From IMG/VR virus record IMGVR_UViG_3300021356_000067, positions 1 to 35,903 of that record: a DNA stretch of 35,903 nt; one strand, given 5' to 3'. The notes under the pieces were generated by a model. That model did not search any database and was not told the origin of the DNA. It saw nothing but the letters and a program-made list of their open reading frames with translations. A program made the translations under genes and the position numbers. The DNA is from a virus. Of the stretch, positions 1-35,903 are shown one piece after another (positions within the stretch are counted from its first letter, which is position 1; each line of letters starts with the position of its first letter).

Positions 1-484
1 CACTTGCAGACGTAGAAGCTGCCAATATCTTACTGCCATTCTCTAACTCCAAAGATCCTTTGTTCCATGCCACAATACCCTGTTGCATCCATTTGGGCAA
101 GTTTTCGTATGCAGTCTGTAATCTTCCAAGAAGTTCTCTTGCGGTTGCTGCTTTGTTTGCAAGAATACCAATGTTAACACTGTCATTAAAGACAGCATAA
201 TGCAAAAGGTAAGATACGACTGTAGTAGATTTACCAGTCTGTCGTGGCATCTTACAGATATTAAATCTGTTTTCGTGGAAATTATTAATTAACTTCTCTT
301 GAAAGTGATATGGATGAAACTGTGTAAGACCCTCATCAAGAGAAACAATCTTGATATAATTGTTGGCAAAATAAACAGGGTCTTCCTTACATTTCATAAA
401 CTCAAGAATTTGTTCTTGAGTAAATTCAATGGCAGTATTTGCTTTTTTTAGATTAGGATTGCCAAGGTATACATTATCAGGCAT
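1..484 (-). CDS. 17: Large terminase subunit gp17 (TerL), N-terminal part; runs off the window
   Basis: This is the first 161 codons of the packaging motor ATPase/nuclease of T4-like phages. gp17 docks on the portal, drives DNA into the prohead by ATP hydrolysis and cuts the concatemer. I read an ATG at 484 that follows the upstream stop codon after six bases. The translation has an adenine-binding/Q-motif-like region with FHPYHFQ at about residues 56-62, and the terminase Walker A variant PRQTGKST at about 80-87 (T4 has a similar RQ-x-GK-T loop). A hydrophobic strand/helix pair (VNIGILANKAATARELL) follows. Walker A lies nearer the N terminus than in T4, so the leader domain is shorter. Walker B, the coupling motif and the nuclease domain lie beyond position 1. 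Family assignment is strong. No clear Shine-Dalgarno is visible, so it is probably co-translated with the preceding gene. Confidence 0.93.
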   Translation of the reverse strand, partial: MPDNVYLGNPNLKKANTAIEFTQEQILEFMKCKEDPVYFANNYIKIVSLDEGLTQFHPYHFQEKLINNFHENRFNICKMPRQTGKSTTVVSYLLHYAVFNDSVNIGILANKAATARELLGRLQTAYENLPKWMQQGIVAWNKGSLELENGSKILAASTSAS

Positions 485-490
485 AAATTA

Positions 491-2638
491 TCAGCAGTTC
501 CAGGCTCTCAGTGATTTATTGATTCTGCTATCGGGATCGTTTGCAGTTTTGGAGGAAGTTAACTTCTTTTTCATTCCTTTCATTCTCGCACAAAAGCTCT
601 TTCTACGAGGGTTCCCAACTTTCTTTGAAGGTCTCTTAAGATCGCTTCCTGGGTTCTCACGTTCATACGACTTCCTACCTTTTTCATTTAAACCTCCCTC
701 TGGATTCTTACCTGACTTTTTTTGCCAGTCTTCCGTATGTAGGAGGGGTTGTCCTGGTTCATAGTCAGAAACTTCATAATTCCTTACTTTTGCGCCAGGA
801 TAGACCTTTTCAATCTGTGCCTGTACTTCATTTCTTCCAGGAACCTTGACGGATGGAAAGAACATTTGAATGACATACATCTTACCTCTGAAGGTAAGAA
901 ATACTCTTACGATTTGTCCAGTCTTTCTAGGAATCTGAACTGCTTCGCTCATTGGTTTTACATAGTTCTTATCTGGACCAATTTTGCCACCATCACCACC
1001 TTTAAATTTTGGTCCATCACACTCTGCGGTTCCATGTACAGGACACTCTGATCCTTCGTGGGTATGATTGCATCCTTTCTTCTCATCAATCTGCTCACCA
1101 TCATGAATGACTTCATCACCTGCTTTTACGCAACGGTTGTAAGTCTTACCAAACAGTTTCTGGGTTCCTGCTTTCTTATATCCCTTCCAGCACTTCTTAC
1201 CTGCTTCACCAAGTAACTTAGAACCAAGACCTTCGGTTGGTTGAAGTGCATCAGGTGTGATGAGATCAGTAAACTCATACTCTGTTGGTTTGTATTCAGA
1301 TCTCCAATTAGAGAATTCTTCCTTCTTGGTCTTATTACCCCAGTTCTTAGCACCTACTTTACGGCACTTGACCAGTGCTCCAGATGCATATGCAGAAGGC
1401 CATACAGAGTAACGAGACTTGACCTTATGGTAGCAAGCATCTTTCTTACCTTCTTCGAGATCGATATCAATCTCGTCACCAACTTCTACATTGTTCTCAG
1501 CAAACCATCCACGATTTACTTCTATTGCACACAGAATTTCTCCATCAGACTCAACTGGAGTTTCAACGTTTGGTTCTAACTGCTTAATGCTTTCGATTAT
1601 ACCATCTGCTCTGATAAAGGCAATGTCGAGGGGAATTCTGGTATCTCTCATATGGAAAGATTGCTGAGCAACTTCCTCAAACACGAAAAGCATTCCACTA
1701 TTCTTATCCAAACTTTCACGGAACATTAATCCAAGATTGAATTCTTTGATATTGGTTGGAATCTCAACATGGAGAGGTAAGGTTGTGAATTCTTCTTTCA
1801 TACCTTTTGCCTTTCTCTCGTTTGCAACACTATGATCTTTACCAGTTCTAAATTTAGAATCTGGACCAAATCCAGATTTAGCAGAACCATACTTATCTTG
1901 CATATGGCGAATCATGCGCTTGGACCTATCAAACTTGTCAAGACCCTGCTTATCATACTTAGGTGCTTTTTCAACAATTGTCTCTTCATTAGTAACATAG
2001 TCTGCTGCAGTGTCTATGTAATCTGCTGCTTTTGTTATTTTGGATTGGACCCAGGCTTTCAGTTCACCCTCTCCCTTTTTGCCCATTTTTTTCTCCAATC
2101 TTTTTGCAGCATTTTTGATAGTTTTCAGTTCAGAACGTGCCATTGAATACTCATAATCTTTTTTATGTTCTTCAGTTGCCACGTTAATTGCCTTCCCTTT
2201 TCTATCTGGATTTGGATCCTTTGCATTCTTACGACGGAATGCTCTCTCCTCTTCATCTTTGGAGAGATTACGCTTCATTTTGCTAGAACCGCACTTTGGT
2301 TTTGTTGTTTGTCCTGGTTGTCTGGCACAGGGTTTGCCTGCATATTTACCACCCAACTGAACCCACCCAGGCTTGCCATCAGAAGACTTACTCTTGCCAA
2401 ACCAGTCACGCAGAGAACTATCACCACTTTTCGACTCACTCATCCCTCCGCCGTTACCATTTCCATTTCCATTGCTATTACCGTTACCATTGAGTGGTTT
2501 ATCAATACCGACTTCCTCTGGTTCTTTTCCACTACCAGAAAATCTTGCAGTCATCCTCATCCCCTTAGAAATGGGTTTGCATACTTTGTCAGTGTAGCAG
2601 TAAAAATATCCTGCTTTACATTTGCCGCTCTTTGACAT
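491..2638 (-). CDS. Mosaic Cys-containing protein with an embedded DUF192 domain
   Basis: A 715-aa protein of unknown function that looks assembled from short modules. In order: an N-terminal Cys motif (CKAGYFYCYTDKVCKP, about 8-23); a Gly/Asn linker (about 50-65); a basic SLRDWFGKS...GKPCARQPGQ segment (about 73-155); a charged helical region (about 160-280); a convincing DUF192 domain (about 286-395, with GLMFRESL, GMLFVF, IPLDIAFI and EVNRGW); CYHKVKSRYSVWPSAYASG (about 400-434); CWKGYKKAGTQKLFGKTY (about 483-510); a Cys/His cluster CNHTHEGSECPVHGTAEC (about 521-539); and a basic tail ending RKSFCARMKGMKKKL...LRAWNC. From memory, several of these basic modules occur as separate small proteins in marine phages. 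DUF192 is mostly known from bacterial envelope proteins. The position between the fibre gene and gp17 suggests a virion or assembly role, but none is shown. A late-promoter-like motif lies 24 nt upstream. Confidence 0.85.
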   Translation of the reverse strand: MSKSGKCKAGYFYCYTDKVCKPISKGMRMTARFSGSGKEPEEVGIDKPLNGNGNSNGNGNGNGGGMSESKSGDSSLRDWFGKSKSSDGKPGWVQLGGKYAGKPCARQPGQTTKPKCGSSKMKRNLSKDEEERAFRRKNAKDPNPDRKGKAINVATEEHKKDYEYSMARSELKTIKNAAKRLEKKMGKKGEGELKAWVQSKITKAADYIDTAADYVTNEETIVEKAPKYDKQGLDKFDRSKRMIRHMQDKYGSAKSGFGPDSKFRTGKDHSVANERKAKGMKEEFTTLPLHVEIPTNIKEFNLGLMFRESLDKNSGMLFVFEEVAQQSFHMRDTRIPLDIAFIRADGIIESIKQLEPNVETPVESDGEILCAIEVNRGWFAENNVEVGDEIDIDLEEGKKDACYHKVKSRYSVWPSAYASGALVKCRKVGAKNWGNKTKKEEFSNWRSEYKPTEYEFTDLITPDALQPTEGLGSKLLGEAGKKCWKGYKKAGTQKLFGKTYNRCVKAGDEVIHDGEQIDEKKGCNHTHEGSECPVHGTAECDGPKFKGGDGGKIGPDKNYVKPMSEAVQIPRKTGQIVRVFLTFRGKMYVIQMFFPSVKVPGRNEVQAQIEKVYPGAKVRNYEVSDYEPGQPLLHTEDWQKKSGKNPEGGLNEKGRKSYERENPGSDLKRPSKKVGNPRRKSFCARMKGMKKKLTSSKTANDPDSRINKSLRAWNC
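2450..2491 (-). repeat. Imperfect hexamer repeat coding for a Gly/Asn linker
   Basis: Runs of ccattt/ccgtta/ccattg hexamers encode alternating Asn and Gly on the minus strand, near residues 50-65 of the DUF192 mosaic protein. This gives a flexible linker between the N-terminal Cys motif and the SLRDWF segment. Such repeats can vary in copy number by slippage. Confidence 0.7.
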
Positions 2639-2661
2639 TCAACTGAGTGGATATTCTTTAT

Positions 2662-2668
2662 TATTTAT
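2662..2668 (-). promoter_or_regulatory. Late-promoter-like ATAAATA
   Basis: Minus-strand ATAAATA in the context TTGATAAATAATAAAG, 24 nt before the ATG of the mosaic gene and touching the upstream TGA stop by one base. It matches the core of the T4 late promoter (TATAAATA), which T4-like phages recognise through a gp55-type sigma factor. Assigned by motif and placement only. Confidence 0.6.
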
Positions 2669-5073
2669 CAACCATCAAGTGCTACACTAAGACCAAGTGT
2701 CATACCAGGCAGTGACTGCCAAGAAGTGCCGTCATAGAACTCCATTTTCTTAGTGGTTGTATTAAAAATAATTGCTCCTTCATTAAATGAACCAGCATCT
2801 CTTTGTGTTGTTGTATAAATTGGAGGATAGAATGCAGTAGATGCTTTTAAGGTAGCAGCAGTTATGATTCCAGTGGTGTTGATGGAAACTGTTGTACCAA
2901 TACCCACTGATGCTTCTGTACCATCCTCTTTTTCAAAAGCAATGTTTCCTTGAGCATCTTGCTTTATACTAACTGTGGTTGCAGTTCCAACAATAATCTC
3001 ATCTACACCAGAAATCTTTTTGGCATTAGGATCAAGAACAATTGAACCTGTTCCAATTGTAAGAATACCAGTAACTCTACCATTGCCATTTACAACAAAA
3101 TCTTCACTGTAAAATCCAGTATCTACACCAATGTGCACTTTAGTGGCAGTTACAACTCCAACAGCATTAATACCACCTGCTAAAACATCAATACCAGTTC
3201 TTGCAGTGACAATGCCAAGAGAATCTACATTCTTTACATCCTCATATGTGATTGTTCCGCCGATAGTTATATTGCCATCGACGTACTGGTCTCCACCAAC
3301 ATAGAGTGCAAAGTCAGATCTTGCAGTTGTACCAAGTCCAACATTACTAGTTGTATTGATACCAATAGTATCGTCTACAAATTTTCCCCCAGATCCACCT
3401 CCCCCTACTACCCACTTTCTATTCTTTCGGGAATAAGTTTGTCCATCATTAGGTGCATCTTCAATTCCACCACCACCAATGGTAGCGATCTGTTGTTGAA
3501 TTCTATTGATGAATAATCTGTAATGATTCTGTAGATCATCAAGTGTTGCAAACTTTTGATCTAGAGGAGTTAATGGATCTCTAGAGTTATTTGTTGATGG
3601 ATCTCCAGGTAAAGTTGGGTTATCTTCGGTTAGAAGTTTCTTTTCGTTTATCTCTGAGATAGTTTCTTCGAGATAAGCAATCTTTTCAACTAACTCTTTA
3701 TTTTTTTCTTCTAATGTATCTAACTGAAGTCTTTCAAGAACTTCTTTTATCTCTTCTTTTACAGTTTCAATATTATCATTTTGTTTTTTAATGTGTTGTT
3801 CATTAACAACCAGGTCCATTTGAAGACCTTTCATTTGCTCAGAAATATTATTTCTGAATTTTCCTACTTCTGTCTTAAGGGCAGCATGATATGTTTCATT
3901 AGAATTAATTAAAACACTCTGAATTTCCCTAAGATCTTCAGTAACAGTTTCTTCTAAAAAATTAAATCTCTTATTATATTTTTCAATCTCATTAGAGTAA
4001 TTCTCTAATTTTTCATTATCACTAATCTCTCTTTTCTTGAAATCTTTATAGAGATTACTATATGTCTTAGAGATAGAGTCAATCTCTTCTTTATATTCGT
4101 CAATTACTGTCTGAAGTTCTTCTATTTTCTCAGCAGTTTTCTCAGTTACATCTCCAGAAATAAAATCAATTTTTTCAGAGAGAGAATTTACTTTTGAAAG
4201 AACTTCCTCTTCCAGTTGTTTTACTTCTTCCTCAGACTTGAGTTTGGTCTCAATCAAAAGATTGTTATACTTAGGTATCTCAGTTTCTGTAAATACCTTT
4301 ACTTTTGCGTTGAGATTTTCAATAGTTTCTTTGTAAGAATCTATTGCATTTTTGATAGTCTCTTCAGTTTTTAATTCTGTTTCAGTAAAAAACTTTCTGT
4401 ATTTTGGGAGCTCCTCCTCTACTAAATTCTTTACTTCCTTAGTATTTTTTCTAAAATCTTCTTTGACTTCGGAAATAACATCGGTGTTGAGTTTTTCAAC
4501 TTCTGATAAAGCAGTTGTAACTTCTTTGTTTACATCATTTTTAATAGTATCTAAATTTTCTTCTACCTTATCCCTAAACTTTTCAAATCTATCATCAATT
4601 CTAACTTCAGATTCTGAGATTAATTTTTTATACTTCGGTACATCAATACTCAGAAATCCTTCAACAGAAGTTGATAGACCTTTAAAATCTTCTTTAATTT
4701 GATCAACTGTTTTGCCGTTAATAGATGAAATTTTAGATTCAATCTTTGATATTGATTCTTCTACAAAAAGAAGTTGTGCCATCATGGCACTATCTAAATC
4801 TTCTTGCTTAATTAAATTTTTTATCTCATCCTTTATAGTGATAATTTCACTGGATACGTTCTCTACCTTTTCTAAGTTTTCTTTAAAACTATCGAAAGTA
4901 GAAGTGAAATCGGATAACGATTTAATATGATTTAGATTTGATTTAAAAACATCAAATGCTTCTGAAACCTGTTCAATCTTTTTTGGAGACGCGGCAATAT
5001 ACTCCTCTTTTACTTCATCAAGAGGAGTCTTTTTATTATTTCCAAAAAAATCTGAAGGCTTCTTTAGTGCCAC
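2668..5073 (-). CDS. Long coiled-coil fibre with foldon-like motif; probable fibritin/whisker analogue
   Basis: An 801-aa fibrous protein. Residues from about 20 to 480 are almost continuous, Lys/Glu-rich, heptad-compatible alpha-helix. They contain three related PKY-(K/R/N)-(K/N) segments at about 144, 220 and 263 (VPKYKKLISESE, LPKYRKFFTETE, IPKYNNLLIETK). A Pro/Asn break (about 485-500) leads to EDAPNDGQTYSRKNRKWV at about 536-553, which resembles the trimerising foldon of T4 fibritin (EAPRDGQAYVRKDGEWV). After a Gly linker comes a beta-type region with SLGIVTARTGI and VGVVTAT words, typical of marine phage fibres, ending in GAIIFNTTTKKMEFYDGTSW, a common fibre-tip pattern. I infer a trimeric neck whisker or fibre. 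In T4 wac sits just before gene 13; here the gene sits between gp16 and gp17. The start is GTG, with AGGAGA upstream. Confidence 0.82.
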   Translation of the reverse strand: MALKKPSDFFGNNKKTPLDEVKEEYIAASPKKIEQVSEAFDVFKSNLNHIKSLSDFTSTFDSFKENLEKVENVSSEIITIKDEIKNLIKQEDLDSAMMAQLLFVEESISKIESKISSINGKTVDQIKEDFKGLSTSVEGFLSIDVPKYKKLISESEVRIDDRFEKFRDKVEENLDTIKNDVNKEVTTALSEVEKLNTDVISEVKEDFRKNTKEVKNLVEEELPKYRKFFTETELKTEETIKNAIDSYKETIENLNAKVKVFTETEIPKYNNLLIETKLKSEEEVKQLEEEVLSKVNSLSEKIDFISGDVTEKTAEKIEELQTVIDEYKEEIDSISKTYSNLYKDFKKREISDNEKLENYSNEIEKYNKRFNFLEETVTEDLREIQSVLINSNETYHAALKTEVGKFRNNISEQMKGLQMDLVVNEQHIKKQNDNIETVKEEIKEVLERLQLDTLEEKNKELVEKIAYLEETISEINEKKLLTEDNPTLPGDPSTNNSRDPLTPLDQKFATLDDLQNHYRLFINRIQQQIATIGGGGIEDAPNDGQTYSRKNRKWVVGGGGSGGKFVDDTIGINTTSNVGLGTTARSDFALYVGGDQYVDGNITIGGTITYEDVKNVDSLGIVTARTGIDVLAGGINAVGVVTATKVHIGVDTGFYSEDFVVNGNGRVTGILTIGTGSIVLDPNAKKISGVDEIIVGTATTVSIKQDAQGNIAFEKEDGTEASVGIGTTVSINTTGIITAATLKASTAFYPPIYTTTQRDAGSFNEGAIIFNTTTKKMEFYDGTSWQSLPGMTLGLSVALDG

Positions 5074-5097
5074 GTTTAATATATCTCCTGTATTTTA

Positions 5098-5520
5098 TTA
5101 TTTATTGTCCTCTTTTAATCCATGTTTGAGCATTTTTGCTAGTTCAGCGGTGGATCCAACAAACAATGCATTATTAACTGTTGAGGGTCCTTTAGACTGT
5201 TTTTCTTCCTCTACCTCTTTAAGTTTTTTCTGAAGTTCCATTAATTTGTCAGTTGCATCAGCGACATTTTTAATTAATTGTCCTGCAACTTCATATGCTC
5301 TTGGCATTTCACTTTCTTGAGCGAGTTCAAGAACTCCGTTTAATGCTTCTTGACCTTTTTCGATTATACTATATAGATTCCCTCTAGTATACTCATAATC
5401 CTTTTTTACATCATCTGAGCTAGGTTTTACATTATCCAACTCTTTTTTAACAACTTCAGCCTTTACTATTTCATCCGAAACATTAAAGGTATCGTTTAAT
5501 TCGTCAAAGTTTTTAGTCAT
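5098..5520 (-). CDS. 16: Small terminase subunit gp16
   Basis: A 140-aa helical protein matching T4 gp16 (164 aa), the oligomeric DNA-recognition and regulatory partner of the gp17 packaging motor. The match rests on the KKDYEYTRGNLY segment (T4 has EDDYGVVRRNMHF), the PRAYEVAGQLI helix (T4 has SPRHMEVFATLM), a central pair of helices likely to form the coiled-coil oligomerisation core, and the C-terminal ALFVGSTAELAKML (T4 has VFMGSPTELMDEI). I start it at the ATG at 5520, which overlaps the gp15 stop by one base (TGATG), a translational-coupling arrangement. An in-frame TTG lies one codon earlier. Unlike in T4, the gp17 gene is not the immediate neighbour; two genes intervene. Confidence 0.85.
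   Translation of the reverse strand: MTKNFDELNDTFNVSDEIVKAEVVKKELDNVKPSSDDVKKDYEYTRGNLYSIIEKGQEALNGVLELAQESEMPRAYEVAGQLIKNVADATDKLMELQKKLKEVEEEKQSKGPSTVNNALFVGSTAELAKMLKHGLKEDNK
5099..5105 (-). promoter_or_regulatory. Late-promoter-like ATAAATA
   Basis: Minus-strand ACAATAAATAATAAAA overlapping the TAA stop of gp16 and lying 26 nt before the GTG start of the fibre gene. It has the T4 late-promoter core and the same placement as the other motifs in this window. Confidence 0.6.
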
Positions 5521-6536
5521 CAAATAAATCCACCATCAAATCCAAAGTTGTCACCATCTTCAATCAGAGCACTATCTGCACCAATTGTACCGATGCTTGT
5601 TGTTGAGGTGGTATAATCAATTCCCTTAACTTCTGCACCAGCAACATGTTTTTCTGCTTTTGTATTATCTCTTCCCCTATCAACAGTAATTTTATTGCCA
5701 GTTTTAGATCTAACAAATAATTCTTCGTCACCAATAAAGATATATTTGTCTGCTAAAATACCACTAGCATCCGCAACTTCAAATGTTTTTGCTGTCGCAG
5801 TAATGTCTGCTGCCAATGTAGTAACAACATTATCAGTATAAGACTTGAGTGCTCTTGCAGTAGCAGAGTAAGTGACCTCTCTTCTTGTATTGGTAGTGTC
5901 TGTTCCAGAGAGATAACTGACAGTGGACCTCTTGATGATATCCTTGGATGCAGACTTGGTAGGTCCAAACAGATATGTTTTTGCAGTAAATCTTAGAGTG
6001 TAATATAGAACTCTTCTAGTAGTAAAATCTCCTTCATAATCATCCTGCATTGTGATACTTTCTAGCACAATCGGAACATCTCTTTTTTCTCTAATTTGAT
6101 CAACCAATTCAATAGAAAGATTATATGCTGGTTGAAAATATGGTAAAATTTGCTCTACAATTTGAAGTGCATCATCATTTAATTTAGTGTAAATGCTTAA
6201 CTCAAACTGCATATTATAGGGAACTGGCATGTATGTTTTACGTGACTCAGTTCCATCATCTTTGTCTTTTGCAACAAATGTTTGAGTAGTAGTTACTTTT
6301 CTACTGGGATCGTAAGTAAGTCCAGTGAACTCAAAAGACATTCGTGGCAATGTAATTGCCATGGGTTTATTCAGATCTGGTGACTGCTCAATTCTAGCCA
6401 AAAACTTTTGAGTAGGACCATATGCCAAAGGAATTCTCACAACGGAACCTTCCTGCTGGATCTCCATAGCATTAAATAGAGTTCCAAAACCAATAATGGT
6501 TTTTCTCAGAATCTCGTTGTAAAAATATTCAAACAT
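5520..6536 (-). CDS. 15: Tail sheath stabiliser / tail completion protein gp15
   Basis: A 338-aa homologue of T4 gp15 (272 aa), the hexameric ring that caps the sheath and tube and meets the neck. The N-terminal two thirds is family-typical: FEYFYNEILRKTIIGFGTLF at the start, MPVPYNMQFELSIYTK near 118-133 and a RVLYYTLRFTAKTYLFGP block near 180-197. The C-terminal part differs from T4. Residues about 235-305 form an added module (TFEVADASG...GDEELFVRSKTG...VDRGRDN...AGAEV) that also appears in the 4,070-aa and 2,561-aa baseplate proteins. This accounts for the extra length. The gene sits between gp14 and gp16 as in T4. A CTAAATA motif precedes it, but no strong Shine-Dalgarno is visible. Confidence 0.9.
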   Translation of the reverse strand: MFEYFYNEILRKTIIGFGTLFNAMEIQQEGSVVRIPLAYGPTQKFLARIEQSPDLNKPMAITLPRMSFEFTGLTYDPSRKVTTTQTFVAKDKDDGTESRKTYMPVPYNMQFELSIYTKLNDDALQIVEQILPYFQPAYNLSIELVDQIREKRDVPIVLESITMQDDYEGDFTTRRVLYYTLRFTAKTYLFGPTKSASKDIIKRSTVSYLSGTDTTNTRREVTYSATARALKSYTDNVVTTLAADITATAKTFEVADASGILADKYIFIGDEELFVRSKTGNKITVDRGRDNTKAEKHVAGAEVKGIDYTTSTTSIGTIGADSALIEDGDNFGFDGGFI

Positions 6537-6569
6537 GATTAAACTTTAAATTATTACATGCAGTAAAAC

Positions 6570-6576
6570 TATTTAG
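6570..6576 (-). promoter_or_regulatory. Late-promoter-like CTAAATA
   Basis: Minus-strand CCCTAAATAGTTTT. The TAA inside it is the stop codon of gp14, and the motif lies 34 nt before the gp15 ATG. CTAAATA-type elements are known as late-promoter variants in T4-like cyanophages. Assigned by motif and position. Confidence 0.55.
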
Positions 6577-9134
6577 GGTATTCCAAATGGATTCTGCTCA
6601 CTAAAGTCTAATATAGCATCAGCAGCTGTCTCAATATCAAAATTATCTGCATATGGATCATTATCAACCGTTTTATCTATGGTTCTTAGAACTCTAGTAG
6701 CACCAGAAGTTGATCCAGTTATAGTCTCTCCTAATGAGAACGAACCAGAAACAGCAGCAATTTCAAGTACATTAGTTGTAGAATTCCATGATCTTACTCT
6801 TGCAGTTACTCCGGTTGCAGATCCAGTGATAATTTCATTAAACACAAACTCTCCACTAGAAGTTGAAGATGGATCAGAGATAGTAATATCTGGTGCAAGT
6901 ATGTATTTGTTTCCAGCATCAGTTATGTTAATACTAGTGATTGTTCCTGCCGCACTAATAACCGAAACTCCTGTAGCAGCTTCTACACCAGCAACTTGAT
7001 CAATATAGTTCTTATCACCTACAGTATTAGATATAGAAACTACAGGAGGTGATAAGTATCCTCCACCACCAAATGTAACAGAAATACCTGTAACAATACC
7101 ACAATTATCAATACCGAACTCAAATACTGATGTTGCAATTCCCACATTTGTTGGAGATTGATTTATGAAAATAGTACCTGATCCAATAGATGTGACAAAC
7201 GTATCTGTTGGTATAAAGTTATATGTATCACTATAACCAATACCAAGTCTTACTCTATCTCCAACAATAATATTCGTTGTGCTAATGCCTGTAATATTTG
7301 TGGATCCTATACCAATAGTTCCTTGAGTTTTAACAGAATTAAATCTAATTGTTGCAATACCAAGTGCTCTAAATGCTTCATTCGCTCCTCCTGCACCACT
7401 AATAGTAACAGTCGGAGCAGAGATATATCCAAATCCACTGTTTCCAATACTAATAGAACTTACGGTTCCTGCAGCAGAAACTGTAGCCGTTGCAGTTGCT
7501 GTTGTTGCTGCAGTGGATCCAGAGAAAGAAATTGTAGGTGCAACAGTATATCCTGCTCCAACCGTTGCGGATGTTCCTACCGCCCATGGATCGGACACAT
7601 TGAATGAAACTGCAGTAACAATACCTGTGATAGGATGTATTGTCGCAATACCAACAGCAGTAACTGTTGGGGCATCCATAGTTCCAGATGTAGTAATTGC
7701 AACAGTAGGTGCAGTTCTGTATGCCCTACCTGTAGTGCTAAAAGCGATAGAACCTGGATTTACAGATGATCCAGCAATACCTATGGTTGCAGAAGCAAGA
7801 CTAATTGTTGGTGCTGAGATAGATACCGTTGGAGCACTGCTGTAGAATTTACCAGCAGTTGTTAATCCAATTGTTTTTACTGTTCCTCCAGTCAAACTGA
7901 TAGTATCAAGAGTTGCTGTTGCTAATGCATTGTTTCCAGTTCCTGTTGGCAAGGAGAATGTAACTGTTGGTGCTTTACTATAGAATACACCACCAGTTGT
8001 TCCTCCTGGGAACAGATATGAAGATGCACCAATACTAATAGGAGCAGAAGTTACACTTACACCTCCACCAACCATTGGAGAATCTAAAATCGCTGTTGCA
8101 GCTGCTCCGACATGCTTTGGATTTGAGAAAGTCACTGTTGGTGCTGCAACGAATCCTCCTCCAGAATTGGTCAAGGTTACTATACCAACACCACCAATTT
8201 GACTAAGAATTGCAGTTGCAGCTGCACCAGTGCCTGTTCCATCAGTGGTTCTAAAAGTTATTGAAGGTGCAACAGTGTATCCAGAACCTGCATTAACAAC
8301 ATTGACTGATTGAACAGACTGTAGTCTTGGATTTGCATTAAGATTGCAAACATTAATACCACCAATCATTGTTGCAATACCAACAGCAGTTACTCCTCCT
8401 GAGGGTGCTGAAGAAATTCCAACGGTAGGAATCATTCCATATCCACCACCTCTATTGGTAATAGTGAACCTTCTTACTCCACCAATTACAACTCCAGAAA
8501 TTGCAGATGCACTAACTGCGTCCCCAACCATGGTAAGTGTTTGAGTGACTCCCTGAATGGTACTAATACCATCATCAGTAACCCCATCAGATTCATCACC
8601 TAGCAATTCATTATCAATGTCTTCGATTCCTGTTGCAATGACTTCATCTTGATACTGGAAGAGTTCGCAATACAGTTCATAAACATAAAGACTTTGTAAT
8701 TGATAGTATGGTTTTGCATATTCAATATCTTTAATTTCATAAAGACGGTCATCTAAGGGAAACCAGATCAAATCTCCACCCTTAGGACGAGTAGAAAGTT
8801 TTATATTTGATTTTCCTTGAATTAATGGAGTAATATAGTTTTCATATCTTTCTCTAGATATAATCAATCTTACTTCATCTTTCGACTCAATGCCAAACTT
8901 TGATAGTACATCTCCTGCTCCAGAATATGCATCATAATTATCGACATATGCTTCTATAGGCAGAGCTTCATCAAATTTAGACTGAACAACTTCCCTAATA
9001 ACAGTCTTTTCTGACATATATTTTCTTGGGATGTAATATATGTCGACACCATACATCCTTAACTGTTCGTTGATCAGATCCTGAACAAGATTTTGTTCAG
9101 AAGAAGTACCTTGAGTAAAAAACGGATTTAACAT
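6573..9134 (-). CDS. 14: Neck protein gp14, with a large inserted beta-repeat region
   Basis: The N-terminal 180 or so residues (MLNPFFTQGTSSEQNLVQDL; a VDIYYIPRKY segment; WFPLDDRLYEIKDIEYAKPY) and the last 30 (DPYADNFDIETAADAILDF, ending NPFGIP) are gp14-type, the neck component that joins head and tail with gp13. T4 gp14 is 256 aa but this protein is 853 aa. The extra length, about residues 185-820, is a Gly/Thr/Ile-rich array of GSGYTVAPSITF-type units with VGIAT/GIGST words, followed by a GE-x-ITG-x-TSGA module (about 757-818). The array has no equivalent in T4 gp14 and shares units with the giant baseplate protein, gp8 and the DUF4815 protein. The ATG overlaps the gp13 stop by one base. 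I infer that the insertion projects from the collar as a decoration. Confidence 0.88.
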   Translation of the reverse strand: MLNPFFTQGTSSEQNLVQDLINEQLRMYGVDIYYIPRKYMSEKTVIREVVQSKFDEALPIEAYVDNYDAYSGAGDVLSKFGIESKDEVRLIISRERYENYITPLIQGKSNIKLSTRPKGGDLIWFPLDDRLYEIKDIEYAKPYYQLQSLYVYELYCELFQYQDEVIATGIEDIDNELLGDESDGVTDDGISTIQGVTQTLTMVGDAVSASAISGVVIGGVRRFTITNRGGGYGMIPTVGISSAPSGGVTAVGIATMIGGINVCNLNANPRLQSVQSVNVVNAGSGYTVAPSITFRTTDGTGTGAAATAILSQIGGVGIVTLTNSGGGFVAAPTVTFSNPKHVGAAATAILDSPMVGGGVSVTSAPISIGASSYLFPGGTTGGVFYSKAPTVTFSLPTGTGNNALATATLDTISLTGGTVKTIGLTTAGKFYSSAPTVSISAPTISLASATIGIAGSSVNPGSIAFSTTGRAYRTAPTVAITTSGTMDAPTVTAVGIATIHPITGIVTAVSFNVSDPWAVGTSATVGAGYTVAPTISFSGSTAATTATATATVSAAGTVSSISIGNSGFGYISAPTVTISGAGGANEAFRALGIATIRFNSVKTQGTIGIGSTNITGISTTNIIVGDRVRLGIGYSDTYNFIPTDTFVTSIGSGTIFINQSPTNVGIATSVFEFGIDNCGIVTGISVTFGGGGYLSPPVVSISNTVGDKNYIDQVAGVEAATGVSVISAAGTITSINITDAGNKYILAPDITISDPSSTSSGEFVFNEIITGSATGVTARVRSWNSTTNVLEIAAVSGSFSLGETITGSTSGATRVLRTIDKTVDNDPYADNFDIETAADAILDFSEQNPFGIP
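7645..7665 (-). repeat. Direct repeat copy A within gp14
   Basis: The plus-strand string gcaataccaacagcagtaac here recurs with one mismatch at 8374-8394. Both encode T-A-V-G-I-A-T within the repeat region of gp14. Conservation at DNA level, beyond the peptide, suggests recent duplication or recombination. Confidence 0.7.
8374..8394 (-). repeat. Direct repeat copy B within gp14
   Basis: Partner of the copy at 7645-7665, differing at one base (gcagttac against gcagtaac). It lies about 730 bases away, within the same gp14 repeat array. Confidence 0.7.
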
Positions 9135-9979
9135 CAGCCTATCATATCAAGCGGTGGCAGTTCATAGGTATTCGACATTACCTCTCTGATCTTATCTAGT
9201 TCTTTCTCTGCATCATCATATATCTGCCTTCCGTTAAGTTCGATTCCACCTGGAAGTTTAACTCCCTGGAACTTAATTAGGTTCTGTCCCCACTGTCTCT
9301 TGATAAGTGCTGTCAAATAACGCTTTAGGAAACTGTCGTTATAAACTCTTGGGAAATCATTAGGATTAAGTAATCTATAGCAATCAATAACCAAGTAATC
9401 ATCTACACTGACGCTGGCCCAATCAATATCTAAGTAAAGTCTATCTTGTCTTATATTAAATCTAATCTGCTTCTGTGTTGTTAATGCAAAGTCGATATCC
9501 TCAAGATATCTCTTTGTCATTGCATAGGTTAGAATTTCTGTTGAACCAAAGTAATAAATATCATTCAAGAACAATTGATACTTAATACTAAACATGTTGT
9601 TGGTGGTTGTGTTAGAACCATCAAAGTGATATATCTTCGTTACACCTAAAACTTCTGGAGGAACTTGCAAGTAGTTGCTATTCTCCTCAAATGAAAATGA
9701 TACAGACTGTCCGTCAATCGTAGAACTTGCAGTTGTAGTTACGATACCAATAGGGTTGCTTCCGCCTCTACCTCTTCCCCTATCAATATCTGCCTGAGTA
9801 ATCTTATACTTCAGAAACGTGTTAGTTGTCCCGTCATAGTCGCGTTCCTGGAACAACTGGAGGGCATCATCAACCAAGTCATCAATCTGCTCATCAGCAA
9901 CGTTAATCTCCAATACAGGAGCACCTAGCTGCCTCTTACAGTACGCAATTAATTCTGATCTACTTGCTGGTTGAGCCAT
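9134..9979 (-). CDS. 13: Neck protein gp13
   Basis: A 281-aa homologue of T4 gp13 (309 aa), the head-completion/neck protein that attaches to the portal after packaging. Characteristic parts are the N-terminal SRSELIAYCKRQLGAPVLEI helix, the acidic DEQIDDLVDDALQLFQERDY helix, a central VPPEVLGVTKIY strand and the C-terminal KRQWGQNLIKFQGVKLPGGI region with NGRQIYDDAEKELDKIREVM. It heads a two-gene unit with gp14, with a TGATG overlap between them. A CTAAATA motif and an AGGAAACTGGTGA purine-rich stretch precede the ATG. It shows none of the repeat expansion seen in gp14. Confidence 0.92.
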   Translation of the reverse strand: MAQPASRSELIAYCKRQLGAPVLEINVADEQIDDLVDDALQLFQERDYDGTTNTFLKYKITQADIDRGRGRGGSNPIGIVTTTASSTIDGQSVSFSFEENSNYLQVPPEVLGVTKIYHFDGSNTTTNNMFSIKYQLFLNDIYYFGSTEILTYAMTKRYLEDIDFALTTQKQIRFNIRQDRLYLDIDWASVSVDDYLVIDCYRLLNPNDFPRVYNDSFLKRYLTALIKRQWGQNLIKFQGVKLPGGIELNGRQIYDDAEKELDKIREVMSNTYELPPLDMIG

Positions 9980-10001
9980 TTATTCACCAGTTTCCTATGT
10001 G

Positions 10002-10008
10002 TATTTAG
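10002..10008 (-). promoter_or_regulatory. Late-promoter-like CTAAATA
   Basis: Minus-strand ACCTAAATACACA, 23 nt before the gp13 ATG. Its TAA is the stop codon of the preceding 130-aa gene. It has the same arrangement as the motif before gp15. Confidence 0.58.
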
Positions 10009-10397
10009 GTTCGTTGTGTAATTGTATTATATACATAAACATTACCATTTACTAAAGGATATGTTGATGATCCTATAGTAACCAACACATCATACATATA
10101 TCTACCCTGATCCAATGTCTTAGTTTGAGTATCTGTTAAGGAAATCTGCAATTTACCATCTGCAGCACTCGTTATACCAACTGTAAAGGCAGTGTAATTA
10201 GCACTACCAGTTGATGCTCCGATACCAATAGATTTAGATAATTTTCCTGCTCCAGAGTAACTTGTGAGATTAAAGGCACTATTTGAAGTATTCTTAATAT
10301 TAAATGTTTGAGCAAAATCTGTTCCACCAAAAATAGTCAAATTTGCACCGTAAGGAACTCCGGAATCTGGATCGAAAGTAATTGTACTAGATGCCAT
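10005..10397 (-). CDS. Small beta-rich virion protein, BppU-N-like fold suspected
   Basis: A 130-aa protein of unknown function. Its order of motifs (GGTDFAQTFNIKNTSNSAFN, then LTSYSGAGKLSKSI, then KLQISLTDTQTKTLDQGRYM, then YPLVNGNVYVYN) follows the plan of BppU N-terminal-type beta domains in phage baseplates: an input strand with a polar loop, a paired sheet, an LT-x-xQT turn, a GxYxY strand and a closing strand. This resemblance is at pattern level only. The gene sits between the large wedge proteins and gp13, where T4 encodes the gp9-gp12 baseplate and fibre proteins, so a small baseplate or fibre-attachment role is plausible. It lies four bases downstream of the 55-aa gene's stop and probably shares its transcript. 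Confidence 0.78.
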   Translation of the reverse strand: MASSTITFDPDSGVPYGANLTIFGGTDFAQTFNIKNTSNSAFNLTSYSGAGKLSKSIGIGASTGSANYTAFTVGITSAADGKLQISLTDTQTKTLDQGRYMYDVLVTIGSSTYPLVNGNVYVYNTITQRT

Positions 10398-10401
10398 CTG
10401 G

Positions 10402-10569
10402 TTACCCTATAATTGCGATTGTTTCTTGCTGTTTATAATATAATTTTGCAAAAGACTTTGCAATATTCTTTAGCATATCACGGTCATCACAACTATCTAT
10501 CTCAGATGCAATCTTCTGGTATGCAAAAGATTTTTCTAAACCTTTGAGTTCAATATCATTTGGGTCCAT
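10402..10569 (-). CDS. 55-aa helical protein overlapping the preceding gene
   Basis: A 55-aa ORF read directly from the sequence: it begins MDPNDIELKGLEKSFAYQKI, continues ASEIDSCDDRDMLKNI and ends AKLYYKQQETIAIIG. A clear Shine-Dalgarno (AAGGAG) lies about eight bases before the ATG. The first 14 bases overlap the end of the 75-aa gene, in a coupled arrangement. The predicted content is two or three amphipathic helices with an acidic CDDRD turn. Its length and Lys/Tyr-rich second helix recall short helical proteins such as T4 UvsY.-2 or phage NblA-type proteins, but I cannot assign it to either. It fills what would otherwise be a gap between two structural genes, which argues that it is real. 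Confidence 0.78.
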   Translation of the reverse strand: MDPNDIELKGLEKSFAYQKIASEIDSCDDRDMLKNIAKSFAKLYYKQQETIAIIG

Positions 10570-10783
10570 TGATTAACTCCTTTAGTAGTGACTTGATTTC
10601 ATTAAGTTCATTCTTTACATTAGCAAGATCTTCCTCCATTGTCTGTACTTTTTGATTCTTTTCACTTTTAGCCTTTCGACTAGCAATATATTGATCGTAT
10701 GATACATTATTCACATTAACTATAACATTTGTCTCAGGATCTCTTGCGAGATCCTTATGACCCTTCTGTGTGTAAGTTTCCAT
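10556..10783 (-). CDS. 75-aa small protein with C-terminal coiled coil
   Basis: I choose the ATG at 10783, one base after the stop of the 2,561-aa gene (TAATATG). An in-frame TTG at 10792 would add three residues. The N-terminal half (GHKDLARDPETNVIVNVNNV, then SYDQYIASRKAK) resembles a short conserved block I associate with small proteins in T4-like and marine phage structural clusters. The C-terminal half, about residues 45-72, is a Leu/Glu/Lys heptad helix (VKNELNEIKSLLKELI) likely to oligomerise. Function is unknown. Its placement between the large wedge protein and the neck genes suggests a virion-assembly or chaperone role. No strong Shine-Dalgarno is visible, so expression probably depends on coupling to the large upstream gene. 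Confidence 0.78.
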   Translation of the reverse strand: METYTQKGHKDLARDPETNVIVNVNNVSYDQYIASRKAKSEKNQKVQTMEEDLANVKNELNEIKSLLKELINGPK

Positions 10784-10784
10784 A

Positions 10785-13700
10785 TTATGCAAGAGCGATC
10801 ACTCGGAGATTTTTCAGTTGAGGAACTAGTTCCTGACTTGTTGATGTTAATACAAGTTTGATTCTATAAGATCTAAAGTTTGGAAGATCATCAATAGTAA
10901 ATGTACGTTCAATAAAGTCAGTGTCATATGCACTATATCCTTTCTTGATTGAATTTTCTACAAAAATGTCAGGTCTTCCGTCATTATTCTCTTCATTAAT
11001 TATCTCACCATTAATATCCAGATTTAAATATCCAGGGAATGGTTCAAAGATTGGTTCAAAACCAGGATCTGAATTAATTGCATAGAATGCTCTAATATCA
11101 GCATCTGTAGGAATGTGTGCATCCACAATAATTTTGATTGAAGATGCGGGATTTTCGAGTGTTACTTCCTTAGATACATATTGACATGCACTAGGATCAT
11201 TAAAGAGTGTATTTACTCTAGAATCTGTTGCGTAGTTAACAACTTCAGAATTAACTCTGTTTGATACTGCATAGACACTACATCTTTGAAGTTCAATTTG
11301 AGGAGTTAGTTTAGTATTAGTTGTTCCAAGGAAAAGTCTCATTTGCATCGACTTATTGCCTTCAATAGAATCTAACTTACGATCTTCATTTACTTTAGAG
11401 AAGACTGCTCTTGGAGAATCAAAGAAATTATTTGCATTTAGAACAACATCCTCAAATCCTGCATTTACATAAGGAATTTCATTACCACTAATACTCTGAG
11501 TGGTAACTGTCCTTATTTGACCAGATATAGAGGTTCCTTCAACGGCAATATTGTGTATAGATGGTTTGATAATTTCAAAGGCAATATTTTTGGTAGCCAT
11601 GACATTATCTCCACCAGCGGATTTTGATCTGTTAAGGAATAGTTTGGGTAATCCTACTCCAGTAGATCTATCAATGTTATCAGTGCTTCCGAGAGTTCCA
11701 AACTTTTCAGACATATCAAGTTTGATATGATATGAATCTAATGTTATTGGATTCGCAATGGTTACATCGCTTAAATCGTGAGTTTTGTTAATTCTAGCAA
11801 GACTTACTCCTGCAAGTTCATACTTATAAACTGGTGTGTCTATAGGATATGATTTTGGAGTTGTCCCTCTAGAAATACTTCCGCCAATAGTTGATGATGT
11901 TGTAGAAGTATATTCAATGATCTCTTCACCAATCAAAAGCAGTCCAGTGTTAGTCGCACTGACACCAGCACCTTCAAAGGTAGAGAACACATCTCCTGTT
12001 CCAGCAGTTATTTGAAGTGGATCTGTGGATGACTTGTCATAAGCTGCTGTCAATTTAGTTGGTTTAACATCTGGGAGAACTTTGGATATTCTTACGAAAT
12101 TATCATCAAAATTCATTCCATGATTAACATGATTTACCTTAATATGAAGTCCGTCAGAAATGCTTACTATTCCGTTTGATGGAATGGTAACGTCTCCACC
12201 GACAGACCCTACATCGTTCAGTTCTCTTTCTGTATCAGTATTATCAAAGAATCTAATGGTTCCAGCAGCTCCAGTAATAAATTCGCCTTGAACATTACCA
12301 AGTATTAATTGAGATGTGTGTCCAATACTAGTTAATGTAAATCTTGCATTTCTTCCAACACTTAATCCAGCAGGATCTGATGAAGATGGAAGTGGTGCAT
12401 TTGCACTAATAGTAACTACATCACCAACCTGATAACCATTACCACCATTACTACCAGAAGTGATTGTTGCTGCAATAGCAACTCCATCCCTTATCGTAAC
12501 ACTTGCAGTAGCTTCTGATCCATTTCCAGAAACTGCAATTAGATTTACTCCAGAGTAAGTAATTTGTCCATCTGCTGGTGTGTATCCAACACCTGGATTT
12601 GTAATTGTTAATGTTCCTGTAGCACTAGCACCAACTCCGATCAGATCTCCTTGAGCAGTTCTATTTGAAGCAGTTCCTTGGAAGAAAGTATTACCAAGAG
12701 AATATCTAGCATCAGAAAGTGTCGTTCCTAATCCAACACGAATATCATTTGAAATAATATTCAATGGATTTTCCATCAATTTGGCAATTTGCTTGTTACC
12801 CTCAGTAAGTTCTGGACTATAAAGATCTACAGATCCAGATTCAACAAAATCTGCTCTATACATAGTGAACTTAAGATCTTCCCACTGACTTGCTTCCCAA
12901 GTAGATGCGTTCTGAGACTTAAACAGGGATCCAAGAGTTGGTTGGTTAGAGATGTATGCATCCGTTAGAATATCATTTTCTCCAACTCTAGAAATATAAA
13001 CACTATACTTAGTTGAGTTTGAAATCAAACAGATAGCATATTCTTTACCACCCTCCAGATAAACTGGAGCAGCAAATTCAAATGTAGTTGCTACAGATCC
13101 GTCAGTTGAAGTATTAACATCACTAGGATAAAGGATTACTTCGGAAAGATCAAAATACTTAGGAGTTGGGAAACCATTCTCCATCGTTCTGATCTGCATT
13201 CTAACTGGTGTATCACCATCATCCTTAGTGCGGAAGAAAACATCACACTTCGTTATGAAGATACCCTCAGGATCTTCTTCTTGATCAACCAAGAAAGATT
13301 GTGCAAGGGGATCGTACCAACCAACAATAGATTCACTTGTACTTGCCTGACCAATGTTTCTGGTAGCAGTAATTTCAGTATCAACAGTTCTATTGACGAG
13401 TTCCTCTTCAAAGAGTTTCTTCTGTTCAATTTTTGCATTTCTAATAGAAAGAATTTGTTCTTGAACTGTCTCTAGAATACCAGAAGTTGGATATGCTTCT
13501 TCACCGACAGTAGTAGCAGCATCCTGATCATTATCTGGATCATTTGTTAATGTGAATACATTAGTTCCAGTATCAAAACTAGGATTGTCCTTATTACTTG
13601 CATCGGGAATGAAGAAACTGCCCAACAAAGCCGAAGATCTATCAGTAATAAGTCTGACATTTGTTACTTCTGCTTCTGCTCCACTTGTTTGTCCAGTCAG

Positions 13701-16700
13701 TTTCATTCCTGTCTGAATATAACCAAAGAAATCTCCTTGTGGTTGATCTGCAAGAGAATATGTATCCACATTCAACGTAGTTGAAGTAGAAGAATACACT
13801 TCAGGAACAATTCCACCATTAACATAAGGATTATCTGGATAAACCTCTGTTGGAGAATCGTAATCACCTCTTCTATGATTAGATTGAGCAACTCTAAAGT
13901 TAATAGAAGGATTTACATCCTTTCCTTCTTCCCCAAGTCCTTTATTAATAACTCTTCCCTGAACTGTTTCTCCAACCTGGAATACACCAGAACTCATTGT
14001 GATTTCAATCAATTTAGGAACGCAGTACTTTGTAACTTCCTTCCCATCAAAGAAAGCATAAATTTGAGTACTTGGTTTTAAGTTTGCTGCATAGAATTCA
14101 ATGTTCCTAGATCTTACTGAAGAAATAACTTCCGTGCTAAGAACTTTATCACCAACAGAAAGTTCTTCAAAAGTTTCAGTAACTACGTATTGTGTACCAG
14201 TTCTTGATTTAACACCACTTTCAATTGTATCAGTTACATCCTGCTCAATTGGTTGAGTGGTAGTCTGTCTAACCCATGCAGCAGGTCCGCCTGATCCACC
14301 ATTAATCCATCCACCTCGTCCAAATGTGCGACTACTAGTTGTAGTAGATTCTCTGGTGTCAGTTACAGTGCTTGTAGTACCAGACCAATTTGTTTCCCAA
14401 GAATTCCATACCTCAGCAGCGAATCCAGTTTCAGGATCGACACCATATTTTTCTTCGGCTTCAGACATGATCTGAGAATAATTGCCGATAGTATCAATCG
14501 TTTTTGCTTTTTGTCGAGTTTGATCAACCCAGTTATCAGAAGCAGGTGTTAAGACAATTGTTCCTTGCCAGAAACTAATTAAGAAAGGAGTTACACTTTC
14601 AGTTCTGGTTGCAAGAGTTTGTGATAACCATTCGACTTCAGAATAATCAAGACTGAGAATGTCATTTTGTTTTCTGACATTGGTTCCATCTATAGCAGAA
14701 GTTCTTTTGTCCGCAGTAGGATCTACATCAACAACAGGTCCTGTTTGTAAGGAGAACGAGTTCGTACTATGTTTTGGTCTAAGGATCTTGTTAGCTTGAT
14801 CAATACTATTATTTCTACCAAGTCTCAAATCTTGAGTAGAGAATGATGTAAAGTTATCTACAAAGAATCCAGACTTAAATCTATTGAGACCATTTGCATC
14901 AGGTATAAATTGATTAGCAGTATTTGTTTCAAGTATAGAAAGAGTTGTATAATACTCTAAATTTTTAATTCTATCTTCAAGTTTCTTGATATCCTTCATC
15001 TGATATCTCTTGTACTTCAAGAATTTAACAGATGCCTGTTCTACATTGTGAAGATATGGAGGATATTCTATCGTAGCAAGTTCAATTGCATTAGCAGGAG
15101 ACTCTGGTTGTGCTCTCTTTGGATCATCAGCAGGTGTTCCAAACTTCATCTGCAGTTTTCCATCCTTATGCAAATAAAGTCTATCAATTCTTCCTTGATA
15201 GTATGCATAGTCTAAGAAAATAGTTTCATTAGATGCAAGAATACTTGGAACAGAATTTCCTGTTGCATTAAAAGATCTTCCAAGGAACTCTAAGGGAGAT
15301 CTAGTTCCTTCAGATACTGAATAATTATTGACTCTTGGTCTTAAATCAATAATATCAGTATTCAATACGCCATTAATTGCTTTAACTTCAGTGGAGTAAT
15401 CAAAGTCATTATAAGATTCAACTGTAACAATATCACCATCATCAGAAGAGTCGAATGATGCTGCCTTATAATATACTTTAATTTTGTTTTTTGGAGAATC
15501 GGAATCCGTTTTTCTAGTTATGAAACCATGATTGTAAACCGTTCCTCTCTGTCCAGATCCAAAGGTATAATTTGATGAAATATTAAAGGAAGTTGTATCT
15601 AAACTACTTACTCCTCCAGTGATAGAAGATTCTTGGAATACAACGGTTTCTCCTTCCACAAACTTAAAGTTATTCTTAGGAAGATATCTAAGAGTGGTTG
15701 TATCTTTTATTTCTGCAAATACAGCAACTGCACCGCTTGTTTGTCCAACAATCAATTCTCCAATAGTCATATCTCCAGTTGAGGCCGTAGGCCCATTCAA
15801 CTGAGTTAGAGTCATTTCTGGAGATCCAAAATTAGCATTGGTTAAAGCAGGATCAGCAGTTTCATATATTGCATGAATTTCAATAATATCTGGAGTGTTT
15901 AGTGATATGACATTATCCTGGACTCTAGTTCCAAATGGATAATTTCCATAAGTCAATCCATCATTAAAAGTAGTTGAACCAATTCCAGAGGCAGGACTAA
16001 TTGATTTATCAACAACTAAAGACTTAACTCTATCCTTAATCTTTTTCTTTGACTTTACATTACTCTTTCTAACAGTAGTAATAAGTTGAGCTCCAGTGTC
16101 ATCTGCACCCAACCCTCTAATTTGCAATTCCTTAAGATCCGCAGAGAATGCAAAATTATTTTGAGTTAATGGCTCAGTCGTTCCATCAGATCTGATAAGA
16201 GAATATCTTTCATCAGAATATGAGAGATAAATTTCTCCTTCTGGAAGTGTTACCGATAATAAACTAGTAGAACTTAATTGAGTATTTGTAATATCTACCG
16301 TAAATGGTTTTCTAATTATCAATTCAGCATCTGTCAGATCAACAGCAGCAATATGCTCATTTGGTAATTCTGTGTAGAAAGTTGTATCTGAAGAAGCATC
16401 TAATTCGGTGCTAACAACTTTAAGATCTGATGCTGAAAAGGTTGATGTTGGTAATGTACCATCAGCCACACCAATGACTGTAGTTACCCCAACAACAGTT
16501 ACTTCAGATGTTGTGACACCTACAACTCTTACCAAAATTGGATCTTGAGATGAAGAAAGGTCCGAATATTCAAGTAAATTGTTTTCTTTTATTTTACCAG
16601 GGAATAAAGCATTTGAACTGCTAATTGTACTTAAACCAAGAACTCCATCAAAAGCAGTGACAGAAGCAACTCCTATAGTTACTGATGGTGTTTGTACGAC

Positions 16701-18470
16701 ATTAGCACTAAACGTATTAACTCCTACTATACTAATACCACCTGCTCCCGCAGCTATTCCTGTGTTAGAATAAACAGATTTTACATCTGAAATTCCATAA
16801 GAAGTGATTGCAGTGGCAACTCTACTTTTTGTTACTTCTTGAGTTGAAATTCCACTTCTAAAGACAAGAACTTCATCTTTGACAAATCTACCTTTTTGAT
16901 CGTATACTGTTAAGGCAGTTCCAGCATTAACTGAGGTTCTTAAAAATCCTGTTGCACCACTACTATTTCCTTCGACATACGCAGGAATAGATAACGTAAT
17001 AGTATTATTGACTGTAAGTTCTGTAAAAGGTTGTATGTCATACATTGACATACCCCATTCATTTTCTTGTGGGAAAGATGAATTGTATGAACCAGATTCG
17101 AGTCTAAAGTCGAACACTCTGGCAAGTCCGATTTCTTTCCCTGGAGCAGTTTCAGAATTTACCCCAACTCTCTGATCTCTTAAACTGAGGATAAATGTAT
17201 TACCTACTCCAATAGTTGGTGATCTATAAACACTGTTTAACTTAAGCGTTGGACCAGTGCTATATGGAAAGAACTGATTTTCAATAGTTCTTGTCGTTCT
17301 TGGTTTTGGTACATCGATAAAAGAGGGACTTATTGTTTCAACTTCATAACCTCTAACATATGCTTTACCTGGAGATACTCTACAGATTGCTAAGTCTGGA
17401 CTAGGAGTTGATCCAGCAGCAGTAAATTGACCCTCTTCATACAATCCTTGATTTCCACGATTGTTGTTAAGAGAATTTAAAATGGAAACATTAAATGGTT
17501 TAACAACATAATGACCACTTTCATCATATGTTCTTCTTGCTAAAATATCTGTAAGATCATCATAGAAAACTGCACCACCCCCTTTAGCACTACCTCTTCT
17601 AGTGGGTGTTTGAAGAACTCCATTAATTACGGTTGCTAGTAAAATAAAATTATCATCATTAAAATCATCAAGAGATTTTTTGAATAAACTTGTTGAGATT
17701 TTAAGTCTATCTGCACCAGGAGCTCCATAGTTGTTGAATCCCTGAGAATTATCATTCAAAGATTCATCAGCATTTGAATTTACAATTTCCTCAGAAACAA
17801 AGAGACCAATCCTATAACTAGGTGTATTTGAATATTGATCTAAAACTAAAGATTCTTTATTTACATTTACAAAATAACCACGAATGAAGTAAACTCCATT
17901 TTCAATTTGAAATACCGATCCAGTTGCAGTTGAATTTGCTGGTATAGTATTTGCAAATGGAGCTCCAGCTGAAATGATAGAATTTCCTAATAATCCAGAA
18001 CTTAAAGGCTGATTACAAGTTAAAGATTCGCCATCAGTAAATGTTTGGGTAGTATTATCAGTTCTTGCAGAACCTTGATATGCAATATAAAGAGTTAAGT
18101 TTCCTCTTTCAGAATCTGCAGAGGGAAGAACACTATCAACAACAGCAGTGACCCCAGAAACTTGTCCAGTGATGGTTGTTCCAACTAACTGATCAGCATA
18201 TGCTTCAACAGGAACTCCTTGAAAGGTATTTACTAGTTGTACGCAATAATACAACTGTGAATATCCAGTGTTACCGGGGATTACCTTTGCACCCTCTTTG
18301 AAAAAGTGCTGACCAAATCTTTCTACTTGATTCTGAAGAATCGATTGTAGGGTTGTTAATTCTCTTGCCTGAACTGGATATCCAGGCTTAAAAAGCACCT
18401 TGTGGTAATCGTTCGTCGCATCAAAATCGTCAAAATATGGTGCTACGTTAAGGTTCGTCTGCTGTGGCAT
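10785..18470 (-). CDS. Very large baseplate wedge protein, DUF4815-type (gp10 position)
   Basis: A 2,561-aa virion protein. The N terminus (APYFDDFDATNDYHKVLFKP, GYPVQARELTTLQSILQNQV, then ERFGQHFFKEG) is typical of DUF4815, found in large structural proteins of marine T4-like phages. Later family-typical blocks are RSRNIEFYAANLKPSTQIYA near 1453, GWYDPLAQSFLV with an FRTKDDGDTPV strand near 1715-1770, and a C-terminal beta domain ending FRSYRIKLVLTSTSQELV...LRVIALA. Between these are inserted modules: TSGA-type units, a GVGYTPADG/NGGNGYQVGD repeat (about 1947-2067) and an IGEEIIEYTS...SRGTTPKSY unit (about 2150-2220). Position after gp8 matches T4 gp10, which is 602 aa. Functional equivalence to gp10 is inferred from synteny. 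It starts seven bases after the gp8 stop and carries no promoter motif of its own. Confidence 0.87.
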   Translation of the reverse strand: MPQQTNLNVAPYFDDFDATNDYHKVLFKPGYPVQARELTTLQSILQNQVERFGQHFFKEGAKVIPGNTGYSQLYYCVQLVNTFQGVPVEAYADQLVGTTITGQVSGVTAVVDSVLPSADSERGNLTLYIAYQGSARTDNTTQTFTDGESLTCNQPLSSGLLGNSIISAGAPFANTIPANSTATGSVFQIENGVYFIRGYFVNVNKESLVLDQYSNTPSYRIGLFVSEEIVNSNADESLNDNSQGFNNYGAPGADRLKISTSLFKKSLDDFNDDNFILLATVINGVLQTPTRRGSAKGGGAVFYDDLTDILARRTYDESGHYVVKPFNVSILNSLNNNRGNQGLYEEGQFTAAGSTPSPDLAICRVSPGKAYVRGYEVETISPSFIDVPKPRTTRTIENQFFPYSTGPTLKLNSVYRSPTIGVGNTFILSLRDQRVGVNSETAPGKEIGLARVFDFRLESGSYNSSFPQENEWGMSMYDIQPFTELTVNNTITLSIPAYVEGNSSGATGFLRTSVNAGTALTVYDQKGRFVKDEVLVFRSGISTQEVTKSRVATAITSYGISDVKSVYSNTGIAAGAGGISIVGVNTFSANVVQTPSVTIGVASVTAFDGVLGLSTISSSNALFPGKIKENNLLEYSDLSSSQDPILVRVVGVTTSEVTVVGVTTVIGVADGTLPTSTFSASDLKVVSTELDASSDTTFYTELPNEHIAAVDLTDAELIIRKPFTVDITNTQLSSTSLLSVTLPEGEIYLSYSDERYSLIRSDGTTEPLTQNNFAFSADLKELQIRGLGADDTGAQLITTVRKSNVKSKKKIKDRVKSLVVDKSISPASGIGSTTFNDGLTYGNYPFGTRVQDNVISLNTPDIIEIHAIYETADPALTNANFGSPEMTLTQLNGPTASTGDMTIGELIVGQTSGAVAVFAEIKDTTTLRYLPKNNFKFVEGETVVFQESSITGGVSSLDTTSFNISSNYTFGSGQRGTVYNHGFITRKTDSDSPKNKIKVYYKAASFDSSDDGDIVTVESYNDFDYSTEVKAINGVLNTDIIDLRPRVNNYSVSEGTRSPLEFLGRSFNATGNSVPSILASNETIFLDYAYYQGRIDRLYLHKDGKLQMKFGTPADDPKRAQPESPANAIELATIEYPPYLHNVEQASVKFLKYKRYQMKDIKKLEDRIKNLEYYTTLSILETNTANQFIPDANGLNRFKSGFFVDNFTSFSTQDLRLGRNNSIDQANKILRPKHSTNSFSLQTGPVVDVDPTADKRTSAIDGTNVRKQNDILSLDYSEVEWLSQTLATRTESVTPFLISFWQGTIVLTPASDNWVDQTRQKAKTIDTIGNYSQIMSEAEEKYGVDPETGFAAEVWNSWETNWSGTTSTVTDTRESTTTSSRTFGRGGWINGGSGGPAAWVRQTTTQPIEQDVTDTIESGVKSRTGTQYVVTETFEELSVGDKVLSTEVISSVRSRNIEFYAANLKPSTQIYAFFDGKEVTKYCVPKLIEITMSSGVFQVGETVQGRVINKGLGEEGKDVNPSINFRVAQSNHRRGDYDSPTEVYPDNPYVNGGIVPEVYSSTSTTLNVDTYSLADQPQGDFFGYIQTGMKLTGQTSGAEAEVTNVRLITDRSSALLGSFFIPDASNKDNPSFDTGTNVFTLTNDPDNDQDAATTVGEEAYPTSGILETVQEQILSIRNAKIEQKKLFEEELVNRTVDTEITATRNIGQASTSESIVGWYDPLAQSFLVDQEEDPEGIFITKCDVFFRTKDDGDTPVRMQIRTMENGFPTPKYFDLSEVILYPSDVNTSTDGSVATTFEFAAPVYLEGGKEYAICLISNSTKYSVYISRVGENDILTDAYISNQPTLGSLFKSQNASTWEASQWEDLKFTMYRADFVESGSVDLYSPELTEGNKQIAKLMENPLNIISNDIRVGLGTTLSDARYSLGNTFFQGTASNRTAQGDLIGVGASATGTLTITNPGVGYTPADGQITYSGVNLIAVSGNGSEATASVTIRDGVAIAATITSGSNGGNGYQVGDVVTISANAPLPSSSDPAGLSVGRNARFTLTSIGHTSQLILGNVQGEFITGAAGTIRFFDNTDTERELNDVGSVGGDVTIPSNGIVSISDGLHIKVNHVNHGMNFDDNFVRISKVLPDVKPTKLTAAYDKSSTDPLQITAGTGDVFSTFEGAGVSATNTGLLLIGEEIIEYTSTTSSTIGGSISRGTTPKSYPIDTPVYKYELAGVSLARINKTHDLSDVTIANPITLDSYHIKLDMSEKFGTLGSTDNIDRSTGVGLPKLFLNRSKSAGGDNVMATKNIAFEIIKPSIHNIAVEGTSISGQIRTVTTQSISGNEIPYVNAGFEDVVLNANNFFDSPRAVFSKVNEDRKLDSIEGNKSMQMRLFLGTTNTKLTPQIELQRCSVYAVSNRVNSEVVNYATDSRVNTLFNDPSACQYVSKEVTLENPASSIKIIVDAHIPTDADIRAFYAINSDPGFEPIFEPFPGYLNLDINGEIINEENNDGRPDIFVENSIKKGYSAYDTDFIERTFTIDDLPNFRSYRIKLVLTSTSQELVPQLKNLRVIALA

Positions 18471-18476
18471 AATTCT

Positions 18477-20030
18477 TTAGAACTGCAAGATAACTTTTAT
18501 GTCTTCTTTTTGGTTTGACGATCTTGTAATCGAAGGTCTATTATCTACGTATATAATATTACCAGAATGCTGTCTTACCTCTGGGGACGCAACACCTGTA
18601 GTGAAATCCATTCCAAGATAATATGTACGATTATTTATCGTCGTTTTGTTATCGCTAAATGCACTATCAATACTCAAATCTAATCCTGTAGATGGAGTGA
18701 TTGCTAATGATCCAGTTCCAGTTGGACTTCCGGTAAAATCTTGCAGTTCATAACCATAAGATGGGTTAGTAACTCCAATTCCTGCAGTTGTAAATCCTGC
18801 TACCGTTCTATCTTGCCAAAGTTTTAAAACCCCAGTGTTTTGATCATAATTTACGACCCTACCAACTGCTGTAGCTCCTGTTCCAACTGTTTGAGTAACA
18901 AAAGAATCGGCAGTAAAAGTTGCTTCACTATATCCAACACCTGTCAGTTTTAACGCGGTAACTGCACTCACCTTATCTGCTGTTAATACTGATCCTCCAG
19001 CTGGGGAGAGTGGATTTTCTACAATACCAATTCTTGCAAATTGATTACCAGTAATAAAATCAGGATTCTCATTATCACTTTCAATTCTCGAATACAATAA
19101 TACACTATAGGCACCAAGTTCCCTATAGATATCAGCACCATGACCACCTTGTGGAGGTATAATTACATCAAATGTCGGTCTAGTTGTTCCTGCTGGAATT
19201 CCAGCGGATTCAAAATCAAGAGTTCCAAAAGTATATCCAGATCCTTGAGCAGATACAGAAACTTCGTCAATTTTTGAATCGCCATCAATGGTAACAGTAC
19301 ATTGTGCTCCTGTACCATCACCACGAATAGGAACTCCGGTATAGGTTGTATTTGCTGTTCCTAATCCAACACCACGATTAGTTATCGTTACAATTTTAAT
19401 AGAACCATCTACAGCATTTTCTCTAACTAAAGATGTATCATTACTAGTGCTCCAATCTGTAGGGACTGGCATAAAATCTGTAGAATCAAATTTAGTGATG
19501 TCAGATGGTTTAATAGTATAAAGATATTTCCAAATATATCCGTCACCACTAGTTCCAGCTGCCTTTGGTTCTAAATCGGTAAAAGTTGGTTCATCTAAAG
19601 ATGGTCTACCAAGAGTATTCTCTGGATTTGTTCCGTTTTGTAAGCAAATATAAACTCTATAGTCACTATTCAAAACATAAAAATTTGAATTATAAAGATT
19701 AGTAGATCCAGAAACAGGAGCAGTGTTTGACCTACTATAATCATGACGGTACATATCATAAGTAGTACCTGAAGACCAGTTTCTTCTAGGGACAACCTGT
19801 CTTACATCAGTAGAATTGATCCTCTTCATAGCGATCATTGTGTTCCAATAATCATTCTCCTGATCAAAATTATCTTTTGGTGCGGGAGGAGAATCATTCC
19901 ATGTAGATAAGTAATCTGTCGGATTTGGGAGTCCGACAAAAGAATAATAGGAATTGCTGGCATTAGCAATTCCTGCAACGAAATTTTTCGCGTTTAATAT
20001 TCTAACCTGATCAGTTATAATAGCAGCCAT
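18477..20030 (-). CDS. 8: Baseplate wedge protein gp8
   Basis: A 517-aa homologue of the T4 gp8 wedge protein (334 aa), which dimerises in each wedge and binds gp7, gp10 and gp6. The N-terminal region (VRILNAKNFVAGIANASNSY, YSFVGLPNPTDY, MIAMKRI, VVPRRNW, YRVYICLQNGTNPENT, DGYIWKYLYTIKPSD) is the conserved part in cyanophage gp8. The extra length comes from a middle segment, about residues 210-300, with one GSGY-type repeat (VTITNRGVGLG, then VSVSAQGSGYTFGTLDF) and a later ATAVGRVVNYDQNTG module. Synteny (gp6, giant, gp8, DUF4815) mirrors T4 genes 6-7-8-10. An ATAAATA motif lies 21 nt upstream. The Shine-Dalgarno is weak. Confidence 0.88.
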   Translation of the reverse strand: MAAIITDQVRILNAKNFVAGIANASNSYYSFVGLPNPTDYLSTWNDSPPAPKDNFDQENDYWNTMIAMKRINSTDVRQVVPRRNWSSGTTYDMYRHDYSRSNTAPVSGSTNLYNSNFYVLNSDYRVYICLQNGTNPENTLGRPSLDEPTFTDLEPKAAGTSGDGYIWKYLYTIKPSDITKFDSTDFMPVPTDWSTSNDTSLVRENAVDGSIKIVTITNRGVGLGTANTTYTGVPIRGDGTGAQCTVTIDGDSKIDEVSVSAQGSGYTFGTLDFESAGIPAGTTRPTFDVIIPPQGGHGADIYRELGAYSVLLYSRIESDNENPDFITGNQFARIGIVENPLSPAGGSVLTADKVSAVTALKLTGVGYSEATFTADSFVTQTVGTGATAVGRVVNYDQNTGVLKLWQDRTVAGFTTAGIGVTNPSYGYELQDFTGSPTGTGSLAITPSTGLDLSIDSAFSDNKTTINNRTYYLGMDFTTGVASPEVRQHSGNIIYVDNRPSITRSSNQKEDIKVILQF

Positions 20031-20050
20031 TTTTGACGGACTTTTTTACT

Positions 20051-20057
20051 TATTTAT
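20051..20057 (-). promoter_or_regulatory. Late-promoter-like ATAAATA
   Basis: Minus-strand GTAATAAATAAGT in the 36-base gap between the giant gene's stop and gp8, 21 nt before the gp8 ATG. It matches the T4 late core. Confidence 0.62.
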
Positions 20058-20066
20058 TACGAAAAA

Positions 20067-23000
20067 TCATCCGAATTTTTTGAACCTAATATATCTGGTT
20101 CTATAAACTTTCGATGAAGTAGATATACCAGTAAATTCATTTGTTCCTATTCCGGATAAGGTGCGTGCTGGATACGAAAGTTCTTTAGTTCTAGCATTTA
20201 CGATAACTTTACCCCAAGAGTATTCTCCAAGGAATGATCCTGTTGAGAATCCAGAAACTCCATTTGGATTTATATTGGTATTCACAGTAACTTTAGCAAC
20301 ACTGGTTGTAACTCCAGCGATTACTTGAGTTGCTATTCCAACAGAATTTACGACATACGCATTATCGAGATATTCGGATCCAATTCCAACAATTGTGGTA
20401 TTATTGGTTCCAAGAGCAGTAATGCTAGTTGATGCTGTTCCCAAGTTAGAATTTCTTATTATGAAATGATCTCCAATAGACAATCCGCTTATGGTTACAG
20501 CGGTTCCAACCAAATCAGTATCCCTCATTACAGAGTCTAGAGGAATGTGAAGATGGAACATTAACCCTGTTGAACCAACACCAATAGAAGTGGTTCCCAG
20601 TCCAACGATTATTCCAGAATCTCCAGAATAAGAGGAGACATCACAAGACTCTGTTTGTTGTGCAGGAGGTCCGATAAGGACTAATGGTGGATTAGTATAA
20701 GTATATCCAGCACCAGGATTAGTAATAGTAATTCCAGTGACAACCCCATTAGAAATTGTTGCTGTTGCAGTCGCTGTTGTGGATCCTATACCAACACTTA
20801 CATCAGGAGTTGTTGAATATCCAACACCACCATCATTAATCGTGATTGAAGTAATAGTTCCAGCGGATGAAACTACAGCTGTTGCTGCTGCTCCAGTAAC
20901 AACTACTGGATTTACTAACTTTATTCCTTTTTGAATGGTGTTTCTGAATGTAGGATCTATGTTTTCATTATTAAGATCAAATAATGGTCTCAATCTATCA
21001 ACATAGACTATAGTAGAACCAATACCAACAGAACTAATAATATTTGCAGTTGGATTGATAACAGGTTCATAAATTTCTCTGTCTTTACCAACTTCTTGAC
21101 CGTTGATGATCTTATCTTGAGTTTGTCTACACCATGTTATTGGTCTCTCAAAAGTAGTATCAGTAACATTGCCTGGTCCAAAATATGGAAGAGTATTGCA
21201 CTTATCAACATTTGTGATTGAACTAATTGTTCTAGTATCTTCTTGCTGATATGGTTTTTGGCCCAGATCTGGATTATAATTTAAAGTAACCTCATCTCCA
21301 TATTTAAGAGTTTCAATAACTTCCCTATCAATAACATCCAAATCATCTCCGCTTCCTTTATAGAAAACGATATTAAGAGTGTCACCAATCCTTAACGGTT
21401 CTGAGAAAGTTATTTGAGAACCACCATCAAACTGATAAGATTCTCCTGGACGCTGAAGTATTTCATTTACAAATACTAAAAGTAATTGGTCAAGTTCAAT
21501 CTTTGATCCTTTTGATTTGTTAATAGATATTGAAACACCAGCTTTGATTAATGGGAAATCAACTCTAGTACCGTCAATAAATTCGGAAACATCATCAAAT
21601 GTATCAAGAACACCTAAAGACCATCCAGTAAATTCGTCACTAATGACTTTTTCTATCTCAACTTCAAATTGGTTTGAGGATGAGAACGATGAAGTGGTAG
21701 GAATTCCAGTTGTTCCTCCAATAGCAACCGTTAATTGCTCACTATTACCATAACCATATCCCGTATTAGTAATTTCAAAATCAATTACACTAGATCCTTG
21801 TCCAACAACAACACTAACTTTAGCTTCTGTTCCAAATCCCGTTGTTCCAGAAACATACTCTAATGATAAATTGCTATATGAAAGTGGAGAATCAATTACA
21901 ACGAAAGGTGGATCGGAATGAGTATATCCAGTTCCAGGATTGGTAATAGTAACAGCGGTAATATGACCATCAGCAATAGATGCAGTTCCAATAGCGACTA
22001 GATTTGGGGTAGAGAGACTTGTAGTACCAACACTAACATTAACAGTTGTTTGAATTCCAGATCTATATCCAGATCCAGAGTTCCCGATAGAAACTGAAGA
22101 AATTGTTCCTAATCCAGAAACAATTGCTGTTCCTCCTGCAGCAACTAAAGGTTGATATCCAAGACCCTCCTGAGATCCAACGGAAACAATTATTCCTCCT
22201 TTCGGGAAAGTAGAAACACCAACGTCATTTGTTAATGTTCTGGATGCACCAGTAAAAGTAATAGAGGTGATTCCAGTATTTTCAGAGAGAGTAAAGTTAT
22301 TTGCTCCTCCAGTAACTTGATATATGTCATTAATTAATACAATTGCACCTTCATCACTAATTCCAGTAACATTGCTACCATCAGACTTTAAAGTGAACTG
22401 ACTTTCAGTTCCATTAAATTGATCTGAAATATCATCAAAAATGTAGTTTTTATAATATGTTTCATTAGCAGTATCTGGCTGAGCCGTCCTCATGAAACTT
22501 CTTCCTTGGAAACTAGAACCAGTTGTTATACCAGTAAAGTCTCTCTGGTCGGGAGGATTTGTAATAGTTCCAATTGGAGTATTTCCATATGGTGCTTCAA
22601 CAAAATTCAAAGTATTGCCAACAATGTTATAGTTTCCAACGACTTTTGTTACTAAATCGCCAGTTGAAAGTCCGGTCTGAATGGTTGTTCCCATCCACCC
22701 TCTACGAACTGAAACTCTGTTTGTGGATCCAATACCAACACCTTCAATTTTCATTATTTCATCACCAACTTTAAATAGATCTCCTCCAAAGAATGAAGTT
22801 ATTCCAGTAAAGTCAATAAGATTATCTGTACTTACTACATTATCGCCCAAGGTTGTTGTAACTGCAGTAGAGACAACTGGAGATTGAATGAGATTGTCAA
22901 TGGCAACTAATACTTTTGGATTTTGATTTGTTGCGGTGAATGTATGAGTCTGATCAACACCAAGGGAACCAAATGAAGTTAAATCAACAATCTTTGGAAC

Positions 23001-26000
23001 AGATTTCAAAGCATCTTCTGCACTTCTGGCAAGTTTGATGCTATTATCATTAACTTTAACTACAAATACTCCGGTTGCTGGAAGTAATGTTGTAGTTACT
23101 CCAGCAACTGGGAATGTAGTTTCTCCAATGCCAAGTGATCCTGTATTTCCAACACCTGGACCAGTGTATGCAATCTGCTCTCCAGTAACATAGAAGTGAT
23201 TTGGAATTGTAATGGTGTCTGAAACAGTATTAATACCAGTTCCAGTAAATGATCTTTCAAAAATGTTATCGTTCTTATGAGTCAAATTAAATGATCTCTT
23301 AATGTCCCTCTCAGTTCCAGTGTAATCACCATATCCAGTTTCTATGGTTGCATTATTAAAACTGATTTCATCCTTCGTATCATCTTCAATTCTAAGAGCA
23401 TTAGTATATACATGAACAGTTGCATCAATTCCTGCTACAGGAGTAAAGAGAACTTGAGTGGTTGCAGCAAGGCCAACGGAGTTAGCAACTACTCTAGATC
23501 CAAAAGTTCCAAGACCAGAATGAGTTTGAATATTTGCAAACTCAGTATCAAAAGTTTCTCCAGTTGATTCTCCTTCAATATGATCATCTACAACAAAATA
23601 TTCTAAGAATTCATAACGATTATTTGTAGTATCATGAACTTGAATCATGAAATATCCAGCATCATATCTATCTTCTTCAGTAGAAATATGACTTGGATAT
23701 TCTGCAACAACATTTTCAGTTGGAGACCCAGATGATGCAATATCGGTCATTGTAGATTGCAGTCTGGCATGTTTTAGATCAACTGTAGAAATACCGGAAG
23801 TTATGGATGATAATCCAACAACAATAGTATTAACTACTGCATTTGTCCCTATTCCAGATGGATGGAAATCAAGTTTGATATTTGAACCATCTAGACGTGC
23901 AGTATAAGTTCCAAATCCAGTTGCACTCATTCCTCCAAGAGAAGTAGTCAATTTACCATATTCCAGAATAGATACATTTGTTCCATCATGAACAATATTC
24001 AATTCCTGTGCTTCAAATTCATTTGAATTGAAAGTAGCAGTGTTTCCAAAAGATGGATTACTAACATCTGGAGCAATTTCAACAAGAACTTTCAGGGAGT
24101 GATATGTATTACCAATACTGACAATGTTAGCAGTGGTTCCAGAACTTACAATTACACTTTCTGAGTCAATTAAGACTCCTCCAATAGAAGTATCTCCCGT
24201 AGTAAGATAATTGTCGTTTAAATTATAAGAGATTGTTGTAATATCGTAATCATTTACTGATGATTTAGTTGGGAAGAATAACAACTGTCCTTCAGATCCA
24301 GATATTGAGAAATCGAAAGATCCTTGATCATATACAGTTTCTACTCTTGCATATTGATTAAGATATCCAAAAGATCCATCATGAATAAGATCAACTATCA
24401 AAGCCTGTCTTTCTTGAGTAAATCTCTTATCTCTGAGATAAGTAAAATACTTTCTAAACCTAAAATCTTCTAGATTGAAATTGTTAAGTACACTAAAAGC
24501 AGTTGCTCTGGGATTGCTATTAAACTCTGAAGAAATATCGTCAATAGAAAGAACTCTATTTCCAAATGACTCTGTAAAATCGGTTAGAATTCTATTATTA
24601 AGAGTGATTTCATCGGAAAGAATTGTACCATCTGTAAGAGTTAAACTGTTCTCTGTGGCAATATCAAAATCAAATACACAATTTGTATCAATAAATCCAT
24701 CTAAACTACTTACAATAGTTACATCAGTTAATTCTGTAGAAATCCCAACTTGCATCGGTTGATCCAAATTGGTTGATTCAATTTGAAGATCACTAAACTT
24801 TTTATACCCAAGAGTATGATTTACAGAAGATACAACATCATTCCAATCATCGAATGGAATAGTGCTCTTTAATGAGTATGAGAAATTTTGATAATAGAAA
24901 CTATCTTGTAATCTCTGTAAATTATCATTTAAGAATCCTGAAACATTTTGATTACCACTGAATATTTGAGAAGAAACATCAGTTTCAAAATAAGACTCAT
25001 ATGAAGTTACTTTTGAAGCAACTCCAGAAAGTTCTGAAGTAAGTCCTTTTACAATATCTCCTGATACAAAACTATCAGATGAAAGAACTCTAAGAATCTT
25101 TGTTGTTCTATCCCAACTTTGAACAACACCTTCTTTTCCATTTGTAGTAACTTTCTCTCCACTAAGATAATCAGATGTAGATACTAGTGTATCAAAGGTT
25201 GGGAAATTCTTTTCTGCCGATACTACTCCAGAAGAATTAATAGAATCAAATGTACCAGGATTTTCTCCATCATTCAATTCATCACCCAAATTATAAGTGA
25301 TTGATCCAAGTCCTCCGAGATTTGTGGTAATTCCAGTGAGAGTGAACAGTTTATAATCATAATCTTTAGAATTATATCCACGAGCTGTTGAACCAATTCC
25401 AATACTTGTATTTTCAACTATTACCCTATCACCAACTTCAAATGGGAAAGATGTACTAAATCCAACTGACAGATTTAAAGTCACCTCTTTAGTAACAGTG
25501 TTAAATCCAACAGTACTAATTCCAACTCCATTAGTATTCTTTACTGGCAATACTGTTGGAGTAGCGTTATTAATTCCTCTAGTATTACTTAAAATAGTTA
25601 CGGTTGAATCTCCCAGAGAATACTTAGTTGAGAGATCAGTAATTTGATCTCCAGTCTTACCATCAAAGAAGATTAATTCTGGTGCTGAAGAATATCCTCT
25701 TCCTCCAGAAATTATATCAATTCTTTCAACTTTAGCGAAGGCATCTATAGTAAGAATTTGTGGGAGAGATGTACTTGGTTTCAGTGTTTTATCCGTTGGG
25801 AAATCATAACCAACGTCTTCAATTTTTACTTTTTCAATGATTCCAATATCTTCAGTAGTAGCTACTAAATCTCCTCTTTCTCCTTCAATAGTATTAATAG
25901 ATAAAATGGAAGGTAATGTACTATAATTCTTTCCAGAACTGGTAACTTCTACCTCAGATATTGGGCCATTTGTATGAGTACAATCAGTTGTATAAGATAT

Positions 26001-29000
26001 ATCAGATAAAGTAGATGTGTATGAATCTGCTTCTGGAGTTTCTGGTAGTTCAAATGTAAAGAAGTTAGTTCCTGCGATAGAAACTCTTCTGCTTCCGTTA
26101 TAAACACTATTTTGAGTTATTATAGAATTGTTGTTTAAAATTTCAGAATCTTTTATTATTTCCGATTTTTGTTCGGGGAGATTCGTGTCAGAAACTGGGT
26201 CAAATGAATAGTAAAGTCTTTCTGGGGTAGTTTGTCCAATAGAAACTCTTACATTAGCAGTACCAATTCCAGAGAACCCTGTTCTAGAAACACTAAACGT
26301 TGATGATGATTGATCAGTTTCCCAACGATTTGTATATTTGTCATCCAGATAGAAATTAAGTCGGAATGCAGAATATTGAGTAGATTGTTGAGTGAATCCT
26401 AAAGAAGAGTCTGAAATATCAAAATCTAATGTTGAACTTCTGTAAGCTTTAATAGGAGGATTAATTAACCCAAACTCACCAAATGATGTGCTTGCAATTC
26501 CAACAACATTTGGTATCAAATTAGTTGAATCATAATAAGTATTGGATAATTTAATATTATCATCATCAACTTTTACGACATAGTAAATCCCATCATTTTG
26601 AAGTCCTTGACATGGTGCAGTTGATGAATGAATTACTTTATCTCCACTTTCATAACCATGATTGGATATACTAATAGTATTAGAAGTGCTGTTAACACCC
26701 ACAGCACTAAAAGTTTTTATACCAACTAATACTCGTCTATGGGTATCATTATATTTTACAACATATGTTGTTGCAAATGATGGATTAACATCGATATTGA
26801 CAAAGTGTTCTCCACGAATACCATGATTTGAATCTGTTGTTACAGTTACAACTCTCTTTACAATATCACCAGTTATATTACTATAGTTTGTTGCAAAACT
26901 ATGATTTGTTCCACTACCAATTCCTGTAAAGAATAAGGTTGTAGTTGTATTTCCTACTCCAACAAATCCACCAGTAGAACCAAGTCCAACTCTTTGAGTT
27001 GCAATACCAATCAAATCATTTGAAATTTTAGCAACAAAAAGGTCCTGTCCATCAGATAGAGTTTTAGCTATGCCAACACTGCCAACTTCATTATAGACAA
27101 TACCTTGTCCACCGTTTGGAGAATATGTTAGTACATCACCTGTTTCCAGTCTATGATTTTTTATATAAAGCGATTTAATGGGAACTCCAAGAGTACTAGA
27201 TCCGAAAGTTGTTCCAAGACCAACGGTATTTAATCCAAAAGAACTAAATTGTAATACAGATCCAATTCCAACAGCAGTAGTGCCAAGACCTACTGTTTCT
27301 GTTGGGCTAAAATATATTTCTCGATTTCTCTTAAAATCATACTTTGTTTTAAATCCAGATTTAAATGTAAATCTTCTTGGGTCTTCAGATAAAATAGATC
27401 CAACAGTATGAGATACTCCAACAGTACCATCTACTTCTCGAAGAACTTTAAATCTAGAATTATCTCTATCTACATTTAAAACTTTTACTCTCTCAGTACC
27501 AATACCCAAAATATCATTTGGTACAATATTTGATGCAATCAAACTTGATGATACATTGAAGAAAGTTACTACTCCAGTGATACTAGTGTTTCCAACAGCA
27601 ACTCCAGTAGTACCCAATCCAACAAGCGAGAATCTCTCACTTGAAACTCCTATCGAATATGATCCTTCGATTTTTGATGATGTTGTGGAAACACCAGTAA
27701 TATTAACAATATCTAATGATTGGTAATTATGTGGTGACGCTGATTCTATAATATACGTTCCTTTTTTACTTGAAGGAATTAATTCGACATTGGATAATTT
27801 ATTTGTAGCGGCACTAATACTATTAACAGTTCTTCCTTTTAATCTAGAGATTCTTCCAGCTGCTCCAAATCCAGTTGTATCGTCAGAAAAGTTTAGAGTA
27901 TCTCCAACTTTATAATTGTCACCAGAACTTTTTACTTCTACTTTAGAAACTCTTCCTCTATTTGTAGCTACAATTTTTCCTGTTTGAGATAAATTATTTG
28001 GAGAATATATGTAAGGATAATCAACATTATCTTCTCTCAAATTATATGAGATTGTATTTCTACACCAATTATTTGATTCAATATCATAATCATCTTGGTT
28101 GGAAGATGTCTTGAAGTTAAACTCATTTGGAGTAGAATAATATGAATTTCCTAAAACATATGGAAATTGAGGAAGTTTATAATTTTCAAATAATCCAGAA
28201 GATTCTATACTATCGGGATTAACTGTAACAAAATAAGCATATGTTCCATTTGGATATTCTGGTGTTATACAATATCTTCCATTATTTCTATCGAGATAAG
28301 AATCATCATTATTTTCATAATAAGTAAAATCTTCTACGAAAAATCCTAATGGGAAAGATGATACTGGTGGACCATCTACACGGGATGAATTAAGTTTATA
28401 ACTAGACTTCATTAATGTAACTAATCCACCATTAGCATTAGAATAACCATATGGTCCATAAATTGGGTTTCCATCGTAAGCCCAACCAATAATTGGAGAG
28501 TGATCAGTAAATTCTGTTTCTTGAGAGTTGACTAATTTTAGATCTGGTTTTCCATACAAAGTGTCTCCACCTTCAGAAACAGAATAAATCATTTCCCTCA
28601 ATGATCTTGGTGCGTACAATGAGAAGCACTGCAAACCATACTTACCACTCAGTGATCCCTGTAAGACAGTATCATCATTTTGAATGGCATCATTAGTGTA
28701 TAATTTTTCAAATAAATTTACTCTCCATTTTTGAATCTGGGGGATAAAAGAAAAATCACTTTCTGCAGTAGATACCTCAATAACTACGTCTCCAGAAACG
28801 TATCCTTGTCCTTGTTCTATAACCTTAACTTCACGAAGATGTCCATTTATAATAATTGGGGTTAAAACGCATCCAAGTCCAGAACTAGATATTATTTCTA
28901 AATCTGGAATAGATGTATAATTAGATCCAATGTTTTCTATAATAACTTCTATGATTCTTCCGTCAGAGGAAACAACAGGTTTAACCTGAGCGTTCTCACC

Positions 29001-32000
29001 AGATACTACAGATACATTGGGTAATTTGTTGAAATTAATAATATTATTGGTTCCATATCCAGATCCATAATCGGATAAATGCACCGAAGTAAGTTCCCCT
29101 CTAAAAATAGGTTGAACTTCAGCTTTGTATGCACTTGATTCAATTCCTGTAACTGTTGCTATTCCAACAGGGCCCTCTACAGTAACAGTTATTGGGGGGT
29201 AATTAAAAATTTGAGTCCCTGTGCCAGCACTAGTTAAATTAACGTACTGTTTTGTTCTATAGAAGAAAGTACTATCAGTAGATCTAATCTCAGATAATCT
29301 AAATTTATTGTTATCGACCACTGTAACATAGTAATCAGTGCCATCGTTTAATCCACCAATGGCACTTGTTCCAGCAGAATATCTTAATGTCTCTCCAGAT
29401 TTATAATCATGATTTTCTATAGTAATAATATCAGATGAAGTATTGATGCCAGTAGAAACAACACTTCTCTTTTTATTTTCATAACCAGTTCCATTATCAA
29501 CAATGTTTATTGAATCAATGACAAGTTTTTGTGATGCACACTCTAGGGTATGTTTTCCAATACCGTGAGAAGATAAAACAACTGTGTTAATACCAGTAAT
29601 CGCTTGTTCTAAAGTATCGTGTAACTTAATGGTAGTTGCATCAACAACTTGTGCAAAATATGTAGAATTAGTAGATAATCCACCAACTACTCTTTGAGCA
29701 TTTGGTTTATATACTAACTGTTCACCATTTCTAAATTTGTGATAAGTTGAAAATCCAATAGTAGAAATAGTAGCACCTGTAGAAACTTTAGCAGAATTTG
29801 AATCTGAGAAAAATTCTACAGAATGAGAAATTAATTTTGTATTTACTAATGCTCTAGCATCTCTTCCATTCCCGCCTGTTATTGAAACAATAGGAGTATC
29901 TGTAAAGTCAAATCCTCTATCAATAATCTGCAATTCTCTCAGACTTCCACTAACGGCAAGAAATCCTGTTGCACCAGAACCAACAGCATCTTCTACTTTT
30001 AATACAGGAGGATTAATTATATCAAAACCATTTCCTGGAGAAGTTACTTCAATTTTTTCTACTTTTCCAGTATGAATTAAATCTTTTGATTTATAGTTTA
30101 AAATTTCAACACCGTTAATTAAAATTCCAGTAGCTCCTGGAGAAGTTTCAACCTTGGCATTACTGTCAATTGGATTGCTAATTTCTCTATAAAGTCTTTG
30201 CGAATCTATAACTTTACCTTTTGTCTCTACCAGTTCTATGATATTATCTGTAACGGTAGTTGATGATGGTACAGATGCAAAATTTGATGTGTATAAATTA
30301 GCTGGAGATTTGGCTAGTTTTATATTATTATTATCAACTCTAAAAACATAGTAAACTCCTTCGCCACCATCGTCTCCACCAAACAATGAAGACTTAATAG
30401 AAGTTTGAATGAAATCTTCTCCATCAACAGTAAAAGTTGTTTCGGTTTTTTGTGGTGTATAATATACAGATTCCCCTCCATAAAATCCATGGTCATTTAT
30501 GGTTATAGTTTCTCCAAGAAATGTGCCACCAAATGTTTTTGCAGTTTTTGATGCAATGAACGGTACATCTTTATATGAAGGTAATGAGTTTGACGCAACT
30601 AAAATTGAATCTCCATATTGTTTTTTATAAACGTTTTGAACATTCGCGTGAAATTTAGAAAGATGGGGGAAAATTGAAGAAGTCACTTTCCTCAGTTTTC
30701 TTGATAAAGAATAACTTGATACAGTATTAATAGTTCCAGAAGTTCTAATTGTTACAACTTTATCAGTAATAATATCAAGAACTTCTGCATCAAAAGATTC
30801 ATTCCCAACTGTAGCATCAATGGTTACAGAGTCTCCAAGAAATAAGTAATTTTCTTTGTTTAAAGTTATTTTATAAGTTTTTGGTGAAACATTACTAATT
30901 AATTCAATTTTGTTAATTAAATATTTGACTGGATTATTATACAACCAGTTTTTAAACTTAAATGTATCATCTTCGACACCAAGAGTTTTTATATTAAATT
31001 GGTCTCCTGGTTTATAATCAAATATACCATCTTGTTTTGAAAATCCAGATAAAACAGATGTAAGACGAACTTCGATAGGGTCTTCATCATCAGATGGTTT
31101 AACTGAAACAAAATCTTCCGTACTTAAAGTATCTCCGTCAATCAAAGTATCTGTAACATTGCTGCATCCTAAGAATTGTGTTATTGTCTTGGATGTATAA
31201 GAAACAATACCAACTGTATCTGTAATTGCATTTGGATATTTTACGTAGATTTCTCCAGAATTAGGAAATCCGATTGTTGAATCTACATCAATAAAAGTAG
31301 ATCCAGCGGAAACATTTCCAATTATATGAGTTTTTGGTGCAACTTTAAAAGTACCAATAGTTGATCCTAAAGATCTGGAATCTCTGTTATATCCATCATC
31401 GTAAGAGAGTTTATAAAAAGTTTTTGCGGTCCCTGCATTTACTTTTTCAATACCATATATTGAAGTATATGTTTCATCATTATCACCTTGAAATATAGTT
31501 CTACTTTCTAATTCGGAGGGATTCCCGTTAATTGATTCTGCCAAAAAAGTAGAAGTTACTAAATTCCTAGCATTTGAAGGTGTGAACAGATAATCTCTTG
31601 GTTTCGTTATTTCAACATTTACGCCATAGAGAGCCTTAAATAAAATTTTATAAGACTCATCTGTTCCTTTACTAGTGTAAAAGTCTTTTGCCTGCTTTAT
31701 AAAAACATTTTGATTCAAATTTGAATCAAGAGGTCTATCAGATAATCCTGGTAAAATTTGAAGTTTAGTTTTATTTAAAAATTCTTTTAAGAAAAGACAA
31801 CTTAAATTTTCAATAGTTGCACCGTCTTCATGTTCAGCAGCAGAGGTTGAATTAAAGACAAGATCCCCTGGATTAGCGTCTGCTTTATATGAAGTTACTC
31901 CAACAAATCCTCTAATACATCCAGTGAAAGAAGATGATGTTTTTCCAGTGTAAGTTATTACTTCATCACCTATCTTCAGAAGACCATATGAATCTGGAAA

Positions 32001-32279
32001 ATGATTCGTTCCGTCTGGAGACTGTGAAAGATTTACATTTATTGTTGTTGCAAATTCATCAATATCACCATTCAAAACTATTTCATGATTTAAAGTAGTT
32101 TGCTCATCAACCTTTACATATTGGTCGATATTTTGAATTAAATCAACAGGTCCGCTTTTATATTCTTGACCAATATAATATTGCTTTAAAAATTCAGAGA
32201 TAAGAGGGAACTCATTCTCAACATAAGTTGGGAGCTGATTCTTGACGATGCTGCTAAACTTGATTCTTGTTTCTGCCAT
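20067..32279 (-). CDS. Giant 4,070-aa baseplate wedge protein with YHYH motif (gp7 position)
   Basis: One uninterrupted 12.2-kb frame, a third of the window. The N-terminal 230 or so residues (IKFSSIVKNQLPTYVENEFP, FLKQYYIGQEY, FIKQAKDFYTSKGTDESYKI, FKALYGVNVEITKP) match the conserved start of the large gp6-adjacent structural proteins of marine T4-like phages. The body is modular. GDEVITYTGKTSSSF...RGF-type units occur near 80-140, 320-385 and 3126-3220. Six NHG-type units with IKL-type ends occur near 591, 835, 950, 1704, 1865 and 3021. A YHYH-type motif, IGWAYDGNPIYGPYGYSN, lies near 1260-1279. LLVFVNEILQRPGESY/IVLINDIYQVTGG units lie near 3283-3346 and 3573-3650, and GSGY/GAGY repeats near 3390-3430 and 3826-3870. 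Synteny with T4 gene 7 (1,032 aa) suggests a wedge-initiator role, with added domains likely exposed. The start follows a weak AGAGATATAG site. Confidence 0.88.
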   Translation of the reverse strand: MAETRIKFSSIVKNQLPTYVENEFPLISEFLKQYYIGQEYKSGPVDLIQNIDQYVKVDEQTTLNHEIVLNGDIDEFATTINVNLSQSPDGTNHFPDSYGLLKIGDEVITYTGKTSSSFTGCIRGFVGVTSYKADANPGDLVFNSTSAAEHEDGATIENLSCLFLKEFLNKTKLQILPGLSDRPLDSNLNQNVFIKQAKDFYTSKGTDESYKILFKALYGVNVEITKPRDYLFTPSNARNLVTSTFLAESINGNPSELESRTIFQGDNDETYTSIYGIEKVNAGTAKTFYKLSYDDGYNRDSRSLGSTIGTFKVAPKTHIIGNVSAGSTFIDVDSTIGFPNSGEIYVKYPNAITDTVGIVSYTSKTITQFLGCSNVTDTLIDGDTLSTEDFVSVKPSDDEDPIEVRLTSVLSGFSKQDGIFDYKPGDQFNIKTLGVEDDTFKFKNWLYNNPVKYLINKIELISNVSPKTYKITLNKENYLFLGDSVTIDATVGNESFDAEVLDIITDKVVTIRTSGTINTVSSYSLSRKLRKVTSSIFPHLSKFHANVQNVYKKQYGDSILVASNSLPSYKDVPFIASKTAKTFGGTFLGETITINDHGFYGGESVYYTPQKTETTFTVDGEDFIQTSIKSSLFGGDDGGEGVYYVFRVDNNNIKLAKSPANLYTSNFASVPSSTTVTDNIIELVETKGKVIDSQRLYREISNPIDSNAKVETSPGATGILINGVEILNYKSKDLIHTGKVEKIEVTSPGNGFDIINPPVLKVEDAVGSGATGFLAVSGSLRELQIIDRGFDFTDTPIVSITGGNGRDARALVNTKLISHSVEFFSDSNSAKVSTGATISTIGFSTYHKFRNGEQLVYKPNAQRVVGGLSTNSTYFAQVVDATTIKLHDTLEQAITGINTVVLSSHGIGKHTLECASQKLVIDSINIVDNGTGYENKKRSVVSTGINTSSDIITIENHDYKSGETLRYSAGTSAIGGLNDGTDYYVTVVDNNKFRLSEIRSTDSTFFYRTKQYVNLTSAGTGTQIFNYPPITVTVEGPVGIATVTGIESSAYKAEVQPIFRGELTSVHLSDYGSGYGTNNIINFNKLPNVSVVSGENAQVKPVVSSDGRIIEVIIENIGSNYTSIPDLEIISSSGLGCVLTPIIINGHLREVKVIEQGQGYVSGDVVIEVSTAESDFSFIPQIQKWRVNLFEKLYTNDAIQNDDTVLQGSLSGKYGLQCFSLYAPRSLREMIYSVSEGGDTLYGKPDLKLVNSQETEFTDHSPIIGWAYDGNPIYGPYGYSNANGGLVTLMKSSYKLNSSRVDGPPVSSFPLGFFVEDFTYYENNDDSYLDRNNGRYCITPEYPNGTYAYFVTVNPDSIESSGLFENYKLPQFPYVLGNSYYSTPNEFNFKTSSNQDDYDIESNNWCRNTISYNLREDNVDYPYIYSPNNLSQTGKIVATNRGRVSKVEVKSSGDNYKVGDTLNFSDDTTGFGAAGRISRLKGRTVNSISAATNKLSNVELIPSSKKGTYIIESASPHNYQSLDIVNITGVSTTSSKIEGSYSIGVSSERFSLVGLGTTGVAVGNTSITGVVTFFNVSSSLIASNIVPNDILGIGTERVKVLNVDRDNSRFKVLREVDGTVGVSHTVGSILSEDPRRFTFKSGFKTKYDFKRNREIYFSPTETVGLGTTAVGIGSVLQFSSFGLNTVGLGTTFGSSTLGVPIKSLYIKNHRLETGDVLTYSPNGGQGIVYNEVGSVGIAKTLSDGQDLFVAKISNDLIGIATQRVGLGSTGGFVGVGNTTTTLFFTGIGSGTNHSFATNYSNITGDIVKRVVTVTTDSNHGIRGEHFVNIDVNPSFATTYVVKYNDTHRRVLVGIKTFSAVGVNSTSNTISISNHGYESGDKVIHSSTAPCQGLQNDGIYYVVKVDDDNIKLSNTYYDSTNLIPNVVGIASTSFGEFGLINPPIKAYRSSTLDFDISDSSLGFTQQSTQYSAFRLNFYLDDKYTNRWETDQSSSTFSVSRTGFSGIGTANVRVSIGQTTPERLYYSFDPVSDTNLPEQKSEIIKDSEILNNNSIITQNSVYNGSRRVSIAGTNFFTFELPETPEADSYTSTLSDISYTTDCTHTNGPISEVEVTSSGKNYSTLPSILSINTIEGERGDLVATTEDIGIIEKVKIEDVGYDFPTDKTLKPSTSLPQILTIDAFAKVERIDIISGGRGYSSAPELIFFDGKTGDQITDLSTKYSLGDSTVTILSNTRGINNATPTVLPVKNTNGVGISTVGFNTVTKEVTLNLSVGFSTSFPFEVGDRVIVENTSIGIGSTARGYNSKDYDYKLFTLTGITTNLGGLGSITYNLGDELNDGENPGTFDSINSSGVVSAEKNFPTFDTLVSTSDYLSGEKVTTNGKEGVVQSWDRTTKILRVLSSDSFVSGDIVKGLTSELSGVASKVTSYESYFETDVSSQIFSGNQNVSGFLNDNLQRLQDSFYYQNFSYSLKSTIPFDDWNDVVSSVNHTLGYKKFSDLQIESTNLDQPMQVGISTELTDVTIVSSLDGFIDTNCVFDFDIATENSLTLTDGTILSDEITLNNRILTDFTESFGNRVLSIDDISSEFNSNPRATAFSVLNNFNLEDFRFRKYFTYLRDKRFTQERQALIVDLIHDGSFGYLNQYARVETVYDQGSFDFSISGSEGQLLFFPTKSSVNDYDITTISYNLNDNYLTTGDTSIGGVLIDSESVIVSSGTTANIVSIGNTYHSLKVLVEIAPDVSNPSFGNTATFNSNEFEAQELNIVHDGTNVSILEYGKLTTSLGGMSATGFGTYTARLDGSNIKLDFHPSGIGTNAVVNTIVVGLSSITSGISTVDLKHARLQSTMTDIASSGSPTENVVAEYPSHISTEEDRYDAGYFMIQVHDTTNNRYEFLEYFVVDDHIEGESTGETFDTEFANIQTHSGLGTFGSRVVANSVGLAATTQVLFTPVAGIDATVHVYTNALRIEDDTKDEISFNNATIETGYGDYTGTERDIKRSFNLTHKNDNIFERSFTGTGINTVSDTITIPNHFYVTGEQIAYTGPGVGNTGSLGIGETTFPVAGVTTTLLPATGVFVVKVNDNSIKLARSAEDALKSVPKIVDLTSFGSLGVDQTHTFTATNQNPKVLVAIDNLIQSPVVSTAVTTTLGDNVVSTDNLIDFTGITSFFGGDLFKVGDEIMKIEGVGIGSTNRVSVRRGWMGTTIQTGLSTGDLVTKVVGNYNIVGNTLNFVEAPYGNTPIGTITNPPDQRDFTGITTGSSFQGRSFMRTAQPDTANETYYKNYIFDDISDQFNGTESQFTLKSDGSNVTGISDEGAIVLINDIYQVTGGANNFTLSENTGITSITFTGASRTLTNDVGVSTFPKGGIIVSVGSQEGLGYQPLVAAGGTAIVSGLGTISSVSIGNSGSGYRSGIQTTVNVSVGTTSLSTPNLVAIGTASIADGHITAVTITNPGTGYTHSDPPFVVIDSPLSYSNLSLEYVSGTTGFGTEAKVSVVVGQGSSVIDFEITNTGYGYGNSEQLTVAIGGTTGIPTTSSFSSSNQFEVEIEKVISDEFTGWSLGVLDTFDDVSEFIDGTRVDFPLIKAGVSISINKSKGSKIELDQLLLVFVNEILQRPGESYQFDGGSQITFSEPLRIGDTLNIVFYKGSGDDLDVIDREVIETLKYGDEVTLNYNPDLGQKPYQQEDTRTISSITNVDKCNTLPYFGPGNVTDTTFERPITWCRQTQDKIINGQEVGKDREIYEPVINPTANIISSVGIGSTIVYVDRLRPLFDLNNENIDPTFRNTIQKGIKLVNPVVVTGAAATAVVSSAGTITSITINDGGVGYSTTPDVSVGIGSTTATATATISNGVVTGITITNPGAGYTYTNPPLVLIGPPAQQTESCDVSSYSGDSGIIVGLGTTSIGVGSTGLMFHLHIPLDSVMRDTDLVGTAVTISGLSIGDHFIIRNSNLGTASTSITALGTNNTTIVGIGSEYLDNAYVVNSVGIATQVIAGVTTSVAKVTVNTNINPNGVSGFSTGSFLGEYSWGKVIVNARTKELSYPARTLSGIGTNEFTGISTSSKVYRTRYIRFKKFG

Positions 32280-32297
32280 TTTTTCTATATCTCTAAA

Positions 32298-34379
32298 TTA
32301 GTAACCGCTACCTGAACCCGAAGGTGTTGACGAACCGCCAGATGCACCGCTAGTAGTAGTGTTAGTGGTGGTTGCACCAGCAAAGGAACTATTAGTGGAA
32401 GTAGTTGTATTCACTGTATCAGTTGCTGCCGCAGTTGAAATATTTGCAGGACCACCAGCACGAACTAAATTACCTTCTGCGTAAGAAGAAGATACAATGT
32501 AAGTAGATGCTGATGGATCAATTCCTGATGCGATTTGGTCTGATACCATTTCAAACGTACTGTTACTAGTATCTAGTTGCAAATAAAGGTCCTGTAATCC
32601 GACAACATCGTTTGACAAAGGTGTTGCCTGAATTTCTATGATTTCTTGATTATCTTTTTGCAAACCGGCAAGAATATTGATTGCATTAATGGTTATGATG
32701 CCATTTACATAATCAATAGTTCCTACATTAGATCGTATAATTACTGGATTTTGAGATCCTATATTGGGGACAGTAAAGAAAAATAATGTTCCTGTTTGTC
32801 TGTCTGAATTAGGTATATCACTAATATAAACATTCTCAGGAATTCCAGCAACTCTAAATGCACTAGATTTTATATTGTAACCATCAAGGCTAGAAATATA
32901 AAATTGGTTGCCAAATCCAATTTGATATTCTGCAATAGTATTTGGTACTACCCTCAAATCTCTTCTCATCTTTACGACAGTAATATTTGAGGTTACTGAT
33001 TCATGACTGTCGTCAATTACTTTTAAAAACTTACTATACTTAAATCGAGCACCATACTTATTTAATTCAGTAGAATCAGCATACTTAGCAGCATTGTTAG
33101 AAACCACTGTTGAAACTTCAGCAGATGATGGCGCTAGATTAGTATTATAATAAACTCTTGAACTTACTTCAAGGAAAAGATATTTAAGATCTAAAATTTC
33201 GGGAACAACACCCGCTACTGCATATTTCTTTAGTTTTAATTTAATATTGTCTTTGATTAAATTTGGAAGAAAGTCTCCAAACCTAGGTTTAATACTAATG
33301 AAAACTTTTCCATATTGTGGGGGAATTAATTCTTCTCCACCAAATACAGAAATAGATTCCGTGTCTGGATATATTTTTGAAGGGATTAATGTTTCATAAT
33401 CATCTGCAGTTACTGCACGATTTTGAGTCGAATAAATCTTTGGTGCATATTTTCTAACAGATTCGACTTGTTCAATTGCAGAACCACCTCTAGAAGAATA
33501 TTCAGGTGTTAACAGTGATATACCTTCTGCAACCGTATATTCATTTCCATCTCTCACATAAGTCAATCTACCATTAAAAGCAAATTGGGAGAATCCATTT
33601 CCAGAATCTCCGTTAGTTACCAAATAAGTGACTGTAACATAATTTTGGTCATCGAGTTTTTTACCAAAAACCCCATCTCCAAAGAATATTTCATATCTTT
33701 CATCTGCTACTTCTTGTAAGTAGAAGATTTTTGAATCAGAACCAACATAGAATAAGTTATCCTGTAAAGAATATTTTACAGTTGCTGTAGAGGATGAATT
33801 ATTCTTGACGCCAACTCTGATTAAATCTGTATCAATTCCAGGATTTGGTAAAATAAACTTTTGCTGAGGGTTTCTTGCACTGTAAGTAAAGTTTTTCTCT
33901 ACAACCGTCCCCTCATAAATTGATATTTCATTAAAAGCAGCAATCCCATTGATCACAGGAACGGTTATATCATCTAAAATACAGAAGGAACCACTAGAAT
34001 TACCAAAGACCCCTCTAGACGCTGCTACAGTGCCTTTACGGAGGGTTATAGAGGCAGGTTTGGGTGTTATGTTAGTTGCATCAACAATAAAAGATATTGC
34101 AGATGTTGCTGCTTTTCTTGATCTAGGGGTATATCCAATATTTCTTGCTAATGCAACTACATTTTCTCTTAAAGTTGCAGTATCAATAAAAACTTCGTTT
34201 GCTACCATATTAGCATTATACGAAGTAATATACGTATTGTATGCTAATACATCTAGGATGGTTGATAGGTTAGAACCTTCAAAGTCATAGTCCGTAAAAT
34301 TGGAATTTGACTTTAAATATTCTTTGAGAGTAGTTTTAACGTCCTCAAAGTCTAAATTTGTAAAATTTACTAGTGACAT
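32298..34379 (-). CDS. 6: Baseplate wedge protein gp6
   Basis: A 693-aa homologue of T4 gp6 (660 aa), which forms the ring holding the wedges together. The N terminus (VNFTNLDFEDVKTTLKEYLK, YDFEGSNLSTILDVLAYNTY, NANMVANEVFIDTATLRENV, ALARNIGYTPRSRKAATSAI) is strongly conserved in the family. The middle contains FFGDGVFGKKL (about 230-240) and AVTADDYETLIPSKIYPDTE (about 320-340), typical of gp6/gpJ-like baseplate proteins. Residues from about 620 form a low-complexity Ser/Thr/Gly/Ala tail ending GSGSGY, which is unusual for T4 gp6. The ATG follows the gp25 stop by one base (TAAAATG), with AGGT just upstream, so it is coupled to gp25. Confidence 0.93.
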   Translation of the reverse strand: MSLVNFTNLDFEDVKTTLKEYLKSNSNFTDYDFEGSNLSTILDVLAYNTYITSYNANMVANEVFIDTATLRENVVALARNIGYTPRSRKAATSAISFIVDATNITPKPASITLRKGTVAASRGVFGNSSGSFCILDDITVPVINGIAAFNEISIYEGTVVEKNFTYSARNPQQKFILPNPGIDTDLIRVGVKNNSSSTATVKYSLQDNLFYVGSDSKIFYLQEVADERYEIFFGDGVFGKKLDDQNYVTVTYLVTNGDSGNGFSQFAFNGRLTYVRDGNEYTVAEGISLLTPEYSSRGGSAIEQVESVRKYAPKIYSTQNRAVTADDYETLIPSKIYPDTESISVFGGEELIPPQYGKVFISIKPRFGDFLPNLIKDNIKLKLKKYAVAGVVPEILDLKYLFLEVSSRVYYNTNLAPSSAEVSTVVSNNAAKYADSTELNKYGARFKYSKFLKVIDDSHESVTSNITVVKMRRDLRVVPNTIAEYQIGFGNQFYISSLDGYNIKSSAFRVAGIPENVYISDIPNSDRQTGTLFFFTVPNIGSQNPVIIRSNVGTIDYVNGIITINAINILAGLQKDNQEIIEIQATPLSNDVVGLQDLYLQLDTSNSTFEMVSDQIASGIDPSASTYIVSSSYAEGNLVRAGGPANISTAAATDTVNTTTSTNSSFAGATTTNTTTSGASGGSSTPSGSGSGY

Positions 34380-34380
34380 T

Positions 34381-34782
34381 TTACCTGGTTGGTTGCAATA
34401 CGAATTCTAATTGTTGTGGTGGAAGGTCAGCTCCTATAATGTCATATCTAATAACAACTTCAAATGCATTGCCATCGATGTCAGCAAATGCTTCTACAGA
34501 CTTTAAATTAACTCTAGGTTCATAGATTCTAATTGATTCCTCAATTTGCTTTTGAATTTCAATAGCAGTTAAATCATCAGCATTTTCAAAAAGAGATTCA
34601 GTAATGCGAGATCCAAATCTTGGATTGAAAAATTTCTCTCCAGGATTTGTAAAAACAATATTTTTCACTGATCTTGCGATTGCATTCTCATTTTTCATTG
34701 CAATCAGGTCTTTAGTCAGAGGATTAGTCTGAAAAGACATACTAATATCTTTAAATCCTTGACTTATCCTTTCTAAAGGCAC
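34381..34782 (-). CDS. 25: Baseplate wedge protein gp25
   Basis: A 133-aa member of the GPW/gp25 family, nearly the same length as T4 gp25 (132 aa). It sits at the inner baseplate, contacts the central spike and sheath, and helps trigger contraction. Visible signatures are DISMSFQTNPLTKDL, a KNIVFTNPGEKFFNPRFGSR block (the family core with P-G-E-x-x-x-P and the FGS loop), the EIQKQIEESIRIYEPRV helix and a C-terminal VVIRYDIIGADLPPQQLEFV strand pair. The start codon is GTG, with no in-frame ATG close upstream. An ATAAATA motif lies 22 nt before it. It heads the gp25-gp6-giant unit. Confidence 0.95.
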   Translation of the reverse strand: MPLERISQGFKDISMSFQTNPLTKDLIAMKNENAIARSVKNIVFTNPGEKFFNPRFGSRITESLFENADDLTAIEIQKQIEESIRIYEPRVNLKSVEAFADIDGNAFEVVIRYDIIGADLPPQQLEFVLQPTR

Positions 34783-34803
34783 AACAATACGGCAATTATG
34801 TAT

Positions 34804-34810
34804 TATTTAT
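34804..34810 (-). promoter_or_regulatory. Late-promoter-like ATAAATA
   Basis: Minus-strand TTGATAAATAATA in the gap between the 53-aa gene and gp25, 22 nt before the gp25 GTG. The same TTGATAAATAATA string recurs before the mosaic gene at 2662-2668. Confidence 0.65.
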
Positions 34811-34829
34811 CAAGGATTTTCCGCATTTT

Positions 34830-34991
34830 TTATTCGTATAATGGTTCAGGATCACTTTCTGTCGAAAAAATTTCACCTTCTTGATGAAGTTTTTTCTTTT
34901 TTGGTGTCAAATCATCATTTGAGATCTCACGAAGCATCTTTTGATGCTGATGATTAGCTAAATTATCTAAAAAATCGTTTTCGGTAGTCAT
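34830..34991 (-). CDS. 53-aa charged small protein
   Basis: A 53-aa ORF read directly: it begins MTTENDFLDNLANHQHQKML, continues REISNDDLTPKKKKLHQEGE and ends IFSTESDPEPLYE. An AAGGA Shine-Dalgarno lies seven bases before the ATG, and a late-promoter-like ATAAATA lies 17 nt upstream. It fills most of the space between the 237-aa gene and gp25. The sequence is an N-terminal amphipathic helix, a basic KKKK patch and an acidic tail, with no membrane segment. I do not recognise a family. The good ribosome site, promoter motif and tight fit between neighbours support it as a real gene. Function is unknown. Confidence 0.72.
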   Translation of the reverse strand: MTTENDFLDNLANHQHQKMLREISNDDLTPKKKKLHQEGEIFSTESDPEPLYE

Positions 34992-35007
34992 ATTTTTCCT
35001 TTTTTGG

Positions 35008-35014
35008 TATTTAT
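35008..35014 (-). promoter_or_regulatory. Late-promoter-like ATAAATA
   Basis: Minus-strand CTCAATAAATACC. Its TAA is the stop codon of the 237-aa gene, and it lies 17 nt before the 53-aa gene's ATG. It has the T4 late-promoter core. Confidence 0.6.
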
Positions 35015-35724
35015 TGAGGGTCTAAAGGTCGCCCATCTTGTGATTTGTACATATCTTCTGGTTTTTCTTCTTCTTTTTCGCGTTCTTTTGCTGTTTTCCA
35101 GAAATATTCGTCCTCTCTACCCATCCCAAGACGATCATAACCGTTTTCAACACTATAATATTGAGTTGAAACCTTAAAATCAGGCATTTTGGGGTCAACA
35201 GGTGTCAAACTATTATCAAAAATACGCATTCTGTTGTTTGGATACAGTGCATACTGTCCATTTTCCAGTTCAATCAGGTTATGTGACTTATGCTCAGCTG
35301 GATTTTCACTTGTTGCATAGTCAATCGTATCAGGATCTTGATGATAATTGTCTATTGTACAAATATATGTACCTCTTTGAATACCAAAATCTCTTGTATA
35401 GAGTTCATAATCCATAGAACCAATGAATTGCTTGGTTACAGACACTACACCATAGTCCATACAGTTCCAAAACTGTAAATTGGGTAGATCCATATCAGGA
35501 CTTGGTGTCTCTGGATCGCTTACAAATGCACTAATCGGCAATTTATCATACATTGCCGCATATTCTGGTAAATATGTCTCAAAATAAAAAGCGCGTCCAG
35601 GTATCGACTTACACGATACCCAAACGCCCTTAACAAATTCACCATGACCAAATTGATGGTCAGTGAGATATTCTTTTCTTACCCATACTTCAACTGAAGG
35701 AAGGTTACAAATAAGTGCTGCCAT
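35011..35724 (-). CDS. Conserved phage protein of unknown function, 237 aa
   Basis: A 237-aa soluble protein that I associate with a conserved hypothetical of T4-like cyanophages, without a named function. It is rich in aromatic and acidic residues: N-terminal SVEVWVRKEYLTDHQFGHGE, then VWVSCKSIPGRAFYFETYLP, NLQFWNCMDYGVVSVTKQFI and ENGQYALYPNNRMRIFDNSL. The C-terminal 30 residues are highly charged (KTAKEREKEEEKPEDMYKSQ) and probably flexible. No signal peptide, membrane segment or catalytic motif is evident. It lies between a tiny basic protein and the gp25 unit. A GTAAATA motif lies 23 nt upstream, but no close Shine-Dalgarno is visible. A virion-associated or assembly role is possible from context only. 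Confidence 0.85.
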   Translation of the reverse strand: MAALICNLPSVEVWVRKEYLTDHQFGHGEFVKGVWVSCKSIPGRAFYFETYLPEYAAMYDKLPISAFVSDPETPSPDMDLPNLQFWNCMDYGVVSVTKQFIGSMDYELYTRDFGIQRGTYICTIDNYHQDPDTIDYATSENPAEHKSHNLIELENGQYALYPNNRMRIFDNSLTPVDPKMPDFKVSTQYYSVENGYDRLGMGREDEYFWKTAKEREKEEEKPEDMYKSQDGRPLDPQ

Positions 35725-35745
35725 TTACATAACGTAACGCTTTAC

Positions 35746-35877
35746 CTATTTACCCTGTCCGCGATACTTCTTTTTTGCTTTATTACGAGAAGTCGCGGAT
35801 CTTAGTGTATACTGCGAGTTTCCTTGGCGAGTTTTTTTGGGTTTGCCCTTAACATAAGTGCCACCTTTCATCATCAT
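35746..35877 (-). CDS. 43-aa highly basic protein
   Basis: A 43-aa ORF beginning MMMKGGTYVKGKPKKTRQGN and ending with KAKKKYRGQGK. About a third of the residues are Lys or Arg and there is almost no acidic charge. A GAGGT Shine-Dalgarno sits eight bases before the first of three consecutive ATGs, and an in-frame TGA lies just upstream, so the start is well bounded. From memory, near-identical tiny proteins occur in T4-like cyanophages without known function. Nucleic-acid or capsid binding would fit the charge but is conjecture. Its stop overlaps the GTAAATA motif of the next gene. Confidence 0.78.
   Translation of the reverse strand: MMMKGGTYVKGKPKKTRQGNSQYTLRSATSRNKAKKKYRGQGK
35747..35753 (-). 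promoter_or_regulatory. Late-promoter-like GTAAATA
   Basis: Minus-strand AGGGTAAATAGGT, 23 nt before the ATG of the 237-aa gene and overlapping the TAG stop of the 43-aa gene. It is a weaker match than the ATAAATA sites. Confidence 0.45.
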
Positions 35878-35903
35878 AGTTCAGTACCTCAAATAACGCG
35901 AGC

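Follow-up and report, generated by a model that had tools for sequence, protein, structure and literature searches.

The window, i.e. the whole stretch of 35,903 nucleotides analysed here, comes from a T4-like cyanophage and encodes, beside the large terminase gene, a 715-aa protein that is an array of exchangeable modules and a member of the cyanophage family T4-GC119 / phrog_727. Within this array the DUF192 domain is an optional in-frame cassette, cleanly gained or lost at one site. On balance, the protein is probably a minor, virion-associated accessory protein in which the module array serves as carrier of exchangeable passengers, probably inside the head.

The module-array gene and its neighbourhood

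The gene was defined from its ORF and translation and starts with ATG (Table 1). Genes in this part of the window follow the order gp15-gp16-fibre-module-array gene-gp17, all on the same strand and with gp17 downstream; thus the position beside the large terminase given in the first-pass annotation was correct, and the minus strand, which had not been given there, can be added. Synechococcus phage S-SM2 shows the same order, plus one extra small gene. The phrog_727 profile matched residues 66-715 of the protein (E 1.2e-143). With a pI of 9.4 and a net charge of about +36 the chain is strongly basic, the DUF192 cassette (net about -16) being the main acidic exception. The full-length AlphaFold2 model had a mean pLDDT of 46 and was largely disordered or of low confidence, with values of about 55-78 in the DUF192 core; such a poor model is expected of a disordered chain.

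Elsewhere in the window, a phage ferredoxin-family protein is encoded beside baseplate wedge genes (35011-35724, minus strand; phrog_3704, E 4.5e-115). Two very long ORFs of 4070 and 2561 aa (20067-32279 and 10785-18470, both minus strand) resemble, by gene order and size only, the giant baseplate-wedge and VrlC-like virion proteins of phage S-SCSM1 (8137-20499 and 23462-31273 in that genome).

Module composition

The 715-aa chain was cut into eleven segments, and HMMs built from IMG/VR homologues were mapped onto all ORFs of the fetched loci. Besides DUF192 and DUF6321, the chain contains five or more further short modules that are basic or carry Cys. The mosaic proposed initially, DUF192 plus four or more short segments rich in basic residues or containing Cys, was recovered, with such segments at residues 1-31, 69-156, 397-441, 480-508, 517-543 and 637-715. 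The last of these holds a second named domain that had gone unnamed in the first-pass annotation, DUF6321 (PF19846; residues 643-713, E 2.5e-22, 79.8 bits vs cutoff 28.5).

Table 1. Modules of the 715-aa protein and neighbouring genes in the window
Feature	Position	Strand	Evidence
715-aa module-array protein, T4-GC119 / phrog_727 member	491..2638	(-)	ORF, translation, phrog_727 profile
M1, residues 1-31, KCKAGYFYCYTDKVCKPI, three Cys (C7, C14, C20)	2546..2638	(-)	HMM; present, absent or moved in relatives
M2, residues 69-156, LRDWFGKSK...GKPCARQPGQ...KPKC, basic, two Cys (C104, C116)	2171..2434	(-)	HMM; 342 phage records
M3, residues 159-219, charged, helical, AWVQSKITKAADYIDTAADY type, optional	1982..2164	(-)	HMM
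M4, residues 228-283, basic, charged helical, optional	1790..1957	(-)	HMM
DUF192 cassette, residues 284-396 (Pfam 290-392)	1451..1789	(-)	Pfam, PDB sequence and fold, clean presence/absence
M6, residues 397-441, DACYHKVKSRYSVWPSAYASGALVKCRKVGAKNWG, two Cys (C402, C425)	1316..1450	(-)	HMM; 366 phage records
M7, residues 480-508, CWKGYKKAGTQKLFGKTYNRC, C483 and C503	1115..1201	(-)	HMM; doubled or moved in relatives
Residues 517-543, CNHTHEGSECPVHGTAEC, C523, C532, C540, putative metal-binding Cys/His cluster	1010..1090	(-)	Sequence, HMM
M8, residues 565-628, beta-beta-alpha-beta domain	755..946	(-)	AlphaFold2 pLDDT 83; HMM
M9, residues 637-715, DUF6321 (PF19846), very basic, ends RAWNC (C683, C715)	494..730	(-)	Pfam; 551 phage records
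Large terminase gp17, N-terminal part, runs off window	2..484	(-)	phrog_5989 E 2.3e-52, PF03237
Tail-fibre-like coiled-coil protein, neighbour	2668..5073	(-)	phrog_30742 E 1.2e-50
Small terminase gp16, neighbour	5098..5523	(-)	phrog_445 E 1.3e-55

The helix of M3 was predicted by AlphaFold2 with low to moderate confidence. A search of the M8 model against the PDB gave no significant match (best E 0.12 for phi29 p6, TM about 0.4) and therefore no function was drawn from it; its matches among viral structures were members of the same family only, including the S-SCSM1 virion protein. In the putative cluster at residues 517-543 the sequence varies in relatives and the Cys/His residues are conserved. 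A recurring motif, F/Y-S-x-W-R-x-E/D, is exemplified by FSNWRSEY at residues 442-449. Its core F/Y-S-x-W-R was found in 63 of the 273 module ORFs vs none of 894 other ORFs of at least 200 aa, an enrichment that we leave uninterpreted because the module ORFs are mutually related.

A widespread family with reshuffled modules

A tblastn search (E<=1e-5) matched the 715-aa protein to 498 of 50,697 phage records, nearly all of them cyanophages. The protein, initially judged difficult to account for as a standard component, is thus part of a widespread cyanophage family. T4-GC119 has been described as a hypothetical protein in the petE-PTOX-gnd-zwf cassette (Sullivan et al. 2010, PMC3037559). The label is carried by S-SM2 SSM2_109, S-SM1 SSM1_115 and P-SSM4 PSSM4_160, and Syn9 gp114 matches phrog_727. 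The usual place of the family includes the gp16-gp17 interval; the P-SSM4 member sits elsewhere, in the cytidyltransferase locus.

Metagenomic relatives show more than 60 module arrangements (combination and order), counted over 264 distinct complete ORFs in a sampling biased to the query protein; the record counts from isolates (DUF6321 551, M6 366, M2 342) are less biased. Modules can be absent, doubled (M7) or reordered, with M3 before M1 in S-SM2 and the order M2-M7-M6 in S-CREM2 gp160. In line with the earlier proposal of a fusion, parts of the array occur as separate proteins in the split forms surveyed. DUF6321 alone forms an 84-aa ORF in pelagiphage HTVC035P and cyanopodovirus P-SCSP1d, in several phages M8 stands alone as an ORF of some 110 aa directly behind the module-array gene, and in some contigs (L016, L065) the array is split over two ORFs. 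Capsid decoration by the free DUF6321 protein, whose gene follows the capsid gene in P-SCSP1d, was considered and rejected, as the related P-SCSP1u capsid has no cement proteins (PMC10575957).

The family and its DUF192-bearing form (S-SM2) are already in GenBank, hence the object itself is not new and its novelty is moderate. Our literature searches found no paper on DUF6321 or on the modular architecture, cassette behaviour or virion-proteome connection of the family, and titles and abstracts on domain shuffling with cyanophage and virion yielded nothing specific.

DUF192 is a cleanly exchanged cassette

The DUF192 domain (PF02643), expected at residues 286-395, was found with E 3.8e-26 (91.5 bits vs cutoff 27; profile positions 2-96 of 96), and homologues of the protein did not show one continuous known fold. 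Solved DUF192 structures matched by sequence (3m7a E 3e-10, 3pjy E 6e-10) as well as by fold, when the predicted model was searched with Foldseek (3m7a E 2e-5, 3pjy E 2e-4); an NCBIfam scan gave a sub-cutoff match only. The motifs GLMxR, GMLF, F-W-M-x-N-T and PLD are kept, except for the Trp, the Asn and one Ala-to-Pro position. Residue 329 is His in all 76 distinct phage domains vs Trp in 80 of 80 retrieved cellular domains, a comparison for which one of the two search patterns limited this position to Trp or His.

In the window protein DUF192 is inserted in frame between M4 and M6. Five sets of homologues differ by its presence at this one site, with flanks mostly more than 80% identical. 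L056 with and L073 without the domain share 97% identity before and 95% after the site. L226 differs from L120 by one in-frame block (ADYVTNE-EFTTLPL...DEIDIEE-AAGEKDACY vs ADYVTNE-AAGEKDACY), the C-terminal halves of this pair being more diverged (64%). L064/L067 vs L228, L077 vs L288 and L296 vs L311 provide further backgrounds with and without DUF192. Among cyanophages, DUF192 was seen in five records from three isolate phages only, S-SM2 and Bellamy being two of the isolates with the domain, and distant versions (31-38%) occur in three unannotated gut-phage records; a literature search on DUF192 in phages found nothing relevant.

With a mean identity of 82%, the 76 distinct phage domains group together in a single clade (support 0.85), separate from the 80 cellular domains, to which they are at most 51% identical. 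The best cellular matches, with 38-50% identity, came from Spirochaetes, Verrucomicrobia, Deltaproteobacteria and others. As cellular matches are scattered over phyla and the phage domains form a single clade, no donor is named; cyanobacteria are not the evident source. No signal peptide or hydrophobic segment precedes the phage DUF192, whereas 66 of 78 complete cellular relatives have such a hydrophobic segment, and this argues for a location in the cytoplasm or the virion and not in the envelope. An exported or envelope setting is common for cellular DUF192 as a typical context, not as a definition of the family, and it does not appear to be the setting of the phage protein.

Homologues in virions

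A full homologue comes from S-SCSM1, a phage most closely related to S-SM2 (PMC9602691). This protein, SSCSM1_29, has the composition M1-M2-M6-M7-M8-M9; its gene occupies the gp16-gp17 interval, and the deposited record labels it 'virion protein'. We counted 48 'virion' tags in that record vs 45 MS-reported proteins (PMC9602691). These tags include a RegA-type repressor and NMNAT and leave out both terminase subunits, and thus look MS-derived rather than predicted; mass spectrometry is apparently the source of the SSCSM1_29 tag. S-CREM2 distributes the modules over two proteins, gp137 (M8 and M9, between gp16 and gp17) and gp160 (M2-M7-M6), and the MS proteome of its virions contains both, gp137 with 4 unique peptides and gp160 with 7 (Table 3 in PMC10665884). 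S-SZBM1_139, which carries M7 and adjoins the cytidylyltransferase, is in the virion list of its phage with 4 peptides (Table 1 in PMC9146016); the DUF6321 ORF of S-SZBM1 (SSZBM1_192) is missing from that list (PMC9146016). The S-SM1 and Syn9 homologues are still annotated as hypothetical, though both phages had proteomics. Authors in two of the three virion studies (PMC9602691, PMC10665884, PMC9146016) themselves caution that abundant lysate protein may be carried over. All in all, we consider virion association of the phrog_727 family likely and well supported, and by homology the protein of the window phage would be found in its own virion as well.

A further observation concerns S-CREM2 gp160 (L089 44343-45236). 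Near its start, GATGFTGAAAPEGPVAGYDPLM is close to a segment of the phage's own major capsid protein (L089 34482-35852), where GADGFTGAAAPGGPNAGFDPVM occupies about residues 63-84 and is directly preceded by LLTE-APTQAVG, probably a cleavage site of the prohead protease. Three further ORFs begin with this motif, namely SSCSM1_97, which is tagged as a virion protein, PSSM4_163 of P-SSM4, annotated as 'major head protein', and one in L168; SSZBM1_134 contains INEEAPTNSVG. Judged from these sequences, the shared motif may be a mimic of the capsid N-arm that docks small proteins in the head.

Passengers, fusions and a second locus

In L491/L492 and L493 a single ORF of 847 or 835 aa (L491 2953-5493, L493 2953-5457) encodes a fusion of cytidylyltransferase, zeta-toxin/AAA-type kinase and the phrog_727 N-part with M2; DUF6321 is in the ORF that follows. 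In many other contigs an M7- or M6-M7-bearing ORF starts at the end of the cytidylyltransferase ORF, in several followed by an M1-M2-M9 ORF. In many cyanophages and contigs the modules have a second locus, immediately behind the gene of the virion-associated cytidylyltransferase (T4-GC190), e.g. at L113 4989-6362 and 6390-7478 (S-SZBM1_139 and _140) and L085 8-2130. When 64 diverse module ORFs were scanned with Pfam, the matches besides DUF6321 were DUF192 (8), zeta kinase (2), DUF5661 (2) and two single DUF matches. Recognisable passengers are the exception, and most family members have none.

Role of the protein

The protein can be pictured as a flexible basic chain that would combine short Cys-containing modules with two or three small folded domains and be present as a low-copy accessory in the particle of a T4-like cyanophage. 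The array would most likely keep the protein enclosed in or attached to the particle, probably in the head interior, a location to which we assign an even chance, and would bring swappable passenger domains, DUF192 being the one of the window phage. We infer that the protein might be delivered along with the DNA and that DUF192, as active passenger, would act inside the host. Of the initial suggestion of an internal head or host-delivered protein, the association with particles fits the virion proteomes of relatives, while location and delivery are extrapolated. More tentatively, marine T4-like phages could use the array as a general cargo scaffold, in which Cys modules would dock the chain in the capsid and exchangeable cassettes (DUF192, nucleotidyltransferase plus zeta-type kinase, others) would reach the host with the DNA.

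Detection of homologues in virions, a gene position among tail-fibre, neck and terminase genes and the optional, in-frame DUF192 with clean boundaries would also suit an external or neck/tail accessory, whose modules attach to tail, neck or capsid surface. DUF192 would then be a replaceable domain on that surface, much like the Ig-like domains that are frequent insertions in structural proteins of tailed phages. We regard such an external accessory as rather unlikely, as a strongly basic, Cys-rich and mostly disordered chain is unusual for an exposed part and the nucleotidyltransferase/kinase fusion makes little sense outside the particle. Slightly less probable still is a host-takeover or metabolic protein of infection, i.e. 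the product of an auxiliary gene that is a mere contaminant of virion preparations; DUF192 is a cellular domain and the gene adjoins the petE-PTOX-gnd-zwf metabolic cassette in several phages (PMC3037559), but module proteins were found in three independent virion studies, one of which has a full homologue and another both parts of a split array, and DUF192 has no evident origin in cyanobacteria.

A packaging accessory, as also suggested in the first-pass annotation, would help gp16/gp17 during DNA packaging and be partly retained in the particle. The gp16-gp17 position in many phages speaks for it; however, variable genes are known to cluster in this interval (PMC3037559), the P-SSM4 member is encoded at another locus, optional modules and split forms are ill-suited to a core motor part, and no evidence for such a role was found, which makes this explanation highly improbable. 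The two-ORF arrays of L016 and L065 could point to an assembly error or to a frameshift that fused adjacent genes, but such an artefact is refuted by the recurrence of the same long architecture in many independent contigs and three sequenced isolates, and its probability is negligible.

For the favoured accessory protein with exchangeable passengers, virion proteomes, interchangeable modules and a DUF192 that comes and goes make the role of T4-GC119 directly testable, a family present in hundreds of cyanophage genomes and mostly 'hypothetical' since 2010. If the array carries cargo into cells, this would explain enzyme delivery at the start of infection by phages of abundant marine cyanobacteria and would provide a context for testing DUF192 activity.

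Comparison with known systems

The internal head proteins of T4 (IPs, Alt) are variable accessory proteins that are packed in the head and injected. Their likeness to the window protein is a functional analogy only, and an unsystematic look at the N-terminus of the 715-aa protein revealed no obvious capsid-targeting sequence of the type that gp21 cuts in such proteins. With cellular DUF192 proteins (PF02643, COG1430; 3m7a, 3pjy) the window protein has domain and fold in common, and nearly all conserved positions are kept; the retrieved cellular proteins, however, are short (median 168 aa) and mostly start with a hydrophobic segment, whereas the phage domain is embedded in a longer chain and has no such segment. 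Among DUF6321 (PF19846) proteins, the C-terminal module of the window protein scores well above the cutoff, and elsewhere the domain is also a free 84-aa protein. T4-GC119 / phrog_727 members (Syn9 gp114, SSM1_115, SSM2_109) share the same modules and the same gp16-gp17 neighbourhood. They differ in that module number and order vary, with M1, M3, M8 and DUF192 not detected in Syn9, and in that most members are without DUF192, which S-SM2 has in common with the window phage.

Follow-up and report, generated by a model that had tools for sequence, protein, structure and literature searches.

The rings of the phage neck are regarded as conserved machine parts, and host-contact variation is usually sought in the tail fibres. 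Why, then, should a gene for one of these rings in a marine virus encode a protein more than three times as long as its T4 counterpart, as an earlier note proposed for gp14 in the window analysed here (that is, the whole 35.9-kb stretch of the uncultivated virus record IMGVR_UViG_3300021356_000067)? The open reading frame in question (6573-9134, minus strand) starts with ATG, encodes 853 amino acids and sits inside an operon-like run of T4-type virion genes in the order gp25, gp6, a 4070-aa protein at the place of gp7, gp8, a 2561-aa DUF4815 protein (VrlC-like in relatives), gp13, gp14, gp15 and the small terminase. The gene order gp13–gp14–gp15 was found directly, with phrog_211 (Ad2) upstream and T4-gp15_tss downstream of gp14, and the closest named relative by gp14 core is Synechococcus phage Bellamy (Kyanoviridae), at 84% over 181 residues. 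The features on which the argument below draws, and the basis of each, are as follows.

9134-9979, minus strand: the gp13 neighbour (phrog_211, head-tail adaptor Ad2)
8640-9134, minus strand: gp14 core, residues 1-165, head closure Hc2 fold (PF11649, identity with T4, fold match)
8550-8639, minus strand: acidic linker, residues 166-195 (sequence; low model confidence)
8520-8549, minus strand: candidate first strand of a split beta-barrel, residues 196-205 (structure-match rows; weak)
8076-8486, minus strand: repeats 1-3, residues 217-353 (repeat profile; in short and long alleles)
6969-8102, minus strand: long-allele cassette, approximately residues 345-722 (alignment, breaks in DNA identity)
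7107-7340, minus strand: non-repeat domain within the cassette, residues 599-676 (fold match, class survey)
6816-6953, minus strand: repeat 10, residues 728-773 (corresponds to the final short-allele repeat)
6672-6842, minus strand: putative barrel segment with the motif GExITGxTSGA, residues 765-821 (query of residues 761-822)
6573-6671, minus strand: C-terminal tail, residues 822-853, with the stop codon (kept in cyanophages)
5520-6536, minus strand: the gp15 neighbour (PF16724, 282 bits)

Elsewhere in the window, the 4070-aa protein at the gp7 place (20067-32279, minus strand) has a YHYH domain (87.3 bits, residues 1258-1357), and a 715-aa protein near the terminase genes (491-2638, minus strand) combines DUF192 and DUF6321. 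A 237-aa protein (35011-35724, minus strand) matches phrog_3704, which is labelled ferredoxin (E 4e-115); Pfam gives it no ferredoxin domain, and the label may be wrong.

The 853-aa protein is a true gp14 (head closure Hc2). Residues 2-167 match the Pfam family T4_neck-protein (PF11649) at 94.5 bits against a cutoff of 25, the PHROGs match is to phrog_460 (head closure Hc2, E 2e-134), and 56 of 167 residues are identical with T4 gp14 (34%, E 8e-29), which was also the sole significant relative in a sequence search of the PDB (E 8e-22). Five T4 gp14 chains, and nothing else, were matched by Foldseek against the PDB at E <0.001, and the best fold match of the core in the predicted model is T4 gp14 9lu4_M (Z 9.4, rmsd 3.4, 97 residues). 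The two proteins (T4 gp14, PDB 9mkb and 9lu4) are alike in the core (residues 1-165), in their place between gp13 and gp15 and in ending with a C-terminal tail; they differ in what follows the core, which in T4 is approximately 75 residues without repeats and in the window approximately 690.

The last block of the protein is, as judged from its sequence, surely the cyanophage gp14 tail. Residues 806-853 score 72.7 bits against a profile of cyanophage gp14 tails, among whose rows the window may itself be included, and the same profile detects the tails of Syn33, S-CAM22 and ACG-2014e, three sequences not in the profile, at 40-51 bits; the terminal 32 residues are conserved in the cyanophages examined. 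T4-like tails reach at most 8 bits with this profile, and hhalign of the cyanophage tail with the T4-type C-terminal arm gave an E value of 0.0035 but a probability of 9%. We nevertheless consider homology of the cyanophage tail with that of T4 probable, because its place makes descent from the T4 tail likely. The statement in the earlier note that both ends of the gene are gp14-like thus stands for the N-terminal block on Pfam, PHROGs, T4 identity and fold, so that the objection it had named against itself (that is, end blocks without homology to gp14) fails there, and for the C-terminal block it stands among cyanophages, with a weak link to T4. The length it gave for T4 gp14, 256 aa, is right, and a more than threefold enlargement is accurate when measured against T4 (853/256), whereas the commonest cyanophage class (approximately 480 aa) is exceeded 1.8-fold.

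Between these ends, approximately 650 residues separate the core from the 32-residue tail, and the approximately 640 residues of repeat sequence first reported there are right to within approximately 20. Ten repeats of approximately 44 residues each, with the signature GxGYxxxPTVxI, span residues 217-773, and the 599-676 domain falls between repeats 8 and 9. Repeats 4-9 together with this domain constitute the long-allele cassette, which is missing from short alleles and whose edges appear in close pairs as breaks in DNA identity near residues 300-340 and 760. A profile of the repeat unit detected 10 units in the window's gp14, one weak unit in its gp7 (E 0.00016) and, when the 13 window proteins searched were each shuffled 20 times, none in the shuffled sequences; no donor of the repeats was found within the window, where the single weak unit in gp7 was the only other occurrence. 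DNA tandem repeats are absent from gp14 (one unrelated array lies elsewhere in the window), so that recent slippage is not visible.

The segment with the motif GExITGxTSGA, queried as residues 761-822, is present in 247 of 248 non-T4-like gp14s and in 0 of 17 T4-like ones. In the AlphaFold2 model of the window's gp14 (mean pLDDT 68.2, pTM 0.44), several repeats are good (block means 80-90) within a model that is poor as a whole, and a pLDDT of 68 with a pTM of 0.44 means that the packing of the repeats is not given by the model. Structure-match rows (VIA-align) that span 195..821 with approximately 69 aligned residues at a Z of approximately 6 weakly suggest that the repeats interrupt a small second beta-barrel composed of the strand at 196-205 and the segment at 765-821; the individual folds proposed for such a barrel (eIF2-gamma domain 3 and the baseplate of phage JBD30) were not retained, as a Z of approximately 6 is in the range that the tool calls common. 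The non-repeat domain may resemble surface domains of other phage virion proteins: residues 599-674 of the model fit 8eci_1 of Arthrobacter phage Bridgette (Z 7.6, rmsd 1.8, 65 residues) and the domain fits 9n71_A and 8vjh_B (Z 7.4 and 6.6), with tail tube and tail tip domains among the matches, at scores that below Z 8 may reflect only a common arrangement and that unrelated rows (for example, ubiquitin-activating enzyme) approach with a Z of 6.0. A sequence search of the PDB with residues 599-676 gave nothing convincing. As to where the insertion lies, the loop proposed for it is correct insofar as the insertion stands between a folded core and a kept tail, but the site is the junction of the core and the C-terminal arm and not simply a loop of the core.

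Is this enlargement peculiar to one phage? It is not: all eight Kyanoviridae records examined (Bellamy, S-SM2, S-SSM7, S-CAM9, Syn33, P-SSM2, ACG-2014e and S-CAM22) have a gp14 of 374-762 aa, longer by far than the 256 aa of T4, and the comparison with other marine T4-like phages that the earlier note had called for reveals an insertion of varying length. The insertion is the rule in the T4-like cyanophages examined, that is, a lineage-wide trait. Collection of 357 records gave 355 with a gp14 open reading frame, of which 313 were complete (incomplete frames were dropped) and 265 distinct. These comprise T4-like (17, including one frame of 155 aa), mini (2), short (466-487 aa, approximately 480; 138), mid (3), 643-686 aa (5), 760-767 aa (61) and long (829-858 aa, approximately 850; 39) proteins, in numbers that are not natural frequencies, given that loci were picked by similarity to five queries and to one cassette query that selects long forms. 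One of the proteins (L271, 374 aa) ends unlike other gp14s and may be broken.

The window carries a long allele. The classes are discrete in content as well as in length: 10 repeats are present in 38 of 39 long proteins, four in 137 of 138 short ones and none in any of the 17 T4-like ones, and the 599-676 domain occurs in all 39 long proteins and in 0 of the 226 others. Bellamy (Bellamyvirus), with a gp14 of 483 aa, shares with the window the core (84% over residues 1-181), the same four repeats, the barrel segment and the tail, and is without the six further repeats and the 599-676 domain. In the 760-767 aa class a lectin-like segment fills part of the insertion; Synechococcus phage S-SSM7 and its uncultivated relatives have a gp14 of approximately 762 aa with the same insertion place and the same kind of repeat, but with a lectin-like (Laminin_G_3) segment in place of the 599-676 domain, and the relative L113 matches Laminin_G_3 (PF13385) with E 6e-6 and 26.9 bits, just below the Pfam cutoff of 27.6. 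A model of an S-SSM7-type gp14, built from 10 alignment rows, had a mean pLDDT of 30, was meaningless and was discarded. Two further gp14 alleles, a third and a fourth, have different inserts and measure 579 aa (L045:6001-7737) and 565 aa (L209:1773-3467). Outside cyanophages, enlarged proteins of the neck or head closure are among the structure matches (BFVD), for example in Tenacibaculum phage PTm1, where the listed model has 619 aa, and in Myoviridae sp. ctBDS4, with 590 aa, and enlargement of the neck may have arisen there too.

The cassette itself was found at 23 loci in IMG/VR, 22 with at least part of the gp14 core and one (L352) with the gp14 tail only. Among 50,697 named phage records it had no match, where the whole protein finds 2334 (the low-complexity filter being a caveat to this comparison), so that the long allele is known here from uncultivated viruses only. 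As all 39 long forms come from such records and none from named phages, and as assemblers can be misled by repeats, the long and short forms might be thought to be chimeras of repeat-rich genes in metagenome assemblies. We find this scarcely credible: the 39 long proteins are distinct, lie on separate contigs and are all open and in frame, their cassettes have been diverging (52-95% identical between more distant members) under purifying selection, and sequenced isolates (for example, S-CAM9 and S-SSM7) have gp14s of 640-762 aa with insertions.

Long and short alleles do not follow separate lineages of the core. When the label 'long' is mapped on a tree built from residues 1-190 (187 rows), it has to change 16 times, and branches with strong support force at least 7 of these changes; the mean for shuffled labels is 35.8, so that the label is clustered yet has switched many times. 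In close pairs, only the centre of gp14 is replaced. For L247 (long allele) and L227 (short allele), identity is 98.4% upstream of gp14 and 99.3% downstream of it, and within the gene it is 96.5% for the first 570 nt and 97.9% for the last 96 nt. The same long contig compared with L229 shows approximately 95% identity outside a gp14 centre that is replaced or absent. Mid alleles compared with short-allele relatives gave 97-100% over most of the region outside the insert (L209 and L204) and 92-100% outside the insert (L045 and L049). Across all 47 long–short pairs whose first 570 nt are at least 90% identical, median identities are 91-93% upstream, in the core and downstream, and 76-79% in the stretches beside the cassette, for which 79 long–long and 130 short–short pairs give 85-91%. 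The alternation on the tree, together with near-identical contigs that differ only in the gp14 centre, points to exchange of long and short alleles by recombination.

Comparison among long alleles bears on the same question. There are 220 long–long pairs with cores less than 64% identical; in all 220 the cassette exceeds the flanking repeats in likeness, and in 180 it exceeds the core as well, whereas in pairs with cores at least 90% identical it is less alike than the core in 203 of 211. L345 and the window, for example, share 62% in the core, 45% in the flanking repeats, 47% in the barrel, 76% in the cassette and 84% in its inner domain. Regional differences in selection could cause part of this likeness, and synonymous divergence, which is less open to that effect, falls in cassette residues 356-598 below its value in the core when L010 (0.20 versus 0.36) or L040 (0.61 versus 1.97) is compared, but not with L008 (0.53 versus 0.45). 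L346 is nested at starred values of 96 and 99 in the cassette tree and falls outside a clade of starred value 100 in the flank tree; given that a cassette tree with the 29 core relatives in a single clade was not rejected by an AU test (p 0.089), this incongruence between cassette and flank sequences is suggestive only.

Selection on the arm is real but loose: dN/dS for cassette residues 356-598 is 0.10-0.38 in six pairs, and for the core 0.007-0.024 in five pairs, the sixth being saturated. Such values could invite a neutral account in which slippage makes the repeats expand and contract, with the arm merely tolerated, given that the segment consists of repeats, that its dN/dS is at least 10 times that of the core in five of six pairs and that lengths vary widely between lineages. 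We judge this account improbable, as dN/dS remains below 0.4, the repeat number is almost always 4 or 10 with no spread between them, the long form always has the same non-repeat domain, the length of 829-858 aa is kept over cores down to 50% identity, and the repeats have diverged too far in DNA to register as tandem repeats.

What surrounds the arm in the particle can be approached through T4, in which, according to passages of PMC12270204, gp14 forms a hexamer beneath the gp13 dodecamer, gp14 residues 178-256 remain disordered until the tail joins and in the virion rest on gp15, and the fibritin whiskers attach to domain III of gp13 (residues 190-239). The cyanophage insertion starts where this mobile arm of T4 gp14 starts. 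The gp13 of the window is approximately 40 aa shorter than that of T4 in a stretch that includes the fibritin-binding domain: the 100 residues at T4 140-239 align with 60 in the window, seven cyanophages are shortened there as well, and the 50 T4 residues of domain III (190-239) align with 29 in the window and these seven, so that the window lacks the full T4-type fibritin-binding domain. A search of 8 related cyanophage genomes for fibritin detected it in none, with a positive T4 control; the window itself is a fragment of 35.9 kb. An extra domain of approximately 60 residues near the C terminus of gp15 is shared by the window, Bellamy, S-SM2, S-SSM7 and S-CAM9 (4 of the 7 cyanophages aligned) and absent from T4, Syn33, P-SSM2 and ACG-2014e. 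The gp13 of S-CAM9 (L005:4871-5992, 373 aa) has an insertion of approximately 90 residues that is missing from the other aligned gp13s, and all three neck proteins can therefore carry inserts.

These neighbours also bear on the main rival to an exposed arm, namely that the arm serves as structural cement, packed against the neck, a capsid vertex or the sheath, and stabilizes the joint without meeting any outside surface. The arm is located at a pressurized joint, the extra domain of gp15 (in the window and 4 of 7 cyanophages) and the S-CAM9 gp13 insertion make for a bulkier neck overall, and the 599-676 domain resembles part of a capsid-associated Bridgette protein. A fitted part, however, should not be swappable for a segment of double the length with gp13 and gp15 remaining 91-99% identical, and we hold cement to be an unlikely, if serious, reading.

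We therefore lean, at somewhat better than even confidence, towards an exposed and exchangeable arm on the gp14 neck ring. The core of gp14 would form a hexameric head-closure ring beneath gp13 (the hexamer and its copy number in this phage being taken by analogy from T4), the tail would dock on gp15, and a long arm of approximately 44-residue beta repeats with one extra surface-type domain would stand between the two. With six gp14 copies and an insertion at the start of the mobile arm, six repeat arms would be expected at the head–tail joint. Such an arm would be modular, with short (4 repeats), long (10 repeats and the extra domain) and rarer versions that could be swapped by homologous recombination through conserved flanks; the Laminin_G_3-like domain that takes the same place in L113 counts in its favour. 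From its position and composition we infer an appendage that most likely meets the medium or a surface (that is, other particles, the cell or the phage's own fibres), and we propose this contact as the reason why the length and tip of the arm vary and the ring does not. The absence of fibritin and the shortened docking stretch of gp13 are compatible with such a role.

A whisker-like function is considerably less probable than the exposed arm itself. Like the fibritin (wac) whiskers of T4 and the neck fibres that Anabaena phage A-1(L) bears, the arm would protrude from the neck, but those are separate trimeric fibre proteins on the upper neck ring, whereas the proposed appendage is part of the closure protein. 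In passages of PMC10966104 the neck fibres of cyanophage A-1(L) have a sugar-binding tip that failed to bind the host, which counts against a receptor role for the arm. Another parallel may be found in mosaic tail fibres and shuffled phage proteins, for which passages of PMC10684548 describe recent exchange of fragments inside one gene and list a neck passage protein among the examples; the difference is that the part swapped here belongs to a genome-gate ring protein, not to a known receptor binder. In the literature searched, which lies outside subscription journals, we found in the portions available no paper on length alleles of cyanophage gp14; the searched passages of Sullivan 2010 (PMC3037559) contain none of the terms neck, gp13, wac and whisker, and those of PMC6224464 neither neck nor gp14. 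Passages of PMC7029224 locate a hypervariable island of pelagimyophages between VrlC and gp14, and passages of PMC5112629 report a McDonald–Kreitman signal on gp14 in a wild cyanophage lineage, in a survey whose authors place such signals no higher than the false-positive rate.

A bolder extension, which we consider doubtful, would be that T4-like cyanophages grow neck appendages from the genome-gate protein, as six single-chain arms with interchangeable tips that are swapped as a second system of adhesion or sensing beside the tail fibres. The tips would then be a decoration-like domain, a lectin-like domain and others, in phages that appear to be without fibritin and part of its docking domain.

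In summary, a genome-gate ring protein bears a bulky segment that appears to be traded in the form of discrete alleles between phages whose ring and neighbouring proteins are almost the same; it is the swapping of long and short alleles within an otherwise conserved neck that deserves attention. If the arm is indeed exposed, the neck would be a neglected place where ocean phages may adapt.
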